Positions 1 through 64,000 of a DNA stretch of 64,000 nucleotides are shown one piece after another. The stretch spans positions 3,410,001-3,474,000 of the forward strand of contig NZ_CP043575.1 of the NCBI RefSeq assembly GCF_014076495.1, read 5' to 3'. Each line of letters opens with the position of its first letter. Positions within the stretch are counted from its first letter, which is position 1. Position numbers and translations under genes: made by a program. This DNA comes from Comamonas koreensis (GTDB taxonomy: Bacteria > Pseudomonadota > Gammaproteobacteria > Burkholderiales > Burkholderiaceae_C). The notes beneath the pieces were generated by a model. It was not told where the DNA came from, did not search any database, and saw only the letters and a program-made list of their open reading frames with translations.

Positions 1-1820
1 GCAATCTGGTCAGACGGCATGCCCTTAGCCGCGCCGCGCAGCGCATCGAGCTGGTGCCCGAGGCCAAAGCGTTCCCCAATGACTTCAAATGCGGCAAACA
101 GGCCAGCTCGCTTGGTGGCGTCGGCGACGGTCAGTTTCTTCTCACGGCCCTCGGCATACTCCTGGCCGAAGCTCTGCGCGGCAATGCCGCCCAGCACCAG
201 GGCCTGGCCGCCCTTGATGGCCGCGCCGCCCATCAGCAACGGCAGTTGCTGGCCGATGGAGTTGATCGCGCCCTCCAGGTTGCGCGCCATCATGTCGCCG
301 CGCTCACCAATGGCAGCAGTCTTTTGCCCGATCAGCTTATTGTTGGCGCTGGCAAAATCCTTTGCGAGATCTTCTGCCCCGGTCACATCCGCCGCAAACT
401 GAGATAGACCCAGCGCGGTCTGGCCGATCCCAAGTGCGGCCTTAGCGATCCCGCGCACTGCTGCGTTGTTCACACCATTGCCTGGCTGGTTTGGATTGAA
501 CAGCTTGGCAGTCTCGAAATCGAAATCGCTATTGCCTACCGAGGGGTTGGCCAGCAGCTCTTTACCCGCTGGCAGACCTTTGCGTGCAGCATCGTTACCC
601 ATGGTCTCAGCGAACGCAGCTTGCTCGCCTGCGCGCATGAGCCGCTCGCGGCGAGCCTCGGCACGCGTGTCAAGCGGCGCGGGTGTAAGCGCCTCCTGGT
701 CTCGGCGCGCATCCACTGCACCCATCTGCTCGGCACGCTGGCGGGCCACCAGTCCTTGCCAGCTGTCCTGAGACTCAAGAACCTTGCGCTGCTCCGGCGT
801 TGCGGCGTCCCAAGCGCCTTGCACAGCCTGCCTCATCTCGGGGCGCAGTGGAATTCCCCCTGCATTGTTCGCCAGCGTAGGGCTGTTCGCTTGCATATTC
901 TCCCGCGTGAGCACCGAGCCAGCCTGCGCGGCGGGGTCGGCGGGCAGCTGCGGCTTCTTGCGCTGCATGTGGGGGAACACTCCAAATGCTGCCTGGCCAG
1001 TTTCCGTGGGCGCTGCCGTAGCCGCGGCGGGATCCTGTGTCAGAGGAGGCAAATCGCTGAGGAATTGAGCGCGCAGCGCATCGGCGTCCGAGCCGGCGTG
1101 CGGCTGGATGAATGTGTCGAAGTATGCTTCTTTGGCACCGCGCTGCTGTTGCGCCGACATGGCGGCAAACTCCGGCTTCGATGCCAGCTCGGCCCAGGTG
1201 GGAATGGACTGCTCTTGCGCAGCGGGTTTCAGCTTGGCCAGCGCGGCCGACGCTACGCCGGCGGCGGCAACGCCCTTGCGGATGTAATCGGGGTCCTCTG
1301 CATAGCCGCCTTGCTTGAGCGCGGTGAAGTAGCTTCCGGCGTCCTTGGCGCCCAGGACGTTTCGATAGCGGTCCTTACCAAGCAACCCGGCGAAGTCATC
1401 AGCGAATGCGTCACCGTTCTCGTAAGCGCGGTACTTGTCCACGCTGCCAGTCATGTTGTCCTTGGCCGACACACCCCGGCCCGAGAAGTCCTTGATGTTG
1501 CCTAGATTGTTGGTCCCTGGAATGACTGACTTGCCCCACCCGGTTTCCAGGCCCCACTGCCCGATGATGGCGTCCACCGGCGCGCCAGTCTTCTCGGAGA
1601 CCCGTTGCGCCATGGGAAGCACTTGCCCCACGAAATCGTCCACGTTCTTGGATGGCTTGGAGCCAACGGTGGAGAGGGTTGCAGGTGGTGCGTATTCGGG
1701 GATCGCAGGAGCAGCGGCCTGCTGCACCTCGTTGGAAAAGTCAGCGAGTGCCTGAGCATTGCTGAGGCTTGCGGCCAGAGTGTTGATGTTGAGTTCAGTG
1801 TTCTGGCCGTTTTGCTGCAT
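1..1820 (-). CDS. Virion (ejection-type) protein with FlgJ-like peptidoglycan hydrolase domain, partial
   Basis: The reading frame is open from the ATG at 1820 to the window edge, so the C-terminus is missing. After a ~60-residue leader, residues ~62-200 resemble the glucosaminidase domain of FlgJ and phage lytic enzymes, with the motif LETGWGKS (Glu ~92 is the expected catalytic acid) followed by NNLGNIK. The rest is long, Ala-rich and polar. A hydrolase domain at the head of a very large protein at the end of the tail gene block suits a podovirus internal virion protein that opens the cell wall during DNA ejection (T7 gp16-like in role). The domain call is fairly safe; the role is inferred from position and size. 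Confidence 0.8.
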   Translation of the reverse strand, partial: MQQNGQNTELNINTLAASLSNAQALADFSNEVQQAAAPAIPEYAPPATLSTVGSKPSKNVDDFVGQVLPMAQRVSEKTGAPVDAIIGQWGLETGWGKSVIPGTNNLGNIKDFSGRGVSAKDNMTGSVDKYRAYENGDAFADDFAGLLGKDRYRNVLGAKDAGSYFTALKQGGYAEDPDYIRKGVAAAGVASAALAKLKPAAQEQSIPTWAELASKPEFAAMSAQQQRGAKEAYFDTFIQPHAGSDADALRAQFLSDLPPLTQDPAAATAAPTETGQAAFGVFPHMQRKKPQLPADPAAQAGSVLTRENMQANSPTLANNAGGIPLRPEMRQAVQGAWDAATPEQRKVLESQDSWQGLVARQRAEQMGAVDARRDQEALTPAPLDTRAEARRERLMRAGEQAAFAETMGNDAARKGLPAGKELLANPSVGNSDFDFETAKLFNPNQPGNGVNNAAVRGIAKAALGIGQTALGLSQFAADVTGAEDLAKDFASANNKLIGQKTAAIGERGDMMARNLEGAINSIGQQLPLLMGGAAIKGGQALVLGGIAAQSFGQEYAEGREKKLTVADATKRAGLFAAFEVIGERFGLGHQLDALRGAAKGMPSDQI

Positions 1821-1831
1821 GTGTCAACCTA

Positions 1832-3040
1832 CTAAGGGAGTCCCATCAATCGCCGAAGGTCGGCATTTGTCGGGGCCATAGTAGGTTGGGCTGGCTTACT
1901 CGTACCACCACCAGCGGCAGGCTGCGCGGCCGGGGGCATCTTGCCACTGCCTGCAGTCTGGATCTGGTCATACAGCTCACTGGCTGCAGCTACATCCGCT
2001 TGCGTAGGCTTGAATCGGCCGGTCAAATCAGCCTTTGCACGATCTGCCAGGTTGCGAGCAATGAAGTCCTGGCGACTCATGCTCTTGCCCTGCTGGATCT
2101 GGTCAATGGCCCGGGAAACGGGTATGCCTTGAACGCCCGCAATGTATTCCGCATCGCGCTGCAGCGGCCCCATCTTCGCCCCGGCGACCTTGGCCTGAGA
2201 CTCAGGCGCCGTGAAGACCGGGCGCGGCACGCCGTCTGCGCCGGTGCGCACCAAGGTGGCCCCTGGCGCTACCGACTTGAGCTCGGACTTCTTGCCCAGG
2301 TTCAACTGTTGCTGCAATTGCGTCAGGGTACTGGCGGGCATCGGCGGGATGTCCGCGATGATCTGGCCCGAGGAATCCACGACCGCCAGCGCCTTTTGCC
2401 CATTCACATCGATCATTCTGGCGCCGGCCACGTCTTCGCGCAGTGGCGTGCCTGAGAGCGCCGAATGCGCATCGGCCACTGAGCGTCCGAGCAATGTGGA
2501 ATCCCCGCTGTTCAAGGCCTGCACAACGCCCTGCAGCGCTTGCAAGCCGCCCGCAGAGGCGCCTGCAGCCGCCTTGCCCAGATTGGCATTGTTGTTGAGA
2601 GGGGCTGTTTTCTCCAAGCCCTGTTGCACCGTGAGGCCGGTGCGAGCCTTAGAGGCGTCGATCAGGTCATACGTTGGTCGGTTTGCTTGATTGGATTGAG
2701 CCTGCGCCAGGCTGAGACCGGCATTGAGATCATTGGTCTGCTCCACCACGGGGCTGCGCGCTGTGGCCGCCTTGGCCTGAGCGAGGCCCAGACGCCCGCG
2801 CTCCCCCTCCCCCTCGGCCGCTATCCGGCTGTTCTCCTGCCGCAGGGGGCGCAGATCCTCCTTGTCACCAAGGTCTCCGAGCTCAGAATCAGTGCGAGCG
2901 TTGGCGAGCGTAGCCAAACCTGGGGTGGTGTCGACGATGTACTGGTTCCTGGCCTTGCGCGCAGCCAGGTCCGATTGGAACTGCTGAGACTCGCGGAACC
3001 CCTTCAAGGCGGCGAGCCCCGCCAATGCATTAAATCCCAT
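1832..3040 (-). CDS. Putative internal virion/ejection protein
   Basis: A 402-residue protein rich in Ala, Gln and Ser, with no membrane segment. The N-terminus (MGFNALAGLAALKGFRESQQ) runs into a charged, probably helical region around residues 15-120, and a Pro/Ala-rich tail ends at residue 402. It sits 11 bp from the large hydrolase-bearing virion protein and directly after another small virion-type gene. In short-tailed phages this place is usually held by proteins ejected with the DNA. I recognise no catalytic motif. The structural assignment comes from neighbourhood and composition only. Confidence 0.55.
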   Translation of the reverse strand: MGFNALAGLAALKGFRESQQFQSDLAARKARNQYIVDTTPGLATLANARTDSELGDLGDKEDLRPLRQENSRIAAEGEGERGRLGLAQAKAATARSPVVEQTNDLNAGLSLAQAQSNQANRPTYDLIDASKARTGLTVQQGLEKTAPLNNNANLGKAAAGASAGGLQALQGVVQALNSGDSTLLGRSVADAHSALSGTPLREDVAGARMIDVNGQKALAVVDSSGQIIADIPPMPASTLTQLQQQLNLGKKSELKSVAPGATLVRTGADGVPRPVFTAPESQAKVAGAKMGPLQRDAEYIAGVQGIPVSRAIDQIQQGKSMSRQDFIARNLADRAKADLTGRFKPTQADVAAASELYDQIQTAGSGKMPPAAQPAAGGGTSKPAQPTMAPTNADLRRLMGLP

Positions 3041-3051
3041 GGTCGCCTCGC

Positions 3052-3621
3052 TTAAAAGAATGCACCAACAACACTGCCCAGGAGATTGCCCATTCCCGAG
3101 CTCTCTTGCTGATTGGCCTGCGCCTGGCTGGCGGCCGCGTTGTAACCGCTACCAAGTGAGCTGCTCGCAACACCCGCCAGGTTATTGCCCAGCCCCAGCG
3201 CCTGAGTCTTCCGGGACCAAGCCGTGTCTTGCACTCCCTTGCGGGCGGCATTCTGGGTAACTGCGCCATTGGCGGCCTGCGCCAGGTTGAGCCCCACCAT
3301 GCCGGCCTGATATGCGCCGCTGCTGGGATCCATGCCCGGGGTCCGGGTCAGCCGAGACTGTGCCTTGGCAAACTCGGTGGCATTCGTAGCCGCCGCATCG
3401 CCTGCCGCGCGCGCATAGTTCTCAGCGCTGTCGTAATTCATCGCATCGCCGACGACCGCCTGATTCAGCGGAATGTAGGTCTGCTCGTAGAGGTCTGCCA
3501 GTCCGGAGCCGAACTGGTTCAGCCGGGCCGATGCGGCATTGGCCTTGCCTGAGCTGCCATCATCGGCGAGCATGCCGCCGACAATTGTTGCACCTGCACT
3601 CGCTACGATTCCCCAAGACAT
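3052..3621 (-). CDS. Putative DNA-ejection/internal virion protein
   Basis: A 189-residue Gly/Ala/Asn-rich protein. It starts with a short hydrophobic stretch (MSWGIVASAGATIVGGML) and ends with a second one (GNLLGSVVGAFF), separated by a polar helical region. Small proteins of this build recur next to ejection proteins in podovirus-like prophages. Its start overlaps the preceding cupin gene by 19 bp, which suggests translational coupling. The function is not shown by any motif, so the call rests on context. Confidence 0.5.
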   Translation of the reverse strand: MSWGIVASAGATIVGGMLADDGSSGKANAASARLNQFGSGLADLYEQTYIPLNQAVVGDAMNYDSAENYARAAGDAAATNATEFAKAQSRLTRTPGMDPSSGAYQAGMVGLNLAQAANGAVTQNAARKGVQDTAWSRKTQALGLGNNLAGVASSSLGSGYNAAASQAQANQQESSGMGNLLGSVVGAFF

Positions 3622-4088
3622 GGTCTTACCTCCTGCACAGCTTCCAACTGCGCGAATTCGTCGTATTCCTCATAGGACTGAGCAACGCACTCAGCCTCGA
3701 TCGCCACCAGGTCGGTGTTGTCTGTTCCGTGGATAGTCAACCAGCGACTTTCGGTGTGCGCGTATCCTGCCCGTTTGATCCCCGGGAAGGCCTCCACCAC
3801 CTCGCCCGGCTTGATGCGCTTCAACCCGGTTTCGGTCAGCACTGACATATCTCCGCTGAGCAAGATGTTCAGCGTCTTGTGCTTGTGGATCTTACCCACG
3901 ACGACGACCCCGGCCGGAACCCTCATCTCCCGCGCATAGATCCGGTGCGCAAAATGATGCTCGGTATGAAGCTCTACCTGGCTGTCTTTGTCGGCAAGCA
4001 TCGCTTCCTGCAGGCGCATTAGCTTTGAGCGCATGGTGGGATCAGGCGTGTGTGCGATCTCTGAGGTCATGGGCTGCATGCTATCCAT
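3603..4088 (-). CDS. Cupin-fold phage protein
   Basis: The 161-residue product has a single conserved beta-barrel-like region at about residues 55-105: GVVVVGKIHKHKTLNILLSGDMSVLTETG followed by IKPGEVVEAFPGIKRAGYAHTES. The paired His residues (HKH) and the later TIHG give a cupin-like metal-binding pattern. Cupin proteins occur between fibre and ejection genes in several podovirus-type prophages, where their role is unknown. Alternative starts exist a few codons downstream (for example MTSEIAHT); the first ATG is kept because it follows the fibre genes closely. The fold call is good; no substrate can be named. Confidence 0.65.
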   Translation of the reverse strand: MDSMQPMTSEIAHTPDPTMRSKLMRLQEAMLADKDSQVELHTEHHFAHRIYAREMRVPAGVVVVGKIHKHKTLNILLSGDMSVLTETGLKRIKPGEVVEAFPGIKRAGYAHTESRWLTIHGTDNTDLVAIEAECVAQSYEEYDEFAQLEAVQEVRPCLGES

Positions 4089-4094
4089 CCTCCG

Positions 4095-4481
4095 CTACTC
4101 GTGTGGCGCCTCTGGCCACACCAGTGCAGCTGGGTCCGGCTGCGCGGTGATGTCGCGCAGCGCCTGCCTGTACGCTCGCCACTCAGCGGCGAGAGGAATA
4201 CCCGATTCCGCAGCTGCTGACGCGCGCCAATCGCAAGCAGCCAGCAACTCATCACGTTTGAACCGAGCTTGCGCCCAGGCCTCCTCGACAGACAACGGCA
4301 TTTCATCCCAGGTGCAGGTCAAGATGTTCCACCGGTGGCGCGCGGATGGGCAGGCGCCAATCGGCCAGCCGGGCGGCTCTCCGTTCTCGACGATGGCTCC
4401 TTCCGGAAACACGGCGCAACCAACGGTGCCAAAGGCCAATAGATAGACGCCGTCGTGGGCGTAGTGCATCGCGCTGTTCAT
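4095..4481 (-). CDS. Tail fibre assembly-like protein
   Basis: The 128-residue protein ends with the pattern RDELLAACDWRA...PLAAEWRAYRQALRDI...WPEAP. This pattern is typical of the C-terminal domain of tail fibre assembly chaperones and related XkdW/DUF4376-type proteins. The gene overlaps the fibre gene to its right by 4 bp (ATGA), so the two are probably translated together, fitting a dedicated chaperone for that fibre. The N-terminal half is a short beta-rich region I do not recognise. Confidence 0.65.
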   Translation of the reverse strand: MNSAMHYAHDGVYLLAFGTVGCAVFPEGAIVENGEPPGWPIGACPSARHRWNILTCTWDEMPLSVEEAWAQARFKRDELLAACDWRASAAAESGIPLAAEWRAYRQALRDITAQPDPAALVWPEAPHE

Positions 4482-5746
4482 CGTTTGGCCCCTATGGCAA
4501 AGAGCATGGCATTATTGATGGCACTGGGCGTGTCGCCCTCAAATTGCAGGGTTAGCCTGGTGGTCGATCCCGCATTCGCATAAAACGCGTAGGCGTGCGA
4601 AACCGTGATGTAGCCGGTGTCAACCTCGTAGCCCGCCACCGACCCGCCGTTGACAAGAAGCCTCGTTCCTGTTTTCCGGAAACCTGAGCCGTAGGTAATG
4701 AGGGCCGAGGCGTGTACATACACCCAGCCGGGGTAGTCCATCGTGATGTTCAGGGTCACGACATCGAACCAAACACCAAAACCGGCCCCCGAACGCCCCG
4801 AGGGGTTGGAGCTGAACATGGGCACGGTGACGGCATTTCCCTGAATCAAGAGCGTGTCAACCTGGGCGAGCCCGATCATCGCCGTGGTAATCGTGCCATT
4901 CGCGATGACGCCATCTTCGATATAGACGCCTGCGGGCGCGACTTTCCCGTTCAGCGTTCTGGGGGTGGTGTAGACCACGAACGGAACGGCGTTGCCGTTG
5001 TTTGGCGATCCGATGGCGAACCTGTCCGCGCGCACAATGAACGTCGAGACCGTCGCCCCGTTGTTCGCCTCGCTCATCAGCCCGAAGCCAGACACATGCC
5101 CGTTCAAGTCCACCTTGATGGTGTACTTGGCCATCATCTGCCCATCAACAGTCGCGCGGGCGGCCGTCTCCTGCTGAATGAGCGCAGTGTTGTTGCCGAC
5201 CTTCACCTGCAAGTCGATCAACGACTGCGCATAGGCGGCCACATTGCTCGCCATGGTGGTGTATTTCTGCTGCAACAATGCGTAGTTGCCGTTGATGACT
5301 GCGTACTGCTGCTCGGTACGGACAATGATCGCGTTGTCCGCGCTCACGCGCTCCTGCCGCTCCTGGAAGAAGTTAACCCCGTTCTTGCTGACGTCGATGT
5401 TGATCAGTTCGATGCGTTCTCCCAGCTCCTTCCAGAGCAAGGAATTGCGAATATCGCTTTGCACCTGGTTGATGAGGCCGGGAACGTCCGAGGGCTTGAG
5501 CACCTGGGGCGCTGAGGTGCCCGTCTTCTTCATGGTCTCGGTGGCCGAGGCAATGTCGATTCCGGCGATCTTGAGATCTGCCCGCGTGACGAACTGCTGG
5601 TCACCTTCACCGGTGGTGCCATTGCGCACGTTCTGGCCAGTGGCCATATCCTGCAGCACCTTGCGTACATTGGGGTCAGCAATGGCGTTCAAGGCCGTCT
5701 GGCTGATGGCTGGAACCCCTTGGTGCCGTTTGTTTGGACTGATCAT
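4478..5746 (-). CDS. Tail fibre protein with DUF1983 / lambda J-like central domain
   Basis: A 422-residue fibre. Residues ~130-205 are a polar helical stretch with repeated IQ/ALLQQ patterns. About residues 205-260 (KVDLNGHVSGFGLMSEANNGATVSTFIVRADRFAI...PFVVYTT) match the DUF1983 region found in lambda tail-tip protein J and many siphovirus fibres. The remaining ~150 residues are a beta-rich head that may bind the host. It overlaps the genes on both sides by 4 bp. A J-type segment inside a podovirus-type cassette points to mosaic exchange of the receptor-binding part. Confidence 0.72.
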   Translation of the reverse strand: MISPNKRHQGVPAISQTALNAIADPNVRKVLQDMATGQNVRNGTTGEGDQQFVTRADLKIAGIDIASATETMKKTGTSAPQVLKPSDVPGLINQVQSDIRNSLLWKELGERIELINIDVSKNGVNFFQERQERVSADNAIIVRTEQQYAVINGNYALLQQKYTTMASNVAAYAQSLIDLQVKVGNNTALIQQETAARATVDGQMMAKYTIKVDLNGHVSGFGLMSEANNGATVSTFIVRADRFAIGSPNNGNAVPFVVYTTPRTLNGKVAPAGVYIEDGVIANGTITTAMIGLAQVDTLLIQGNAVTVPMFSSNPSGRSGAGFGVWFDVVTLNITMDYPGWVYVHASALITYGSGFRKTGTRLLVNGGSVAGYEVDTGYITVSHAYAFYANAGSTTRLTLQFEGDTPSAINNAMLFAIGAKR

Positions 5747-7962
5747 AGGCCAGCCAGCTCCCGCGCCTTCTCAGCCACTCGCAGCTCGCGAAAGCGCCCC
5801 TGCCCCGAGACCTCGATTTTCCAGCGGTCGGCCATGAAGCCGGCTGGCAGCCTAAAGTCCGAGACCTTGCGGGTAATCAACTCGGTGTGCCGTAGCACAT
5901 CATCAGCATAGAACTTCACCGTCCAGTTGCCCGAGGCCACCACCTGGGCATACCCGAAATTGAGCGGGCGCGTCAAAACCATCTCCCGCGAGCCCCAGCG
6001 GCATTGCTGCTCGTCGCCGGAGTGGAAGGCGTACACCTTGGCGCCAACCACGTAGTAGAGCTGGTCAGCCAGCAGGCCCGTAAACGTGCATTGGGCTTTG
6101 AACCCGGGCACGTCGGTCATAGTGCCACCCGCCTCGTCGAAGCGGATGACAAAAGGTATGGTCGTGTTGTCAGGGGTGTATGCCAGCAGGCGGCCATCGT
6201 TCATGCCGAAACGCAAGGCCTTGAGGTCGCCGTTCGTGAACCTGGCGCGCCACACCTCGCGCGTGAAAAACAGTTGCGAGTCCGCCAGGCTAGCGGTGGC
6301 ACCGGTGATGGTCACCAAGCCGTCCGGGCTCGCGTATATAACTCGCCCCGACACGTTGATGATGCTCCACTTATTGACCCCGGCCTGCTCCACGTTGAGC
6401 TGGCTGACAGTCATGGCATCGGGCGAGATGCCCTCGACCAAATACGGCTGCGTGCGCGTCGTCACGATGGCGCCGGTGCCCACCGCGCAGGCGCCGACTA
6501 CCTGGCTGCGCAAGGGCTTCACATTTGCAGGGCTCCAGGCCCAGGGGCGGTACGCCTCCGAGAAATGAACCTCGTTCTCCCGCATGGCCATCAGAATCCC
6601 ATTGGGCAGGAGCGTGAGGTTGCGTAGCTCTTGCGATGGCGGGTAGCTGTAGAGAGAGCTCAACTCCTCATTGAGCTCGGCGCCGGCCTTTGAATCCCGA
6701 AAGCTGAGCGTCTTTGGCCCCGTCGCTCCGGAGGTGAAGACACTGTCAACATAGTAGTAGCTGGCAATGGTGGTGCCGCTAGCGGTCCGGTACACGCGGA
6801 TTTCGGTCACCGGCACAAAGCCGCTCACGTCGTCCAGAGTGAGCGCAATATCGACCACGCTGGTTGGAGTCGCGTCCAGCGATAGCGGGTCTGAGGGCGG
6901 GCCCTCCTCGTTGTACTGGTTGACGTATGTGTAGACGTAGGCGCGCGACTCCATGTCCTTTTCTTCTGCGCCGGCCACCAGCTGAGCGTCGAACATGTTG
7001 TCGTGGTCTTCGACCTTGGCCAGCGATAGATCGATGTACTGCTGCGCGACGTAAAAGCTGGAGTTGCTGGTATAGATGTCGAGGTACAGCTCGCCGCTGG
7101 TCTTGTCCTTCGCGACCACGCGCAGCACTTCAAACGCGTCATTTGGAGTGGCCTGGTCTGCTGGGACCTGCGTTTCGTTCGATGTTTCGTTTTCCAGCTC
7201 AGGCTTTGCGCATGGCGCCCAGTGAGTGCCCGTGAACGTGTACCAGACATCGGACGGGCTGGTATGGTAGTAAGCCTGCAGGCGCCCCTGGCCGGGCTCT
7301 GGAAAACCAGCGTTGTCGTTGATGGAGTAGATCGGCCAGCCGTTGGCCGCATACTGCAAGCCTGGGATGCGGTTCCCAGTCACGGCGGCCGTGGATTTGA
7401 CCTTCTTCTTTGGAGCCGTGAACCTGATTTTTGTGAGATACCCGCTCGCGTCAAATGTGGGCGTTACCGCGATGTTGCCCTCTTGGTACTTTACGTTTGC
7501 ATCCTCGTAATGGAAGATGTACTCAATGCTGTGCTTATCGCGATTGACGCGGCGAATCTGCAGCCCCCCTCCGGCAGGGATCAGCGGCGCGGTCTTGGGG
7601 CGCGGAACGCCCACCTTGAAGGATGTACCAGGCACGCCGCCTGTAGGCTTGGTGCCCGCGCGATCCGTCACCCTTACACCGTCTGCACCGGTGTAATACA
7701 GGCGCCTGTACTGGTCGTTGGCGATGGGGGAGCGCACCGCATCGACGTCGCCTGGCCAAGAGTAAAAAGTGAGTCCGTCCTCAGTCCAAAGGCTTGAAGG
7801 CTGGTTGCTCATCGAGTTGATGAGAAAGCCACCCTTCATGTTGCGGAGCTCACCATAGGCGAAGTCGCAATTCTCCGCCAAGGTCGCGGCCGTTTCGGGC
7901 AACAGTGACTCCTGGACCCTTGGGTAGATGCCGGTGAACTTGTTCAAGATGAACCCGGCCAT
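5743..7962 (-). CDS. Large tail/stopper-type structural protein
   Basis: A 739-residue protein beginning MAGFILNKFTGIYPRVQESLLPETAATLAENCDF. This N-terminus is characteristic of a structural protein carried by many podovirus-like prophages near the tail hub. The bulk is beta-rich, with many Tyr/Trp/Gly residues and no catalytic motif. A segment around residues 340-400 (YVYTYVNQYNEEGPPSDPLSLDA...EIRVYRTASG) looks like a fibronectin-type/Ig-like strand pattern. It sits between a holin-like gene and the DUF1983 fibre, with a 4-bp overlap to the latter. Whether it forms a head-tail stopper or the tail tube is not clear from sequence. Confidence 0.62.
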   Translation of the reverse strand: MAGFILNKFTGIYPRVQESLLPETAATLAENCDFAYGELRNMKGGFLINSMSNQPSSLWTEDGLTFYSWPGDVDAVRSPIANDQYRRLYYTGADGVRVTDRAGTKPTGGVPGTSFKVGVPRPKTAPLIPAGGGLQIRRVNRDKHSIEYIFHYEDANVKYQEGNIAVTPTFDASGYLTKIRFTAPKKKVKSTAAVTGNRIPGLQYAANGWPIYSINDNAGFPEPGQGRLQAYYHTSPSDVWYTFTGTHWAPCAKPELENETSNETQVPADQATPNDAFEVLRVVAKDKTSGELYLDIYTSNSSFYVAQQYIDLSLAKVEDHDNMFDAQLVAGAEEKDMESRAYVYTYVNQYNEEGPPSDPLSLDATPTSVVDIALTLDDVSGFVPVTEIRVYRTASGTTIASYYYVDSVFTSGATGPKTLSFRDSKAGAELNEELSSLYSYPPSQELRNLTLLPNGILMAMRENEVHFSEAYRPWAWSPANVKPLRSQVVGACAVGTGAIVTTRTQPYLVEGISPDAMTVSQLNVEQAGVNKWSIINVSGRVIYASPDGLVTITGATASLADSQLFFTREVWRARFTNGDLKALRFGMNDGRLLAYTPDNTTIPFVIRFDEAGGTMTDVPGFKAQCTFTGLLADQLYYVVGAKVYAFHSGDEQQCRWGSREMVLTRPLNFGYAQVVASGNWTVKFYADDVLRHTELITRKVSDFRLPAGFMADRWKIEVSGQGRFRELRVAEKARELAGL

Positions 7963-7965
7963 GGC

Positions 7966-8364
7966 TCACTCCAGTGGCGCGAGACCGGTGGTGGTGGCTT
8001 CCCAGGCCACCTTGCGCCAGTTCTTGCCCCACTCCCTTGTCATAGCCTCGTCGCCGTTGTCGCGAAGCTGCTGCATCACCCAGGCTGCATGGCGGCGCTT
8101 CTCCTCGCGCTCTTTAAATGCCACGTCCTTGCGTTTTGCCCACACCGACACAAGGCCGGTGAGGATCGTAAAAATAGCGCCAATGATGATGCCCATGGTA
8201 TCCACCGAAAGACTCGAAAACCAGGTCGGCGCGACCCCGGCATCCGTTGCAGCTTTGGCTACGCCACCAGTGAAGGTAAAACCTCCAATGGCATAGTTGG
8301 CTCCAGCAGAAATACGGCCGATTACAAAAGCGCGGCTCTCATTGAGAAGGGACTTGAGCGACAT
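7966..8364 (-). CDS. Holin-like small membrane protein
   Basis: A 132-residue protein with one clear transmembrane segment at about residues 55-75 (MGIIIGAIFTILTGLVSVWA). A highly charged tail follows (KRKDVAFKEREEKRRHAAW), the layout of single-span HP1/P21-type holins. A weaker hydrophobic stretch lies at residues ~20-40. It lies 3 bp upstream of the large tail protein and far from the lysozyme and spanins at 23.5-24.7 kb, where another small membrane protein (25,399) is present. It could be a holin, an antiholin or an unrelated tail-associated membrane protein. Confidence 0.5.
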   Translation of the reverse strand: MSLKSLLNESRAFVIGRISAGANYAIGGFTFTGGVAKAATDAGVAPTWFSSLSVDTMGIIIGAIFTILTGLVSVWAKRKDVAFKEREEKRRHAAWVMQQLRDNGDEAMTREWGKNWRKVAWEATTTGLAPLE

Positions 8365-8368
8365 TGTT

Positions 8369-9067
8369 CTACCCTCTCCCAGGCAGCACGGAATAAGTTA
8401 AAGGTGCGCGCAAGTCGAATCCGGGGATCGGATACCACTGCTGCACACCATCCCGAAACACATTGTCTATTTCGTAGCCAACTCGTACATTAAGGCCGAA
8501 GCGGCCGAGCAATGGACGGAAAGCTGTGAGCTGCCAGGCTTCGCCGCAGCGGCGCAGCTGAATTGTGTCGTCGGCATTTCGCCAGACCTGCACGGAGTCC
8601 GCTCCGGCCGACACATCCACCGGCATCCCAAGACGGTAGGCGAGGCCTTCACCGGCATTGCGGCGATACCAGTCTTTACGGGCCTTGGTGCTACGCGGGT
8701 GGTTGCCCTTGCTCCAATAGCATGCCTCGACGGCGCGCTGGTACTCCCATGAGGCGGGGTCCTCGCTGAGCCATTGCCCAGGCTCTGGCCGGTGGGTGGC
8801 GTCGTTCCAAGGTGCGTTGTCCCCATGCGCTGTGATGTTTCCCATCGGGGCGATGTCTTGATCCAGAAGATCGGGCCGCACATCAATCAGGCGCTCGCTC
8901 TTCCACGTCAGCATCTTGGCGATCTTTCCGGCCTTGAAGAGACGCACTTTCCATTTCGCCCATAGCAAGCCACGGGCTCGTTTTTCTGCGTCCTGCAGCG
9001 CGGCAAGCGCACTGGGTTGCAACGCCGAGGGCAATCCGGTGCGCGCAATAAGTTTGGCGATGTTCAT
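8369..9067 (-). CDS. Phage protein of unknown function
   Basis: A 232-residue protein starting MNIAKLIARTGLPSAL. The ATG at 9067 is preceded by GAGGAG with a short spacer, so I prefer it to a longer reading that would run into the gene upstream. The middle is rich in Trp, Arg and His (WNDATHRPEPGQWLSEDPASWEYQRAVEACYWSKGNHPRS). The C-terminus is beta-like and ends GFDLRAPLTYSVLPGRG. No family is recognised. It lies between small fibre-associated genes and the holin-like gene in one closely packed operon. Confidence 0.5.
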   Translation of the reverse strand: MNIAKLIARTGLPSALQPSALAALQDAEKRARGLLWAKWKVRLFKAGKIAKMLTWKSERLIDVRPDLLDQDIAPMGNITAHGDNAPWNDATHRPEPGQWLSEDPASWEYQRAVEACYWSKGNHPRSTKARKDWYRRNAGEGLAYRLGMPVDVSAGADSVQVWRNADDTIQLRRCGEAWQLTAFRPLLGRFGLNVRVGYEIDNVFRDGVQQWYPIPGFDLRAPLTYSVLPGRG

Positions 9068-9075
9068 GCCGCTCC

Positions 9076-9396
9076 TCAAATGGTGATCTGTTGGCCAGCA
9101 ATGAACATCTCGTCCAGGGCATCGTCGCTCAGACCTAGCGCAGCAGCGGCCTTGGTCAGAAACGGAGAGTCGAAGCGGCGCCAGGTGCTGGTGTGGTTCC
9201 AGGCCAAGTCTGCCCACATAGCCTCTTGCCCGTCGGTGATGCCGGCCATGTAGTCAAGCACCCCCTGCGTGAGGCCCTGTAGCCCCAGGATCGCCCGGCC
9301 CTGTGCGCGGCTGATCTCGGCAGGCACGCGCGCACGGCGGTCGTCTTCGGCAATCTGCTCGGCCGTCTTGAGCTGGCCCCAGTCGATATTAGGCAT
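9076..9396 (-). CDS. Small phage protein in fibre region
   Basis: A 106-residue protein beginning MPNIDWGQLKTAEQIAEDDRRARVPAEISRAQGRAIL. Its charged N-terminal helix and later pattern (GVLDYMAGITDGQEAMWADLAWNHTSTWRRFDSPFL) resemble small proteins placed after fibres in many prophages. The start at 9396 overlaps the stop of the next gene (9389) by 8 bp. A longer reading from 9432 would bury it further in its neighbour and has an atypical Cys/Pro-rich leader, so it was rejected. Function unknown; a fibre-assembly or tail accessory role is a guess from position. Confidence 0.5.
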   Translation of the reverse strand: MPNIDWGQLKTAEQIAEDDRRARVPAEISRAQGRAILGLQGLTQGVLDYMAGITDGQEAMWADLAWNHTSTWRRFDSPFLTKAAAALGLSDDALDEMFIAGQQITI

Positions 9397-9697
9397 TGGG
9401 CACCTCGTCAGTGGGCAGTGGCACGCGGCCATCTACGGGGTTCAGGATCGGCAGCGGGAAGGCGCAGCTTTCAGGCGCATCCCAGGCGATTGGTAGCAGC
9501 AGAGTCAGCTGCAACTCGCCACCCTGGCGGCGCACATCGCCTATGATGAACTCGCAATCCACTGCAGCCGCCGGCAGAACGCCACCCTCGGGCAGTTGAG
9601 TGAAGTCGAGCAGCTCGCCGTTGATGGTGAGCTTGTCGGCATCCTTGAGCACTTCCAGTGCATCAGAGCGGACCTGAGGGGAGAGATTGATTTTCAT
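9389..9697 (-). CDS. Small phage protein downstream of repeat fibre
   Basis: A 102-residue beta-rich protein (MKINLSPQVRSDALEVLKDADKLTINGELLDFTQLPEGGVLPAAAVDCEFIIGDVRRQGGELQLTLLLPI). The ATG at 9697 overlaps the stop codon of the fibre gene in a TAATG arrangement, which indicates coupled translation. Small proteins of this type often follow side-tail fibres and may be accessory to them. I see no catalytic or metal-binding motif. Confidence 0.5.
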   Translation of the reverse strand: MKINLSPQVRSDALEVLKDADKLTINGELLDFTQLPEGGVLPAAAVDCEFIIGDVRRQGGELQLTLLLPIAWDAPESCAFPLPILNPVDGRVPLPTDEVPNA

Positions 9698-11097
9698 TAA
9701 TACCACCGTCCAATCGCAAGAATTCTTACGAAGTAATTCGCCGTATCTGAGGTGACCCTGAACAACTGCATCTTTCCAGACTGAGTAGGAGTTGGATTTG
9801 CGGTCTCGCAAGCCCAGCTATGACCCTCTGCGCCATCGACCTTTGCACCAAAGAGCCACTCGGTTGGCTGAGAAATGAATTCTGCGGGCCAGGAATATGG
9901 ACCAAAACTCGCACCATTTACAAAGACGCTGCCTGCTGCAACTGCAATCCCAGTGGTGCCCGAGACTCGCCAGCAGATCTGGGTGCCGTCGGCCAATCGA
10001 ATAAATTCACCATTGCCATTGACGCCGCGCTGCATCACCGCCCCGTTGGGGACTCCAGCCAATTGCGACACAACACCAACAAGCGCAGCGAGCGCAGCAG
10101 ACCCAAGCCCAAGATTGGAACGTGCCCCCGCAGCTGTGTTGGAGCCTGTTCCGCCCCCGTTTAATGGTGTTATGCCGGTGTGGTTAGCGCGATTCAGAAG
10201 TTGTGCATCACTGCTATTGGCGGTAGCGCCACCGGAGATGCCGGCCAACTTCGCCTTCTCTGCAGCTGTGAAGTCATTTGAGGACAGTCCTTTGCCCTCC
10301 TGCGCGTCTACCTTGGCATCCAGTGTGGACTGCAAGTTGTCGATGGAGGCAACAGCCTGCGTTCCGGTGTGCGTGCTACGGTCGCGCAGCTGTGCGTCGG
10401 TCGCGTTCTTTGTGGCTTGCTCTGCAATGGCACCAAGCTTCGTTGCTTCAGCGGTCGAATAGTCGTTGGTACTGAGGCCCTTACCGGCGACCTTTTCCAC
10501 CTTGCTGTCGAGCGCCGCCTGCAAACCAGCAACTGTTGCTATCGACTGCGTGCCGGTGTGCGTCGTGCGATCGCGCAGTTGGGCATCACTGGCGTTTGCG
10601 GTTGCACCCACGGCTATACCTGCCAGCTTGTCTCGATCCGCAGTTGCGTAGTCCTGAGTGGACAGGCCCTTGCCGGTGACCTTGTCAACCTTGGTATCGA
10701 GGCCTGACTGCATTGCTGCCGCCTGCACAAAGTTCGTCAGTCCGTGAGCGGTTACCCTCATACCCAGATAGTCGCCAGGCATGTAGCTTTGCGCCTGCGT
10801 CCCCTCTTGGCCTCGCTGCACATAGATGCGCAGCTCGTTCACCACCGAGCTATCCACGGCCAGCACTTTGATGATCTCGATGTTGCTCTCAACAGAGCCT
10901 GACTTTTTAAACCCGGTGATGGTGTACCAGTTCCCATCATTCAAGGGGGCCAAATACACCGCAGCGCCCGAGCTGATGCGCAAGATGCCGTAATCCAGCT
11001 CGTTATCCGGATCTCCTGTCGTTGGTGCTGACTTGACCGGCGCAGTGAATTGAGACTGAAAGTTGTTGATAAAGATCTGCTTGGCCATCTCAGTCAT
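9697..11097 (-). CDS. Tail fibre with three tandem ~63-residue repeats
   Basis: A 466-residue fibre. After a head-binding N-terminal region (~140 residues) come three tandem units of about 63 residues. Each starts GLS[TS][QN]D[YF] and contains DAQL[RL][DN]R...HTGTQ or HTGI, at about residues 145-330. A Gly/Ala/Asn-rich linker follows, then a beta-rich C-terminal head with aromatic residues, probably the receptor-binding part. The repeat pattern is typical of trimeric side-tail fibres. The start ATG overlaps the upstream gene by 8 bp; an alternative ATG lies 3 codons later. Confidence 0.75.
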   Translation of the reverse strand: MTEMAKQIFINNFQSQFTAPVKSAPTTGDPDNELDYGILRISSGAAVYLAPLNDGNWYTITGFKKSGSVESNIEIIKVLAVDSSVVNELRIYVQRGQEGTQAQSYMPGDYLGMRVTAHGLTNFVQAAAMQSGLDTKVDKVTGKGLSTQDYATADRDKLAGIAVGATANASDAQLRDRTTHTGTQSIATVAGLQAALDSKVEKVAGKGLSTNDYSTAEATKLGAIAEQATKNATDAQLRDRSTHTGTQAVASIDNLQSTLDAKVDAQEGKGLSSNDFTAAEKAKLAGISGGATANSSDAQLLNRANHTGITPLNGGGTGSNTAAGARSNLGLGSAALAALVGVVSQLAGVPNGAVMQRGVNGNGEFIRLADGTQICWRVSGTTGIAVAAGSVFVNGASFGPYSWPAEFISQPTEWLFGAKVDGAEGHSWACETANPTPTQSGKMQLFRVTSDTANYFVRILAIGRWY

Positions 11098-11392
11098 CCT
11101 TAACCGTCATCGTGAACTCGTTTTCTTTCTCACGGCCGTCGCCGGTGACGGCTAGAACGGTGATCTTGTAGCGGCCCGCCAGAGGCTTGATGCACCACAC
11201 CTTCACGCGTTGGTGCTGCACAGCAAATGAGCGACCAAACCCCGAGTACGGCACCTCCGAGCCATCAGCCAGGCTCTGCACCTTCACGGTGGCCGAGGTG
11301 ATCGTGTCGTCGATAGGCAAGAACTCCGAGAAGTCCATGTCGTAATCGAGGGTCTCGGATGGTTGTTGCGTGAATTTGCCAATGATTGCCAT
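11090..11392 (-). CDS. Small beta-rich phage structural protein
   Basis: A 100-residue protein (MAIIGKFTQQPSETLDYDMDFSEFLPIDDTITSATVKVQ...GRYKITVLAVTGDGREKENEFTMTVKDD). The alternating beta strands with GRYKITV and ENEFTMTV suggest an Ig-like or fibronectin-like sandwich, as in small fibre or head-associated proteins of many prophages. It overlaps the fibre gene by 8 bp and abuts the previous gene at a shared base (ATGA-type junction). Its precise position in the virion is unknown. Confidence 0.55.
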   Translation of the reverse strand: MAIIGKFTQQPSETLDYDMDFSEFLPIDDTITSATVKVQSLADGSEVPYSGFGRSFAVQHQRVKVWCIKPLAGRYKITVLAVTGDGREKENEFTMTVKDD

Positions 11393-11982
11393 CAGCCCAC
11401 CTTCATTTCTCTGTCTTGGTACGGCACGTACATCACACGGATGTCGGGCGCGTCTTCGTCGTACGGGATCTGCTTGATAGTGTCCCCAGACACGGTTACT
11501 CGTACCCGCATAGCGAAAGGCACAACGGTGCGGAATCTCTCGTAGCTGCGCACCGCAGCCAGGCGCAGTGCCACAGCTGGTGAGATGGCAAGCGGGCCCA
11601 GCGGGGTGTAAGTCTTGAAGTTCGGCGTGAGGTCCGCCCTAGGACTAATCGCTACCCTGCCCTGGCTGATGCTCCGCCTCGGAAACACCGTCACATGGGG
11701 CACCAGCAGCACCCGTTGCGCGAAGGTCAGCTTTGTGCGCGAGCGATTGGTCCCGAGGATGGTGAGCTGCGCGGTGGGCGCAATGACGGTCCGGCCGCTG
11801 CGAACCAATGTTTTCCACACCGAAATCAGTTCGGCCCTGGCGGTGAACTCCACCGGCGCGCGCGCTCGCACCCGCCCATTTGGCCGCAACACTGCAGCCA
11901 TATTGAACGTGGTGCTGACACGCTGAATCGAGTCTTCTACCAGCTCGTTTATCAGCGCGGCGTTGATGCTCTCGCTGTTCAT
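11392..11982 (-). CDS. Phage structural protein of unknown function
   Basis: A 196-residue protein that is unusually rich in Arg, Val, Ala and Pro, made of short beta-like segments (NGRVRARAPVEFTARAELISVWKTLVRSGRTVIAPTAQLTILG). It starts MNSESINAALINELVEDSIQRVS and ends VMYVPYQDREMKVG. It joins the next gene through an overlapping stop/start. It lies in the run of small virion genes between the adaptor proteins and the repeat fibre. No family is recognised. Confidence 0.5.
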   Translation of the reverse strand: MNSESINAALINELVEDSIQRVSTTFNMAAVLRPNGRVRARAPVEFTARAELISVWKTLVRSGRTVIAPTAQLTILGTNRSRTKLTFAQRVLLVPHVTVFPRRSISQGRVAISPRADLTPNFKTYTPLGPLAISPAVALRLAAVRSYERFRTVVPFAMRVRVTVSGDTIKQIPYDEDAPDIRVMYVPYQDREMKVG

Positions 11983-11998
11983 CCTGGTGCGCGACCGA

Positions 11999-12403
11999 TC
12001 AGAGGAAGTTCAGCATCAAATCGCCGCTGAGCTGCGAAGAGTCGATGAAGTACACATCGTTGATGTTGAGCAGTTTGGGAGCCGGCAGCGCTTCACTGAA
12101 AATCAAGTTTCCACCTGTGAGCGCATCCACCACACCGATGTGGGTCACCGTGACAGCCGCACCCGTCACTGGCGCGAACTCGGCGCGCTCAGTGTTGAAT
12201 GTGCTGCCGTTGTTCGCCGTTGCGAACGTGGGCGCCTGGATGCGCGTGTACCAGCTGCCGGTCACCTCAGTGCCAGCCGTGAACGAATCGGTGGGGTCAG
12301 CCTTGAACAGCGCCAGGTAGCGCCCCGGCACGCCAGGCATCGCGATGCCCTTGCACCAGAAATTGGCAGTTGCGTTGGCGGCGTAGGTAGAAAATCCAGA
12401 CAT
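11999..12403 (-). CDS. Small virion protein (fibre or baseplate-like)
   Basis: A 134-residue protein starting MSGFSTYAANATANFWCKG, with the central pattern GRYLALFKADPTDSFTAGTEVTGSWYTRI and a later VTHIGVVDALTGGNLIFSEAL. The L-A-L-F-x-A-D-P-T box and the beta-rich layout are common in small tail-associated proteins of short-tailed and other prophages. It is in tight array with the adaptor gene (3 bp gap). Its virion location cannot be stated from sequence. Confidence 0.55.
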   Translation of the reverse strand: MSGFSTYAANATANFWCKGIAMPGVPGRYLALFKADPTDSFTAGTEVTGSWYTRIQAPTFATANNGSTFNTERAEFAPVTGAAVTVTHIGVVDALTGGNLIFSEALPAPKLLNINDVYFIDSSQLSGDLMLNFL

Positions 12404-12406
12404 CTT

Positions 12407-13030
12407 TTATGCCTCCGGTTTTGCTTGTTGCAGGCCGACATCGGCCGCGAATGCTTGATAAAAACTGCCCGCTTTCGAGTCCGAGGCGGCTTCGGTGTCC
12501 TTGCTGTGCGCGCGAAAGCACACCCAGTTGAGGAGCGCGCCGCGGTACGTGTCAGGGATGGAAATGGGCTGGCCAGCCGTGATGTCTGGCGGGACCGCGC
12601 TGTATGTCATCAGAACGAAGCCGGCGCCGGTGTTTGCAGGCCACACCCAGAACTGCTCACGGATGTGCGGATCAGGCATGAAGTGCACGACTTCAAGCTG
12701 GGCCTTGTCAGCGGGCCACCTGGCGCGGGACTGGTCCAGGTAGTCGCGGGAGGTGGCGCGAATGCGCTTCCCCGGCGTCGCGCCATTGATACCCAGGTTG
12801 TAGGCCAGGTCCAGCACTGTGATGGCCCCAGCCGGTGCGCGCTGCAACACCCCCTGTGCCAGCTTCTGAGGCTCAGTCTTCGTGTAGGCCTGCGGTACCG
12901 CATTGACCACCTGCGTCTGCGCTTCGTTGAGCCAACCCAGCAGCTCTGGCTGGGTCCAGCGCGTGTTGCTCTGATCCTGCAGAATGATCGATGCTTGGTC
13001 GATGAGGCGCTGCGCCACGATGGTTCCCAT
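12407..13030 (-). CDS. Phage adaptor protein (DUF6682-like head-tail adaptor)
   Basis: A 207-residue protein. The N-terminus (MGTIVAQRLIDQASIILQDQSNTRWTQPELLGWLNEAQTQVVNAVPQAY) carries the Trp-x-x-x-E-L-L-x-W-L-N-E-A-Q motif of adaptor proteins that dock below the portal. The C-terminal half contains ISIPDTYRGALLNWVCFRAHSKDTE, also typical. The ATG at 13030 is preceded by GAGGAG at a good distance, so it is preferred to an ATG 5 codons upstream that overlaps the neighbour. The pair of adaptor-like genes here fits a neck of a short-tailed phage. Confidence 0.65.
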   Translation of the reverse strand: MGTIVAQRLIDQASIILQDQSNTRWTQPELLGWLNEAQTQVVNAVPQAYTKTEPQKLAQGVLQRAPAGAITVLDLAYNLGINGATPGKRIRATSRDYLDQSRARWPADKAQLEVVHFMPDPHIREQFWVWPANTGAGFVLMTYSAVPPDITAGQPISIPDTYRGALLNWVCFRAHSKDTEAASDSKAGSFYQAFAADVGLQQAKPEA

Positions 13031-13041
13031 GCTGACGCTCC

Positions 13042-13677
13042 TCAATGCCTGCTGCGCGTGCGCAGCGGTGCGCGGGCGCGGTTGGTGATGGCGCCCGCTT
13101 GGGCGTTATGCATTGCACCGTGGAACAGCTGCCTGTGCAGCGCGCCCAGATCGGGAGCGGACCAAGGTTTGCCGGGCATCAGCATCAGGCGCGCCAGGGC
13201 GCCATCAACGATTCGCTCCCCCCACTTGGCCCAGATCCAGCCCGGGATGGTCGTGGCCGCCCGTGATGGTTGCAGCGCCAAGTCGATCTCCAGCACGCCA
13301 GCCTGGCTGGTGACCGGCACGGGATGCAGTAGCACCTGCTCGGTGTCGTTCTGTGCCCAGAAGCGCGGTGCGCCAGTGGGGTCCCCGTACTCAACCTCAT
13401 CGAGCCATTTCCCCTGATTGGCCGGAGCCAGCGCTTTCCCGCGATAGCGCACGGACAGCACCCTCACCACCGCTGCACCCATGTCCGGCTCGAGCTCCAC
13501 CGCGCGCTGGCCGGCAGTCAAGCTGGCGTCCTCTTGCGTGTATGTCCACACGCCAGAAGTGCTGCAGAATTCGATGGCCGCATTGCGGATAGCCAGCTCG
13601 GTTACGGGCGAGGACGGGTCGGCGGCCAGGTGCGGCAGCACATCGTCTACGGCGTCAGCGAGGGTGAAGGCGGCCAT
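13042..13677 (-). CDS. Head-tail connector-like protein
   Basis: A 211-residue protein starting MAAFTLADAVDDVLPHLAADPSSPVTELAIRNAAIEFCSTSGVW. The opening resembles adaptor/connector proteins that begin with a helix followed by a Trp-containing turn. The middle is beta-rich (VVRVLSVRYRGKALAP), and residues 150-195 are helical (WAKWGERIVDGALARLMLMPGKPW). It precedes the DUF6682-like adaptor, with an upstream start for that gene overlapping its stop. A role in head completion or neck assembly is inferred from this order. Confidence 0.55.
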   Translation of the reverse strand: MAAFTLADAVDDVLPHLAADPSSPVTELAIRNAAIEFCSTSGVWTYTQEDASLTAGQRAVELEPDMGAAVVRVLSVRYRGKALAPANQGKWLDEVEYGDPTGAPRFWAQNDTEQVLLHPVPVTSQAGVLEIDLALQPSRAATTIPGWIWAKWGERIVDGALARLMLMPGKPWSAPDLGALHRQLFHGAMHNAQAGAITNRARAPLRTRSRH

Positions 13678-13678
13678 A

Positions 13679-14044
13679 TCAGTCTGCCGCTTTGATCGAC
13701 GGGTCTACGACTGCGCCTTCGGCCTCCAGTTCGCGCACCTGGTCCAGCAGGTCGGCCGTGGCCTTACCCTTGAGGACCTTGTCGAACTTGCGCTTGGCGT
13801 ACTCGCGCAGCTCACCGGCGGTGAACTTCTCCAGCGGCTTGTTTTCGGCGGCGACCTGCAGCGCGTCCTTCGCGGGCGGCTCGCTGCCATCCACCAGGCG
13901 GAACTCGCTGGGGTGGCGCAGTAGCGCGGTGGCTTGGGCGTCTGAGACTTCCGCGACGGCGCCCTTACCCTTCCAGGTCTTGCCGCTGTGCGCCACGCGA
14001 TCCGTGACGAAGGGCTTACGGCCGATGTATTCGATTGATGGCAT
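13679..14044 (-). CDS. Small phage head-region protein
   Basis: A 121-residue protein beginning MPSIEYIGRKPFVTDRVAHSGKTWKGKGAVAEVSDAQATALLRHPSEFRLV, an N-terminal pattern often seen in small proteins just after major capsid genes. The C-terminal part (LEKFTAGELREYAKRKFDKVLKGKATADLLDQVRELE) is a charged helical region resembling a HeH/LEM-like DNA-binding or assembly helix pair. It follows the connector gene with a 1-bp gap. Exact role unknown. Confidence 0.55.
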   Translation of the reverse strand: MPSIEYIGRKPFVTDRVAHSGKTWKGKGAVAEVSDAQATALLRHPSEFRLVDGSEPPAKDALQVAAENKPLEKFTAGELREYAKRKFDKVLKGKATADLLDQVRELEAEGAVVDPSIKAAD

Positions 14045-14105
14045 GTGTGCTCCTTACAAGAAAGCCCGCACCACGCGAGGCGGTGCAGGCGTTCACGGGC
14101 TGGGC

Positions 14106-14513
14106 TTAGATGCCCTCAGGGGACTGCAGAACGGTCAGGTCCAGGCGGCCCGTAGCGGCCGCACCGGTGACGGTTGCAGTCACGAAATAGCGGACCTTCT
14201 TTTTCACCGGGGCGGCGGCGCTGCGCGCTACGCCGGCGGCGGCCGTATCGGTGGCGGCCAGCAGGATCGCGGCGTCTTCCGCGAATGCGGTGCCGTCGAA
14301 TGCCTCGATGCCGATCGACACCTTGCTGCCAGCGCCCAAGGCGCCATACACCAGCTTGGCGTCGTGGATCTTGGTGCCGGCAGAGAAGTCCAGCAGGCGG
14401 ATCTTGGTGCCCGCAGCTGCAGCGTTCAGGGTGATATACCCATGTTCAGCAGCCAGGCCACGGTCGCCCACGTACTGCACGCTATCCAGGGAAGGAGCAT
14501 TGATAGTTGCCAT
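14106..14513 (-). CDS. Putative capsid decoration/head protein
   Basis: A 135-residue Ala/Gly/Thr-rich beta protein (MATINAPSLDSVQYVGDRGLAAEHGYITLNAAAAGTKIRLLDFSAGTKIHDAKLVYGALGAGSKVSIGIEAFDG) placed directly after the major capsid gene. Position, size and beta-rich composition suit a capsid decoration or head fibre protein. A strong GC hairpin lies between it and the capsid gene and may reduce its expression relative to capsid. No specific family is recognised. Confidence 0.55.
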   Translation of the reverse strand: MATINAPSLDSVQYVGDRGLAAEHGYITLNAAAAGTKIRLLDFSAGTKIHDAKLVYGALGAGSKVSIGIEAFDGTAFAEDAAILLAATDTAAAGVARSAAAPVKKKVRYFVTATVTGAAATGRLDLTVLQSPEGI

Positions 14514-14530
14514 GATCTAATCTCGATTCT

Positions 14531-14547
14531 GGGAGGCAACGCCTCCC
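14531..14547 (-). terminator. GC hairpin after the capsid gene
   Basis: A perfect 7-bp stem (GGGAGGC/GCCTCCC) with a 3-base loop sits 33 bp past the capsid stop codon. No T-run follows in the reading direction, so it more likely protects the capsid mRNA 3' end or attenuates than fully terminates. Confidence 0.45.
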
Positions 14548-14579
14548 GTTATTGATTGACGAATTGAGCCAGGCTCACG

Positions 14580-15851
14580 TTACGAGGCGAGCAAAGCCCG
14601 GCCTTCGGCGGATTCGATGGCGGGTGCGTAGGAGTCGAACACCGCGCAGCCGTGGTCGGTCATCACGCCGTCGATCTCGAAGCGGATCTTGGCGGTGCCA
14701 CCCATGTCGCCCGCAACGATCTCGATCACGTTGCCGTGGTCGGTCTTCTCCTCCGACCAGTCGTAGAAATAAGCGCTCTCGCCACCGCTGCGACCGTAGG
14801 CCCGGCCCAAAGCCTGCGCGCCGACGATGATCGAACGGTCAGTGGGGACTGCAGCAGTCTTCTCCACCGGCGTGAACTTGCCGCCGGTGCCCTGGTCCAC
14901 TTGCACCTTGGAACCCGTGTCAAAGCGGATGGCATAGCGCTTGAGCGTAGCGATCAGCATGCCACCCCACATGATGGTTTCCATGTTGTCGAACAGCGGA
15001 TGCTTTGCCCCAGGCACCTTGCGAGCCACGGCATCTGCCACAGCCTTTGCCCACTGCGAGGTAGTGCCGCGCTGCTTGAGGTACAGGAACTGGCGCTCGG
15101 ACACGAACCACACGTACAGAGGCGAGTTCCAGTACTTGTCGTCGTTCTCGTACTTGATGCCCTGCAGGGGAACAGTGGACTCACGGATCTGCGAGCCAAC
15201 GCGCTCGATGTCGGTGAAGGTCATCGCATCGGTGGTGGCCAGCTCTTCCACGCTGGTGGCGTCACCAGCATAGAACTGGCGGTTCTTGGTTGGAGCCTGG
15301 ACATCATTGACCATGATGCCGTTGAAGTCCTCGTCAGAGTCTTGCGGCACAACCCAGTCGGAATGGTTCTGGGTGCCACGGGCGCCGGCCAGCTGCACCA
15401 GCGTGCGCTGGTCTTCCAGGCGGCCCATGTAATCGGTCAAGCCGGTCATCACCACATCGCGCAAATTGTGCACGGTGCGCTTCTGGGACATCTTGCCGCC
15501 GTTGTCGGCACCGGCGCGCGTCTGGTTGATCCAGATGTCCATGCTGGAGCTCGACGTTTTCATCATCTTGCCCTGCACGCGGGTGTCACCCATCACGGGC
15601 TTGCCGCGCAGAGGGTTGAACAGGTCGATGCTGACACGGTCACCTGCAGTCTTGGACAGGTCACCGGCCTTAACCACTGGATAGCCAGGCGCGGTCTGGT
15701 CCTTAGCCTTGCTGCCAAATTCGGCGTTCTTGGGCATTGGGCCCGAGAGCATGTTCAGGAAGCCGGGAGCCTGCTGCACCTTGGTGAACAGACCTGCGGA
15801 GAAGACTTTCGCAGCCAGTGGGCTGCCGATTGGGATGGAATTTGCTGCCAT
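14580..15851 (-). CDS. Major capsid protein (N4 gp56 / DUF4043 family)
   Basis: A 423-residue protein typical of the N4-type HK97-fold capsid family. Markers are the early AKVFSAGLFTKVQQAPGFLNMLSGPMP, the conserved GDRVSIDLFNPLRGKPVMGDTRVQGK (~residues 70-95), WINQTRAG, and a late block GGESAYFYDWSEEKTDHGN followed by AGDMGGTAKIRFEIDGVMTDHGCAVFDSYA. It lies between the scaffold gene (16 bp upstream) and a decoration-like gene, the usual head-gene order. The length fits the family. The identification is good; capsid size cannot be told. Confidence 0.85.
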   Translation of the reverse strand: MAANSIPIGSPLAAKVFSAGLFTKVQQAPGFLNMLSGPMPKNAEFGSKAKDQTAPGYPVVKAGDLSKTAGDRVSIDLFNPLRGKPVMGDTRVQGKMMKTSSSSMDIWINQTRAGADNGGKMSQKRTVHNLRDVVMTGLTDYMGRLEDQRTLVQLAGARGTQNHSDWVVPQDSDEDFNGIMVNDVQAPTKNRQFYAGDATSVEELATTDAMTFTDIERVGSQIRESTVPLQGIKYENDDKYWNSPLYVWFVSERQFLYLKQRGTTSQWAKAVADAVARKVPGAKHPLFDNMETIMWGGMLIATLKRYAIRFDTGSKVQVDQGTGGKFTPVEKTAAVPTDRSIIVGAQALGRAYGRSGGESAYFYDWSEEKTDHGNVIEIVAGDMGGTAKIRFEIDGVMTDHGCAVFDSYAPAIESAEGRALLAS

Positions 15852-15867
15852 AGTGATTTACCTCAAT

Positions 15868-16890
15868 TCACAACTTTGCGAAATACGCTGCCTGTTCGGC
15901 TGGCGACATGCTCTGCAGCTTTTGCGCGATCTGCGCTGCTGACAGGTTCTGTATTTCGTCGATTGCCGTTTCTTTCGGCGCGGCGCCTGCTGGGAACTGC
16001 TGCAGCGATGCGGGCATCTCGGAGTGCTGCTCCTTTGCCTTTGCCACAGCGGCTGCCTTGAGGTCTGCCGCGCCTGCCTTGGTAGTACCGAGGTCAATGG
16101 TCTTACCCGTCGAAGACTCCGCCATCTCGACAGCCTTGGCGAACCGCTCCGCCATGGGCTTGTCTTTCCATGCCGCTTGCTGCACCAGCAGTACATCGAA
16201 CTGCTGCGCAACGGCGAACATGGCAGGATCATTGGCTTGGATATGGGCCAGCTTGGGCACCGTATCGATTGCCTCCTGCACAGCTTCACGCTGCTGGTTG
16301 GCCTGCCGCTCCTGCGCACTGGCATACGCCTGCTGCATAGGGTCGACCTTGTTGGCGAACTGCTCCTCCAGGCTCTTGCCAACGCTTTGCAGCTTGGCCA
16401 CCGCCTTGTAGACAGTCGGGAAGTCTTCTTTCAGCTCAAGCAGCTCTGCGTCGGTCAGGTCGCCCGCTTTGTCCATCAACTCCGCTGCGCGCTCGGTGTC
16501 AGCATCACCGGGGGTACTGTTTTGCTTTGCGCGCAGCTGTTCAAGCTCGGTCTGTGCTTGCTGGTACTTGGCGTTGATCTCGTCGCGCTCGCGCTGCGCC
16601 GCTTGACGTTGTTCACGCTCACCAGCCAGGACAGTGAAGGGAAGAACGTGCTTGCCGTTTTTGGACTGAATGCCATCAGCGGTGTGCTCGTCGCCTTCGC
16701 CCTCGCCTGGGACGACTTCGGGTTTCTTTTCCTCTGCAGGGGCTGCAGATGAATCCTTTGCAGGCTCAGTGCCCGAGGTGCCCGGGGCCGCGTCGTCGTC
16801 CGGGGTGCCGGCCGACAGCTTCTCGTACAGAGCAAGCGCGTCTGTAGGGCTCAGGTTCTCAGGGATTTGGTCTGCTATTGGATCTGCCAT
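15868..16890 (-). CDS. Scaffolding protein
   Basis: A 340-residue acidic, Gln/Ala/Glu-rich protein made almost entirely of predicted helix and coiled coil. An unstructured acidic N-terminus (residues ~25-90: DDDAAPGTSGTEPAKDSSAAPAEEKKPEVVPGEGEGDEHTADG) is followed by a long Gln/Glu coiled-coil region. The end (LSAAQIAQKLQSMSPAEQAAYFAKL) is typical of phage scaffolds that bind the capsid. It directly precedes the major capsid gene. The ATG at 16890 (MADPIADQ) is chosen because AGAACCGAGAG lies just upstream; a longer reading from 17052 has an unlikely Arg/Phe-rich leader. Confidence 0.75.
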   Translation of the reverse strand: MADPIADQIPENLSPTDALALYEKLSAGTPDDDAAPGTSGTEPAKDSSAAPAEEKKPEVVPGEGEGDEHTADGIQSKNGKHVLPFTVLAGEREQRQAAQRERDEINAKYQQAQTELEQLRAKQNSTPGDADTERAAELMDKAGDLTDAELLELKEDFPTVYKAVAKLQSVGKSLEEQFANKVDPMQQAYASAQERQANQQREAVQEAIDTVPKLAHIQANDPAMFAVAQQFDVLLVQQAAWKDKPMAERFAKAVEMAESSTGKTIDLGTTKAGAADLKAAAVAKAKEQHSEMPASLQQFPAGAAPKETAIDEIQNLSAAQIAQKLQSMSPAEQAAYFAKL

Positions 16891-17179
16891 AACTCTCGGT
16901 TCTCCGTTTAACGCACTGGTGCGAATAGGCCTGCATTGAGGACGTAACCCTGTCCGGGGTATCAACTGGGCCAGTGAACCGAAATTTATTGAGAATTTCT
17001 TACTCGTATCGGGAAAATTGAGCAAATCAAAACCGGCGCGTGGTCGGCTCAAAAGAGCATCAAAAGTTGCTTTTTGGAATAATTGATCCCCCTAATGATC
17101 TTCTATCAAGACACGCGCTAGCATAGGTCACGGGCCATCTAGGTTACATTGAGGTACACATCACTCATATCGAAGCAAC
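16891..17179. other. AT-rich divergent intergenic region
   Basis: These 289 bp separate the leftward scaffold gene from the rightward accessory gene at 17,180. The region is clearly richer in A+T than its neighbours and contains several TTGA elements (around 17,005-17,030 and 17,080). No confident promoter pair or coding frame is seen. Confidence 0.4.
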
Positions 17180-18109
17180 ATGCTGATCTACTGCGAAGGT
17201 GCCGCCCAAATCCGTCATCACACAACGGGCCTGATCTATGACATTCAAGCTGACGAACTGGATTGGAGCCAAGTAGGAGGCGACGAGGGGCCTATGGGTG
17301 CGTCAACTCACTATCAGGCCCAACTTGAGCATCCCGAATTAGGACTGTTGACGTGGGATATATGGGAATACCCCGTGGGTGTGGAAAACAGTACAGCGAG
17401 AAACGTAAATGGTCATGAGGTTATTCATGATTTACGGTATGGACTGGAGCATGTACCAGACATAGAAGACGCAGACGACTGGATAAATCCGTATATTCCA
17501 AATGATCCTTATGAGATTTTCAAGGAGTCAATCACAGAAGCCAATGTACTAGTGAATACGTCTGGCTCAGCCGAAGGAACGGGGCTCATCAACCGTATGG
17601 TTTTCTCTCACTACATTACAGCCATGGAGGCGTTTTTGTGTGATGCTCTGCTAAATGCGGTTTCAGATGACACCACCGCTAGAGGAAGGCTACTAAAGGA
17701 GCTTAAAGGGCTTCGGGAGCAAAAATTCACATTGAATGAGATCGCGGCAGATCCAGACATTGTGATTAGCAGCTTACAAAATCACCTACGCTCAATCGTC
17801 TACCATAATCTGGTAGTCGTAGGCGATTTATTCAAAATCGCTCTTGATATCGATATTTTCCAATTTATCGACGATAAGGATTTCTTATTTAAAGCGGTAT
17901 TATTACGCCACGATTGCGTTCGTCGCAATGGTAAGGACAAAGATGGAAATATATTAGATGTTTTCACAAAAGACTTTGTAATAGAAACCGGCCAAGCGAT
18001 CAGGTTCTTCATCGCTTCTCTTGCTTTGGCTATGGATCAAAGGGTTTTCCGGGGGATTACGGAGAAGCTCGAAAAACTGGAGGCGGAGCTCTCATTGTCC
18101 GGTTCGTAG
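17180..18109 (+). CDS. Accessory (moron) protein with degenerate HEPN-like motif
   Basis: A 309-residue protein on the strand opposite to the late genes around it, and much richer in A+T, so probably a late acquisition. The C-terminal half (~residues 135-305) is helical and ends in a HEPN-like pattern: LLRHDCVRRNGKDKDGN at ~241-257. HEPN RNases and related domains carry R-x4-6-H; here the pattern is R243-HDCV-R248, so the expected His is replaced by Arg. The N-terminal ~100 residues are beta-rich and unrecognised. HEPN proteins are common in defence and toxin systems; activity here is doubtful because of the substitution. Confidence 0.6.
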   Translation: MLIYCEGAAQIRHHTTGLIYDIQADELDWSQVGGDEGPMGASTHYQAQLEHPELGLLTWDIWEYPVGVENSTARNVNGHEVIHDLRYGLEHVPDIEDADDWINPYIPNDPYEIFKESITEANVLVNTSGSAEGTGLINRMVFSHYITAMEAFLCDALLNAVSDDTTARGRLLKELKGLREQKFTLNEIAADPDIVISSLQNHLRSIVYHNLVVVGDLFKIALDIDIFQFIDDKDFLFKAVLLRHDCVRRNGKDKDGNILDVFTKDFVIETGQAIRFFIASLALAMDQRVFRGITEKLEKLEAELSLSGS

Positions 18110-18144
18110 CCGGAGGTCCTATCCATTGAACGTCAGGCCCATAT

Positions 18145-18235
18145 TGGCGGAAACACAAGGAATCGAACCCTCACCCGCTCTTCACGGATGGCGACGGTTT
18201 TCAAGACCGTTTCCCGACCTTCGGGGCATGCTTCC
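18145..18235 (-). tRNA. tRNA-Ser (anticodon TGA)
   Basis: A 91-nt cloverleaf on the minus strand. The acceptor GGAAGCA pairs with TGTTTCC, followed by discriminator G and an encoded CCA. The D-arm is CCC...GGG. The anticodon stem ACGGT/ACCGT encloses the loop CTTGAAA, giving anticodon TGA. A long variable arm and a T-arm with TTCGATT follow. The length and large variable arm are those of class II tRNA-Ser. The T-stem has one mismatch at its base. It is the last gene of the phage RNA island. Confidence 0.85.
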
Positions 18236-18280
18236 GGTTGATGGCGGCCAGGCACTCCCAACCCTGCATTGCTGCTTGAC

Positions 18281-18408
18281 CATCAGGAAACAAACCTAGT
18301 GACCTCCGTTTTGCCGCGCTTCACAAGCCGCTGGTCAGGCGGCGGGATCCGTGCAGTAGGCCGATACCACTCTGCGTGGCCGTTCCCGGCTAGGTTCGTT
18401 TCCTGATG
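18281..18408. repeat. 19-bp inverted repeat enclosing a structured GC-rich segment
   Basis: The arm at 18281-18299 and the arm at 18390-18408 are reverse complements with one mismatch (CATCAGGAAAC[A/G]AACCTAG). They enclose 90 bp of GC-rich sequence with further short stems. Next to the second arm is a hairpin GCCCC/GGGGC (18408-18423). Read on the minus strand it lies between the tmRNA coding piece and tRNA-Ser. It may be the 3' end of the tmRNA precursor or a separate structured RNA. Confidence 0.5.
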
Positions 18409-18478
18409 CCCCTCGCAAGGGGCTTCAAGGCCTGTGCTGTTCCTACGTTCTCAGGCTACGCGCCGTCCGATCTCTCGA

Positions 18479-18589
18479 TCAAGCTGCCACTGCGAAGCCA
18501 CCGTTGGCAGCCACGGCACCCTTGGAGGATGCGGAGGCCTTGGCGATGGCAGCAATAGCTGCTACAGACGAAGAAGCAAAAGCGTTTGC
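18479..18589 (-). other. tmRNA tag reading frame, 36 codons
   Basis: The frame starts at the GCA resume codon (18589-18587), set by the conserved AAGTAACT just upstream, and stays open to TGA at 18481-18479. It encodes a 36-residue peptide beginning A-N-A-F-A-S-S-S-V-A-A and ending G-G-F-A-V-A-A. Usual tags are about 8-17 residues and end in ALAA or a similar hydrophobic C-terminus; FAVAA is a known kind of ending. The internal SSSVAA and the final AVAA hint at an ancestral stop that was lost or an insertion. Confidence 0.65.
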
Positions 18590-18684
18590 AGTTACTTGGT
18601 TTGCTTGGTTTCGCCTTGCGGCCGGGCTCCGCTTGCCCGAGTCGTAAATCTCCGCGTCCTCGCGCTGTCTAAACCAGGTCAGCC

Positions 18685-18774
18685 CCACAGGATATGTCTA
18701 GGTTAGGTTCAAGAATCCCGCCGCGTCCGACCTGCAGATCAAACACACCTTTTGTGCCTAAACATATCTTGTGG
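18685..18774. repeat. 18-bp inverted repeat flanking the tmRNA intervening segment
   Basis: The arms 18685-18702 and 18757-18774 are reverse complements at 16 of 18 positions (CCACA[G/A]GATATGT[C/T]TAGG). They continue the acceptor stem formed by the two ends of the permuted tmRNA, so the precursor would fold into one long hairpin from which the 85-nt spacer is cut out. Confidence 0.7.
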
Positions 18775-18897
18775 AGCTGGGCGGAATCGAACCGCCGTCC
18801 AGCACGCACCTACTTCAACCTCTTGGCAGCATCACTGCTTGCCTCACGACCATCAACGCTAACTGCAGGTGACGAACTTACCCACTCGCCGCGTGTC

Positions 18898-18973
18898 TGG
18901 TTGCAATGGCTGGACTTGAACCAGCGACCTTCGGGGTATGAACCCGCTGAGCTACCAACTGCTCCACATTGCA
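18898..18973 (-). tRNA. tRNA with anticodon CAT (Met or Ile2)
   Basis: A 76-nt cloverleaf on the minus strand. The acceptor TGCAATG pairs with CATTGCA, followed by discriminator A and encoded CCA. The D-stem is GAGC/GCTC with loop AGTTGGTA, the anticodon loop TTCATAC (CAT) and the T-arm GCTGG-TTCAAGT-CCAGC. The first pair is T-A rather than the initiator mismatch, so it is an elongator tRNA-Met or a tRNA-Ile whose C34 is modified to lysidine. Sequence alone does not separate these. It abuts the tmRNA. Confidence 0.88.
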
Positions 18974-19042
18974 GAATCAGGATGCTCAAAAGATGGCTCA
19001 CATACGGCAGTGTTTCCACAACAAATCACACGGAGAGCCCCA

Positions 19043-19063
19043 GTTGCGGCGCCCACCCGCAAC
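19043..19063 (-). other. 7-bp hairpin downstream of portal gene
   Basis: A perfect stem GTTGCGG/CCGCAAC with a 7-base loop lies between the portal stop codon and tRNA-Met. There is no T-run, so it may be a processing or attenuation structure rather than a terminator. Confidence 0.35.
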
Positions 19064-19093
19064 ACCATCAATCGAGCAAGACTCAATATTAAA

Positions 19094-19108
19094 TTGATCT
19101 TTAATCAC
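19094..19108. promoter_or_regulatory. Operator-like dyad (TTGATCTTTAATCAC)
   Basis: This is one of eight related 15-mers in the prophage (consensus TTGAACTTTAATCAA). It overlaps the end of the portal gene and stands upstream of the tRNA/tmRNA island in the minus direction, so it could control a promoter for the RNAs or be a chance match. Confidence 0.4.
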
Positions 19109-21218
19109 TTGGCAAGACACGCGGAGCGTAAATTGTTTCAGGCTGTGGCGTGGTGTCTACGACTGGCAGTTGCACTCCCATGCCTTGCGCCATGGCTTGC
19201 AGCTCCTGGACGGCCCGTGCGAGGTCAACCGCAAGCTTGCGGGCCTCCATCAGCGTCTTCTCCGAGTCGGCCTCCTTGGCATTGATCTCCGCTGCAATCT
19301 TCGCCATGTTGAGCGTAGCTGCCTCCTGTTGCATCGCCTGCTGAATTTGCTGAGCCTGCTGAGCAGCCTGCTGATCGGCCTGCATCTGCTCGGGCGTCTT
19401 GACGCCTCCCACCGAGCGGATGCGATCGGCGATCTCATATTTGCGCGGGCTGTCCGTCTGCTCAAAGACGATGTCGGCCACAGCGGCCTGCATCTGCGGC
19501 GGCAGCGACTTGACCATCTCGGTCATCTGCTGCATTTGCTGCATCTTGAAGCTCGGTGTAGCCGGCACGTCGTCGAGAACCAGCACCGGGCGCACGCGCG
19601 TAGTGTCGTTCTCAATGACGGTCTGCCCAGTCGCTGGATCCACTACCCGTCGGTTGAACACAATCGTCTTGGCCTTGGCGCCCTGCCCAATCTTGACCCG
19701 CGTCTCCTTGCCCAGCATGTCCTGCAGGCGCATCTCAAAAAGCATTTGCCCAGCAATGCGGCGCGCGATGCGGTAGTTGTCGTTCAGGTCAGCCAGGCCA
19801 TTGACGCCTTGCTCCACCAGCGAGTTGATCGCAAAGCCGCTAGTCGCGCTGGAGTTCTGGCCCATCAGCGCCTTGTGCACGCCCGAGGCCTCCGGGATGC
19901 TCTGCTTGGCCTCCTGCAGCGCCTGGAATTGCTGCGAGGAGATGTCCGCGCCGCTGTCCACCTGGAACTGCGAGTCAGGGGTTCGACCCTTTTTGAGAAT
20001 GATGTAGGCGTCCTGGCGAGACACCTCGGCGGCCGCAGCTTCATGGTCCTCCACCGCATCGGCGTCGGCGATCACCCGCTTGCTGTTCATGGCCCAGAGC
20101 ATCTTGCTCTTGCGGGCGTTGACTTCGCGCTGGGGCGAGAGCATCACGCGGATGATCCCGTACGGCGCACCCGACAGATCCTCGCGCTTGCCGAAGAAAG
20201 GCACATATGGGAACAGGCGATGGTTGTAGGGGCTCGGAGTGTCGTACAGCATGTGCGGGCCGACGTACCAAGCCAGGCGGACCTTCTGGAACACGGCCGG
20301 CTTGACCTGGGCGCCCTCCTCAACGATCAGGCGCTGGTGCTCCACGTTGTCGAAGTCGCACTCCACAACCGTGCCGGTGGGCAGCCGAAGCGTGTAGCCC
20401 TGCACCGCCTTGCGATACCACACCTCGGAGATCAGCACGCTGTTGTCTGCGCGGTTCACGTACATGTGCTCGCTCAGCCTGGTGTCACGGCTGATGTTGA
20501 AGTGCTGGATGAGGCCCGTGTTGCCGTTGTCCAGCAACGGATCGTAGCCCTGCCAGTTGGTACCGCACTGGCGCAGCAGCTCAGCGAACATGGGGAACAT
20601 GCCAATGGCGTCATCGAGCAGGATCCAGCGGCGGCGGATCAGGTAGCGCGCATCGGACAGGTCAGGCTCCTTGCTGCGCCAATCCCAGTAGATCTCGCTG
20701 CGGTGGACGTAGCGGGCCATGTAGGCGTTCTGGGCCAGTCCATCGCGCTCGCGCCCGATGTAGACCCACCCCAGCCCCGCCTTCACCTCGGCTGCATAGG
20801 CCTCGGAGGTGGCGCGATCCAGTCCGGACTCCGTCTCGTCACGCTTGACCAGCAGCGACAGGCCCTCGGCCATGTCATCGGTGCACACGTCATCGTCCTC
20901 GGGTCGCACCCGGAAGTCCGACCGGCTCTTGACCTCCATGCCCAGCACCGTGTCGACAGTGGGCTGGATCAGGTTGGTGATGACCTCGGGCTGACCTCGG
21001 TCCTGCAGCGTCTCCTTATCTTCCTGGGACAGCTGGTGGTTGTCGTAGAAGTCGCAGCAGATATTGGCCTCGGTGCGCCACCCGCTCGGCTGCAGGGGCA
21101 GCTCCATCATCCAGCCCTCAATGATGCTGCGGTCAAGGGGCTTGTCCGCCAGCTCGGGGGCGACATCGCTCACGTTGTCGGTCGGGTCGGTCCCGAATTC
21201 GGCGGTGGTAGTGTTCAT
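19101..21218 (-). CDS. P22-like portal protein
   Basis: A 705-residue protein close in size to P22 gp1 (725). Recognisable parts are the N-terminal GWRTEANICCDFYDNHQLSQEDKETLQDRGQPEVITNLIQPTVDTVLGMEVKSRSDFRVRPED, the central EIYWDWRSKEPDLSDARYLIRRRW, then YNHRLFPYVPFFGKREDLSGAPYGIIR...NARKSKMLWAMNSKRV, and a C-terminal Gln/Ala-rich coiled coil (~620-690), the barrel-like tail of this family. It forms the 12-subunit DNA channel at the capsid vertex. The ATG at 21218 (MNTTTAEF) is chosen over 21305, which overlaps the terminase; its ribosome site is weak, so the start is uncertain. Confidence 0.82.
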   Translation of the reverse strand: MNTTTAEFGTDPTDNVSDVAPELADKPLDRSIIEGWMMELPLQPSGWRTEANICCDFYDNHQLSQEDKETLQDRGQPEVITNLIQPTVDTVLGMEVKSRSDFRVRPEDDDVCTDDMAEGLSLLVKRDETESGLDRATSEAYAAEVKAGLGWVYIGRERDGLAQNAYMARYVHRSEIYWDWRSKEPDLSDARYLIRRRWILLDDAIGMFPMFAELLRQCGTNWQGYDPLLDNGNTGLIQHFNISRDTRLSEHMYVNRADNSVLISEVWYRKAVQGYTLRLPTGTVVECDFDNVEHQRLIVEEGAQVKPAVFQKVRLAWYVGPHMLYDTPSPYNHRLFPYVPFFGKREDLSGAPYGIIRVMLSPQREVNARKSKMLWAMNSKRVIADADAVEDHEAAAAEVSRQDAYIILKKGRTPDSQFQVDSGADISSQQFQALQEAKQSIPEASGVHKALMGQNSSATSGFAINSLVEQGVNGLADLNDNYRIARRIAGQMLFEMRLQDMLGKETRVKIGQGAKAKTIVFNRRVVDPATGQTVIENDTTRVRPVLVLDDVPATPSFKMQQMQQMTEMVKSLPPQMQAAVADIVFEQTDSPRKYEIADRIRSVGGVKTPEQMQADQQAAQQAQQIQQAMQQEAATLNMAKIAAEINAKEADSEKTLMEARKLAVDLARAVQELQAMAQGMGVQLPVVDTTPQPETIYAPRVLPSD

Positions 21219-21285
21219 GCGCAAGGCCTGGTCAAAAATAGTCGCAGTTGCGCAGATTCTCAGGACAGGGGCTAACTCGTACCAG

Positions 21286-22134
21286 TCAAACCCAACTCGA
21301 TCCACGACGCCGGCGCATGACCTGGCCCGTGCCCTTGCTGGGGATGGTGATGGCGTAGCGCAGCATCATCAGCGCGTAGCGTGTCGAGTCCAGCAAGTCG
21401 TCGTGCGCCTTCACGATCTTCCCGTCCTTGCGGTGGTACATGTTGTACTCGTTGAACCACTCGCTGAGCGTGGAGAAGACGCGAATGCGCAGCGGCTTCT
21501 CCCCCTTCAACAGGGTCTGCTGCCGGGCGTATTCCGCCGGATCGTTCGCGTTGAAGCCGTCCAGCATCATCATCAGCCCGGCCTCCACCGACGTTCGGTT
21601 CACCCGGGTCTGCCCGTCCAGCGTGTGCCCCTCTGGAAACTTCGCGTTCTCGTGGAGCATGTTCAGGCCATGGCCACGATACTGCTCCGACAACTGCGCG
21701 CCGCCGTCCTTGCCGTGCTGCAGGCCGTCGTGCGGCCAGGCAAAGGGTATCCAGTCGCCGCGCTGTAGCGCCTTGGGGGCGAGCTGGGCCGGGGTCTGCT
21801 TGCTCTCGCTGAGCGTGTCGTACAGGTAGACGATGTTCTCGTCGCGGTCCCAGGCCAGCCAGCTCATGGCAGTCGGGTGGTCCCAGCCGAAGTCGATCGC
21901 GCCAATGCGCGGCCACAGATCGGGGATGCTGAACGGCGCGACCTTGATGATCTCTTCGTCGGTGCCGAAGATCTGGCCGTCGCCCAGCGCCGGATAACCC
22001 CGGGAGCGGGCCTTGCGCAAGTGCGGAGGCGTGGATGCCAGCAGCTCGGCCTTGGTGCGCGCGCTCAGGTGGGGCACATCATCCCAGCCGGCCATGACCA
22101 GGTACTTGGATTCGGAGCCGGGCACTCTAGGCAT
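21286..22134 (-). CDS. Terminase large subunit, nuclease part (split gene)
   Basis: A 282-residue product holding the C-terminal half of a P22/Bcep22-type terminase large subunit. It opens with the conserved linker KYLVMAGWDDVPHLSARTKAELLASTPPHLRKARSRGYPALG. The RNase H-like nuclease follows with acidic residues in GAIDFGWDHPTAM, PHDGLQHGKDGG and KAHDDLLDSTRYALMM. It begins 8 bp before the stop of the ATPase half, in another frame, at an ATG preceded by AAGGA. The two parts together equal one normal terminase (~545 residues). It may be a true two-gene split, a programmed frameshift or a recent frameshift mutation. Confidence 0.72.
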   Translation of the reverse strand: MPRVPGSESKYLVMAGWDDVPHLSARTKAELLASTPPHLRKARSRGYPALGDGQIFGTDEEIIKVAPFSIPDLWPRIGAIDFGWDHPTAMSWLAWDRDENIVYLYDTLSESKQTPAQLAPKALQRGDWIPFAWPHDGLQHGKDGGAQLSEQYRGHGLNMLHENAKFPEGHTLDGQTRVNRTSVEAGLMMMLDGFNANDPAEYARQQTLLKGEKPLRIRVFSTLSEWFNEYNMYHRKDGKIVKAHDDLLDSTRYALMMLRYAITIPSKGTGQVMRRRRGSSWV

Positions 22135-22918
22135 CGTCGTCCTTGTAGATGTCCGGGATGCCATTGGGCAGGAAGGATCGCACCGTCTCGCTCATGCCCT
22201 CCAGTGGCGTGAACGTGATGTTGATGAGGCCATTGGTGGTGGCCGTCCGGATAAGGCACTCGCCGTAGATGTCGTACGGGGGCTCCTCATCTAGCCAGAT
22301 CACGTCCTGCTCGGTGCCCTCAAATGAGCCGCGCCCCTGCTGGAAGGACTTGATGCCCAGCTTTGACCAGCCGCCAGTGATGTGGCGGACCTGCACGGTA
22401 TCCATCAGGTCCTGCACGCCTTGTTTCCATGAGATTGACCCGATGTCATCGCCCGGCACCAGGCCGGTGCCCGCGACACCCTTGCGCGCGCCGTCGAACT
22501 TGATGTCGCCAAACAGCTTGTTCTGCACAATGTCCCGGCTGGTTTCGTTGGTCTTGCCGGCCGCCCAGGCCTTGATCGGCTTGTCGAACCTCCGACCCAC
22601 CCACCAATGCGGATAGCGGCCGGTCAGGTGCAGTGCCATCTCGTACCCGCCGGCGCCCTCGGTCTTCCCGATCCGGTTGGCCGCCAGAAAGCAGCGCTCA
22701 CGATACTGTGCCCCGGCCGCGAAGAACTCCAAGTGCTTGGGGTAGAGCTCGCGCCGTAGCGGGCCTTCGTCGGGGTAGTAGGTGAACAGCTTGCGCCGGG
22801 CCTCGCGCCGGGCTTTCTCCTGCAGCAGCTCCAGCAGCTGGGCCTTCTGCTCGCGCGTGAGCCCCGCCAGATCAGGCTTTGCCGGCGGTGTACGCAGCGA
22901 TTTGCTTGTCGAGCTCAT
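22127..22918 (-). CDS. Terminase large subunit, ATPase part (split gene)
   Basis: A 263-residue product with the packaging ATPase core: Walker A CFLAANRIGKTEGAGG (~residues 75-90), the adenine/C-motif region around AAGKTNETSRDIVQNKLFG, and Walker B DVIWLDEEPP (~205). It ends abruptly after NITFTPLEGMSETVRSFLPNGIPDIYKDDDA, exactly where full-length homologues continue into the linker now found in the next frame. It overlaps the small-subunit gene by 47 bp. It powers DNA translocation into the capsid together with the nuclease part. Confidence 0.78.
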   Translation of the reverse strand: MSSTSKSLRTPPAKPDLAGLTREQKAQLLELLQEKARREARRKLFTYYPDEGPLRRELYPKHLEFFAAGAQYRERCFLAANRIGKTEGAGGYEMALHLTGRYPHWWVGRRFDKPIKAWAAGKTNETSRDIVQNKLFGDIKFDGARKGVAGTGLVPGDDIGSISWKQGVQDLMDTVQVRHITGGWSKLGIKSFQQGRGSFEGTEQDVIWLDEEPPYDIYGECLIRTATTNGLINITFTPLEGMSETVRSFLPNGIPDIYKDDDA

Positions 22919-23414
22919 CGTCTCCCAACTCCGTCACCTGCTTGACCTCGATGCGCTCCTTGAACATGCCCAGGTGCTTACCGATGTCCACCAGAGCAGC
23001 GCGCTTGTCCGCCAGCTTGAACTTGACGCGCTTCACATCGCGGGCATCTTCGCCGCGCCCGTCGACAAAATCCTCGACCGTCACCTCAGAGAGCGCGGCA
23101 GCCTGGTCGCGGGTCAGGCTGGAGAAGTCCAGCACCGGGTCGCCGTCGTGCCCGATACGCATGTAGTCGTGCATGTTGGCGAAACCGAGCTTTGCCAGCT
23201 CCTTGAGCACCATGTCCTGGGTGATCTCAGTGCGCTCAGACCGCTTGTCCTTTGCAGCCTGCACGGCAGCTGCAACGCTAACATGCGCTAACAAACGGGC
23301 CGCCTGCTCGTTTGCCGTCTTGGGCGAGTAGCCGGCACGAATGGCCGCCTGCGTCCCGTTGAGGTCCACAAGGTACTCGTCCACAAACCGCTGCTGCCTG
23401 GGCGTCAACGCCAT
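22872..23414 (-). CDS. Terminase small subunit (Terminase_2 family)
   Basis: A 180-residue protein starting MALTPRQQRFVDEYLVDLNGTQAAIRAGYSPKTANEQAARLLAHVSVAAAV, the classical helix-turn-helix opening of Terminase_2 small subunits that recognise the packaging site. The remainder is a helical oligomerisation region ending LDKQIAAYTAGKA. The ATG at 23414 shares bases with the stop of the previous gene (TGATG) and has GAGGGTGG upstream, which decides the start. It binds pac/cos DNA and hands it to the ATPase. Confidence 0.85.
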   Translation of the reverse strand: MALTPRQQRFVDEYLVDLNGTQAAIRAGYSPKTANEQAARLLAHVSVAAAVQAAKDKRSERTEITQDMVLKELAKLGFANMHDYMRIGHDGDPVLDFSSLTRDQAAALSEVTVEDFVDGRGEDARDVKRVKFKLADKRAALVDIGKHLGMFKERIEVKQVTELGDDELDKQIAAYTAGKA

Positions 23415-23554
23415 CAATCCACCCTCAACTTTCCGTGTTCTACAAGCCACTGCGCAGCGATGATCCGCTGCTTGACCCAGGCCTGTGATATTCCCCACTC
23501 TGCCGATATTTGGGCACTCGTGCGCGTGCGGGCGGCTACCAGCAGCTCACGCAT
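23414..23554 (-). CDS. Small helix-turn-helix protein before terminase
   Basis: A 46-residue minimum product (MRELLVAARTRTSAQISAEWGISQAWVKQRIIAAQWLVEHGKLRVD) with a likely helix-turn-helix (TSAQISAEWGISQAWVKQRI). Its stop overlaps the terminase small-subunit start, so it is probably co-translated. The frame is open upstream and includes WTKAR, which may belong to the protein if a non-ATG start inside the Rz1 gene is used; the N-terminus is therefore uncertain. Small DNA-binding proteins just before terminase are common in phages. Confidence 0.4.
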   Translation of the reverse strand: MRELLVAARTRTSAQISAEWGISQAWVKQRIIAAQWLVEHGKLRVD

Positions 23555-23571
23555 CCGCGCTTTTGTCCAGG

Positions 23572-23883
23572 CTACTCGCGGCTTTTTGGCAGCAGAGCCT
23601 GCCGGGCGCGTACCGCGTTGATCAATGCCTTCTTCTCGCCTGCACACTCCTTCGCGCTCCCCGTTACCTCCACCAATCGCTCGGTGACATCGTACAAATC
23701 GCCCGTAGTCAGAGGGTTGGCCAGCTGCCCAGGGCATTCCTGCATCAGCCGATCATCGACCGGTGGCGCCGAAACTAGCGTTGAGCGCTGCGCGCAGCCC
23801 GTCAGAGATGACAGGATCAGAAGGGCACATGGCAGCACCAGCAGCGACTGGCGCCTGGCTTGCAAGAAGTTTTGTCGTGGCAT
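23572..23883 (-). CDS. Outer-membrane spanin lipoprotein (Rz1-like)
   Basis: A 103-residue lipoprotein. A basic N-terminus (MPRQNFLQARRQ) and hydrophobic core (SLLVLPCALLILSSLTGC) end in a lipobox LTGC with Cys ~29. The mature part is polar and Pro-containing (APPVDDRLMQECPGQLANPLTTGDLYDVTERLVEVTGSAKECAG). It starts inside the i-spanin gene in another frame, with 131 bp overlap, the nested layout typical of Rz/Rz1 pairs. The o-spanin joins the i-spanin across the periplasm to fuse the membranes in the last lysis step. Confidence 0.8.
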   Translation of the reverse strand: MPRQNFLQARRQSLLVLPCALLILSSLTGCAQRSTLVSAPPVDDRLMQECPGQLANPLTTGDLYDVTERLVEVTGSAKECAGEKKALINAVRARQALLPKSRE

Positions 23884-24142
23884 GGTTCGCCTTCTCCGCG
23901 TTGAGCATTGACTTGAGGCCCGAGGCCTCCGCTTTGGCCGCTTGCGTGGCAGCCTTGGCCTGGTCCAGCGCAGCGTTGTCCAGGACCGGGACAACCTTCT
24001 CGACTGTCTGCACCACGGTCTTGGTGATGACTTCGGCCTCTTTGTGGCCTGCAGCCGACCACTTGTAGCCAAAGCCCAGGCCGGCAGTGAACACGATGGC
24101 CGCGCCCACAATCAACCCGACTATCTTTTCGATCAGTGACAT
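23753..24142 (-). CDS. Inner-membrane spanin (Rz-like)
   Basis: A 129-residue protein with an N-terminal membrane anchor (MSLIEKIVGLIVGAAIVFTAGLGFGYKWSAAGH). A periplasmic coiled-coil-like region follows (EVITKTVVQTVEKVVPVLDNAALDQAKAATQAAKAEASGLKSMLNAEKANH). This is the architecture of i-spanins. The ATG at 24142 overlaps the lysozyme gene by 10 bp. Its 3' part contains the start of the Rz1-like gene in another frame. Confidence 0.75.
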   Translation of the reverse strand: MSLIEKIVGLIVGAAIVFTAGLGFGYKWSAAGHKEAEVITKTVVQTVEKVVPVLDNAALDQAKAATQAAKAEASGLKSMLNAEKANHATTKLLASQAPVAAGAAMCPSDPVISDGLRAALNASFGATGR

Positions 24143-24729
24143 ACGGTCCGCCCCCACGATGAGTAAATGAGCTGGTGTTTCAGCAAGATCTTGGGCGAGT
24201 AGGTTTCGTTCTCGTGCTGGTTGGATGCCAGGATCCCCGGGTTGATGAACCCGGTTGCCTGCCACGACAGCGGATCGGGGGAACGGGCCTTGCGCCGATT
24301 GGTCCACCCCAGGCCGCCGTTGTAGCTGGACAGTGCGAAGTTCCACCGATCGCACTCTGTGTGTCCCTTGACGCGGTCATACAGCCACCGGTCATACCAG
24401 ACCCCGGCGCGAATAGACCATGTGGGATTCAAAGGCTCAACTGCACCCCAAGCAGCCGCCTCATTGGCCCACTTGGCCGTTGCTGGCATGAATTGCATGA
24501 GCCCCAGAGCGCCGGTCCGTGATACGGCTTGTGCGCGCCAAAGACTCTCCTGGTGGATCTGGCCGGCGATGGCCGGCACAGGAGCCGGGATGCCAAAGCG
24601 AAACTGGGCCTCTCGCGTGAGCTGGGCCCGGTACTGCAGGGCAGCAGCCGGGATGGCCTGGGCCATGACATTGCCGCAGAGCAAGGCGATTGCGCAAGCG
24701 ACCCAATGGCCGATGCCGGGGCGACTCAC
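24133..24729 (-). CDS. Endolysin: SLT-type lytic transglycosylase
   Basis: A 198-residue protein with a signal peptide or signal-anchor (MSRPGIGHWVACAIALLCGNVMAQA). An SLT-type lysozyme-like domain follows: IAGQIHQESLWRAQAVSRTGALGLMQFMPATAKW (Glu in QES is the catalytic acid; GLMQ-PATA is the hallmark), later ALSSYNGGLGWTNRR. It cleaves peptidoglycan during lysis. The leader means it is exported by the host Sec system and could be a SAR-type or secreted endolysin. Its stop overlaps the i-spanin and its start overlaps the next gene by 4 bp. Confidence 0.83.
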   Translation of the reverse strand: MSRPGIGHWVACAIALLCGNVMAQAIPAAALQYRAQLTREAQFRFGIPAPVPAIAGQIHQESLWRAQAVSRTGALGLMQFMPATAKWANEAAAWGAVEPLNPTWSIRAGVWYDRWLYDRVKGHTECDRWNFALSSYNGGLGWTNRRKARSPDPLSWQATGFINPGILASNQHENETYSPKILLKHQLIYSSWGRTVCH

Positions 24730-25112
24730 TGTCGCACCTCAAGGTGCTTGATCCGGTCGTCAAGAATTTCACAGTACGCGGTCATTGCCTGGGCCTGGCG
24801 CTTCATGCGACCTTGCTCCGCTTCGGTCAGCTTCTGGAACATGGGGTTGTCCGACACAAAGGCATTCAACTTGTCCAGGCGGTCTCGCAGATCGGAATGC
24901 TCGCGTAGCATTCGCTCCTCGTGCGGTGATCGGTCGCTAGGTCGCGCCTTGGACCCGGCAGGCACCTCTTTGATGAGGATGTCGGAGCCTGGGTAGACAT
25001 ACAACTCGACCTCATCACCAGGCTCCAAGATCTGGCCGGTTATCGCTGTCTCCACTTTCGCCTCGTAGGAGCCACCGTTCTTCGGGACTTGGATTCGGAT
25101 TTTCAGGGTCAT
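24726..25112 (-). CDS. Phage protein with crAss001_48-like C-terminal helix region
   Basis: A 128-residue protein. The N-terminal half is beta-rich (MTLKIRIQVPKNGGSYEAKVETAITGQILEPGDEVELYVYPGSDILIKEV). The C-terminal half (EERMLREHSDLRDRLDKLNAFVSDNPMFQKLTEAEQGRMKRQAQAMTAYCEILDDRI) matches the pattern of the small crAss001_48-related domain seen in many phages. It overlaps the lysozyme gene by ATGA. Role unknown; a place in the lysis operon suggests no more than co-expression. Confidence 0.6.
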   Translation of the reverse strand: MTLKIRIQVPKNGGSYEAKVETAITGQILEPGDEVELYVYPGSDILIKEVPAGSKARPSDRSPHEERMLREHSDLRDRLDKLNAFVSDNPMFQKLTEAEQGRMKRQAQAMTAYCEILDDRIKHLEVRQ

Positions 25113-25288
25113 GGTTCGCGCTCAGGAAAGTCTCCAGCAACCGGCTGGCTCGGTTTGAATAGTTGCCCCCTGGCTGGGGCGCACAGATCAATATCTGGCA
25201 CCGTTCTCAACTGCCGTGTGAACCCTGTTGCGTGGGTCAGGAGCGGTGCAAGGGGGTGAGCCCTTGCGTACGCACGGCTACATCCGCC

Positions 25289-25972
25289 TCAGGAATTGGT
25301 TTGAATATTTCGGCACGCGCCGGTGCAAAAGCAGGCATTACCGTTGGGGCACGCCTTGATGTTGGGAACAAAACCTACGGGCAGCAGGTTGGGCATGGCT
25401 AGAGGCCGAGGCACCCGCCCAATACCACCGCAGCGATGACAATTGCGGCTGGCAAGGCCGAAGAATCTTTCATCCCGCGAGAGTCCCGTCCCACGGCATT
25501 GCTCGCAATCCAGTAGCCCACCCAGGCGAACATCGTTACGTGCCCCGCCTTGTAGAGGACCGTCTGCGCGGCGGGCAGATCGCTGCCCACCAGCCAGGCC
25601 AATGTGTACAAGGCCAAACCCAGGCACAACCACTGCGCCATCTTCAATTTCTCTTTGATCTGCATCTTCGACACCACCAGAGTTAATGTGCTTGCTGCCA
25701 AGATCGCGGCCGCGATCCACCGTTTGTCTTTGTCCATCGGATTGCTCCAATTCCTTGATGGCCCGCTTGAGATAAACCGCTTGGTCGAGCGTCTCTTCGT
25801 AGGCGTGTTGCAACCATTGCTTCAAGTCCAGCGGGTTGTCAGCCACTGACACGCCGTACTTCTTCATGCCGAAGGCCTGGCGAGCAGAAATGTCAGCACA
25901 CACCTGCGCCTCAACCCCGTGCGGCACGGCCCCGGCGGCCGGAGCTTCTCCGTCAACCTCTGCACATTTCAT
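25289..25972 (-). CDS. Phage protein, MazG-like N-terminus, overlapping a holin-like gene
   Basis: A 227-residue frame. Residues ~34-75 (GMKKYGVSVADNPLDLKQWLQHAYEETLDQAVYLKRAIKELE) match a family of small phage proteins with a MazG/NTP-pyrophosphohydrolase-like helical pattern. The frame then runs through the whole of the holin-like gene at 25,399-25,737. It still carries plausible motifs: CEQCRGTG...CHRCGGIGR (two CxxCxGxG knuckles) and, after MPNLL at 25,396, CPNGNACFCTGAC. The last 35 codons could instead be a separate small gene starting right after the holin stop. The N-terminal part is well supported; the long overlap is unusual. Confidence 0.5.
   Translation of the reverse strand: MKCAEVDGEAPAAGAVPHGVEAQVCADISARQAFGMKKYGVSVADNPLDLKQWLQHAYEETLDQAVYLKRAIKELEQSDGQRQTVDRGRDLGSKHINSGGVEDADQREIEDGAVVVPGFGLVHIGLAGGQRSARRADGPLQGGARNDVRLGGLLDCEQCRGTGLSRDERFFGLASRNCHRCGGIGRVPRPLAMPNLLPVGFVPNIKACPNGNACFCTGACRNIQTNS
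25399..25737 (-). CDS. Putative 3-TM holin
   Basis: A 112-residue protein with a basic start (MDKDKRW) and three hydrophobic segments: IAAAILAASTLTLVV, MAQWLCLGLALYTLAWLVG and an amphipathic GHVTMFAWVGYWIASNAVG, plus a final ALPAAIVIAAVVLGGCLGL. This fits small putative holins of the 3TM/Phage_holin_8 kind. It lies two genes upstream of the lysozyme and spanins, the natural place for a holin. It overlaps entirely with the longer frame at 25,289-25,972 on the same strand. Confidence 0.6.
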   Translation of the reverse strand: MDKDKRWIAAAILAASTLTLVVSKMQIKEKLKMAQWLCLGLALYTLAWLVGSDLPAAQTVLYKAGHVTMFAWVGYWIASNAVGRDSRGMKDSSALPAAIVIAAVVLGGCLGL

Positions 25973-26201
25973 TGAACATCCTTTGCAACTCGTGGCCGGT
26001 GATGGCGCTGGACTCCCAGATCAGCCAACCCGCCTTCCTGTTGCGCCGCTTGCGAACAATCAGGCGTTTCTTGGAAAGAACACAAAGCGCGTCCTCCACC
26101 TGCTTGCGCTTGAGCCCGGTGGCGGCGGCGATGTCTCTGCCCATCACCTCCACCCCGGCGCCCGCGCGGATCACATCGAGGATGCGCTTCTGGTTCGTCA
26201 T
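25953..26201 (-). CDS. Small winged-helix DNA-binding protein
   Basis: An 82-residue protein with a compact winged-helix pattern: MTNQKRILDVIRAGAGVEVMGRDIAAATGLKRKQVEDALCVLSKKRLIVRKRRNRKAGWLI. The recognition helix GLKRKQVEDALCVLSKK and the basic wing RKRRNRKAGW are clear. It follows the VRR-NUC gene with a 4-bp overlap and leads into the late operon, so it may regulate late genes. No specific target is visible. Confidence 0.6.
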   Translation of the reverse strand: MTNQKRILDVIRAGAGVEVMGRDIAAATGLKRKQVEDALCVLSKKRLIVRKRRNRKAGWLIWESSAITGHELQRMFNEMCRG

Positions 26202-26614
26202 TCATCAAGACCCGGGGCCTCATACGCATTGACGCCGAAGTATTCGCACAGCACTTCACGCGCCTGCTCAGCTGATCGGCAGAGCGCATGCGCCCAGCCT
26301 TGCGAGGTGAAGTGGTCACGCCACTCCACCTGCTCGGGTGACTCGCGCCCCGTGGCCGTTTTCATCTCAATGACAAGTCCGGCAACTGCACCCACACGCA
26401 CCGACAGATGCAGATCCGGGAATCCAGGTTTTGTACCGAGGGCCTTCATCTGGGCCCCTGTAAAGGCATCACGCTTGCCCCCGTTGGGCGAGTGATGCAG
26501 CCAACGCAGACCCGGCATCAATTGCCGGACTGCCTGCTTGTGCGACCAGCGAACAAGGCGTGCCTGCTCGGCCTCCTCGCTTCGATTGATCGTTCTTGAA
26601 CGGTTTGCGGTCAT
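26198..26614 (-). CDS. VRR-NUC domain nuclease
   Basis: A 138-residue protein with the VRR-NUC (PD-(D/E)XK-like) signature: SPNGGKRDAFTGAQMKALGTKPGFPDLHLSVRVGAVAGLVIEMKTATGRESPEQVEWRDHFTSQGWAHALCRSAEQA. The expected active residues are in GFPDL (Asp) and IEMK (Glu and Lys). Such stand-alone nucleases are common in phages and may resolve branched DNA before packaging. It is the first gene of the leftward late run; an operator-like dyad lies 4 bp upstream of its ATG. Confidence 0.8.
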   Translation of the reverse strand: MTANRSRTINRSEEAEQARLVRWSHKQAVRQLMPGLRWLHHSPNGGKRDAFTGAQMKALGTKPGFPDLHLSVRVGAVAGLVIEMKTATGRESPEQVEWRDHFTSQGWAHALCRSAEQAREVLCEYFGVNAYEAPGLDE

Positions 26615-26617
26615 GTC

Positions 26618-26632
26618 GTGATTTTAAATCAA
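26618..26632. promoter_or_regulatory. Operator-like dyad at late operon start
   Basis: On the minus strand this reads TTGATTTAAAATCAC, close to the reverse form of the operator consensus (TTGATTAAAGTTCAA). It ends 4 bp from the VRR-NUC start codon, where a bound repressor would block transcription or translation of the late operon. Confidence 0.4.
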
Positions 26633-26851
26633 CATGATCAAATCTCACGCAATGATGCAATGTGTTGCAAGTGCACCAATGACCACTTCCCCGGACTTCC
26701 ACGGCGACTCCACGGCCATGAAAGCACCTAGTCAATTGTTATATTTGACTTTTCTCACATTTTTCCCCGATTCCACGAATTCCTCAGCGTTATAGATCCA
26801 GATACCCCAACTGCCTAATATTTAATCAATTTTTTAAGGTGGGCATAGATG

Positions 26852-26963
26852 GGAGAATTTGGGGAAGTAGGTATAGGTATATATATTTATATATATTTTT
26901 CAATATCTTATCTATAGACAGCAGTTCCCCAAGAGTTCCACAGAGCTCGGAGAACTTGGAGAA
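26852..26963. repeat. Three copies of a 15-mer beside an AT-only tract
   Basis: GGAGAATTTGGGGAA (26852), its inverted relative TTCCCCAAGAGTTCC (26925) and GGAGAACTTGGAGAA (26949). The two direct copies differ at two positions. They flank a TATATA-rich tract of about 40 bp. Repeats beside a melting tract are typical of replication origins or a multi-site regulator region. Confidence 0.5.
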
Positions 26964-27027
26964 TTCCAGCTCAAAAAATGTTTGCACATGCTCACATAGC
27001 AATCAAGGGTAAACCCTTGTGAAATGA

Positions 27028-27042
27028 TTGAACTTTAATCAC
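27028..27042. promoter_or_regulatory. Operator-like dyad before early genes
   Basis: TTGAACTTTAATCAC, matching 14 of 15 positions of the operator consensus. It lies about 105 bp upstream of the first rightward early gene, and a TATGAT box follows at 27062. It probably lets the repressor silence this early block in the lysogen. Confidence 0.55.
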
Positions 27043-27146
27043 ACGACAGTGAACATTTCTGTATGATTGAGCCTGGATCAACTGCAAAAGATGATCTTTG
27101 ATAAACACCTGCAATGACGGGTGATCAACTTCAACAGAGGTAACAC

Positions 27147-27500
27147 ATGCAATTCGTGAACATTCACGGGAGGCCGGTTTCGACCGAGGCCACCCAGAAA
27201 TCACCGGTCTCAAAGAAGGAGGCGCCGAAGTCTTTTCACAAAGGCTGGAAGGTGCTGGGCGTGCACCCCGACCGCGTGAAGGAGGCCAAGGCCGTGCACG
27301 AGGCCGGTCAAAAGCGTCCATCGATCAAGGGCTACAAGCCTTTCAACCAATCCGAGTGGCTGCGGCAAGCGACCTTGAAGCCGGTGCAGTCCAAGCCCAT
27401 GGCGACACCCGAGGGCGCGGGCCAACTGGCCGACCTGGCGCGCTCGAGCGGTTGGCTCAACGTGGTGGTGCAAGAGGTGATGAAGGGAGGGCACAAGTAA
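27147..27500 (+). CDS. Early phage protein of unknown function
   Basis: A 117-residue basic protein (MQFVNIHGRPVSTEATQKSPVSKKEAPKSFHKGWKVLGVHPDRVKEAKAVHEAG...). AGAGG lies 7 bp before the ATG. It is the first gene of the rightward early run and is followed by a gene starting on its stop codon (TAATG). No domain is recognised; the Lys-rich nature could suit nucleic-acid binding but this is only a composition argument. Confidence 0.6.
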   Translation: MQFVNIHGRPVSTEATQKSPVSKKEAPKSFHKGWKVLGVHPDRVKEAKAVHEAGQKRPSIKGYKPFNQSEWLRQATLKPVQSKPMATPEGAGQLADLARSSGWLNVVVQEVMKGGHK

Positions 27501-27703
27501 TGGCGCGCGCCCTCCTCCAATTCTCATCATGCCTGGCGCTCGCCGCTGTGTGTGTGGCCGCCTATGTGCAGGTCATGCGCCTGGCCGATGCGGGCGCCAG
27601 TGACCTCGTCGTGATCCCCTTGACCCTGGTGATCGCTGTCCTCTTTGTCGCCTGTGGCACGGGCGCTGTCTTCGCATGGGAGCCTGAACATGTCCACGGC
27701 TGA
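27500..27703 (+). CDS. Small two-span membrane protein
   Basis: A 67-residue protein with two hydrophobic segments (LLQFSSCLALAAVCVAAYVQVM and DLVVIPLTLVIAVLFVACGTGAVFAW). The ATG overlaps the stop of the gene before it (TAATG). It overlaps the next gene by 14 bp. Small membrane proteins in an early operon can act in superinfection exclusion, but nothing here identifies a specific role. Confidence 0.55.
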   Translation: MARALLQFSSCLALAAVCVAAYVQVMRLADAGASDLVVIPLTLVIAVLFVACGTGAVFAWEPEHVHG

Positions 27704-28736
27704 ACTCCAAACTTCATCATCCACCACCAATCAAACCGCCAAGCCCAAGGAGTTGACGGCTGAGCAAAAGGATCAGCTCAACCGGGTTCAAGAGGTATTC
27801 CGTGGATCGCCTCTCCCTCCCACTGATCCCTCCGCCATCACCCTGACACTGCAGGCGCGCGGCGAGCGCTTCGCCCAGCATGTGGATGTGGCCACTGAAA
27901 CCTTGGGGTTCCATACGCTCAACGATCACTTCGCCAAGGGATTCAAGAACCACGACACCGAGAGGTCGCTGGCGTACATCAGCGGAAGCATGGGACGCCT
28001 ACTGCACGGGCCAGGCAAGACGGCCACGGTTTTCATCGAGCCCGAGAAGCACCTCATGGAGTTCGCCACCGCCGGCAGCTGCTTTATCGAGATGCTCACC
28101 CAGCTGGCCGATGCTCTGGAGGCAGTCATCCTGAACGCAGACGGTGCAGTTCTTAGTGAGGCCGAGCTCAAGGCCCTTGGCGAGCAAATCAACGCCGGGG
28201 TGCGCAAGAAGATGCAGCAGCACCGGGCTGCGCACACCGTCGTGATGCCCGACGGCGAAGTGCGGCTCTACAACGGACTGTCCTTCACTTACGACGTGCT
28301 GGACGCCAAGGGCGACTGGGACCACACCGTTTATTTCGATGCCGCGCCGGCGACGGTCAGCCAGGGTCGGGCCAATGGCCTGAACATGGCCGCGGAGCTG
28401 ATGAAGTTCCACAAGGCCCATAAGCGTGGCTTCTACTGGTTTGGGCGCGTGCTGGAAGCTGCGTACGAGGCCAAGAAGAAAGATCCGCGCGTCAAGTACA
28501 GCAAACCCTGCGTAGAAAACGTTGTGGCTGGCTTCATGACCGGCATCGAAGCCTTTGTCCAAGTCGGTTGCAAACACACGAATGTCGAATGGATCAACGC
28601 GCGCATCGACGAAGCCGAGCAGAGCTATGCCCGGGATCTGGCTGAAAAGGCTGAGTTCGCCGAGCGCATGCGCAACGCCCGGGCGGCAGCCGCGGCCAAG
28701 CGATCAGCGGCCGCGCAGGGAGGGTCATCGAAATGA
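27690..28736 (+). CDS. Early phage protein of unknown function
   Basis: A 348-residue soluble protein starting MSTAELQTSSSTTNQTAKPKELTAEQKDQLNRVQEVFRGSPLPPTDP. It has a helical middle (residues ~60-170) and a basic, Ala-rich C-terminal helix (AEFAERMRNARAAAAAKRSAAAQGG). The central part mentions no known motif (GEVRLYNGLSFTYDVLDAKGDWDHTVYFDAAPATVSQGRANGLNMAAEL). It overlaps the genes on both sides, consistent with one operon. The ATG at 27690 is preferred to one 45 bp upstream. Confidence 0.55.
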   Translation: MSTAELQTSSSTTNQTAKPKELTAEQKDQLNRVQEVFRGSPLPPTDPSAITLTLQARGERFAQHVDVATETLGFHTLNDHFAKGFKNHDTERSLAYISGSMGRLLHGPGKTATVFIEPEKHLMEFATAGSCFIEMLTQLADALEAVILNADGAVLSEAELKALGEQINAGVRKKMQQHRAAHTVVMPDGEVRLYNGLSFTYDVLDAKGDWDHTVYFDAAPATVSQGRANGLNMAAELMKFHKAHKRGFYWFGRVLEAAYEAKKKDPRVKYSKPCVENVVAGFMTGIEAFVQVGCKHTNVEWINARIDEAEQSYARDLAEKAEFAERMRNARAAAAAKRSAAAQGGSSK

Positions 28737-29119
28737 GCGCCGTTGCAATCTCCCTCCCCTCCGACCACCTGGGCCTGCACCAGCAGGCGCCTTACGGCTC
28801 CCAGATCCTGCAGGCTGGCGGCGATCTGCGCTATCCGGAGATCGTCACCGGCGATGTGCTGCAGATCGACTTCGACGTCAAATCCATCAAGCACGACGGC
28901 CTGTACTTGATCGTCATCCGCAGCAAGGATGGCGCGCCGTGGCGCTGCGCACGCCGCTTCATGCGCGTGCCGAGCTTCTCCAGCGCGGGCATCGCCATCC
29001 ACGGCCAGGACGTTGCCGCCGAAGGCTGGGCGCCCGTGCCCGATGAACTCATGAGCCGCATTGAAGTCTTCGGCGCGATCCGCGAGGTCTTCAAGCCCGT
29101 CAGCAAGATGGGGAGGTAG
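28733..29119 (+). CDS. Small phage protein with S24/LexA-like beta pattern
   Basis: A 128-residue protein. The segment YPEIVTGDVLQIDFDVKSIKHDGLYLIVIRSKDGAPWRCARRFMRVP (~residues 34-80) follows the strand and Gly/Asp pattern of the S24/LexA C-terminal fold (GD-x-L-x-I-D ... DGLYLI). No Ser-Met nucleophile block or catalytic Lys is seen, so it would be a non-peptidase member, if related at all. Overlaps the gene before by ATGA. Function unknown. Confidence 0.5.
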   Translation: MSAVAISLPSDHLGLHQQAPYGSQILQAGGDLRYPEIVTGDVLQIDFDVKSIKHDGLYLIVIRSKDGAPWRCARRFMRVPSFSSAGIAIHGQDVAAEGWAPVPDELMSRIEVFGAIREVFKPVSKMGR

Positions 29120-29123
29120 CGCG

Positions 29124-29408
29124 ATGTCGGAACCACTCCCACCCAACACCCATGTCTGCGATTACATGCGCAGCTCCGTGGCTGTTTTGTACGACTACCT
29201 GCTGGGATCAGGTGACGAAGTCCCAACGCTTCGCAAGCTCTCCATCTCCAAGCTCGCAATCATGCTGCGCGACGAGATTGATGCAGCCAAGCGCGAGTCG
29301 CCCTCGTTCGCCGCCCAGCAGGACCAGAAATTCCAGGCCATCAAGGCCCAGCTGCTCAAGAAGCCGCGCAAAAACTCCCGCCTCTACAAGGAACTCAATC
29401 ATGGATAG
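29124..29408 (+). CDS. Early phage protein of unknown function
   Basis: A 94-residue protein (MSEPLPPNTHVCDYMRSSVAVLYDYLLGSGDEVPTLRKLSISKLAIMLRDEIDAAKRES...). The ATG at 29124 has GGGAGG upstream, which decides it over an in-frame ATG at 29061 lying inside the previous gene. It is mostly helical with a Lys-rich end. It overlaps the next gene by 8 bp. No family recognised. Confidence 0.5.
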   Translation: MSEPLPPNTHVCDYMRSSVAVLYDYLLGSGDEVPTLRKLSISKLAIMLRDEIDAAKRESPSFAAQQDQKFQAIKAQLLKKPRKNSRLYKELNHG

Positions 29409-30072
29409 GCCCACCACCCCTACCCCCAACATCATCGAGCTCGCGCTGAAGCATGGCGCATCCAGCTACCGCAATCGCGCGGACACCGCCCACCCGGCGT
29501 ACGGCTTCACCGAGCGGGGCCTGGTGCAGTTTGCGGAGGCGCTGCTTACAGGGTGCCATTGCCCTGATACCGCCGTGAAGCCGGCGAACCTGCAGGCCTT
29601 CGACGCAGCGGAATTCCTGGCAACCCCCAAGGATTGCGTTGACTACCTGCGCGAGTTCATCAATAAAGAGGACGAGCAACTGATCACCGGCGCGGTCGAC
29701 GATGTGGTGCGCGCCCTGCAGCGATTCGCCGGCCGGCTAGCAGCGGTGCAAGCAGAGCCAGCGAGCTACGAGTTCCAGGATCGTGATGGCAAATGGTGCG
29801 CTTTTGCCAATGAAGACCATCGCCGCAACACAGAGCGCGATGGGACATGGCCAATCCGCGCGCTCTATACAGCCCCCCATCCCGTTGACGGGCTGGAGCC
29901 TGTCCGCCAGGCCATCCGCGACTATCACCATGCACTCGACACGCACAAGCACGGCGGCGTGGCCGCGCACGCAGCAGTCGATGCCATCGAGACTGCGCTG
30001 GGCATGCCCTGGCACCAGGGCGAGGAAGCGGGCCGGCGGGCGGCTGCGGCTGAACAAGGCGGTGCAGCATGA
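29401..30072 (+). CDS. Early phage protein of unknown function
   Basis: A 223-residue protein (MDRPTTPTPNIIELALKHGASSYRNRADTAHPAYGFTERGLVQFAEALLTG...). Residues ~118-165 (ASYEFQDRDGKWCAFANEDHRRNTERDGTWPIRALYTAP) resemble a short beta module common in small phage early proteins (the PIRALYTAP ending is typical). A His-rich helix (RDYHHALDTHKHGGVAAHAAVDAIETAL) follows. It overlaps its neighbours by 8 and 4 bp. Function unknown. Confidence 0.55.
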   Translation: MDRPTTPTPNIIELALKHGASSYRNRADTAHPAYGFTERGLVQFAEALLTGCHCPDTAVKPANLQAFDAAEFLATPKDCVDYLREFINKEDEQLITGAVDDVVRALQRFAGRLAAVQAEPASYEFQDRDGKWCAFANEDHRRNTERDGTWPIRALYTAPHPVDGLEPVRQAIRDYHHALDTHKHGGVAAHAAVDAIETALGMPWHQGEEAGRRAAAAEQGGAA

Positions 30073-30458
30073 AGACCGATCCACGCAAGGGATGCGCGAA
30101 CGAGCGCGAGCTGTGGCTGTGGGCCGCTATCCATGACCTGCTCGCCCATCCGCTGATGGTGCTCACCTGGTATAGCCGGCCGGCGCTTTGGTTTCACGAC
30201 TTCACATCACACCGCGCATGGCCGCGCGCCGTGAGCGCCGCTGCTACCGTCACAGCGCACGCTACACGTTTCGGCAGTGTGCGCGTAGCCGCGCAGAGTC
30301 CAGGCGTTTGGCGCGTCTACCACGGGCAGGTCAATCACGCGATCACGCTGGCCGCCTTGTCAGGTGATGAGGCTTTGTACAGGGCGTTGCGGTGGTTCGA
30401 CTCCCTGGGCGCAGAGTTTGGCGGTCGTTTCTCGCCGCAGACATCGGAGGCACTGTGA
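30069..30458 (+). CDS. Early phage protein, unknown, Trp-rich N-terminus
   Basis: A 129-residue protein (MKTDPRKGCANERELWLWAAIHDLLAHPLMVLTWYSRPALWFHDFTSHRAWPR...). The LWLWAAIHDLLAHPLMVLTWY block is a pattern seen in small phage proteins of unknown role. The C-terminal half (VRVAAQSPGVWRVYHGQVNHAITLAALSGDEALYRALRWFDSLG) looks helical. It starts in an ATGA overlap and ends on the start of the prepilin-like gene. Confidence 0.5.
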   Translation: MKTDPRKGCANERELWLWAAIHDLLAHPLMVLTWYSRPALWFHDFTSHRAWPRAVSAAATVTAHATRFGSVRVAAQSPGVWRVYHGQVNHAITLAALSGDEALYRALRWFDSLGAEFGGRFSPQTSEAL

Positions 30459-30835
30459 TGCGTCAAAAAGGAATCACCCTTATCGAAACCTTGCTTGTGG
30501 TCGCCCTCACCGTCGTCGTGTTCCTGGTTGGCAGTTGCGTGATGGATCCCGAGCGAGTGGCTCAACGCGCCGCCGAGGAAGCGGCGGAGAAAAAAGCCGT
30601 GGAAGCGAGGCGCCAAGCCGAACTCAAGCCGCGAAAAATCAGCGAAGCCGATGGCTGCGAGGTCTGGGCGTTCAACCCCGGCCAGCGCTGGCAGTACTTC
30701 ACGCGCTGCGGCAGCAAGACCGAAACCAAGACCACATGGGAGGAATGCCGCACCGTGACCTCCGGCAAGACTTCGCGTACCGAATGCACGCCTCACAGCG
30801 CGACCGTGACCAACGAACCCAAGGATGCCCAATGA
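30458..30835 (+). CDS. Small membrane protein with prepilin-like N-terminus
   Basis: A 125-residue protein beginning MRQKGITLIETLLVVALTVVVFLVGSC. This matches the type IV prepilin/pseudopilin signal: a short basic leader ending in Gly, cleavage before Ile, Glu at +5 and a hydrophobic helix. VGSC at the helix end also resembles a lipobox. After a charged helix (AEEAAEKKAVEARRQAELK) comes a Cys-containing domain (DGCEVWAF...YFTRCGSKT...EECRTVT...RTECTP). It overlaps the next gene by 4 bp. Such a signal in a phage early operon is unusual; it may be coincidental. Confidence 0.55.
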   Translation: MRQKGITLIETLLVVALTVVVFLVGSCVMDPERVAQRAAEEAAEKKAVEARRQAELKPRKISEADGCEVWAFNPGQRWQYFTRCGSKTETKTTWEECRTVTSGKTSRTECTPHSATVTNEPKDAQ

Positions 30836-31632
30836 CAGCCGCCATGCCCCAAAACATAGACGCCTTGAGCCTGGCCGACTGGATTGACTCAGACTTCGAT
30901 CCAGACGAAATGCTCGAGCGCGGATACGACGCCATTGCGGCCGAGCTGCGCCGGCTGAGTAAGGTGGAAGCGGCCTTCAAGGAATGGATCGAAAAAACCG
31001 ATTGGGTCCAGCGCACAGCGAAACCCGCCGAGCTGGGCGTCCACCGGGCCGATGTGCTGGCTAGTCGCATCGCGGCGATGGATGCGGAAATCCGCGTCAC
31101 TAACGACATGAACCAGCAGCTGCGTGACCAGAACACCGCAGTCGATGCGGCGTGCGCGGCGCTGGAGAAAGCCGGTATCGAAGCGGCCAACCGCGCCGCG
31201 GCCGCTGAGCAGCAAGTCACCGCCCTCACCCAGCGCCTGGACATGGCCAATCGGCTGAACACCGATGCGTGCAATCTGTTGGCGCAGCAAGCTGCCAGCG
31301 AGCGCCTCGCGAAGGCATTCCCCCAGGCTGCCGAAATGTTTCATCCGCTCTATGTCCAAGGCTTTAAGGCCGGCTATCGCCGGGGTGGCGCGCGCGGGAA
31401 GCGCTCTGTTCTGCGCCAAGTCGGCAAGCTGGTCGATGAAGTGATTGCCGCTCCTCCTCCGCCTGAGCAGGAGCCGCGCACCAATGAGTGGCACCACAAC
31501 AGCAGAGTCGAATCCGCAGCCGGTATTCGTGATGCCTTAAGCCGAATGGGTGTGTACCTCACGATCACGACCATTCTTCAGCTTGTTGACATCACGCGCA
31601 AGGCACATGAAATAGGAGCCACCAATGATTGA
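30832..31632 (+). CDS. Early phage protein with coiled-coil middle
   Basis: A 266-residue protein (MTAAMPQNIDALSLADWIDSDFDPDEMLERGYDAIAAELRRLSKVEAAFKEWIEKTDW...). Residues ~75-160 form a long heptad-like helix (RIAAMDAEIRVTNDMNQQLRDQNTAVDAACAALEKAGIEAANRAAAAEQQVTALTQRLDM). A basic patch follows (YRRGGARGKRSVLRQ). The start at 30832 is the ATGA junction with the previous gene. No catalytic motif; function unknown. Confidence 0.55.
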   Translation: MTAAMPQNIDALSLADWIDSDFDPDEMLERGYDAIAAELRRLSKVEAAFKEWIEKTDWVQRTAKPAELGVHRADVLASRIAAMDAEIRVTNDMNQQLRDQNTAVDAACAALEKAGIEAANRAAAAEQQVTALTQRLDMANRLNTDACNLLAQQAASERLAKAFPQAAEMFHPLYVQGFKAGYRRGGARGKRSVLRQVGKLVDEVIAAPPPPEQEPRTNEWHHNSRVESAAGIRDALSRMGVYLTITTILQLVDITRKAHEIGATND

Positions 31633-31984
31633 ACACCCCAAAATTACCGACGCCCAGATTGACGAGATCTTCAACGCCATGCCAGGCGGGCCTGCAGGCT
31701 TCATGAAGTCCTGGGGCTACCGTCAGTTTGCCCAGCAGCTGCTCGCGCTGCGGGCCATGCCAACCTGGGAGCCAGCATTCGACATCATGGTCCCTGAGCA
31801 AGAGGAACTGGTGATGCAGTTCTGCATGGAAATCGCGGGCCCAAAAGGAAAGCCCGGCCGCCCGCCTGATCCGGTCCGTTTGCTGGAGATGGCCGAGGCG
31901 CTGTACCAAGTTGAGCGGCAAGCCGCTGTAAAGCTCCCCCAGTCGGGTGAACTTGTAAATGTAGTGAAGCCCTCAGCCTCGTGA
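31625..31984 (+). CDS. Early phage protein of unknown function
   Basis: A 119-residue protein (MIEHPKITDAQIDEIFNAMPGGPAGFMKSWGYRQFAQQLLALRAMP...). The opening ITDAQIDEIF...GFMKSWGYRQFAQQLL is a pattern common to small phage proteins of unknown function. It overlaps the genes on either side by 8 and 4 bp. It ends KLPQSGELVNVVKPSAS. Confidence 0.5.
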   Translation: MIEHPKITDAQIDEIFNAMPGGPAGFMKSWGYRQFAQQLLALRAMPTWEPAFDIMVPEQEELVMQFCMEIAGPKGKPGRPPDPVRLLEMAEALYQVERQAAVKLPQSGELVNVVKPSAS

Positions 31985-32181
31985 CCCAGTACTACACCAC
32001 CACCGAAGTGGCCGAGCGCGAGGGCCTGAGCCGCTTTGCTGTACTGCACATGTGCCGGCGCGGGACCATTACCCCAGCCAAGATGGTCGCCGGTCGCTGG
32101 TTGATCCAGGCCGGCTATCACTTCACTTACCGGCCGCCGGGGCGGCCGTCAAGCACCAGAAAGGAATGCGACGCAACATAG
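31981..32181 (+). CDS. MerR/excisionase-like small DNA-binding protein
   Basis: A 66-residue protein starting at a GTG that overlaps the previous stop (GTGA). MTQYYTTTEVAEREGLSRFAVLHMCRRGTITPAKMVAGRWLIQ is a MerR-type/excisionase-like winged helix (TTTEVAEREGLS is the recognition segment; GRWLI the wing). It could be an excisionase or an early regulator. A second, AlpA-like candidate lies next to the integrase at 42,995, so this one is more likely a regulator. Confidence 0.6.
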   Translation: MTQYYTTTEVAEREGLSRFAVLHMCRRGTITPAKMVAGRWLIQAGYHFTYRPPGRPSSTRKECDAT

Positions 32182-32208
32182 TTTATGAGATGATGCGCAC
32201 ACAATAAC

Positions 32209-33156
32209 GTGGAGCGCATTTTGATACATAGACGCAGGCCAGTACCTCAACATTTCGGTTTCTACCCATTACCAATAGAATTCGACGAAAAGCAATTTCG
32301 AATTTCGACCCTCCCAGGCCTTTCGAAAACCGTAGCTGAGTTAAAGCAAAAAGAGACATTCGCAGGCGACTGGTTCTATGCACCCGCAGCATGCGCGAAT
32401 ATTCACGGCGTCGGTTACAGGAACATGCCTTTTTCCACGAGGATCTTTGGCCTACCTCACACGCACACGATCAACATACAAGGGTCTCAGGATCCAGACG
32501 AGGTAGAGTTTGTAGTTTGGTGTCTTTCTTTCTTTGTGGGAATGCGCCTTACGACTACTCCAAATGGATTTCTCGATGGCACTCCACTAACGCCGGGCGA
32601 TCTTACAGACTTCCAATTGGGCGGTAACGAAAAACCCGCAATTGACCTCGCCTTAAATTTTTACGCCAAGCATGGAGAAGGATCCGTTGCAGCAAAAAGG
32701 TTGTGCGCAGTGATTCACGCGCTATTTTTGGCTCAATACAATCGAAATTTACCATTCGAGAAATTTCAATATCTTTATATGGCCATAGACGCATGCTTCA
32801 AAATCATGCAAGGCCAGACAAAACCAAAATCATCCGTGGGGCACGGTCAAAGAATTGAATGGATGTGCAATTTTTATGGGATGCCGATACCAGTGTGGGC
32901 AAAGTATGATGCGGCGACTAGAATTTCTGATATTTCTGATTTGCGCAACCCAGCTATTCACGAAGCATTATTTTTTGGTGAGCCACTCGGGTTCGCCGCT
33001 TCTGGCGGATATGAAACTTGGCCTAGCGAAATCAACCTAGCACTGGAAATGCGGGCGTTGATCTGCAGATTCGTAGTCGCTATCCTCGGACGAACCGACG
33101 TACCCTATGTGAAAAGCCCAATTGGCACCTCTCAGGTTTACGCGCTCGACTTGTAG
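32209..33156 (+). CDS. Accessory (moron) protein with HEPN R-x4-H motif
   Basis: A 315-residue protein, strikingly AT-rich against the phage genes around it. The first ~140 residues are mixed beta. The C-terminal half is helical and has SDLRNPAIHEALFFGEPLGF at ~244-262, where R246-NPAI-H251 is a good HEPN R-x4-H motif with a polar residue after the Arg. A long helix (ALEMRALICRFVVAILG) follows, as in HEPN domains of ApeA-like and other abortive-infection proteins. A terminator for the opposite strand follows. I infer a possible antiphage RNase. The start is GTG at 32209; a TTG a few codons later is possible. Confidence 0.6.
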   Translation: MERILIHRRRPVPQHFGFYPLPIEFDEKQFRISTLPGLSKTVAELKQKETFAGDWFYAPAACANIHGVGYRNMPFSTRIFGLPHTHTINIQGSQDPDEVEFVVWCLSFFVGMRLTTTPNGFLDGTPLTPGDLTDFQLGGNEKPAIDLALNFYAKHGEGSVAAKRLCAVIHALFLAQYNRNLPFEKFQYLYMAIDACFKIMQGQTKPKSSVGHGQRIEWMCNFYGMPIPVWAKYDAATRISDISDLRNPAIHEALFFGEPLGFAASGGYETWPSEINLALEMRALICRFVVAILGRTDVPYVKSPIGTSQVYALDL

Positions 33157-33172
33157 GCAGAAGTCCTCGTCC

Positions 33173-33199
33173 AAAAAAAACCCGCCACGGAGGGCGGGT
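33173..33199 (-). terminator. Rho-independent terminator of the primase operon
   Basis: On the minus strand an ACCCGCC/GGCGGGT stem with a 6-base loop is followed by a run of eight T. It lies 21 bp after the stop codon of the primase-polymerase gene. Confidence 0.85.
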
Positions 33200-33220
33200 G
33201 CGCAATTCAACAGAGCAACA

Positions 33221-35620
33221 CTAGGCTGCTACGTAGCATTCTACAAGGCTATTCTCAATCGACTTAGAAATAAGTTTGGCCTGGATAGCAGTATCCACCA
33301 GCTCGTCCAGCTCCTTGGCCTTGCACTTCATCAGCTTGAGCAGCTTGGATCGGGGCATGAAGCCCTGCGCCATCAGCGCGCTCTGTCCATCGGCAGCGCT
33401 GGTGAGCTTGCGCACCTTCTGGATGTAGCCCAGCATGCGCTGCAGCTGCTCGTCGAACTGACTGACCGTGCGCGACCTGGTCACCGCATCCAGTAGGCGC
33501 GAGTCGTAGTACTGCACATACTCGATAGCCCACTTCAAGTGCTGTGGCGTGATGCAGGTGTTCTGCGCCCTCTCCGCCTTGCACGCGATCATGGCCAGGC
33601 GCAGCGACTTCTCCAGCGTGCGGCCGAGCAGCACATCAACACCCTCGTGCTCAAACTTGTCCTTCCAGCCGTTGAGCTTGCGCTCGAAGGCCTGGATCAG
33701 CGGCAAGCAGGCATCGTCGAAGACCAGCGGAATGGTGTTCGGCTTCACATCCGGCCCGCAGACTCCCGCCAGGTCGCCGAAGGCCTGCCCCGTGATGTGC
33801 ACCAGCTTGCACCACTCGGTGATGTGAAATGGCACATCTGCCGCGCGGCTGTGGAGGTTGATCAGTTGCCGGGGGCGGGTTGACTCAACCACGATGCAGC
33901 GGCCTAGAAACCCATCTTTGATCAGGTCGTCGGTCAGGTTACTGTAGAAGGTGTTGCCGGTCGTGGCTCCCAGCAGTGTGATGCCCGGGTTGTAAACCAC
34001 GCGGGCCTGAACCTGTTGGTCCTGGCGCAGCGTCATTTGCGAATAGGTAGGTGGGCGCATCACGCCGTTGACCCGCCCATACGCCTCCACCAACTTGTCG
34101 ATCGCCGCTTCGCCGTTGCTGTTCCCCTTGGCCCGAGACAGCTTGAGCATCTTGCCGATCTCGTCGATGCAAGCAAGGTGCGCGGGCGCCTGCAGCAGCT
34201 GAGAGAAGACTGCGCCGGCCGATGTGTATCCAGATCCGCCGATCAGCTCGGGCAGCCCGGCCTCCGTCAGAATCTGCTGCACAGCCGACTGTGGGTGCTC
34301 CTTGCCCTCGGTGGACTTGGCCACCATGATGAAGTAGAGGGATGTGAAGTTGTTGAACTGCGACACATAGGTGCGCGCCATCACCACGCTGCCTAGCGCG
34401 ATGGCGGCGGCCACGGCCAGCTCAGGCTGCTCTTTGGGCGCTGTCGCGGCGATCCAGCGCGCAATCTCGCCCAGCATGCCGGGCGGGTTGATCACGAACG
34501 GAGGCAGCGCGGGCGCCGCCTCCTCGCTGGTGGTGGGCGGCAGCAGTATGCGGTCCGCCGCCGCCGGCGGTGATGATGAAATGTCCGGAGCTGGCGAAAT
34601 GTCCGGAGCTGCGACGACTTGAGGCGGCGGCTCTTGCCGGCTGTCGCCGGCCGTGGCGCCAAAGCCATCGGGCACGACAAAGTCAGGTAGGCCGTCAACC
34701 GGCACCAGCTCGGCCAGCGCATCCACTGCGCGCATAAACTGCACCTGGTGCGTGTTCATCACCAGATCGATGGCGGTCATGCCGTAGTTGCCGCCAAAGT
34801 CGAAGATGCCGTTCGGATTGACGCCCACATTCGGATTTTCCGCTCCCCGCCAAGTAGCGATGCAGCGGTAACCGTCTCCGTGGTGGCGCGATGTGGGGAT
34901 GAGGCGCGGCACCCAGAGATCCAGGTTCGCTAGGGCCTGCTGGTTCAGGCGGCTGTAGAACTCTGCGGCAGCCGACTGGTTGGTGTTGATGCGGTCGGTG
35001 CTGTCCTTGGGTTTGATGACCTTGCGGCTCTGATACTTCTTATCCGCCTCAGTCTGATACGGCGCGATGGTGGCCTGCACTCGCTCCAGAAACCCCTCAG
35101 GCAGGACAGGAAGATCTTCAACTTCGTATTCCTCAAGCATGTCCTCAGTCAGGTACACATAAGTGTGCCCTTCGGGATGACGGGTGCCGGGCATCAGGGT
35201 TTGACGACCGTCCGACAACACATCCAGCACGCGTGCGCCGCCGATGTTGAAGCTGCACGAGGGCTCCCCGTTGTACCGGAAGAACGCTGTATACCCTTTG
35301 GCGCCGCGCTTCTTCACAGGCGTCCATGGAATCAACCGATCCAGGGCATCCGTACCATTGGTATCGTAGTCCCGGTCCAGCGCAACGACGCGCGACTTCT
35401 TGCCGCAGAGCAACCCAATGCCAGCATCCGGCCAGGTGTCCCAAGTCTCCAGCTCAATGTCGGTGGGCATGCGATCAAAGTACCGCTCCCAATCGTTCAT
35501 GCCGCGCCACCCCTCGACGGAGGAATAGGCGCCGGGGCGCTTCGTGCCGGGGGCGATGGGAATGACACAGTATCCGCGCTCTATGTAGACATAGGCACGG
35601 GACTTGAATGGTGAATTCAT
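33221..35620 (-). CDS. Primase-polymerase with DUF3987 ATPase/helicase domain
   Basis: A 799-residue replication protein. The N-terminus is a bifunctional primase/polymerase (AEP, Prim-Pol) domain: YCVIPIAPGTKRPG (~17-30), GIGLLCGKKSRVVALDRDYD (~67-86, the catalytic DxD) and RQTLMPGTRHPEGHTY. A linker holding a Pro/Ala-rich low-complexity patch (~340-380) leads to a DUF3987 domain with an odd P-loop (MVAKSTEGKEHPQS, Lys-Glu-His in place of Lys-Thr) and a Walker B-like LACIDEIGKM. It primes and probably unwinds phage DNA. It is on the opposite strand from the other replication genes and is the last gene of the Cro-like operon (overlap ATGA). Confidence 0.8.
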   Translation of the reverse strand: MNSPFKSRAYVYIERGYCVIPIAPGTKRPGAYSSVEGWRGMNDWERYFDRMPTDIELETWDTWPDAGIGLLCGKKSRVVALDRDYDTNGTDALDRLIPWTPVKKRGAKGYTAFFRYNGEPSCSFNIGGARVLDVLSDGRQTLMPGTRHPEGHTYVYLTEDMLEEYEVEDLPVLPEGFLERVQATIAPYQTEADKKYQSRKVIKPKDSTDRINTNQSAAAEFYSRLNQQALANLDLWVPRLIPTSRHHGDGYRCIATWRGAENPNVGVNPNGIFDFGGNYGMTAIDLVMNTHQVQFMRAVDALAELVPVDGLPDFVVPDGFGATAGDSRQEPPPQVVAAPDISPAPDISSSPPAAADRILLPPTTSEEAAPALPPFVINPPGMLGEIARWIAATAPKEQPELAVAAAIALGSVVMARTYVSQFNNFTSLYFIMVAKSTEGKEHPQSAVQQILTEAGLPELIGGSGYTSAGAVFSQLLQAPAHLACIDEIGKMLKLSRAKGNSNGEAAIDKLVEAYGRVNGVMRPPTYSQMTLRQDQQVQARVVYNPGITLLGATTGNTFYSNLTDDLIKDGFLGRCIVVESTRPRQLINLHSRAADVPFHITEWCKLVHITGQAFGDLAGVCGPDVKPNTIPLVFDDACLPLIQAFERKLNGWKDKFEHEGVDVLLGRTLEKSLRLAMIACKAERAQNTCITPQHLKWAIEYVQYYDSRLLDAVTRSRTVSQFDEQLQRMLGYIQKVRKLTSAADGQSALMAQGFMPRSKLLKLMKCKAKELDELVDTAIQAKLISKSIENSLVECYVAA

Positions 35621-36096
35621 GCGGTGGCGGCCCCCACGGTGACAAAGTGCCCCGATTTCTTTTGCGAAATGAGCCGATCAACCGAGCGCTTCAGATCGAT
35701 GGCCGTGCAGCTGTCCAGCTGTTCAACGTGGACTTCGATTGCCACCCTAACCTTTTTCGCCTCCTCGCTCGAATAGGCAAACACCCCCCCGGAAAGGCAG
35801 CGCTCGCACATGGCCTTGTGCGCGTCGTACGCCTGCAGAAGCTCCGGCCGCCAGTCCCGCCCGAGGCGCTTCTGCTGCGCCAAGTCGCATGCCACGCTGA
35901 TGGTCTGAGACACGTACTCGGCCTGCTGCCGACATCCGCCGCCCCGCTCCAAGGCAAGGAAGTGCTCCCATATCTGAATCTTGAAACCGGCAAAGCTGGC
36001 GTCCGGCGTGCTCTCCAGTTTGCGGTTGCGCTGGTTCACGATGTCCCAGGGCATCACCCTGGAGGTGATCTTCTTGCGTGCAGTGCCCTTACGCAT
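35617..36096 (-). CDS. Phage protein of unknown function in primase operon
   Basis: A 159-residue protein (MRKGTARKKITSRVMPWDIVNQRNRKLESTPDASFAGFKIQIWEHFLALERGGG...). It has an Arg/Lys-rich start and a helical body with Cys residues (MCERCLSGGVF). The ATG at 36096 overlaps the Cro-like gene stop by 8 bp, and its own stop overlaps the primase start (ATGA). The arrangement suggests a replication accessory or regulator, but no motif supports this. Confidence 0.55.
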   Translation of the reverse strand: MRKGTARKKITSRVMPWDIVNQRNRKLESTPDASFAGFKIQIWEHFLALERGGGCRQQAEYVSQTISVACDLAQQKRLGRDWRPELLQAYDAHKAMCERCLSGGVFAYSSEEAKKVRVAIEVHVEQLDSCTAIDLKRSVDRLISQKKSGHFVTVGAATA

Positions 36097-36328
36097 CGGC
36101 GCCACCTTGCACTTGGTCGGGCCGCACAATCGCCAAGGGCAGACCTGCAGCAATGGCAACGGTCCGGGCATGCTCTTCAGGTATAGAGTGACTCCACTTG
36201 TGCACGGCCTGCGGGGTGATGCCGCACTTCTCAGCGACGGCGCCGGTGCCCCCCGCCATCACCACTACGCCGCGCACTGAGAAGCCTACTGGAGCGGACT
36301 CGTTCCTAGTCTTGATTGAGTTTTGCAA
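36089..36328 (-). CDS. Cro-like repressor (YdaS/DicC type)
   Basis: A 79-residue helix-turn-helix protein: VVVMAGGTGAVAEKCGITPQAVHKWSHSIPEEHARTVAIAAGLPLAIVRPDQV, the typical Cro/YdaS pattern (GITPQAVHKW is the recognition helix). The start appears to be TTG at 36328, with GGAG upstream; a later ATG at the middle would cut into the fold. It is divergent from the CI-like gene, with a promoter and operator between. It heads a leftward operon with the primase. Confidence 0.72.
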   Translation of the reverse strand: MQNSIKTRNESAPVGFSVRGVVVMAGGTGAVAEKCGITPQAVHKWSHSIPEEHARTVAIAAGLPLAIVRPDQVQGGADA

Positions 36329-36347
36329 AATTCCATCTCCAAATAAA

Positions 36348-36362
36348 TTGAACTTTAATCAA
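36348..36362. promoter_or_regulatory. Operator in the Cro/CI control region
   Basis: TTGAACTTTAATCAA, an exact copy of the prophage operator consensus. It sits immediately after the -10 box of the leftward promoter, where a bound repressor would block the Cro-like operon. Confidence 0.7.
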
Positions 36363-36390
36363 TTCTAGAGATAGTTGCGGACGCGCACAA
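36362..36390 (-). promoter_or_regulatory. Leftward early promoter
   Basis: Minus-strand -35 TTGTGC (36390-36385), a 17-bp spacer, -10 TAGAAT (36367-36362). It drives the Cro-like gene and primase operon and abuts the operator at 36348. Confidence 0.65.
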
Positions 36391-36403
36391 GGCTTTAACC
36401 GAG

Positions 36404-36418
36404 TTGATTAAAGTTTAT
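36404..36418. promoter_or_regulatory. Operator upstream of CI-like repressor
   Basis: TTGATTAAAGTTTAT, the operator consensus in reverse orientation. It lies in front of a TATACC-like box (36432), so the repressor could control its own promoter. Confidence 0.55.
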
Positions 36419-36510
36419 TTTTTACTTAAGCTATACCTATGTCGGACAGGCGGGCAGTGATCTGCGCGCGTCCTGAAACCATTCATAGTTGCGTACGGAG
36501 TCTGAACCCC

Positions 36511-37113
36511 ATGAAATCGATACTTGCACAGCGCATACAAGCCGCGCGTGAAGCTATGTTCCCAGCGGTCAATCAAAAAGACATCGCCGCAAAGCTGGGC
36601 AAATCGCCCTCTGCAGTCTCCCTGTGGGAATCGGGCAAGAATGAGCCGAGACCCGCTGAAATTGTCGCCCTAGCCAAGACATTTGGTGTTTCTGTTGGTT
36701 GGCTCATGGGAGCAGATGAGACGAATAATACTGTACAGACATCCAGTAGTCAAGGAACCCCAGTGGTGTCCATTGACGCCCTAAAGACATGGGATTTGCA
36801 GGCGCCCGAAGAGTACGTCTACACGTCCCGAGACTATCCAGTAGGCACAGCGGTAGGATTCAAAAACAATAGCAGCGCACTACCATCTGTTGCGCCTATG
36901 GGAGCAATATGCATAGTCTCCCGAGCGCACCCCACAACGAACGGGACACCGGTGGTTGCAATGGTTGATGGCGATCTTTTGCTGCGCCGAATAGTGCAGG
37001 ACGGTGGTCAAACGTTGCTGCTTTCCGACGATCCCAGATTCGCATCCATACCACTGGATAAAGCGACAGTGATTGGTCGCATCGTCGAAGTCATACAGCG
37101 CACAACGCTCTGA
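36511..37113 (+). CDS. CI-like repressor with degenerate S24 domain
   Basis: A 200-residue repressor. Residues ~5-65 are an XRE helix-turn-helix (NQKDIAAKLGKSPSAVSLWESGKNEPRPAEIVALAKTFGVSVGWLMG). Residues ~110-195 follow the S24/LexA fold. A Ser block is present (NNSSALPSV, ~119-126), but the position of the catalytic Lys reads DLLLRRI (Arg 159-160), so RecA-driven self-cleavage may be lost. The ATG at 36511 has GGAG upstream; one at 36439 lies very near the probable transcription start. It holds the lysogenic state by binding the TTGA-type operators. A terminator follows. Confidence 0.75.
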   Translation: MKSILAQRIQAAREAMFPAVNQKDIAAKLGKSPSAVSLWESGKNEPRPAEIVALAKTFGVSVGWLMGADETNNTVQTSSSQGTPVVSIDALKTWDLQAPEEYVYTSRDYPVGTAVGFKNNSSALPSVAPMGAICIVSRAHPTTNGTPVVAMVDGDLLLRRIVQDGGQTLLLSDDPRFASIPLDKATVIGRIVEVIQRTTL

Positions 37114-37119
37114 CCCCAG

Positions 37120-37148
37120 CGGCCCGATCTTACGGGCCGTTACTTTTT
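37120..37148 (+). terminator. Rho-independent terminator of the repressor gene
   Basis: CGGCCCG/CGGGCCG stem with a 6-base loop, followed by TTACTTTTT, beginning 6 bp after the repressor stop codon. Confidence 0.85.
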
Positions 37149-37180
37149 ACAGATACGTACTTCTACGTACGAGAAAGTTC

Positions 37181-37209
37181 TTGAACCTTAATCAACTTCG
37201 ATCTATGAT
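37181..37209 (+). promoter_or_regulatory. Rightward early promoter with overlapping operator
   Basis: TTGAAC (37181-37186), a 17-bp spacer, TATGAT (37204-37209): a near-consensus sigma-70 promoter. The operator dyad TTGAACCTTAATCAA (37181-37195) covers the -35 box, so the repressor would occlude it. It drives the recombination/replication genes. Confidence 0.75.
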
Positions 37210-37221
37210 CTAGTCATCGAA

Positions 37222-37236
37222 TGAGTTTTAGTCAAC
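37222..37236. promoter_or_regulatory. Second operator-like dyad downstream of the early promoter
   Basis: TGAGTTTTAGTCAAC, a weaker match to the operator consensus, just past the start point of the rightward promoter. Two sites together could give cooperative binding. Confidence 0.45.
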
Positions 37237-37275
37237 TTGATCGATGGCAATTCAACACGTAGATCGGAGAACAAA

Positions 37276-37656
37276 TTGAACAAGGAAAAAATCTCATCAT
37301 TGGCGGAGCGATTGCTCCAAGCTAAGGCCGCAGAGGATGCGGCCACCAAGGACCGCAAGGCCGTCGAGGCCGAGCTGGTCCAAGAGGTCGGAATTCAGAA
37401 GGCCAACGGTTCCAAGACCACTGCGTTCGACGCGTTCAAGGTGACCATCACCACTGCGCAGAACGTTAAGCTCGACTGGGATAAGTACGACGAGATGGTC
37501 GACGACATTCCTACCGAGTTTCGCCCTGTCAAGGCCAAGCGCGAAGTCGACGAAAAAGGCGTCAACTGGCTGCGTGAGCACAAGCCTGAGATCTACGCCA
37601 AGCTGCCGCTCACCATCACGGATCGCACGCCTACTGCCAAAGTGGAGCGTGTGTAA
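37276..37656 (+). CDS. Early phage protein (DUF7173-like)
   Basis: A 126-residue protein. The start is taken as TTG at 37276 because GGAG lies 8 bp upstream; the first ATG in frame is far downstream. The N-terminal half is a helical coiled coil (NKEKISSLAERLLQAKAAEDAATKDRKAVEAELVQEVG). The C-terminal half (FDAFKVTITTAQNVKLDWDKYDEMVDDIPTEFRPVKAKREVDEKGVNWLREHKPEIYAKLPLTITDRTP) is a pattern common next to Sak4-type recombination genes. Exact function unknown; likely a recombination accessory. Confidence 0.62.
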   Translation: MNKEKISSLAERLLQAKAAEDAATKDRKAVEAELVQEVGIQKANGSKTTAFDAFKVTITTAQNVKLDWDKYDEMVDDIPTEFRPVKAKREVDEKGVNWLREHKPEIYAKLPLTITDRTPTAKVERV

Positions 37657-37880
37657 TGCAGAAAGTCATCATCACCATCGAGAGAGCACCCAATGGCCAG
37701 GATGTGGTGAAGATCTCTGCAGACTACCAGGGCGCTGCCGCCCTTGATGAGGGCAACCCTGCCCACCAGATCGCCGCGCTGCTGATGCAGACCGCCGCGA
37801 GCCTCTCCGGCCTCGAAACCGCTGTCATCAACAGTGATGCTCCAGGTCCCAACCAAACTATCCTCTTGAAAGCTGCATAA
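37656..37880 (+). CDS. Small early phage protein
   Basis: A 74-residue protein (MQKVIITIERAPNGQDVVKISADYQGAAALDEGNPAHQIAALLMQTAASLSGLETAVINSD...). It has a short beta start and one helix. The ATG shares a base with the preceding stop (TAATG), and the next gene follows after 2 bp, so it is fully embedded in the recombination operon. No motif recognised. Confidence 0.55.
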   Translation: MQKVIITIERAPNGQDVVKISADYQGAAALDEGNPAHQIAALLMQTAASLSGLETAVINSDAPGPNQTILLKAA

Positions 37881-37882
37881 CC

Positions 37883-38662
37883 ATGGCATTCGACCTTTCA
37901 TCCATCAGCCGCGGCCGCCGTGCACGGCCGCCCAAGATCGTCGTCTACGGCCCACCGAAGATCGGTAAGTCCACCTTTGCGGCATCCGCGCCGGGTGCGA
38001 TCGGCATCATCACCGAGGAAGGCCTGGACAACATCGACGTGCCGGCCTTCCCCAAGGCTACGCATTACAGCCAGGTTGAAGAGGCCATCAACACCCTGTT
38101 GACCTCGGACCACCCGTACAACACCGTGTTCGTCGACTCGCTCGATTGGCTGGAGCCGCTGATCCACGGAGCCATATGCGAGCGCGGCGGAGTCAAAAAC
38201 ATCGAAGACTTCGGTTACGGCAAGGGCTACGTTATGTCCGACGACAAGTGGCGCGAGTTCTTTGCCAAGCTGGATGAGTTGCGCGATAAGCGCAACATGG
38301 CCATTGTGTGCATTGCACATGAGCGCATCAGCAAGATCAAAAATCCGCTGCTGGCGGATGACTACGACGCATACGCGCTCAAGCTGGAGAAGCGCGCCCT
38401 CGGCATCGTCAACGAATGGGCCGACATCATTGCTTTTGCCGCTCATGAAACGATGACGCGCAACGTGGCCCAGAACCAGCAGCAGCAAAAGGACATCAAG
38501 GCGGTGAGCACCGGCCGCCGCATGCTGTACCTGAACCCGCACCCTGCGTACGTGGCAGGCAATCGCTACAGCCTCCCCGACTGCGAGCTCAACTGGTCGC
38601 AGTTCCAGGGCTTGCTCAACAATGCTCTGGCCCCGAAAGATTCTCAGAACGCAGCCGCATAA
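37883..38662 (+). CDS. Sak4-type RecA-like ATPase (AAA_24)
   Basis: A 259-residue ATPase. Walker A is KIVVYGPPKIGKSTFAASAP (~residues 18-37) and a Walker B-like strand is NTVFVDSLDWLEPL (~81-94). Later IVCIAHERISKIKNPL and MTRNVAQNQQQQKD (~190-210) fit the AAA_24/Sak4 pattern of single-strand annealing-linked recombinases. It is followed by an SSB-like DUF669 protein and a Cas4-like nuclease, the usual partners. It likely promotes strand annealing or exchange of phage DNA. Confidence 0.8.
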   Translation: MAFDLSSISRGRRARPPKIVVYGPPKIGKSTFAASAPGAIGIITEEGLDNIDVPAFPKATHYSQVEEAINTLLTSDHPYNTVFVDSLDWLEPLIHGAICERGGVKNIEDFGYGKGYVMSDDKWREFFAKLDELRDKRNMAIVCIAHERISKIKNPLLADDYDAYALKLEKRALGIVNEWADIIAFAAHETMTRNVAQNQQQQKDIKAVSTGRRMLYLNPHPAYVAGNRYSLPDCELNWSQFQGLLNNALAPKDSQNAAA

Positions 38663-38684
38663 CCGTTTTCGCTCGCCCTTAAAC

Positions 38685-38699
38685 TTGAGTTTTAATCAA
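38685..38699. promoter_or_regulatory. Operator-like dyad before the SSB-like gene
   Basis: TTGAGTTTTAATCAA, a close match to the operator consensus, in the 66-bp gap before the SSB-like gene. TTGAGT could be a -35 with TTCAAT as -10, so this may be an internal repressible promoter. Confidence 0.5.
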
Positions 38700-38728
38700 C
38701 TCACCATTCAATTTTTAAGACATTCATC

Positions 38729-39256
38729 ATGACTAATTTTGCAGACCTCAATTTCAAAGCCGACGAAGTAAAAGACGACTTCGCCATCCTCCCTCCCGGC
38801 GCCTATATCGCCATCATTACCTCATCGGAGCAGAAGGTGAACAAAGCCGGTACGGGCAAGTACCTGGCAGTCGTCTACGAGGTGATCGATGGCCCGGCCA
38901 AGGGGCGCAAGATCTTCTCGAACCTCAACCTCTGGAACGCCAGCGAAGCGGCATGCAAGATCGCCAAGATCGAGCTGTCCAAGATCTGCGAGGCACTGGG
39001 CATCAACGCTCCTCGTGACAGCAGCGAGCTGCACAACAAGCCCATGAAGCTGATGGTCGAGGTGACCATGGGCCAAGACAAGCAGGGCAACCCCCGCGAA
39101 GAAAACAAGATCAAGGAATGGCACCCTGCCACCGGTGCTGCGCCGGCCCTCACCACCAGCGCGGCGCCCGCACCCGCCAATCAGGCCCAGGCACCCGCCG
39201 CCTGGAATCAGCCCGCCACTGGCGCCGTTGCCTGGGCAGCGCCTGGCTCGCAATAA
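38729..39256 (+). CDS. SSB-like protein (DUF669)
   Basis: A 175-residue protein: MTNFADLNFKADEVKDDFAILPPGAYIAIITSSEQKVNKAGTGKYLAVVYEVIDGPAKGRKIFSNLNLWNASEAACKIAKIELSKICEALG is the DUF669 pattern found in phage single-strand binding proteins. The C-terminal ~50 residues are low-complexity Ala/Pro/Gln (TTSAAPAPANQAQAPAAWNQPATGAV), like the flexible tail of SSBs, though without the usual acidic end. It likely coats ssDNA for the Sak4 and nuclease partners. Confidence 0.78.
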   Translation: MTNFADLNFKADEVKDDFAILPPGAYIAIITSSEQKVNKAGTGKYLAVVYEVIDGPAKGRKIFSNLNLWNASEAACKIAKIELSKICEALGINAPRDSSELHNKPMKLMVEVTMGQDKQGNPREENKIKEWHPATGAAPALTTSAAPAPANQAQAPAAWNQPATGAVAWAAPGSQ

Positions 39257-39322
39257 GTCTCCTCGCTAGAACAAGGCCCGTCCAAAGAGGCGGGCCGGTC
39301 TTAACTTCAACAGAGTTTCAAC

Positions 39323-40420
39323 ATGGTAGATATTGCTGACGCTACGTCGCCGGTGGTTGCGGCCATTGCCAAGGTCTACGAGGACCGCGAGGGAGCTGAG
39401 CCTCCCCGCACCTACCTCGGCGCCTCGATCATCGGCAAGGAGTGCGCGCGCTCTCTCTGGTACGACTTCCGCTGGGCCAGGCGCGAAAAGTTCGACGGCC
39501 GCATGCTGCGGCTCTTCCAAACCGGCCACCTTGCCGAACCGAGGTTCGTGCAAGACCTCCGCGACATCGGTTGCGAGATTCTTGACTGCGACCCGGCCAC
39601 CGGCCGTCAGTTTGCTCACGCCGACCACAGCGGTCATATGGGTGGGCACATGGACGGCAAGGGCCGGTACATCCCGGGCGGCGGCCAAAAGTGGCACGTT
39701 CTGGAGTTCAAAACCCACTCCGCGAAATCGTTCAAGGAACTGCTCGCCAAGGGGGTCGCGCTGGCCAAACCCCAGCACTACGCGCAGATGCAGTGGTACA
39801 TGGGCAAAGAGGGCCTTGACCGCGCGCTGTACCTGGCCGTGAACAAGGATACCGAAGAGCTTTACGCCGAGCGCATCACGTTCGACTTTGAGTATTTCAC
39901 CAAGCTGCAGACCAAGGCCGAGCGCATCATTTTCGGAACAGAGCCACCCGCCAAGATCGCTACCGACATCCACGCGTTCGCTTGCAAGTTTTGCGTGCAC
40001 AAGGATGTATGCCACGCCGACCAGGTCCCGGAACTCTCGTGCCGCACCTGCGTGCACTCCACCGCCGAGCGTGAGGGCAATGGCCGGTGGTCCTGCGCAA
40101 TCGCACCAGGCGGCCGGCAAAGCGAGATCCCGGTCACTTTCCAGCGGACCGGGTGCGGGCAGCACCTTCCGCTCCCGTTCTTGGTCACCTACGCCACACC
40201 GGTGGACGCCGGCGCGGGCTGGATCGAGTTCCAGCGCAAGGACCGGCCGGAGATCCACTTCTGCGTCGTGGCCGAAGGTGTGGCGCCTGATGGCGTGCGC
40301 GCCGGAACACCGGCCTATTTGTCCCGCGAGCTGTCGGCGCTCAAGGACTACCGCGCCCTCGGCGCACCCGAGCTCGAAAAATATCGCGCCCAATTTCCGG
40401 GTGCAGAAATTGTGGGGTAA
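39323..40420 (+). CDS. Cas4/RecB-like PD-(D/E)XK exonuclease
   Basis: A 365-residue nuclease. The PD-(D/E)XK core is clear: HMGGHMDGKGRYI (~106-118), HVLEFKTHSAKSFKELLAKGV (~128-148) and PQHYAQMQWYMG (~153-164, motif IV Gln/Tyr). A Cys cluster follows (FACKFCVHKDVCH, ~223-235; LSCRTCVHST, ~241-250), which may bind a Zn or Fe-S cluster as in Cas4/AddB-like enzymes. It would resect DNA ends for recombination with the Sak4 and SSB-like proteins. Confidence 0.8.
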   Translation: MVDIADATSPVVAAIAKVYEDREGAEPPRTYLGASIIGKECARSLWYDFRWARREKFDGRMLRLFQTGHLAEPRFVQDLRDIGCEILDCDPATGRQFAHADHSGHMGGHMDGKGRYIPGGGQKWHVLEFKTHSAKSFKELLAKGVALAKPQHYAQMQWYMGKEGLDRALYLAVNKDTEELYAERITFDFEYFTKLQTKAERIIFGTEPPAKIATDIHAFACKFCVHKDVCHADQVPELSCRTCVHSTAEREGNGRWSCAIAPGGRQSEIPVTFQRTGCGQHLPLPFLVTYATPVDAGAGWIEFQRKDRPEIHFCVVAEGVAPDGVRAGTPAYLSRELSALKDYRALGAPELEKYRAQFPGAEIVG

Positions 40421-40423
40421 GCC

Positions 40424-41098
40424 ATGAACATCAAATTCTCAGGTACGGGCATGGCCTTCTTGTCGCACTACATGGCGACCCAGGACATTCGCTATTATCT
40501 CAACGGCATTTTTTTGCAGCCGCTCACTGCGCGCCAGGGAAGCGGCGTGATCGGAGTCGCCACCAACGGGCATATCCTCGGGTTGTGGCATGACCAACAA
40601 GGCGAGCTCGATCGAGAGGTCATCCTCCACGTTACCAAGCCACTCTTGTCTGCGTTGGGGAAGAGCGACAAGGGACTGCCAAGGTCCCTCCGCGTTATCG
40701 ATGGACGCCTGGCCTGCCTCACGGCCAAAGACGGCGAGGTATACATCCAGCCCAATCCGCATACCCCGATAACTGGGAAGAGGATGCCATGGGAGGTTGA
40801 GGGAAAGTTCCCAGAATTCTCTCGCGTGGTTAAACGTGCGGACAAGTTCGCGGATGCCCCCGGACCAGTAGATCCCGTTGATGCGCGCTACCTGGAGCTG
40901 CTCAATCGGTCGGTTGTCGGAGCCTCGCGCGCGCCCAACGGCATCGAGTTGCGACAGCCCGCTCCTAACTCTGAGATCTACGCTCGCTTTTGCGCGAAAG
41001 ATGAGGCTTTTGCTGTAGTGATGCCTATGCGCTGGGGCGCAAGCGATGTGCCGAAATGGCTGCGTCAGATCCTCAAGGCTGCGGAGGCGCAAGGATGA
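40424..41098 (+). CDS. DNA polymerase III beta-subunit (sliding clamp)-like protein
   Basis: A 224-residue protein with the clamp-type pattern RYYLNGIFLQPL...VIGVATNGHILGLWHDQQG (~22-60), as in the third domain of DnaN, and repeated beta/helix units afterwards (VILHVTKPLLSALG; LRVIDGRLACLTAKDGEVYIQ; WEVEGKFPEFSRVV). It is shorter than bacterial DnaN (~370), so it may form a different oligomer or act as a decoy or accessory clamp. It is in operon with the nuclease and helicase. Confidence 0.6.
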   Translation: MNIKFSGTGMAFLSHYMATQDIRYYLNGIFLQPLTARQGSGVIGVATNGHILGLWHDQQGELDREVILHVTKPLLSALGKSDKGLPRSLRVIDGRLACLTAKDGEVYIQPNPHTPITGKRMPWEVEGKFPEFSRVVKRADKFADAPGPVDPVDARYLELLNRSVVGASRAPNGIELRQPAPNSEIYARFCAKDEAFAVVMPMRWGASDVPKWLRQILKAAEAQG

Positions 41099-42756
41099 TC
41101 CAACTTTACCCCTACCAACAGCAGGCGGTAAACGCCGTCTTCGACTTCCTCCAGACCCGTCCGGGCAATCCTTTAATCGAGTTGCCTACCGGCAGCGGGA
41201 AGAGCCTGACCATGGCGAGCACTGTAAAGCAGGCCATCGCCATTTACCCGCCAACCAACGTGCTGCTGCTCACGCACGTGAAGGAGTTGATTGAGCAGGA
41301 TTACAAAGCGATCACCAAGTACTGGCCGGAAGCGCCCATTGGCATCTGGTCCGCCGGCGTAGGCATCAAGAGGCAGGCGCAGATCACCGTTGCTGGCATC
41401 CAGTCGATTCACAAGCACCCCGCCCGCTTCGGCAACACGCACCTGGTGCTGGTGGATGAATGCCACCTTATTCCGGCCAAAAGCGATACCACGTACCAGC
41501 GCTTTATCACTGCGCTGCGGGCCCATAACCCGAACCTCAAGGTCATCGGCTTCACGGCGACCCCATACCGCACCGACTCGGGCCTGTTGACCGAGGGTGA
41601 CAACGCCATATTCACCGACATCGCATACAGCGCGAACGTCGGCGACCTGATCCAACAAGGCTATCTCTGCCCTTTGGTGGCAAAAAACGGCGTGACTAAA
41701 GCGGACTTGGCCGGCGTCGGAACACGGGGCGGGGAGTTCATCACTGGAGCGCTGCAGGACGCGATGAACAAGGACGCGTTGATCGAAGGCGCGTTCGATG
41801 AGGTTGCGCTGTACGCATCCGATCGCAACCACATCCTGGGCTTTTGCACGGGCGTGGCGCACGCGCGCCGGTGCGCTGAGCTCGCGAATGAGCGCGGCTG
41901 GCCCGCCGACTACGTGGATGGCTCAATGGGTAAGGTCGAGCGTGATGGAAAGATTGCGGCATTCAAGTCCGGCGTCATCCGATTCCTGTTCAACGCCAAC
42001 ATCCTGACCACCGGCTTTGATGCGCCGTTAACCGACTGCCTGGTCATGCTGCGCCCCACCAAGAGCACCGGCCTGTATGTCCAGATCATGGGTCGCGGGC
42101 TTCGCAAGCACCCCAACAAATCCAACACCTTGGTGCTGGACTTCGCGGGCAACATTGAGCGCCATGGGCCGATAGACCAGATTCAGGTCAAGTCAAAGCG
42201 CAAGAGTGGTGAGAAGGCAGTGAGCGTGGCGCCGGTGAAGGAGTGCCCCAGCTGCCATGAGCTGGTGCACACCTCCGTGCGCATCTGCCCAGGGTGCGAG
42301 CACGAGTTTCCGGCGAGCGAGAACCCGGCGCATGGCACAGAGGCGGCGGATATGGATCCAGTCGCGGTCCTGGCAAAGCCGCGTGTCGTGGAAGTTGAAG
42401 CTATCCGATACAGCCCGCACACAAAGCAAGAGCGCACTTCTCTTAGGGTGGAGTACCTATCCCAAGGCCAGACCTACACCCAATGGGTGCCTATCGAAGA
42501 CCCCCGGAGCTATGTGCGCAAGCATGCGGTGCAGTGGTTTTGGGACCATGGGCGTCACCAGTGTCCTGACACGGTCACTGACGCTCTGAACCTTCTGGAG
42601 CGCGAAGGCACTGTACCCGTCCCGGACTCCATTCAGGTAGTTCGCGATGGTGCGTATTGGAAGGTCGACAAGTATTTCGGCCTCTCTCATCGCCCAGGGG
42701 TGGCCACCGTCGAGCGCGAACCTAGTCTGGGCAATTTAATGAGGGCATGGGGATGA
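41095..42756 (+). CDS. Superfamily 2 DEAD/DEAH-type helicase
   Basis: A 553-residue helicase. The motifs run in order: Q-like YPYQQQAVNAV, I PTGSGKSLT (~29-37), Ia LLLTHVKELIEQ, II VLVDECHLI (~116-124, DECH), III GFTATPYR, V FNANILTTGFDAPLTDCLVMLRPT (~300-323) and VI QIMGRGLRKH. After this lies a zinc ribbon (CPSCHELVHTSVRICPGCEHEF, ~383-404) and a C-terminal beta domain. It unwinds DNA at replication or recombination forks. The ATG at 41095 overlaps the clamp-like gene (ATGA). Confidence 0.85.
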   Translation: MIQLYPYQQQAVNAVFDFLQTRPGNPLIELPTGSGKSLTMASTVKQAIAIYPPTNVLLLTHVKELIEQDYKAITKYWPEAPIGIWSAGVGIKRQAQITVAGIQSIHKHPARFGNTHLVLVDECHLIPAKSDTTYQRFITALRAHNPNLKVIGFTATPYRTDSGLLTEGDNAIFTDIAYSANVGDLIQQGYLCPLVAKNGVTKADLAGVGTRGGEFITGALQDAMNKDALIEGAFDEVALYASDRNHILGFCTGVAHARRCAELANERGWPADYVDGSMGKVERDGKIAAFKSGVIRFLFNANILTTGFDAPLTDCLVMLRPTKSTGLYVQIMGRGLRKHPNKSNTLVLDFAGNIERHGPIDQIQVKSKRKSGEKAVSVAPVKECPSCHELVHTSVRICPGCEHEFPASENPAHGTEAADMDPVAVLAKPRVVEVEAIRYSPHTKQERTSLRVEYLSQGQTYTQWVPIEDPRSYVRKHAVQWFWDHGRHQCPDTVTDALNLLEREGTVPVPDSIQVVRDGAYWKVDKYFGLSHRPGVATVEREPSLGNLMRAWG

Positions 42757-42986
42757 AAACAAGCATGGATGACAACGCGAGCATGTCGCTCGCTGAGGTG
42801 CAGGTCCGGCGAGATGCCGCAAAGAAAGACCTGGAGCGCTGGCAGCGAGTGCTGGACAAGAAGGCATGCGACAGCTGCATTCATTGGACCGGCCACGGCT
42901 GCAAGGCATCGGGCGGCGCCGTGCCGCCGGAGGAGGTTCAGCGGACCGGCTGCCAGGCCTGGCGCTACGACTTGATCCCTTTCTGA
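42753..42986 (+). CDS. Small Cys-containing phage protein
   Basis: A 77-residue protein (MKTSMDDNASMSLAEVQVRRDAAKKDLERWQRVLDKKACDSCIHWTGHGCKASGGAVPPEEVQRTGCQAWRYDLIPF). A helix is followed by a CxxC-x5-...C motif that may bind one Zn. The ATG at 42753 overlaps the helicase stop (ATGA). Proteins of this kind are often found before the excisionase region; role unknown. Confidence 0.55.
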   Translation: MKTSMDDNASMSLAEVQVRRDAAKKDLERWQRVLDKKACDSCIHWTGHGCKASGGAVPPEEVQRTGCQAWRYDLIPF

Positions 42987-42994
42987 GGTGAACT

Positions 42995-43177
42995 ATGGAA
43001 CAACCAACGATTCGAGAAATGCTCTCCCCCAAGGAGATGATGCAGCGCTTCAAGGTGTGCCGCCGCACCCTGGACAACATGGAGAAGACTGGCAAGATCC
43101 CCAAGCGCGTGCACCTTTCGCAGCGCACTGTGCGGTGGTGGCGCGACGAGGTGGAAACCCATGCTGCAGTTGCTTAG
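42995..43177 (+). CDS. AlpA-like excisionase/regulator
   Basis: A 60-residue winged helix-turn-helix: MLSPKEMMQRFKVCRRTLDNMEKTGKIPKRVHLSQRTVRWWRDEVETHA, with the AlpA pattern (SPKEMMQRFKVCRRTL recognition segment, KIPKRVHLSQRTVRWWRDEVE wing). Next to an integrase, such proteins usually serve as recombination directionality factor or activate the integrase gene. It overlaps the following membrane protein gene by 17 bp. Confidence 0.72.
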   Translation: MEQPTIREMLSPKEMMQRFKVCRRTLDNMEKTGKIPKRVHLSQRTVRWWRDEVETHAAVA

Positions 43178-43610
43178 TCGCTTCGATGCGTGGTTGACTG
43201 CTCAGGTCTTCCAGAGGCTGGTTGACCTGAGCCAATTGCGGCCTGCTTGGTGGGGGCGGCAAGCAGCGGCAGTGCTGCTCATAGTGGGCATCGTCCGAGC
43301 GGTGAACACGGGGTATTCGATCCTGGCGGTGATCTATGTTCTCGCTATGGGTGTATGGCTGCTTGCTACCTTCATCGAGCCGCTCTACGCCAGCTTGGCG
43401 GAAAGCACCTGGGTGCGGTACTTCGCGCTCTTTGACGCGGCCATAACTATTTCTGCCCTGCTGCTCCCCCTCTTGGGTGAGCAGCCAGATCGTCTGGCTC
43501 GTTGGGTAGTGGGCTCAGTGGGCTTCACTTCCTATTTTTATTTCGCCACCTGCCGGCCGCCTCGCCCGAGGCTGCCCCGTCGCAAGACGGTTCTCAGGCA
43601 GGTAGGATAA
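43161..43610 (+). CDS. Polytopic membrane protein near the integrase
   Basis: A 149-residue protein with about four hydrophobic segments (QAAAVLLIVGIVRAV, SILAVIYVLAMGVWLLATFIEPLYA, YFALFDAAITISALLLPLLG and WVVGSVGFTSYFYFA) and a basic C-terminus (PPRPRLPRRKTVLRQ). Its position at the end of the early operon beside the integrase is typical for lysogenic conversion or exclusion genes. No family is recognised. Confidence 0.5.
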   Translation: MLQLLSRFDAWLTAQVFQRLVDLSQLRPAWWGRQAAAVLLIVGIVRAVNTGYSILAVIYVLAMGVWLLATFIEPLYASLAESTWVRYFALFDAAITISALLLPLLGEQPDRLARWVVGSVGFTSYFYFATCRPPRPRLPRRKTVLRQVG

Positions 43611-43614
43611 GCAA

Positions 43615-43637
43615 AGGGGCCCAGCAGGCCCCTTTTT
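43615..43637 (+). terminator. Terminator after the early operon
   Basis: AGGGGCC/GGCCCCT stem with a 5-base loop followed by TTTT, just past the membrane protein stop. It sits between this gene and the convergent integrase gene. Confidence 0.85.
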
Positions 43638-44818
43638 CATTGTGTCCAGCGATCAACCATATCCGCCCAATCCTGCAGCATCGCGGTGCGCTGCTCGCGA
43701 TACTCCGCTTTGTTGTAGACCGCGCGCACGCCCCGCTGCTCGTGCGCCAAACACTTCTCGATCCAGTCGGTGGCATACCCCGCCTCGTTGAGCAAAGTGG
43801 ACGCGGTGCGCCGCATGTCATGCGGTCCGCAATCGGGCATGTCAACACCATCGCCGCGCGCCTTCTCGACGGCGCTTGAGATGACACGGTTCAACGTGGC
43901 CGCGCTCATCGGCTTATCGAACTCATATCGGTTTGGGAGGACATAGGAGGAGCTGCCGCCAAAGGTTTTCAGCGCAATCATGAGGTCGAAGGCTTGGCGC
44001 GAAAGATAGACCACATGCGGCCGGCCCATCTTCATGCGCTCCTTGGGAATGGTCCAGGTGCGCGCCTCAAAATCAACTTCATCCCAAGTAGCGAGTGTCA
44101 ATTCGCTCTTGCGCACCATTGTCAGCAGCAGCAGCTTTATCGCCACCTTGAACTGAATGCCGGTCCCAACGCGCTCAAGATAGGTGTACAGCGTCTTGAT
44201 GTCAGTGGGCTGGAGCATGCGGTCGCGGGGGACAAACGTCGCAATGCTGCTCGGCTTCACTCGGTCCGCTGGGTTTGCTTCGACGTCCAGCCCTCGCTCA
44301 ACCGCGTAGCGAAAGACCATCATCACGATGTCTCGGGCTTGGATGGCCACCGCAGGCGCGCCGCGCGCAACGATCTCGTCTGTTCTTCTGCGCAGCGCGT
44401 GGTGGTCAATCTCGCGCATCAGCTTGTTGTGGAAGTAAGGCTTGAGGTCGCGCTCGTAGACTGATCGCTTCATCGCTCTGGTGGAGTCGGCCATGCGATG
44501 CTTCTCCATCCATTCCTCAGCCCAGCTGGCAAATGTGCGCTCGCCTTCGACGGCCGCGACCGCCGCTCGCGCCGGTGAAACCCCGGCGTTGCGCAGGCGC
44601 TTAGCCTCACTCAGCTTCTGCCGCGCCTCGGCGAGGGTGATCCCGCCAATGCCGTACTGACCGAAATTGATTGTTTCCTGCCGGCCGTTGACCCGGTAGT
44701 TGTACGCAAACGTGCGCGCACCCTTTGGGGACACCCGGACATACAGTCCATCACGGTCCGCCATTTTGAACACCTTGCCCGTGGGCTTGATGTTTTTGAG
44801 TATGGTATCTGTGAGCAT
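43637..44818 (-). CDS. P4-type tyrosine integrase
   Basis: A 393-residue site-specific recombinase. The N-terminal ~85 residues are a DUF4102 arm-type DNA-binding domain (MADRDGLYVRVSPKGARTFAYNYRVNGRQETINFGQYG). A SAM-like core-binding domain follows (~95-190). The catalytic part has Arg in MVRKSELTLATWDEV, HDMRRTASTLLNEAG (His and Arg) and the final CLAHEQRGVRAVYNKAEYREQR, where Tyr in AVYNKAEY is the nucleophile. It faces away from guaA, with its start ~360 bp from the guaA stop. P4-type integrases often use the guaA 3' end or tRNA genes as attB. Confidence 0.9.
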   Translation of the reverse strand: MLTDTILKNIKPTGKVFKMADRDGLYVRVSPKGARTFAYNYRVNGRQETINFGQYGIGGITLAEARQKLSEAKRLRNAGVSPARAAVAAVEGERTFASWAEEWMEKHRMADSTRAMKRSVYERDLKPYFHNKLMREIDHHALRRRTDEIVARGAPAVAIQARDIVMMVFRYAVERGLDVEANPADRVKPSSIATFVPRDRMLQPTDIKTLYTYLERVGTGIQFKVAIKLLLLTMVRKSELTLATWDEVDFEARTWTIPKERMKMGRPHVVYLSRQAFDLMIALKTFGGSSSYVLPNRYEFDKPMSAATLNRVISSAVEKARGDGVDMPDCGPHDMRRTASTLLNEAGYATDWIEKCLAHEQRGVRAVYNKAEYREQRTAMLQDWADMVDRWTQ

Positions 44819-44853
44819 TGCAACCTGTTGAAGTAGAAAATATTTTTAAATCT

Positions 44854-44936
44854 CCTGCAGGTGCTTGATGGTAGGTTTCAGCAAGTTCAAGAAAAATTGA
44901 CCATCATCACGCAGTGCCATCAAACACGCCTGCAGG
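44854..44936. repeat. 18/20-bp inverted repeat upstream of the integrase
   Basis: CCTGCAGGTGCTTGATGG (44854-44871) is matched by its reverse complement with one mismatch and a 2-base insertion (44917-44936), 45 bp apart. Its place, 35 bp upstream of the integrase ATG and near the expected attachment site, suggests integrase or excisionase arm-binding sites or a regulatory stem. Confidence 0.5.
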
Positions 44937-45177
44937 CCTGATCAGAGCTCGCTCTCCTTCGTTTTGACGCGCTCTGAACGCAACATAAACGGGATCACAA
45001 AGCACCAATTTGGCAGGTCGATTCTAACGACGCCATCAGATTTGCCAATAATCATCCTTGCTTCAACTGTCTACAACTTATCGATCTTTGCCGAATTTTT
45101 CTCATAAAAAAAGCGGCAAATCAATGACTTACCGCTTTAAACTTTCTTTAACTTATTTCAATATTCTTTTTCAGAAT
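44937..45177. other. Integrase-guaA intergenic region, probable prophage right end
   Basis: No gene is seen here. It holds the guaA terminator (45105-45138) and probably the right attachment site near or inside the guaA 3' end. The exact crossover cannot be fixed without the other prophage end. Confidence 0.4.
45105..45138 (-). terminator. guaA terminator
   Basis: On the minus strand an AAAGCGG/CCGCTTT stem with a 15-base loop is followed by further Ts, about 40 bp after the guaA stop. Confidence 0.7.
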
Positions 45178-46794
45178 TTATTCCCACTCAATCGTCGCAG
45201 GCGGCTTGCTAGACACATCATACGTAACGCGATTGATCCCGCGCACTTCATTGATGATCCGGTTCGACACCCGCTTGAGCAGCCCATAAGGCAGCTCAGC
45301 CCAGTCCGCCGTCATGAAGTCGCTGGTCTGCACCGCGCGCAGCGCCACGACGTAGTCGTAGGTGCGGCCGTCGCCCATGACGCCCACGCTCTTGACGGGC
45401 AGGAAGACAGTGAAGGCCTGGCTGGTCAGGTCGTACCAGGTCTTGCCGGTGGCATCGTCCACCCAGTTGTTCAGCTCTTCGATAAAGATGGCGTCGGCGC
45501 GGCGCAGCAGATCGGCGTATTCCTTTTTCACTTCGCCCAGGATGCGCACCCCCAGGCCTGGGCCGGGGAAGGGGTGGCGGTAGACCATGCCGCGCGGCAG
45601 GCCCAGGGCTACGCCCAGCTCTCGCACTTCGTCCTTGAACAGGTCGCGCAGCGGCTCGAGCAGCTTGAGGCCCAGCTGCTCTGGCAGGCCGCCCACGTTG
45701 TGGTGGCTCTTGATGGTGACGGCCTTCTTGCTCTTGGCGCCGCCCGATTCGATCACGTCGGGGTAGATGGTGCCCTGGGCCAGGAAGGTCGCGCCCTTGT
45801 GGCCGCCGTCGCCTGCTTTGAGCTTGGCGGCCTCGGCCTTGAAGACGTCGACAAACAGGCCGCCGATGATCTTGCGCTTGGCTTCTGGCTCGCTCACGCC
45901 AGCGAGCTTGCCCAGGAACAGGTCAGACGCATCCACACGGATGACCTTGGCGTGGAGCTTGCCTTCGAACATCTCCATGACCATGTCGCCTTCGTTGAGG
46001 CGCAGCAGGCCGTGGTCGACAAACACGCAGGTCAGCTGGTCGCCAATGGCGCGGTGGATCAGCGCGGCAGCGACGGACGAATCGACACCGCCGGACAGGC
46101 CCAGAATCACCTCTTCGTCACCGACTTGCTCGCGGATCTTAGCCACAGCTTCTTCGATGTAGTCACCCATGATCCAGTCGGCCTGGGTGGCGCAGATGTC
46201 GAGCACAAAGCGGTTGAGCAAGGCCTGGCCTTGCACGGTGTGCGTTACCTCGGGGTGGAACTGCACCGCGTAGTAGCGGCGGGCCTCGTCGGCCATGCCG
46301 GCGATCGGGCAGGATGGCGTCGAGGCCATGACCTTGAAGCCTGGCGGCAGCGCGGTGACCTTGTCGCCGTGGCTCATCCAGACCTTGAGCATGCCGTGGC
46401 CTTCGGGGGTGACGAAGTCCTCGATGCCCTTGAGCAGCTCGGTGTGGCCATGGGCGCGTACTTCGGCGTAGCCAAACTCGCGGCTGTTGGAGCCTTCGAC
46501 CTTGCCGCCCAGCTGGGTGGCCATGGTCTGCATGCCGTAGCAGATGCCCAGCACGGGAATGCCCAGCTCGAACACGGCATCCGGCGCGCGGTCGTCCACT
46601 TCGTAGACGCTGGCATGGCTGCCGGACAGGATCACGCCCTTGAGCTTGCCGTCTGCGGCAAACTCGCGCACCCAGTCGCTGCTCACATCGCAGGGATGCA
46701 CTTCACAGTAGACATGGGCTTCGCGCACGCGGCGGGCGATCAGTTGGGTGACTTGGGAGCCAAAGTCAAGGATGAGGATCTTGTGGTGTTGCAT
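45178..46794 (-). CDS. guaA: GMP synthase (glutamine-hydrolysing)
   Basis: A 538-residue enzyme converting XMP, ATP and glutamine to GMP. The class I amidotransferase domain is at ~1-205: [18 protein letters not shown], nucleophile Cys in VLGICYGMQ (~85) and His/Glu in VQFHPEVTH. The ATP pyrophosphatase domain has the P-loop [13 protein letters not shown] (~230-242). The dimerisation domain follows, ending with the conserved [19 protein letters not shown]. It is complete, so the prophage insertion has not broken it; attR probably lies in or after its last codons. Acts in the cytosol in purine synthesis with guaB, 3 kb away. Confidence 0.97.
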
Positions 46795-46839
46795 AGCAGG
46801 ATCGTTGGGTTTGGATGGTGGAAAAACGGGGTGGATGGG

Positions 46840-47286
46840 TCAAAAATCGTCGGCCGCCAGCACGGTGATGCCGCATTGGCGGGCTGCTGCCACTTGCGCG
46901 GCATCAAAACTGGCCAGCGGCAAGCGCAGCGACTGCGCCAGCCACAGGTAGGCGGCATCGTAGACCGGCAGGCCGGTGGCCAAGGCCACATCCAGCACGG
47001 CCTTGTGCTGGGCGGGGGCCAGGTCATGGAGTTCCACCCGGTGGCGTATCGCATCGAGCACGCCCCAGAGACCTTCGACACTGCCCAGCGGGACACGGCC
47101 GCTGTTGGCCCCGGTGGCAATCAGGTTGCTGCATTCCCAGAACCACAGGTTGGGCGCTTGCGGATCCACCTCATGGCGGCGAATGCGGGCGTAGAGGCGC
47201 TGGGTATGGCTACTCGCCGCTTCGGGCAGCAGCCAGGCGGCGGTGACCGAGGCATCGAGCACAAAGGCGCTGAAGGCGGCGCTCAT
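46840..47286 (-). CDS. vapC: VapC-like PIN-domain toxin
   Basis: A 148-residue PIN-domain RNase. Acidic residues are seen in FVLDASVTAAWLL (Asp ~10), NLWFWECSNLI (Glu ~51), LPVYDAAYLWLA (Asp ~109) and ASFDAAQVAAA (Asp ~127). VapC toxins cut tRNA or rRNA and stop growth until neutralised. It overlaps the antitoxin gene by 4 bp (ATGA). It is inserted between guaA and a DIP1984 gene on the chromosome, outside the prophage. Confidence 0.85.
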   Translation of the reverse strand: MSAAFSAFVLDASVTAAWLLPEAASSHTQRLYARIRRHEVDPQAPNLWFWECSNLIATGANSGRVPLGSVEGLWGVLDAIRHRVELHDLAPAQHKAVLDVALATGLPVYDAAYLWLAQSLRLPLASFDAAQVAAARQCGITVLAADDF

Positions 47287-47543
47287 GCGGCGCTCCTGCC
47301 GCTGCGGCGCAGCTGGGGGACTGCATCCGCATCAGACGCCGGCGCAATACTGGCCTGCAACGCCTCGATCTGCGCCAGCTCCCGGGCAATCTGCTCGTCG
47401 GTGATCACCGGCTTGCGCCGCATCGGCAGCATGCGCACCACTTCCTTGCCGTGGCGCGTGATGCGCACTTCCTCGCCCTGCTCGACCAACTCGACCAAGG
47501 CAGAGAAACGGGTTTTCGCTTCGTAGATACCGACGCTGTGCAT
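47283..47543 (-). CDS. vapB: Phd/YefM-type antitoxin
   Basis: An 86-residue antitoxin: MHSVGIYEAKTRFSALVELVEQGEEVRITRHGKEVVRMLPMRRK is the Phd/YefM DNA-binding domain (YEAKTRFSALVELV then EVRITRHGK). A helical tail (ITDEQIARELAQIEALQASIAPAS) should wrap the toxin. The ATG at 47543 is chosen because the family starts near this point; a longer reading from 47654 passes through the promoter. It represses its own operon, probably through the direct repeats at 47580-47608. Confidence 0.82.
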   Translation of the reverse strand: MHSVGIYEAKTRFSALVELVEQGEEVRITRHGKEVVRMLPMRRKPVITDEQIARELAQIEALQASIAPASDADAVPQLRRSGRSAA

Positions 47544-47579
47544 GGAAGTGGGTGACAAAAAATCTGTCCTGAACATCAA

Positions 47580-47619
47580 TTCAGACCAGATTCTAGCATT
47601 CAGACCAGTTTTATGCCAA
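47580..47619 (-). promoter_or_regulatory. Promoter and operator of the vapBC pair
   Basis: Minus-strand -35 TTGGCA (47619-47614), an 18-bp spacer, -10 TAGAAT (47595-47590). Two direct copies of TTCAGACCAG (47580-47589 and 47599-47608) flank the -10 box, a likely autoregulatory operator. Confidence 0.6.
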
Positions 47620-47646
47620 TAGCTGGCACAAGAGGTGAGAATACAG

Positions 47647-47741
47647 CCCAGCAAACCAAAGGTTTGCGGTTGAGGCTAGGCGCGCAGCCGCAGGCAGTAC
47701 TGAAGTACGAAAAGGCAAGCAACAACGCATCAAGGGTTGTG
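47647..47741. repeat. Dispersed intergenic repeat, copy A
   Basis: A 95-bp element sharing blocks with 55632-55755: CCCAGCAAACC-R-AAGGTTTGCGG, CTAGGCG, AGCCGCAGGCAGTAC, GTACGA and ATCAAGGGTTGTG. Internal short inverted repeats (CAAACC/GGTTTG, AGTACNNNNGTAC) suggest a MITE- or REP-like hairpin element. Confidence 0.7.
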
Positions 47742-47985
47742 TTCTCGCCTCGAAAGGAGGAGCGCCGCGTCAGTGCAAGGTGGTGAGGTATACGCTGTCA
47801 AAGGTACAGGGTACGTGGTTCCGGGCTGATGGGTAAGCCGTGTATTGAGCACGTTTGCGCTGCCCTCCGCGCATCCAGATGGGACCCAGAATATTTTCAA
47901 CCCCCTGGCTCCCAGCCGGGGTCTTTGCACTCGCCCGTGGCGCTCCAAAAACTAGATGGTGATCCTTTATGGGGTCAGTGAACGG

Positions 47986-48444
47986 CTATGCCGCCACATC
48001 GATCTGCCAGTTGGCCGATTGCAGCACCACATTGGTCTCGCGGATGCGGCGCGACAGATCATCGGCCTGCTTTTGCAAGCTGGCCACATTGATCTGCGGC
48101 AGCCATTTGATCTCGCGCTGGCTGTAGCGGTCCACATCCTTGTGCGTGGCGGCGATGGTGGCGACCAGCAGCGAATGCTGGGCGACCAGGGTATCGCGCT
48201 GGGCCAGGATATCGGCCAGCGGGCGGCCATCAGCCAAGCGGGCCGTCTCGTTGGCGGTGTTGATGGCGCGCACCAGCTGCTGCTGCGCGAGCAAGGTCGA
48301 GGTGGCCTCAGTGAGCAGGTCTTCGACTCGCTCCTTGGGCTGCTCGCCTTCTTGCACGATGGCATTGCGGGCAATGCGCTCACGCAGGGAGAGCAGCTTT
48401 TTCTTGTGGTCGGCTCTGAGCAACAGGGCTTCGGCAAGCTTCAT
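47986..48444 (-). CDS. DIP1984 family protein
   Basis: A 152-residue helical protein: MKLAEALLLRADHKKKLLSLRERIARNAIVQEGEQPKERVEDLL...HKDVDRYSQREIKWLPQINVASLQKQADDLSRRIRETNVVLQSANWQIDV. This is the full pattern of the DIP1984 family of uncharacterised soluble proteins, including the REIKWLPQINVASLQ core and the final SANWQIDV. The ATG at 48444 is preceded by GGAAGGAG region within reach; an ATG 8 codons earlier is possible. It lies between guaB and the vapBC pair. Biochemical function unknown. Confidence 0.8.
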   Translation of the reverse strand: MKLAEALLLRADHKKKLLSLRERIARNAIVQEGEQPKERVEDLLTEATSTLLAQQQLVRAINTANETARLADGRPLADILAQRDTLVAQHSLLVATIAATHKDVDRYSQREIKWLPQINVASLQKQADDLSRRIRETNVVLQSANWQIDVAA

Positions 48445-48466
48445 CGGCATTCCTTGGAAGGAGTTC

Positions 48467-48494
48467 AAAAAAATGGCTGCCAGCGGCAGCCATT
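48467..48494 (-). terminator. guaB terminator
   Basis: On the minus strand a perfect 10-bp stem AATGGCTGCC/GGCAGCCATT with a 3-base loop is followed by TTTTT, 11 bp after the guaB stop. Confidence 0.9.
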
Positions 48495-48504
48495 CTCGGG
48501 ACCA

Positions 48505-49980
48505 TCAGTCAGCGCGGTAGTTTGGAGCTTCCTTGGTGATCTGCACATCGTGCACATGCGACTCACGGATACCGGCTGCGGTGATTTCCACAAACTCGGC
48601 CTTCTCGTTCATCTCGGCAATCGATGCGCAACCGCAGTAGCCCATCGATGCGCGCACGCCGCCGGCCATTTGGTAGACGATGGCAACCATCGAACCCTTG
48701 TAGGGCACGCGGCCTTCGATGCCTTCTGGCACCAGCTTGTCGGCATTGGGGTTGCCGGTGCTCGATTCCTGGAAGTAGCGGTCGGCCGAGCCTTGCTGCA
48801 TCGCGCCGATCGAGCCCATGCCGCGGTAGCTCTTGTATGAGCGGCCTTGGTAGAGGATCACTTCGCCGGGTGCTTCTTCGGTGCCGGCAAACATGCCGCC
48901 CATCATGATGGTCGATGCGCCAGCGGCCAGGGCCTTGGAGATATCGCCCGAGAAGCGGATACCGCCGTCAGCGATCAAAGGCACGCCGGTGCCTTGAAGC
49001 GCCTGGGCCACGCTGTCGACAGCCATGATCTGGGGCACGCCCACACCGGCCACAATACGCGTGGTGCAGATGGAGCCTGGGCCGATACCGACCTTGACCG
49101 CATCAGCGCCTGCCTCGACCAGCGCCAGCGCCGCTGCGCCGGTGGCGATGTTGCCGCCGATCACATCTACCTGGGGGTAGTTTTGCTTGACCCAGCGCAC
49201 GCGCTCGATCACGCCACGGCTGTGGCCGTGGGCGGTGTCCACCACGAGGGCGTCCACACCGGCCTTGACCAGCAGGTCCACACGCTCTTCGGTGCCAGCG
49301 CCCACGCCAACGGCCGCCGCCACGCGCAGACGGCCAGCGCGGTCACGTGCGGCATTGGGGAAGGTGGTTTGCTTGGTGATGTCCTTGACGGTGATCAGGC
49401 CCTTGAGTTCAAAGGCATCGTTCACCACCAGAATGCGCTCGAGCTTGTGCTTGTTGAGCAAAGCCTTGGCAGCGGCGGGCGTGGTGTCGTCTTTTTCATT
49501 GACGGTCACCAGCTTGTCGCGCGGCGTCATGATGTCGCGCGCCTTGACGTCGTAGCGGGTCTCAAAGCGCAGATCGCGGCTGGTCACAATGCCAACCACC
49601 TTGCCGCCGTCGCAGACCGGGAAGCCGGAGATGCCCCGCTCCTCGGACAGCTGCATGATCTGCAGCACCGTGTGCTCAGGCGTGATCACCACCGGGTCGT
49701 GCACGACGCCCGATTCATGGCGCTTGACCTTGGAGACCTCGGCAGCTTGCTGCTCGGCGGTCATGTTCTTATGGATCACACCAATACCGCCCTCCTGAGC
49801 GATGGCAATCGCCAGTCTGGCTTCCGTGACCGTGTCCATGGCGGCAGACACCAGGGGCAGGTTCAGGCGGATATTGCGGGAGAATTGGGTGGCGAGAGAG
49901 ACGTCCTTGGGCAGGACTTGGGAGTATGCGGGCACCAGCAACACATCGTCGAAGGTGAGCGCTTTTCCGATCAGGCGCAT
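48505..49980 (-). CDS. guaB: IMP dehydrogenase
   Basis: A 491-residue enzyme converting IMP to XMP with NAD+, the committed step of GMP synthesis. The TIM-barrel opens with [46 protein letters not shown]. Two CBS repeats sit at ~95-205. The active-site loop [18 protein letters not shown] (~300-317) holds the catalytic Cys, then [26 protein letters not shown] and the flap Arg-Tyr block VPYKGS. The end [12 protein letters not shown] is typical. It works with guaA, found nearby on the same strand. Confidence 0.97.
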
Positions 49981-50124
49981 TGTGAAGGCTCCAAAAGAAA
50001 GATTCTACCGTCTTTTGTAAACAGCTTGCAGGGCAGCCGTATTACATCCCTTCGGCGCAAGCCTGTTATCTGCAACCAACAACTTCGTCTGGCGTTGACA
50101 ATCGGCAAGCTACACTCGCCTTCT

Positions 50125-50703
50125 ATGAAACTCATCAAGCTCCTTCTCCTCTCGGTAGCCATTGGCATTGGCGCGCCCGCCATGGCCCAATGGCAGTGGG
50201 TCGACAAAGACGGCCGCAAGGTCTTCAGCGACCGCCCACCGGGATTGGAGGTGCCGGAGAAGAACATCCTCAAGCGCCCCAAGGGCTATGGCTCGCTCAA
50301 GGGCGTGCAGTCCTCGGGCACAGGCCCTGCGCTGCGCGAGGTCGCACCCGCGCCCCAGGAGGGCGAGTCTGGCGATGGCGCAGCAGCACCCGCCCCCGCT
50401 GCTGGGGCCGCCCCGGCTGGCGGTGCCGCCGCTGCCAAGGCCGCCACTGGCAAGGACAAGGAGCTCGAAGCCAAAAAGGCCGCTGACGCCAAAGCCAAGA
50501 CCGATGCCGAAGCCGCAGAAAAAGCCAAGCAAGCGGCAGCCAAGGCCGACAACTGCAAGCGCGCCCAGCAGGCCAAGGCGATGTATGACACCGGCAAGGC
50601 CGTGCGCGCACCCAATGAAAAGGGCGAGATGGTGTTCCAGAGCGCCGAGCAGCGCGCCGCCGAGATCAAGCGCACCGATGAGGTGATCTTCAACAACTGC
50701 TGA
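50125..50703 (+). CDS. DUF4124 domain periplasmic protein
   Basis: A 192-residue exported protein. The signal peptide MKLIKLLLLSVAIGIGAPAMA precedes the DUF4124 motif QWQWVDKDGRKVFSDRPPGLEVPEKNIL. A long Ala/Pro/Lys-rich low-complexity region (~75-140) and a Cys-bearing helix (NCKRAQQAKAMYDTGKAVRAPNEKGEMVFQSAEQRAAEIKR...FNNC) follow. DUF4124 proteins are common in betaproteobacteria, of unknown role. The ATG at 50125 is the one with the signal peptide. A strong terminator follows. Confidence 0.8.
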   Translation: MKLIKLLLLSVAIGIGAPAMAQWQWVDKDGRKVFSDRPPGLEVPEKNILKRPKGYGSLKGVQSSGTGPALREVAPAPQEGESGDGAAAPAPAAGAAPAGGAAAAKAATGKDKELEAKKAADAKAKTDAEAAEKAKQAAAKADNCKRAQQAKAMYDTGKAVRAPNEKGEMVFQSAEQRAAEIKRTDEVIFNNC

Positions 50704-50721
50704 TCGCCCGTGCCCCACACC

Positions 50722-50750
50722 AAAAAGCCAAGCAGATGCTTGGCTTTTTT
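50722..50750. terminator. Bidirectional terminator
   Basis: AAAAAGCCAAGC/GCTTGGCTTTTTT, a perfect stem with a 4-base loop and T-runs on both strands. It serves the DUF4124 gene and the convergent rnfH gene. Confidence 0.9.
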
Positions 50751-50790
50751 CCATGCGGCGATGGCCGCGCAATGGCGGTGAACCTTTTCT

Positions 50791-51147
50791 TTAAGCGCCG
50801 TAACCGGCCTTGGACTGCGGCCTGCGCCGGGCAAACAGGCCGGCGCCACGGGCGCCCTGCTTGGCAAAGCGCTCACGGCGCGCTTTCTTGGGGTCGACCT
50901 TGAGGGCTTCGTACAGCTCCACCCGATCCCCATCGGCCAGCAGCTGGCTGCGGGGCCGCACCCGGCCCCAGATGCCCGCATCCTGCGCATCGGCAAACAC
51001 CTGGCCGGTTTGCTGGCCAGCCGCTGCCAGGGCCTGGGCCAGGCTGGCACCGGCGGCCAGCTGCAGCTGCACCGTCTGGGGCTGGCCGTTCTGGGCCCAG
51101 ACCACCTCAATCTGCATCAGCGCGGCGCCCGCTGCGGTATCAGCCAT
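50791..51147 (-). CDS. rnfH: RnfH family ubiquitin-fold protein
   Basis: A 118-residue protein: MQIEVVWAQNGQPQTVQLQLAAGASLAQALAAAGQQTG...IWGRVRPRSQLLADGDRVELYEALKVDPKKARRERFAKQ is the RnfH (UPF0125) ubiquitin-like fold with its GDRVE(L/I)YR-L-DPK signature. It is paired with ratA, as usual in proteobacteria (ratA-rnfH, the former yfjG-yfjF). The ATG at 51147 overlaps the ratA stop by 8 bp; an ATG 10 codons further may be the true start. Confidence 0.85.
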   Translation of the reverse strand: MADTAAGAALMQIEVVWAQNGQPQTVQLQLAAGASLAQALAAAGQQTGQVFADAQDAGIWGRVRPRSQLLADGDRVELYEALKVDPKKARRERFAKQGARGAGLFARRRPQSKAGYGA

Positions 51148-51580
51148 AGATCTTCTCGGCCCGCTGGATAAAGGCATCCATCATCGTGGCGGCGATCTTG
51201 TCAAAAATGGGTCCGACCACGGCGGCGAGCGCCATGCTGTCAAAGCCATAGCTCAGGCTCAGCGACACCTTGCAGGCGCGCTGGCTGCCATCGCCCACCG
51301 GCTCAAAGCGCCAGTCGCCTTGCAGCTGCGAGAACGGCCCCTTGACCAGGGCCATCTGCAGCCGCTTGCCCGGCTCATAGGTGTTGCGGGTGACAAAGGA
51401 TTTTTTGATACCCGCCAGCGCAATGCCGACCTCGGCGGTCACACCATCGGCGTGCTGCTCGAGCACGCGCGCGTGGTCACACCAGGGCAGAAAATCGGGA
51501 TAGCGCGGCACATCGGCCACGAGATCGAACATCTCCTGGGGGCTGTACCAGATCAGGACGGACTTGTTGACAGTTTTCAT
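51140..51580 (-). CDS. ratA: RatA-type START/SRPBCC protein
   Basis: A 146-residue protein: MKTVNKSVLIWYSPQEMFDLVADVPRYPDFLPWCDHARVLEQHADGVTAEVGIALAGIKKSFVTRN...GWRFEP-type strand (GDWRFEPVGDGSQRACKVSLSLSYGF) and C-terminal helix with FDKIAATMMDAFIQRAEKIYG. This is the coenzyme Q-binding/START-fold family of RatA and Coq10, implicated in ubiquinone function or ribosome association. The ATG at 51580 matches the family N-terminus. It lies divergent from smpB, the conserved gene order. Confidence 0.88.
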   Translation of the reverse strand: MKTVNKSVLIWYSPQEMFDLVADVPRYPDFLPWCDHARVLEQHADGVTAEVGIALAGIKKSFVTRNTYEPGKRLQMALVKGPFSQLQGDWRFEPVGDGSQRACKVSLSLSYGFDSMALAAVVGPIFDKIAATMMDAFIQRAEKIYG

Positions 51581-51717
51581 GCAGACAGGAGGGAGGGCCG
51601 CAGCAGCAAACCGGCTGCCGCCCGAAACATTCATAAAATCATAGACCAGAACAAAAAGCGCAGCCCCCAGCAGCCCTATGGACTTGGGAAAGCCGTTTTG
51701 CCCCTAATATTGCAATT

Positions 51718-52191
51718 ATGTCGAAGACGAACAACACCAACAGCCGCATAGCCGATAACAAGAAGGCTGCATTCAACTATTTCTTTGAGGAACGCTTCGA
51801 AGCGGGCATGGTGCTGCACGGCTGGGAGGTCAAGGCGCTGCGCGAGGGCAAGGCCCAGCTCACCGATGGTTATGTGCTGGTCAAGAATGGCGAGCTCTTT
51901 CTGATGGGCTGCCAGATCAACCCGCTCAAGACCGCCTCCACCCATGTCAGCCCCGATGCCGCACGCATCAAGAAGCTCTTGATGAAGAAGGACGAGATCA
52001 AGCGCCTGATCGGCAAGGTCGAGCAAAAGGGCTACACCCTCGTCCCCATCAACCTGCACTGGAAAAACGGCCTGGCCAAATGCGATATTGCACTGGCCAA
52101 GGGCAAGGCCGAACATGACAAGCGCGATGTGATCAAGGACCGCGAAGGCAAGCGCGAGGTAGAGCGCGCGATGAAGGTGCATAACCGTTGA
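51718..52191 (+). CDS. smpB: SsrA-binding protein SmpB
   Basis: A 157-residue protein with the SmpB family markers: [57 protein letters not shown], then [41 protein letters not shown], whose basic C-terminal tail enters the ribosomal mRNA channel. It delivers tmRNA to stalled ribosomes. It is the host's partner for its own tmRNA and presumably also for the prophage-borne tmRNA at 18.4-18.9 kb, which has no SmpB gene of its own in the window. Confidence 0.96.
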
Positions 52192-52289
52192 TAGACCAGA
52201 TGGCCCAATGGCGGTTGCACCTGGGCGCCAGCGTAGAGACTTTGAACAGGTTCTAAGATAGCGGCTCCATCCTGACTGGAGACCCCGCC

Positions 52290-52904
52290 ATGCACACACT
52301 GCTGCGGCTTGCACGCTTTGGCCTGGCCGCCCTGGTGCTCGCAGCCATCGGCCAACAGCTGTCCCTGCATGCCGCGCACGGCCTGCGTTTTGCCAACTTC
52401 TTCAGCTATTTCACGGTGCTGTCCAATCTGTTGGCGGCGCTGGTGCTGGTGCTCGGTGCCTGCACACCGGCGCGTGCTGAGCGCCCCTGGCTCAGCCAGT
52501 TGCGTTTTTTCTCTGCGCTCAACATGGCCATTGTCGGCCTGGTGTTTGCCTTGCTGCTGCGCAACCTGGATGTCGGCCTGATGCAGGCCTGGATCAACAG
52601 GGTGCTGCACTACCTGATGCCGGTCGCCGTGGTGCTCGACTGGCTGCTCGCCCCGCCGGCCGCGCCGCTGGCACGCAAGGTCCTGGGCAAGGCGTTGGTC
52701 CTGCCGGCGCTCTACCTCCTCTACACCTTGCTGCGCGGCCAGCTGACGGGCTGGTATCCCTACCCCTTCCTGAACCCGGCCCATGTCGGTGGTTTCGGGG
52801 GTGTGGCGGCCTATGCGGCCACGATTGCGCTGGGTTTTGTGGTGCTGGGTAGTGGGCTGCTGGTCGCCGCCCAAGGCATGACTGCCAGCAAGCGCATGCG
52901 ATAA
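52290..52904 (+). CDS. Pr6Pr family membrane protein
   Basis: A 204-residue polytopic membrane protein with six or so hydrophobic segments (LAALVLAAIGQQL, FFSYFTVLSNLLAALVLVLGA, ALNMAIVGLVFALLLRNL, WINRVLHYLMPVAVVLDWLL, ALVLPALYLLYTLLRG and ATIALGFVVLGSGLLVA). FFSYFTVLSNLLAALV, VLHYLMPVAVVLDWLL and GWYPYPFLNP are the family marks. Pr6Pr proteins are uncharacterised in bacteria and distantly like eukaryotic FAR-17a/AIG1 membrane proteins. It stands alone between smpB and a lipoprotein gene. Confidence 0.8.
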   Translation: MHTLLRLARFGLAALVLAAIGQQLSLHAAHGLRFANFFSYFTVLSNLLAALVLVLGACTPARAERPWLSQLRFFSALNMAIVGLVFALLLRNLDVGLMQAWINRVLHYLMPVAVVLDWLLAPPAAPLARKVLGKALVLPALYLLYTLLRGQLTGWYPYPFLNPAHVGGFGGVAAYAATIALGFVVLGSGLLVAAQGMTASKRMR

Positions 52905-53025
52905 GACCCGACACAGCGGGCCGGCAGCTGAGCGCGGTGTGTTCGAGGATGGGCATCTGTCCGACATGGCGGGCCAGCGCCCCCACCTATATTGAGGACA
53001 CCATCAACCAACCTGGGTGCCGTCT

Positions 53026-53427
53026 ATGTTCTCCAAGCTTGCTGTACTGGCCATTCCGCTGTCCGCCGTTCTTTTGACCGCCTGTGGCTCCATGCACCAC
53101 AAAGCGTCGGATACGAGCACGCCAGTGCGATCCGCAGATGGCGTGCTCGTCGGCCCCGATGGCCGCACGCTCTACACCTTCACCAAGGACACCGCTGGCA
53201 GCGGTGCATCCACCTGCTACCAGCAGTGCGCCACCAACTGGCCGCCACTGGGCGTGGCTGCAGGTGCCAAGCCGATTGGTGACTTCAGCATCATCACCCG
53301 CACCGACAACACCCAGCAATGGGCTTACAAGGGCTGGCCACTGTACTACTTTGCCAAAGACAGCCAGGCAGGCGACAAGCGTGGCGATGGCATGGGCGGC
53401 GGTGTGTGGAAGCTGGCCAAGCCTTGA
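53026..53427 (+). CDS. Secreted-repeat (COG4315-like) lipoprotein
   Basis: A 133-residue lipoprotein. The signal MFSKLAVLAIPLSAVLLTAC ends in lipobox LTAC. The mature part has two copies of the beta pattern of COG4315 secreted repeats: VLVGPDGRTLYTFTKDTAGSGASTCYQQCATNWPPLGV, and GDFSIITRTDNTQQWAYKGWPLYYFAKDSQAGDKRGDGMGGGVWKLAKP. The function is unknown; such proteins are found in the cell envelope. A GTG three codons upstream could be the start instead. A terminator follows. Confidence 0.82.
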   Translation: MFSKLAVLAIPLSAVLLTACGSMHHKASDTSTPVRSADGVLVGPDGRTLYTFTKDTAGSGASTCYQQCATNWPPLGVAAGAKPIGDFSIITRTDNTQQWAYKGWPLYYFAKDSQAGDKRGDGMGGGVWKLAKP

Positions 53428-53462
53428 TCGGCTAACGCCCTTCAGCTTTAGTGCAAACAACA

Positions 53463-53488
53463 AGAGGTGGCCTTACGGCCACCTCTTT
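53463..53488. terminator. Bidirectional terminator
   Basis: Perfect stem AGAGGTGGCC/GGCCACCTCT with a TTAC loop, between the lipoprotein gene and the convergent oleate hydratase gene. Confidence 0.8.
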
Positions 53489-53517
53489 GCGTTGGGGCGC
53501 TCTGTCCAGCGCGCTGC

Positions 53518-55482
53518 TTATTTGGACTTGTCGCGCAGATTGCTGCTGTAGCGCTCCAGCCAAGTGGAGACCTTGCTCAAGGCCTGGCCGCCCTTGCCCA
53601 GCAGTTGAGCCAGCTCCGATTCCGCGCGCTCGCGCAAGGTCTCCTCGTTCTCGGGCAGCGGCGGCAGGATGTGGGCGAAATAGGTTTTGCCCAGCACCCG
53701 GTGCAGCAAACGCTCGCCGACAAAGGGCTGGTTGCCGTTCAGCGCCCGCGCGCCCTTGATGATGTTGCGGATGTCGTACTGCGTAGGGCTGATGTCGGGC
53801 ACCTGCTTGGGCAGGCCCAGCAAGGTGTAGACACCGATGCGCGCGGTGCGCACCGAGCTTTCCATCGTGAAGATGATGTCATTGCTGGTCTCGACAAACT
53901 GGCCGACCAAGGCCAGGTTGGTGCAGCCCTCGGGCACCACATGGGGCCGGTCGCCGGCGGCGCGGGGCATGAACTGCGCCGTGATGTAAGGCATCAAGGC
54001 CAGGCGCACCTTGGTGTTGGCCGCCACCGCATCGATCTGGTCGGCAATGCCCAGGTGGTAGCACAGCTCGGCCAGAATCTCGCGGCCCGTGCATTCGGGC
54101 ATGGTCTTGGCGACATGGTTGCCCTTTTTGTCCATCAGCAGCGCATACACCCACAGCACCAGCACATCGCCGGGCTGGTCGGGAAAATGCGGCTGGCGGT
54201 TGCAGGTAAAGCTCATCACCCAGTTCGAATCGGTGAAGGTGATGATGCCGCCGGTCACCGTCTTGCCGGAGTACGGATCGTTGACCGACAGCTCCTTGAG
54301 CTTGTCGATCAGCGGTGAGGCTTTGCAGGTCAAGGTGGCCGACTCCCACATCGAGCCCTTCACATCGCCATAGAACTTCTCGGGCCGGCCAAACACCGGC
54401 GACTTGGCCGCCAAGCGCTTCCACAGGGTCCAGTCGCTGTCCTCACCCGGCTCCTCATTGCCGCGCGCCAGCACCGGCGCGGTGTCCAGGTCGCCATAGG
54501 CCGTGCCTTCGGTCATCGAGCCGGTCAGCGCAAACACCACATCATGGGGGCCGACGTCAATCTGAACCTCCTGACCCGCCGATTTGCAACGGATCCCGGT
54601 CACCGTGCGGCTGCCTGCTTCCTCGCGCATGTCCAGGTCATAGACACGGGTGTTGAACTGCACCTTGACGCCCTTGTCCTTGAGCATGCGCGTCAGCGGC
54701 ACGACAAAGCTGTCGTACTGGTTGTACTTGGGAAACACGAGCGCCGACATGTCGGTGAGGCCATCGATGGCGTCCAGGAAGCGGTGCATGTAGAGCTTCA
54801 TCTCCAGCAGGCTTTGCCAGTTCTCGAACGCGAACATCGAGCGCCACAGGTACCAGAAATTGGTCTCCAGAAAACTGGCGCTGAAATAGGACTCGATGCT
54901 GATGTCGTCGAGTTCCTCCTTGCGCTTGAGCAGCAGCTTGACGATCTCCCACTGGTGCGCCTTGGTCAGACCCAGCGTCGAGAAATCGCGGATCTTGCCC
55001 TGCTGGTGCATCAGCCGGGCCTTGGACCAGTTCGGGTCGTTGTCGTTGACGAAGCGGTACTCGTCGAGCACGCTGTAGCCCTCGGGCAGCTCCAGCGCCG
55101 GCACATCCTGGAACAGGTCCCAGAAGTTGTCGTAGTTCCAGTTCATCTCGCGGCCGCCGCGCACGATATAGCCTTGCTCGGCATTGCCCGCGCCATCGAG
55201 CGAGCCGCCAGTCACATCGAGCGTATCCAGGATGGTGATGTCTTCGCCCGCCATGCCGCCGTCGCGGATCATGTAGAAGGCGGCTGCCAGGCCGGCAATG
55301 CCGCTGCCGATGATCCAGGCCTTGCGCCCCACGACCGGCGCGCCCAGCACCGGCCGGTTGCGCATATAGGCGCCCATCATGTCCGGTGGTGGCAGGCTGT
55401 CTTGCGGGCCCTTGCGCCAAAAGCCTTCGCCGATGTTGGCCTCCACGCGGATTGAGGAGGCCTGGGAGTCTGCATGCGTCAT
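53518..55482 (-). CDS. ohyA: Oleate hydratase (MCRA family)
   Basis: A 654-residue FAD-dependent hydratase adding water to the cis-9 double bond of oleic acid to give 10-hydroxystearate. The N-terminal Rossmann block is [33 protein letters not shown], followed by GGSLDGAG and [30 protein letters not shown], the signature of the family, with the catalytic Glu in the REMNWNYD context. The length fits. MTHADSQ at 55482 is chosen because AAAGG lies upstream. It detoxifies unsaturated fatty acids. It is a single-gene unit next to the dispersed repeat copy B. Confidence 0.9.
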
Positions 55483-55631
55483 GGTCTTGCCTTTCATGGA
55501 TACCTGAGGATCACATGCCAAGGTATAGCACACCGATTCGCCAGGGCCTTTGACAGTCGGCAAGGGCCTACGTATTCACGCAGGCCCTCGTATGGCTCGC
55601 AAGCCCTGATGGCTTAGAGCTGCTAACACGA

Positions 55632-55755
55632 CCCAGCAAACCGAAGGTTTGCGGTTGAGACTAGGCGTCCCCGACTAGGCGTCAAGCCGCAGGCAGTACA
55701 GACGTACGACAAGGCTTGGCGCGGCCGGCGCGGCAACGACGTATCAAGGGTTGTG
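55632..55755. repeat. Dispersed intergenic repeat, copy B
   Basis: A 124-bp element sharing the blocks listed for the copy at 47647-47741, but with an internal duplication of CTAGGCGTC and a ~20-bp GC-rich insertion. It lies between the oleate hydratase gene and the catabolic operon. Confidence 0.7.
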
Positions 55756-55765
55756 GTAGCGGCTC

Positions 55766-56866
55766 TTAGTTCAGCGCCAGCAGCGGGTGCGCCTCAGCCG
55801 GCCAAGGGCTGGCAAACATCTGCGCCACTTCCTGCAGGTCCACCACTTCAATGCGGGCGGGGCTCCAGCGGGGATGGTGGTCCTTATCGACCGCCAGCGC
55901 GCGGATGCCTTCGAGCGTTTCGCTCTTGCGGTCGGGGCGCAAATAGAAGCAGTGGCGCACCAGGTCGCGCTCCATGCGCAGGTCTTCGGCCAGGCCCATG
56001 CCGCGTGCACGGCGGATCTGCTCAAGCACGACAAACAGCATCAGCGGCGAGCGCTTGCGCAGGGTCTCGGCGGTGGTGCGGGCAAAGTCGCTGCTGCCCG
56101 CCTCCAGCGCAGCGATGATGGCCGGCACATCAGCCAGGCCAAAGTACTGCGCGATCTCGGCATCGGGGTTGTTAGCACGTTCTGGTGCGGACGCCAAAGC
56201 GGCTTTGACAAAGGCTTCTACGGCCTGGCCGTTGGCAAAGCTGCCGCTGGCCAGCCCGTCCCACAGCGCCTGCTGCTGCGCGCTCTCCAGGTAGCCATCG
56301 GCCAGCTGGTAGGCCAGCGCATCGGCCGCGCCAATCATCTGTCCCGTCAGGCCCAGGTACTCACCCACATGGCCAGGGCAGCGCGAGAGAAAGTAGCCGC
56401 CGCCCACATCGGGGAACAGGCCAATGGCGGTCTCGGGCATGGCCATCTTGGTGCGCTCGGTGACGATGCGCAGGCTTGCGCCCTGGCTGATGCCCATGCC
56501 GCCGCCCATCACGATGCCATCCATAAAGGCGATATAGGGCTTGCCGAAATGGTGGATCAGGTGGTTGAGCGCATATTCCTCACTGAAGAAATCCTCCAGT
56601 TCGGGATTGCCTGCCATGCCGGCCGCATGCAAAAAGCGGATATCGCCGCCAGCGCAGAAGTCGCCAAAGGCGCCCTCCTTGTTGCTGCCCCGGATCGCTA
56701 CGGCCAGTACCTTCTCGTCCTGCTGCCAGCGCAGCAGCACATCGCGCAGTTCGCGCACCATGGCCAGCGACAAGGCGTTCAGCGCCTTGGGCCGGTTGAG
56801 CGTGATCAAGCCCAGCTGACCACGCACTTCGCTTTGCACATCTTCGGTGTAGACCGACATAAGCAT
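55766..56866 (-). CDS. Enoyl-CoA hydratase/isomerase family protein (ECH_2, 3-hydroxyisobutyryl-CoA hydrolase-like)
   Basis: A 366-residue crotonase-fold protein. The oxyanion-hole motifs are AFGDFCAGGDIRFL (~60-73) and FMDGIVMGGGMGISQGASLRIVTERTKMAMPETAIGLFPDVGGGYFLSR (~110-158), with Glu in MPETAIGLFPD and the Asp nearby typical of hydrolase members. The long C-terminal helical part (ECH_2) separates it from short enoyl-CoA hydratases and points to 3-hydroxyisobutyryl-CoA hydrolase or a similar enzyme of branched-chain acyl-CoA breakdown. The ATG at 56866 has AGGAG just upstream. It is the last gene of the leftward operon. Confidence 0.78.
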   Translation of the reverse strand: MLMSVYTEDVQSEVRGQLGLITLNRPKALNALSLAMVRELRDVLLRWQQDEKVLAVAIRGSNKEGAFGDFCAGGDIRFLHAAGMAGNPELEDFFSEEYALNHLIHHFGKPYIAFMDGIVMGGGMGISQGASLRIVTERTKMAMPETAIGLFPDVGGGYFLSRCPGHVGEYLGLTGQMIGAADALAYQLADGYLESAQQQALWDGLASGSFANGQAVEAFVKAALASAPERANNPDAEIAQYFGLADVPAIIAALEAGSSDFARTTAETLRKRSPLMLFVVLEQIRRARGMGLAEDLRMERDLVRHCFYLRPDRKSETLEGIRALAVDKDHHPRWSPARIEVVDLQEVAQMFASPWPAEAHPLLALN

Positions 56867-56941
56867 GACTCCTGATTCTTCTAAAAACAACCGCCACCAT
56901 AGCCGAAAAACGGCGCGGGCTGCGGTCAATCAGGTGCCAAA

Positions 56942-57970
56942 TCAGGCTACGGCGGCGCGGCTGTCCGTGATCTCGCGGATCACATCCAGGGCCATGCCGC
57001 CAGCAGCCAGCAGCGCCTGGCCGGCCTGCAGCTGCCAATAGCTTTCGCTGCCAGCCGTCTGGCGCCACAGGTGCAGGCGGCGGGTGTAGAGCTGCAGATC
57101 AAACTCGGTGGTAAAGCCGATCGCGCCGTGGATCGAATGCGCGAGCGATGCCACCTCCACCGCTGCCTCGCTGGTGCGCGCCTTGCCCACGGCCACCTTG
57201 AGCGGGTCTGCCGCGACGCCATCGGCCTCGCAGGCGATCTGCGCGGCCATGCGCGCGGCGCTCACATGCTCGGCCATCACCGCCAGCTCATGCTGGATCG
57301 CCTGGAACTTGCCAATCGGGCGGCCAAACTGCTGGCGCTCGTTGGCAAAGTTCAAGGTGCTCTCAAACACCGTCAGCAGGCTGCCCGCCAGCAAGGCCGA
57401 CACCAGCCCGGCCTGGGCGACCAGCAACGACGCTGCGGCCGGCACCCGTGTGGCCGAGGCCAGCGCGGCTTCGGGCCAGTGCAGATCCGCATCGAGCACA
57501 AAAATGCTGGCACTGACCTGCGCGGTGCCCACCGGCAGCAGCCACAGATCAGCGCCCTGCTGGCCCAGCACCCAGGACGCTACGCGGGCGCCGCGCACAC
57601 CGCTGGCCCGCAGGCCACCTTCGGCTGCCGCCAGCTTTGGCGTCAAGGCGATGGCGCCCTGCGGCAGCGCCACACCGGCAGCTGCCAGCCAGGCCCGCGC
57701 CAGCATGGTGTCTGCCAGCGGCAGCGGCATCGCGTGTTGGCCCAGCAAATCCCAGACACCAAAGGCATCGCGCAAGGCCAGGCCGGCGCCGCCAGCCTCT
57801 TCGCTCAGCAGCAGGTCGGCAAAGCCGGTGTCTTCAATCTGCTGCCACAGCGCCGCAGCGGCAGGGCTCTGGCCGGCAGCCACTTCGCTCTCGATCGCGC
57901 GCACCACAGCGGGCGTGCATTGCCCGGTCAGCAGGTCGCGCAGGGCCTCGGTAATCAAATGGTCCATCAT
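56942..57970 (-). CDS. Acyl-CoA dehydrogenase family protein
   Basis: A 342-residue acyl-CoA dehydrogenase. It has a helical N-terminal domain (FADLLLSEEAGGAGLALRDAFGVWDLLGQ), a middle beta domain reduced and divergent, and a C-terminal four-helix part with the FAD/tetramer motif NFANERQQFGRPIGKFQAIQHELAVMAEH (~205-235) and HSIHGAIGFTTEFDLQLYTRRLHLW (~280-304). It is shorter than the usual ~380 residues and lies directly beside a full-length homologue, as in two-subunit (heteromeric) dehydrogenases. It likely oxidises an acyl-CoA in the same pathway. Confidence 0.8.
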   Translation of the reverse strand: MMDHLITEALRDLLTGQCTPAVVRAIESEVAAGQSPAAAALWQQIEDTGFADLLLSEEAGGAGLALRDAFGVWDLLGQHAMPLPLADTMLARAWLAAAGVALPQGAIALTPKLAAAEGGLRASGVRGARVASWVLGQQGADLWLLPVGTAQVSASIFVLDADLHWPEAALASATRVPAAASLLVAQAGLVSALLAGSLLTVFESTLNFANERQQFGRPIGKFQAIQHELAVMAEHVSAARMAAQIACEADGVAADPLKVAVGKARTSEAAVEVASLAHSIHGAIGFTTEFDLQLYTRRLHLWRQTAGSESYWQLQAGQALLAAGGMALDVIREITDSRAAVA

Positions 57971-57983
57971 CTTCTCCTTGCGC

Positions 57984-59141
57984 TCAACGCAGGCCCAGGC
58001 CGCGCGCGATCATGCCGCGCAAAATGCTGCGGGTGCCGCCGCGCAGCGTGTAGCACGGCGATACCAGGGTGAGGTAGTTCAGGGTCAGCAGCAGCTCGTG
58101 CGGCACGGCTTCGCCCTCCAGCGCCATCAGGTCATCGGCAATCGCAGCCGGTATGAACTGCTCCAGCACCGTGCCCTGGTCCTTGACCAAGGCGGCCTCG
58201 ACGATGGGGCTCTGGCCCTGCACCAGCTTTTCCTGCACCGCCACCGACAGCGCACGCAGCGGCGCCAGGCGCGTCAGGATCTGGCCTGCCAGCTTCAGGG
58301 ATTCGGCGCGCGGCGCCGCTTGCGTGCGCAAAAAGGCCAGCCACTGGTCCAGCAGCACCACCGACGAGAACAGGCGCTCGGGCCCACTGCGCTCAAAGGC
58401 CAGCTCGGCCGTCACCTGCTCCCAGCCCTGGCCTTCGGCGCCCACCAGCGCATCGGGTGCGAGCTGCACATTGTCAAAGAAGACCTCGCAGAAATGGCGG
58501 TCGCCCGACATGTCCTCGATGGGCCGCACCGTCACGCCCGGCAGGCTCAAATCGACGATCAGTTGCGACAGGCCTTTCTGGCGGTCCGCTGCTTCGCCCG
58601 AGGTGCGCACCAGCGCAATCATGTACTGGCAGTGCTGAGCGTTGGTGGTCCAGATCTTCTGGCCGTTCAGCAGCCAACCCGCATCGTTGGGCGTGGCGCG
58701 CGTGCGCACGCTGGCCAGGTCCGAGCCAGCATTGGGCTCACTCATGCCGATGCAGAAAAAGCTCTCGCCGCGCGCCACCTGCGGCACATAGCGCTGCTTT
58801 TGCGCCTCGGTGCCGTATTTCAGGATCAAGGGCGCGCTCTGGCGCTCGGCAATCCAGTGCGAGCCGACCGGGGCGCCAAAATTGAGCAGCTCCTCGACCA
58901 CCACATAGCGCGCAAACGCACCCTGCGCGTGGCCGCCATAGGCGGTGGGAAAGGTCATGCCCAGCCAGCCCTTCTCGCCCAGCTTGCGGCTGAAGGCCGG
59001 GTCATACCCGCTCCAGGATTTGGCGCGGATATGGGCAGGAATGTCTTTGACCGCCTCTTGCAAAAAGGCCCGCACCTGGGCGCGCAGCGCTTCGCCTTCG
59101 GGCGGAATGCGCGTCAGCGCCAGTCCGTTCAAAATCGTCAT
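57984..59141 (-). CDS. Acyl-CoA dehydrogenase
   Basis: A 385-residue flavoenzyme. Recognisable are FSRKLGEKGWLGMTFPTAYGGHAQG (~50-75), the FAD-binding beta block GESFFCIGMSEPNAGSDLASVRTRATPNDAGWLLNGQKIWTTNAQHCQYMIALVRT (~125-180) and a helical C-terminus ending in LVSPCYTLRGGTRSILRGMIARGLGLR. The last block (GGTRSI-RGMIARGLGLP-like) is typical of FadE-type enzymes of aromatic, terpenoid or steroid acyl-CoA breakdown. It is 14 bp from the shorter dehydrogenase and may form a complex with it. Substrate cannot be told. Confidence 0.83.
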   Translation of the reverse strand: MTILNGLALTRIPPEGEALRAQVRAFLQEAVKDIPAHIRAKSWSGYDPAFSRKLGEKGWLGMTFPTAYGGHAQGAFARYVVVEELLNFGAPVGSHWIAERQSAPLILKYGTEAQKQRYVPQVARGESFFCIGMSEPNAGSDLASVRTRATPNDAGWLLNGQKIWTTNAQHCQYMIALVRTSGEAADRQKGLSQLIVDLSLPGVTVRPIEDMSGDRHFCEVFFDNVQLAPDALVGAEGQGWEQVTAELAFERSGPERLFSSVVLLDQWLAFLRTQAAPRAESLKLAGQILTRLAPLRALSVAVQEKLVQGQSPIVEAALVKDQGTVLEQFIPAAIADDLMALEGEAVPHELLLTLNYLTLVSPCYTLRGGTRSILRGMIARGLGLR

Positions 59142-59156
59142 GTTCTTCGCTTTCGT

Positions 59157-60134
59157 TCAATCCAGGGACACGCCCGTGCTCTTGACCACGCCGGCCCAGC
59201 GCTTGATCTCGCTCTGGATATAGTCGCCATAGGCCTGCGGCGTGGAGCCCAGCGGCTCGGTGCCCTGCAAGCGCAGTTTTTCCAGCACGCCGGGGTCCTT
59301 GAGCGCCTTCAAGATTTCGGCATTGAGGCGCTGCACCACAGCATCGGGCGTCCTGGCCGGCACCATCACGCCCTGCCAGGCGCCAGCCTCAAAGCCGGTC
59401 ATGCCGCTCTCAGCCAAGGTGGGAGCGTTGGGAAAATTCGGAATGCGCTGGGCCGTGCTGACTGCCAGCAGCTTGAGCTTGCCGTCCTTGATGAAGGGCG
59501 CGACCGAGTTGATGGTGTCGGTCATGAACTCGATCTGGCCCGCTACCAGGTCCACATCAGCCGGGGCGCTGCCTTTGTAGGGCACATGGCTGGCGTCGAT
59601 GCCATAGTGCTGCACCACCTGAAAGGCGGCCAGGTGCGTGACATTGCCGTTGCCGGCCGAGCCGTAGGAGAGCTTGCCCTTGTTGTCCTGCGCGTACTTC
59701 ACCAGCTCTTGCACGGTGTTGGCGGGCACCTTGGGGTTGACCACCAGGCCCAGCGGCACCACCGCGGTCAATGCGACCGGGCGCAGGTCCTTGGCCACGT
59801 CATAGCTGAGCTTTTTGTACAGCGAGGGGCTGAGCGCAATCGACGAGGTGTTGTAGAGCACCGTGTAGCCATCGGCCGCCGCCTTGGCCACCAGCGCATT
59901 GCCGATATTGCCGTTGGCACCGGGCCGGTTGTCGACGATGACCGTCTGCCCCAGCTGCTGGCCCACCTGCTGGGCCAGCACGCGCGCCACCATATCGGTG
60001 GGCCCGCCCGGCGGGAACGGCACGACCAGGGTGATCGGCCGGCTGGGCCAGGGGTCCTGCGCCTGCGCAGCCCCACCAACAGCAACCAGCGCCAGGGCCA
60101 GCAAGGCGGAACGACGTACCAAACCATATTGCAT
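59157..60134 (-). CDS. Bug-family tripartite tricarboxylate transporter binding protein
   Basis: A 325-residue periplasmic binding protein. The signal peptide MQYGLVRRSALLALALVAVGGAAQA precedes QDPWPSRPITLVVPFPPGGPTDMVARVLAQQVGQQLGQTVIVDNRPGANGNIGNALVAKAAADGYTVLYNTSS, the Bug/TctC hallmark, and a later VPYKGSAPADVDLVAGQIEFM. Bug proteins bind carboxylates and aromatics and are hugely expanded in Comamonadaceae and Bordetella. It is in a catabolic operon, without linked membrane subunits, so it may act with a distant TctAB or in sensing. The ATG at 60134 has GGAG upstream. Confidence 0.9.
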   Translation of the reverse strand: MQYGLVRRSALLALALVAVGGAAQAQDPWPSRPITLVVPFPPGGPTDMVARVLAQQVGQQLGQTVIVDNRPGANGNIGNALVAKAAADGYTVLYNTSSIALSPSLYKKLSYDVAKDLRPVALTAVVPLGLVVNPKVPANTVQELVKYAQDNKGKLSYGSAGNGNVTHLAAFQVVQHYGIDASHVPYKGSAPADVDLVAGQIEFMTDTINSVAPFIKDGKLKLLAVSTAQRIPNFPNAPTLAESGMTGFEAGAWQGVMVPARTPDAVVQRLNAEILKALKDPGVLEKLRLQGTEPLGSTPQAYGDYIQSEIKRWAGVVKSTGVSLD

Positions 60135-60184
60135 CTTTGTCTCCTGTATGTGTTTTTTCATCTCACGCGGGTTGCTGTGATCGC

Positions 60185-60688
60185 CTAGCGCCCAGCGAGC
60201 AGGCGCACGGCGGTATAGACCATCACCTGCTCCTGGCGCTGGTTATAGACCTCGATGCGCGAGGTCACCACCGCCCGGCCGCCCTTGCTGGTCGGCTTGA
60301 TATCGGTCACCTCCACCAGCGCCTCGATCGTGTCACCCACCACTACCGGGCCCAGGATCTTCTGGTGCAACTCCAGCATCGCCAGGCCCGTGCCCTGGAT
60401 CATGCTTTGCAGGATGAAGCCTTCGATCAAGGTATAGGTGAGTGCACCGGGCACCGGCCGGCCGCGGATCGCGCCGCCGTCGTAGCCGTCTTCGATAAAG
60501 ATGGCCTCGAGCATGCCGGTGGTATTGATGAAGTTAACCAGGTCGGTCTCCGTCACCGTGCGGCGGAAGGTGCGCAGCTGCTGGCCGACCTGCAGGTCCT
60601 GCCAGACAAAGCCCTGGCCCATGCGGGCAGTGCCTGCCAGTGCGGCGGCGCGGTTGTCGGTTGAAGAAATCCAGTTTTGGGCGGTCAT
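60185..60688 (-). CDS. MaoC-like dehydratase
   Basis: A 167-residue hotdog-fold protein: FVWQDLQVGQQLRTFRRTVTETDLVNFINTTGMLEAIFIEDGYDGGAIRGRPVPGALTYTLIEGFILQSMIQGTGLAMLELHQKILGPVVVGDTIEALVEVTDIKPTSKGGRAVVTSRIEVYNQRQEQVMVY is the MaoC dehydratase pattern (the T-E-D-L-V-N-F motif and VxxGDTI). It would hydrate an enoyl-CoA or ketone intermediate made by the dehydrogenases next door. The gap to the CoA-transferase gene is 21 bp, consistent with one operon. Confidence 0.82.
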   Translation of the reverse strand: MTAQNWISSTDNRAAALAGTARMGQGFVWQDLQVGQQLRTFRRTVTETDLVNFINTTGMLEAIFIEDGYDGGAIRGRPVPGALTYTLIEGFILQSMIQGTGLAMLELHQKILGPVVVGDTIEALVEVTDIKPTSKGGRAVVTSRIEVYNQRQEQVMVYTAVRLLAGR

Positions 60689-60709
60689 GGCCTTGTTACT
60701 CTCAGAGGT

Positions 60710-61888
60710 TCATTCAGCGATGGAGGGCTGCAACGCCGCAATGCGGGCATCGTCCCAACCCACTTCGCGCAGCAGCTGCTCGGTGTGCTCACCCAGGCGC
60801 GGCGGCATGCCGATGGGCGCCTGCGCGCCATCGATGCGCACGGAAGAGCGCGGAAAACGCACGGTGCCCATGGCGGGGTCGTGCTGCTCGACAAAAAAGC
60901 CGGTGGCCTTGAGGTGCGGGTCACGCGGCAGGTCGTCCATGCGCGCGACAGGCGCCGCAGGAATCTCCAGCTCCTCGCAGGTTTGCAGCCAGTAGGCGGT
61001 GTCTTTTTGCGCGACATAGCTGCTCATGGTCTCCAGCAGGATCGCGATATGGCGGGTGCGCTGGGCCTGGGTGGCAAAGCGCTCGTCCTGCGCCAGCGCG
61101 GGCTGGCCCACGGCAGCAAAAAAGCGGCGCCAATGGCCATCGGTGTAGGGCATCATGCAGACATGGCCGTCCAGCGTCTTGTAGGGCTTGCGCCAGGGCG
61201 CCATCACGCGCGGGTAGCCAGCGCCGCTGAGCGCGGGCTCAAAATGCATGCCGTAGAAATGCTCGACCAGGTTGAAGCCCACCATGGTCTCGTACATCGG
61301 CACCTCGACAAAGCTGCCCTCTCCCGTGCGCTCGCGCTGGAACAAGGCCGCCATCACCGCATGCGCTGCGACCAGGCCACAGGTCTTGTCGGCCGCAATC
61401 GTGGGCAGGTAGCGGGCCTCGCCGGTCTGGCGCTCCATCAGGTCGGCCAGGCCGCTCATGCCCTGGATCACATCGTCGTAGGCTGGCAGGCCGGCATAGG
61501 GGCCGTCCTCACCAAAGCCATGCAGGCCCACATAGACCAGGCGCGGGTACTGGGCGCGCAGCCGCACTGGGTCGAGCCCCAGCTTGGCGAGCTTTTGCGG
61601 CCGCATGCTGTGCATGAAGACATCGGCAGTCTTGAGCAGCGCATGCAGCGCCGCCTGGGCCTCGGGCGCCTTGAGATCCAGCACCACGCTCTTCTTGCTG
61701 CGGTTCGAACCCATGAACAGCGCGGACATGCCGGCTTCGGCCGCCGGCCCGGTGTAGCGTGTGGAGTCGCCGCCAGGCGGCTCGATCTTGATCACCTCGG
61801 CGCCGTAATCGGCCAGCACCTGGCTGGCCAGCGGCCCGAAAATCACGCTGGATAGGTCCAGCACCCGCAGGCCTGTCAATGCACTCAA
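60710..61888 (-). CDS. CaiB/BaiF family CoA-transferase (family III)
   Basis: A 392-residue family III CoA-transferase. MSALTGLRVLDLSSVIFGPLASQVLADYGAEVIKIEPPGGDSTRY is the family opening, NRSKKSVVLDLKAPEAQAALHALLKTADVFMHSMRP follows, and the catalytic Asp lies in HGFGEDGPYAGLPAYDDVIQGMSGL (~155-175). It would activate an organic acid by moving CoA from a donor, feeding the dehydrogenases. It is the first gene of the leftward catabolic operon and is divergent from the LysR gene. Confidence 0.9.
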   Translation of the reverse strand: MSALTGLRVLDLSSVIFGPLASQVLADYGAEVIKIEPPGGDSTRYTGPAAEAGMSALFMGSNRSKKSVVLDLKAPEAQAALHALLKTADVFMHSMRPQKLAKLGLDPVRLRAQYPRLVYVGLHGFGEDGPYAGLPAYDDVIQGMSGLADLMERQTGEARYLPTIAADKTCGLVAAHAVMAALFQRERTGEGSFVEVPMYETMVGFNLVEHFYGMHFEPALSGAGYPRVMAPWRKPYKTLDGHVCMMPYTDGHWRRFFAAVGQPALAQDERFATQAQRTRHIAILLETMSSYVAQKDTAYWLQTCEELEIPAAPVARMDDLPRDPHLKATGFFVEQHDPAMGTVRFPRSSVRIDGAQAPIGMPPRLGEHTEQLLREVGWDDARIAALQPSIAE

Positions 61889-61994
61889 GGCTTGTCTCCG
61901 TCGTTGTGGTGATAGCGATGAATGGCATTATTTGATATGTTTCACAACTGTGTCTATGTCGCAATTGACAGGTACTGATACACAGGAGATATCA

Positions 61995-62891
61995 ATGGAC
62001 TTGCGCCAACTGCGCCACTTTGTCACCCTGGCGCAAACCCTGAACTACCGCCAGGCCGCTGAGCAGCTGCATATGTCGCAGCCGCCGCTGTCGCAGTCGA
62101 TCCGCAAGCTCGAAGACGACCTAGGGGTACAGCTGTTCGAGCGTGACCGGCGCGGCACGGTGCTGTCGGATGCAGGCCGGGCTGCGCTGGAGAGCGCCAA
62201 GCTAGCGCTCTACCATGCCCGGCAGGTACAGGCCGTGTCGCAGGCCACCGCCAGTGGCGAGCTCGGGCGCCTGCATATCGGCTTTATCGGCTCGGCCACG
62301 TTCTCGCTGATCCCCAAGCTGGTGCAGGCGTTTCGCGCCGCCCACCCGGCGATCGACCTGGTGCTGACCGAATCCACGACTCGCGAGATCTGCGCCCAGG
62401 TGGCCAGCGGTGATTTTGATGCCGGTCTGCTGCGCTATCCCGTCACGCAGGCCACCGAGCTGTCCATCACCCCCGTCGAGCCTGACCGCCTGATTGCCGC
62501 CCTGCCCGCTGGCAACCCGCTGCAGATCAAGGACAGCCTGCAGCTGATCGACCTGGCCGACCAGCCCTTTGTGAACTACCGCCCCAGCGAAGTGCCGGGC
62601 CTGCATGCGCTGGTGGTGCTGGCCTGCCAGAACGCCGGCTTTATGCCGCAGATCAAGCAGCATGCCGTGCAGGCCCAGACCTTGGTGAGCCTGGTGGGCG
62701 CAGGCCTGGGCGTGGCGCTGGTGCCGGCCGTGGTCGCAAAGGCCGCGACACCAGGCGTCATCTTCCGCGAGCTGACCGACACCCAGCACCTGCCCCAGAT
62801 CGGCATTGCGCTGGCGCTGAACCAGCGCCAACCAGTGGCCACGGCCCAGCGTTTGAAGGAGCTGCTGCTCAAGCTCCAGCCCATGGGCTGA
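61995..62891 (+). CDS. LysR-type transcriptional regulator
   Basis: A 298-residue regulator. Residues 1-60 are the LysR winged helix (MDLRQLRHFVTLAQTLNYRQAAEQLHMSQPPLSQSIRKLEDDLGVQLFERDRRGTVLSDAG). The rest is the periplasmic-binding-protein-like effector domain (GRLHIGFIGSATFSLIPKLVQAFRAAHPAIDLVLTE). The ATG at 61995 has GGAG upstream and fits the family start. It is divergent from the CoA-transferase operon across 106 bp, the classic setting for controlling that operon in response to a pathway intermediate. Confidence 0.9.
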   Translation: MDLRQLRHFVTLAQTLNYRQAAEQLHMSQPPLSQSIRKLEDDLGVQLFERDRRGTVLSDAGRAALESAKLALYHARQVQAVSQATASGELGRLHIGFIGSATFSLIPKLVQAFRAAHPAIDLVLTESTTREICAQVASGDFDAGLLRYPVTQATELSITPVEPDRLIAALPAGNPLQIKDSLQLIDLADQPFVNYRPSEVPGLHALVVLACQNAGFMPQIKQHAVQAQTLVSLVGAGLGVALVPAVVAKAATPGVIFRELTDTQHLPQIGIALALNQRQPVATAQRLKELLLKLQPMG

Positions 62892-62904
62892 CTCCTCCAG
62901 AACG

Positions 62905-62930
62905 CAAAAAAGGCCGCAGATGCGGCCTTT
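62905..62930 (-). terminator. typA terminator
   Basis: Minus-strand stem AAAGGCCGCA/TGCGGCCTTT followed by TTT and GCG; it also folds on the plus strand for the LysR gene but with a weaker T-run. Confidence 0.75.
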
Positions 62931-62959
62931 GCTGGTGTTGGATCACGTCGCAGCGCAGA

Positions 62960-64000
62960 TTATGCGTTTTCGCGCGATGCGCGCTTGCGGTCGTGTTCCT
63001 TCAGGTGGCGCTTGCGCACGCGCAGGCTGGTGGGGGTGATTTCCAGCAGCTCGTCTTCTTCGATGAACTCCACGCCGTATTCCAGCGACAGCTCGATTGG
63101 AGGCGTGATCTTGATCGCGTCTTCCTTGCCGCTCACGCGGAAGTTGGTCAGCTGCTTGGTACGCGTGGCGTTCACCACCAGGTCGTTGTCACGGCTGTGG
63201 ATACCGACGATCATGCCTTCGTACACGGGGTCGTTGGGCTTCACAAACATGCGGCCACGGTCGTCGAGCTTGCCCAGCGCGTAGGTGAAGATTTCACCGT
63301 CGTCCATCGAGATCAGCACACCGTTCTTGCGGCCGCCGATTTCGCCCTTGTGCGGCTCGTAGCTGTCGAAGATGTTGGCGATCAGGCCGGAACCGCGGGT
63401 CAGGTTCAGGAATTCGTTGGTGAAGCCGATCAGGCCACGGGCTGGAATGCGGTATTCCAGACGGACGCGACCGCGGCCATCGGGTTCCATGTTCACCAGC
63501 TCGCCCTTGCGCTCGCCCAGCGCTTGCATCACGCCGCCTTGGTGGCCTTCTTCGATGTCAGCCGTCACCAGCTCGATAGGCTCATGGCGCACGCCGTCGA
63601 TCATTTGCATCACGACGCGTGGCTTGGACACGGCCAGCTCGTAGCCTTCGCGGCGCATTTCTTCGAGCAGAATGGTCAGGTGCAGTTCACCACGGCCAGC
63701 CACTTCAAAGATACCGTCTTCGTCGGTTTCCTTGACGCGCAGGGCCACGTTGGAGCGCAGTTCCTTTTGCAGGCGGTCCCAGATCTGGCGGCTGGTCACG
63801 TACTTGCCTTCACGACCTGCCAGAGGCGAGGTGTTCACGCAGAAGTTCATCGTCAGCGTCGGCTCGTCGATCTTGAGCATCGGCAGCGGCTGGGGGTTGG
63901 TCGGGTCGGTCACGGTCTCACCGATACCGATGTTTTCGATACCGCTGATCAGCACGATCTCGGAAGGACCGGCTTCGGTCGCTTGCACGCGGTCAATACC
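62960..64000 (-). CDS. typA: GTPase TypA/BipA, C-terminal part
   Basis: The frame is open to the window edge, so the N-terminal GTPase domain is outside. What is present (347 residues) begins GIDRVQATEAGPSEIVLISGIENIGIGETVTDP (domain II). It continues with the EF-G-like domains (LRVKETDEDGIFEVAGRGELHLTILLEEMRREGYELAVSKPRV; GRVRLEYRIPARGLIGFTNEFLNLTRGSGLIANIFDSYEPHKGEIGGRKNGVLISMDDGE) and ends with the TypA-specific domain (MFVKPNDPVYEGMIVGIHSRDNDLVVN...LEITPTSLRVRKRHLKEHDRKRASRENA). It is a ribosome-associated stress GTPase. Confidence 0.95.
   Translation of the reverse strand, partial: GIDRVQATEAGPSEIVLISGIENIGIGETVTDPTNPQPLPMLKIDEPTLTMNFCVNTSPLAGREGKYVTSRQIWDRLQKELRSNVALRVKETDEDGIFEVAGRGELHLTILLEEMRREGYELAVSKPRVVMQMIDGVRHEPIELVTADIEEGHQGGVMQALGERKGELVNMEPDGRGRVRLEYRIPARGLIGFTNEFLNLTRGSGLIANIFDSYEPHKGEIGGRKNGVLISMDDGEIFTYALGKLDDRGRMFVKPNDPVYEGMIVGIHSRDNDLVVNATRTKQLTNFRVSGKEDAIKITPPIELSLEYGVEFIEEDELLEITPTSLRVRKRHLKEHDRKRASRENA

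Follow-up and report, generated by a model that had tools for sequence, protein, structure and literature searches.

A prophage of Comamonas koreensis carries a gene best read as a circularly permuted, two-piece tmRNA with a long predicted tag

The window, meaning the whole 64-kb stretch of DNA that was analysed (C1:3410001-3474000 of a 5.2-Mb single-contig genome of Comamonas koreensis), contains a prophage whose left end lies outside it. The prophage genes recognised include those for the portal, terminase, major head protein, internal virion protein, primase, repressor, Cas4-domain exonuclease, helicase, and integrase. A search for attachment sites from the integrase/guaA side to the left end found no convincing repeat. 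The tmRNA gene is located in the late region, behind the portal gene, within a tRNA-bearing RNA island. The surroundings of the gene are listed below; L035-L038 are viral contigs with a related portal gene.

19101..21305, minus strand: portal protein gene, upstream neighbour (phrog_156, E 1.6e-156)
19086..19115, minus strand: sigma-70-like putative promoter preceding the island, with a -10 region conserved across the five members checked (window, L035-L038)
18898..18973, minus strand: tRNA-Met (CAU), by ARAGORN and Rfam
18145..18235, minus strand: tRNA-Ser (UGA), by ARAGORN and Rfam
18091..18140, minus strand: truncated tRNA-Arg remnant; tRNA-Arg is intact in L035-L038
15868..17052, minus strand: next downstream gene on the strand, phrog_479 (no known function), at the putative place of the scaffold gene
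14580-15851, minus strand: major head protein gene, after the 15868..17052 gene
43637..44818, minus strand: integrase (tyrosine recombinase), adjoining guaA (45178-46794)

Two promoter-like sites were found, against a shuffle average of 0.4. An earlier note on this DNA, made from the sequence alone, had placed the gene in the late region of a prophage next to the phage's own tRNAs. This placement is borne out, since tRNA-Met and tRNA-Ser adjoin the gene and late genes lie around it; the third tRNA of the island, tRNA-Arg, is truncated in the window. The truncation is due to the 3' end of a 309-aa gene (17180-18109, plus strand), which overlaps tRNA-Arg. This gene matches only function-less PHROG families and is opposed to the late-gene direction.

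On the minus strand, the T-arm (18796-18780), the sequence CAGCUCC (18779-18773), and the discriminator A (18772) come first, followed by an 85-nt spacer (18771-18687), and then by GGGGCUG (18686-18680) with a tmRNA D-region. The acceptor piece is therefore read upstream of the coding piece, with the spacer between them. The two pieces are connected by two helices, both complete: P1 forms 7/7 pairs, including a G3-U70 pair, and P2 forms 7/7 pairs between CAGCGCG (18667-18661) and CGTGCTG (18806-18800). The G3-U70 pair is an identity element for alanine. The parts of the gene are as follows.

18772..18890, minus strand: acceptor piece (leader, 5' helices, P2 3' strand, T-arm, P1 3' strand, discriminator A), with bounds taken from conservation among the relatives
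18868-18890, minus strand: leader block, 23 nt
18846..18851, minus strand: GGUCGU, proposed to form a helix with ACGACU (18640-18645), from sequence reading
18800..18806, minus strand: P2 3' strand CGUGCUG, from the beta-model match and register alignment
18780..18796, minus strand: T-arm with a 5-bp stem and the loop UUCGAUU, from the Rfam match and register alignment
18773..18779, minus strand: P1 3' strand CAGCUCC, pairing 7/7 with 18680-18686
18687..18771, minus strand: spacer, 85 nt, a predicted hairpin stacked on P1, putatively removed by RNase P and 3' processing
18590..18686, minus strand: 5' part of the coding piece (P1 5' strand GGGGCUG, D-region, P2 5' strand at 18661-18667, PK1, resume context GUAACU)
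18635-18639/18623-18627 and 18629-18632/18618-18621, minus strand: PK1, from sequence reading
18479..18589, minus strand: tag reading frame, 36 codons and a stop, ANAFASSSVAAIAAIAKASASSKGAVAANGGFAVAA
18410..18478, minus strand: 3' part of the coding piece, with a PK2-like segment (GCCUGAGAAC...GAACAG...CAGGC) and a hairpin (GCCCC/GGGGC); the 3' bound is approximate

The 5' bound of the acceptor piece (18890) marks the limit of conservation among the relatives, and is not a mapped mature 5' end. The strands of the proposed GGUCGU/ACGACU helix are both invariant in the six members of the group, which makes a covariation test impossible. The 3' part of the coding piece is conserved in L035, L036, and L038, and diverged in L037; a similar motif is present in L013. 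The permuted order and the 85-nt spacer described in the earlier note are thus confirmed by the sequence reading together with the model score given below, and the 7-bp acceptor stem, T-arm, P2, and resume-codon context that it had reported are all present.

Infernal searches with the Rfam models showed that RF04321 (tmRNA_permuted) matches the window at 18545-18831 on the minus strand, with 81.1 bits (gathering cut-off 47 bits) and an E-value of 5.8e-14 over the 64-kb window. RF01850 (beta_tmRNA) gave a partial match at 18659-18806, covering model positions 76-169 of 331, whose 59.8 bits are under the gathering cut-off of 84 bits. The earlier note had named an Infernal search as a check, and had counted the lack of a hit to any tmRNA model against its reading; one model scores above its cut-off, and a second matches in part. 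The ARAGORN check named alongside it went against the note, as the tmRNA gene is not called in the window. Among the portal relatives, ARAGORN made a permuted call in L036 and L037, missed L038, and made a spurious one-piece call in L035. RF01849 (alpha_tmRNA) had no match at E <= 0.001 across the own genome, and an alpha-type identity was ruled out on this ground.

Homologues of the gene were found in viral contigs. The portal relatives in IMG/VR (L035-L038) all carry the tmRNA gene, with RF04321 scores of 78.1 to 82.9 bits. The sixth member of the group is L139 (79.5 bits), which has terminase genes downstream in its contig. The independent set consists of the window, L035, L036, L037, L038, and L139; L094 and L097 repeat the L037 gene. 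Five viral contigs, which are these five relatives, have an exact copy of the 23-nt leader block; with up to two mismatches, the block occurs in only one of 399 sampled order-level genomes, the own genome. A wider pattern search for the permuted order found 90 viral contigs (55, 12, and 23 in three spacer ranges), and ARAGORN also made a permuted call in 82 of them. L139 is among the contigs found in this way.

The distribution among bacteria and named phages is narrow in the collections searched. In a survey of the genus by DNA similarity, the gene was present in 2/53 genomes, namely the own genome and G316, whose tmRNA is the same as that of Comamonas odontotermitis S00124, a prophage copy with an encoded CCA end. 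Three further genomes of the genus gave short matches; ARAGORN identified a one-piece tmRNA at two of these and nothing at the third (L098). The closest portal among named phages belongs to Achromobacter phage CF418P1 (40.9% identical), and neither ARAGORN nor Rfam found an RNA island or tmRNA behind the portal in its 13.8-kb stretch (L133). The same tools found no portal-side tmRNA at 26 distant portal loci (L107-L132, portal <=35% identical, flanks <=1.5 kb). Searches by DNA similarity found no copy of the gene in phages, where the best 40 of 55 records match around tRNA-Met only, or in plasmids, where three records share a 36-bp match in the T-arm region. Another phage group, represented by the IMG/VR contigs L049 and L076, has a two-piece tmRNA of beta type (RF01850, 110 bits) and a 29-residue ARAGORN tag, AKASTGEVTVSGKNIKFRTLAAKGQSLAV. 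A genome of the same family (L012) has a permuted tmRNA with the tag ANQDVYHVEQMPLAA.

The sequence of the spacer differs among the members of the group. Comparison of the window with L035 gave identical columns of 114/118 in the acceptor piece, 96/97 in the 5' part of the coding piece, and 90/90 in the tail, versus 47/108 in the spacer. Among the 15 member pairs, only the spacers of L036 and L037 were more similar than shuffles; each of the remaining 14 was matched in score by 41 to 259 of 300 shuffles. The six spacers are five unrelated sequence types. The spacer together with P1 nevertheless folds more stably than 300/300 shuffled spacers in 6/6 members. The earlier note had described an inverted repeat that bounds the spacer and extends the acceptor stem. 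This is upheld by 14 pairs between the two terminal 16-base stretches of the spacer in the window, a number reached by 0/300 shuffles. The relatives form 12 (L035), 13 (L036), 13 (L037), 9 (L038), and 12 (L139) such pairs, which were equalled by 0, 1, 2, 61, and 9 of 300 shuffles, respectively; by this count, the hairpin of L038 is not beyond shuffles. Unrelated spacers with a kept fold onto P1 argue that the folding of the spacer matters and its sequence does not. The relatives may thus be regarded as a natural experiment, in which the spacer is exchangeable wholesale while still folding onto the acceptor stem.

The host has its own tmRNA system. An intact one-piece tmRNA (193.3 bits, tag ANDERFALAA) is located at C1:3921098-3921475, and the single SmpB gene at C1:3461748-3462176 (window 51748-52176). 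The host also has two PF01743 proteins (poly(A) polymerase/CCA-adding head domain) and one SspB. The host tmRNA (RF00023) shares with the prophage gene the acceptor strands (GGGGCUG/CAGCUCC) and the resume context UAACUGCAAACG, but the two differ in gene order, number of pieces, and the sequence and length of the tag. A stray tmRNA 3' fragment was also observed in the host genome (G000) at C1:3865775-3865818, some 55 kb away from the intact tmRNA; an island with ssrA as its attachment site would leave such a fragment.

The resume context GUAA(C/A)U GCA AAC and an open frame are present in 6/6 members, and the window reads GUAACU GCA AAC. The tag, which the earlier note did not report, is 36 codons long in the window, L035, and L038, 32 in L036, 29 in L037, and 26 in L139; the tag given by ARAGORN agrees for L036 and L037, and a later start was chosen in L139. 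All six tags begin with ANA(F/I), without the usual AND start, and end in VAA, MAA, or AFA. The tag of the window is Ala-rich (69% Ala + Ser + Gly), with a net charge of +2 and the C-terminus FAVAA. The tags of mycobacteriophage and mollicute tmRNAs are also about 25-27 residues long, and the Caulobacter tag ends in FAVAA. A literature search for the Caulobacter tag peptide with this end gave no match. The present tags are called unusually long on the basis of the viral contigs examined and of the commonest tag length, 10 residues, in the available text of PMC11915505; a literature search on tag length had no result. Long tags were also given by ARAGORN for L047, L147, and L159, and these look misassigned: L047 holds an ordinary ANDEKFALAA frame, L147 has a 15-codon frame starting GCAAACGAT, and L159 shares the ARAGORN tag of L147.

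Evidence of coding selection on the tag is mixed. The three 36-codon tags differ by five changes, four of which are synonymous, and the neutral share is 0.29. When differences were counted by codon position, a third-position excess was found for L037-L139 (6/5/13) and window-L037 (9/7/15), and a slight one for L036-L037 (11/9/13); it was absent for window-L139 (7/6/6), window-L036 (7/7/7), and L036-L139 (10/7/11). Protein-guided codons gave synonymous to non-synonymous ratios of 9:8 for L037-L139, 3:9 for window-L139, 4:9 for window-L036, and 7:12 for window-L037. Gap lengths in the nucleotide alignments of the tag are divisible by three, the exception being L036-L037 (5, 12, and 2). These comparisons speak for coding selection in window-L035, window-L038, window-L037, and L037-L139, and it is unseen in window-L139, window-L036, and L036-L139.

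Taken together, these features suggest that the prophage gene encodes a functional type of two-piece tmRNA, which would be processed and charged, and would tag the products of stalled ribosomes beside the host system; we regard this as quite probable. We infer the processing, charging, and tagging, and the fate of the tagged proteins, from sequence. The transcript would probably arise from the promoter-like site before the island and/or by late read-through. In the folded transcript, the spacer hairpin would stack on the acceptor stem, and RNase P and 3' processing would excise the spacer to give the acceptor and coding pieces, joined by P1, P2, and further helices. The available text of PMC3985003 names RNase P and tRNase Z as the probable route for processing of permuted tmRNAs. 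The RNA would enter stalled ribosomes with the host AlaRS, EF-Tu, and SmpB; alanine and the 36-residue Ala/Ser-rich tag, unlike the host ANDERFALAA, would be appended, followed by normal termination. The acidic AND stretch found in the host tag is missing here, and the phage tag is therefore probably not tethered by SspB in the usual manner. The C-terminus FAVAA makes degradation of the tagged proteins likely. In the available part of PMC8138137, RseA 1-108, which ends in GVAA, is among the substrates of ClpX, and SspB is given as its adaptor; the FAVAA end may therefore still be a degron. It is also conceivable, if rather doubtful, that the phage runs a trans-translation branch of its own, in which the long Ala-rich tag would avoid host SspB/ClpXP or send products elsewhere (Lon, slower decay, or protection). 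A lysogen or infected cell would then have two tmRNA systems with different labels, one of them under viral control.

A permuted order might also be mimicked by fragments of a host tmRNA, if the 3' end left at an attachment site stood before the 5' part of the host gene. Such arrangements do exist. In a survey of the family, 19/299 genomes, including the own genome, scored above the RF04321 cut-off, and ARAGORN classified the 18 others as two permuted genes (L012, L013) and 16 one-piece genes. L014 scored 81.7 bits, yet it is a one-piece tmRNA with a stray 3' fragment in front, and arrangements of this type are a class of false positives for permuted-tmRNA searches. The RF04321 score is thus insufficient by itself, and the stray 3' fragment in the host genome is also in favour of such an origin. 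Because the model can be fooled in this way, features absent from the artefact were tested. P2 forms 7/7 pairs in the same register in 59/59 permuted loci (the window and 58 others, excluding L058, L064, and L079, which are duplicates of L036-L038), with 18 distinct P2 pairs. The search pattern had constrained P1 and the T-arm in part but not P2; L012 and L013 are exceptions, since they came from the Rfam model that includes P2. All 126/126 P2 cells are paired; when the pairings were re-dealt 1000 times, the mean was 96 and the maximum 115. Among 35 further loci, 30 have 7/7 P2 pairs, four have 6/7, and one has 5/7. A scan of the window with the T-arm motif GGTTCRAYTCC found no second tmRNA 3' end. 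Moreover, the host retains an intact tmRNA gene at another site, five further phage contigs carry the prophage gene with different spacers, and the leader was found in no sampled order-level genome but the own one. An origin from host fragments is therefore extremely improbable, and it was rejected on sequence (intact host gene, P2 register, and phage relatives). The prophage-borne, circularly permuted two-piece tmRNA gene proposed in the earlier note is the best reading, supported by the score, the in-register structure, the relatives in phage contigs, and a separate host one-piece tmRNA.

Whether this copy works as its relatives may do is a separate matter. The window has no encoded CCA and a truncated tRNA-Arg, so this copy may be weakened, or reliant on CCA addition. 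On this reading, it would be a recently decayed member of a phage tmRNA family that is otherwise functional, and its acceptor piece, having no encoded CCA, would not become chargeable. CCA is encoded in 5/5 relatives, CC follows the discriminator in 88/94 rows of permuted loci (with the L035 locus counted twice), and the adjoining tRNA-Arg has been truncated by the opposite-strand gene. On the other hand, genes without an encoded CCA can be completed by a CCA-adding enzyme, and the host has the two PF01743 proteins; five rows of the 35 further loci likewise lack CC. Elsewhere, the two pieces show the same degree of conservation as those of the relatives, and the spacer of the window still folds onto P1. 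Decay of the window copy is therefore considered unlikely, though it deserves weight. Another possibility is that the RNA mainly binds SmpB or stalled ribosomes and dampens host trans-translation instead of tagging. An RNA of the phage DS6A type, consisting of a tRNA-like domain only, inhibits tmRNA according to the available text of PMC11915505 and PMC4131195, and the mixed coding signal of the tag leaves room for such a role. However, the open frame and resume context are kept in 6/6 members and PK1 is kept in the window, all of which would be needless for a competitor, and this role seems improbable. The roles suggested in the earlier note of replacing a degraded host tmRNA or tagging chosen proteins are conjectural.

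The known tmRNAs of mycobacteriophages are one-piece, unlike the present one. The earlier note had called a phage with its own trans-translation RNA rare, which is right only in part, as phage two-piece tmRNAs have already been published (PMC9004378). In the available text of that paper, tmRNA genes were found in 402/18,146 phage genomes (133 unique, 53 of these two-piece by ARAGORN), and 17 permuted tmRNAs among 47 Melnitz-group contigs. PMC11915505, as far as its text is available, gives 79 unique bacteriophage tmRNA sequences and 11,946 permuted sequences overall. Further phages resembling the present one in carrying tmRNA genes include mycobacteriophages Bxz1, Wildcat, and others, Bacillus phage G, and Bradyrhizobium elkanii phages (available parts of PMC4131195 and PMC12656738). 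For Comamonas kerstersii, the accessible text of PMC13068251 reports one tmRNA per genome as well as prophages, not linked to each other.

The nearest known systems share some of these features. The tmRNAs of Melnitz and related marine phages are also phage-encoded, circularly permuted, and two-piece, and that of Melnitz was not found in its host, according to the available text of PMC9004378. The tmRNA of Melnitz, a marine myophage with no integrase found, resembles alphaproteobacterial ones and has a link to a glutamine riboswitch, whereas the present one is beta-like, with 26-36-residue tags, in a Comamonas prophage. The betaproteobacterial two-piece tmRNA (RF01850) is similar in gene order, P1, T-arm, and P2, as reflected in the partial match; besides the score below the cut-off, the present group differs in its extra conserved leader, long tag, and UUUAGA for UUUCGA in 5/6 members. 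No description of this phage tmRNA group was found among the matches listed in the literature on phage, permuted, and two-piece tmRNA and on Comamonas prophages, which comprised mostly non-subscription papers in partial text. Phage two-piece tmRNAs are thus already known; what is new is a phage-borne, beta-like two-piece tmRNA with a predicted long tag beside a host one-piece tmRNA. A lysogen should hold two tmRNAs that differ in build and tag, one bacterial and one viral. Because the tags differ, tag-specific proteomics can separate viral from host tagging, and the benefit to a phage of carrying a tmRNA becomes directly testable in such a lysogen.

Several other features of the prophage were observed. 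A 3291-residue open frame is located at its left end, just beyond the window (L104 10037-19912, minus strand). A plus-strand gene cluster (27645-33156) has few or weak family matches, and comparison of the unknown prophage genes with PADLOC, NCBIfam, and Pfam gave no or weak matches. The large terminase is encoded by two overlapping frames (21286-22164 and 22127-22918, minus strand) in the window and L035, and by one 513-aa frame in L037 and L038; the shared split may reflect a programmed shift or a mutation in the lineage. Between the tmRNA gene and tRNA-Ser there is a 120-nt segment (18285-18404, minus strand) with a 14-bp closing stem. Its folding is better than that of shuffles (z -2.7, 2/200 as good), and the sequence is similar in L035, L036, and L038 and different in L037. 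This segment is possibly another structured RNA.
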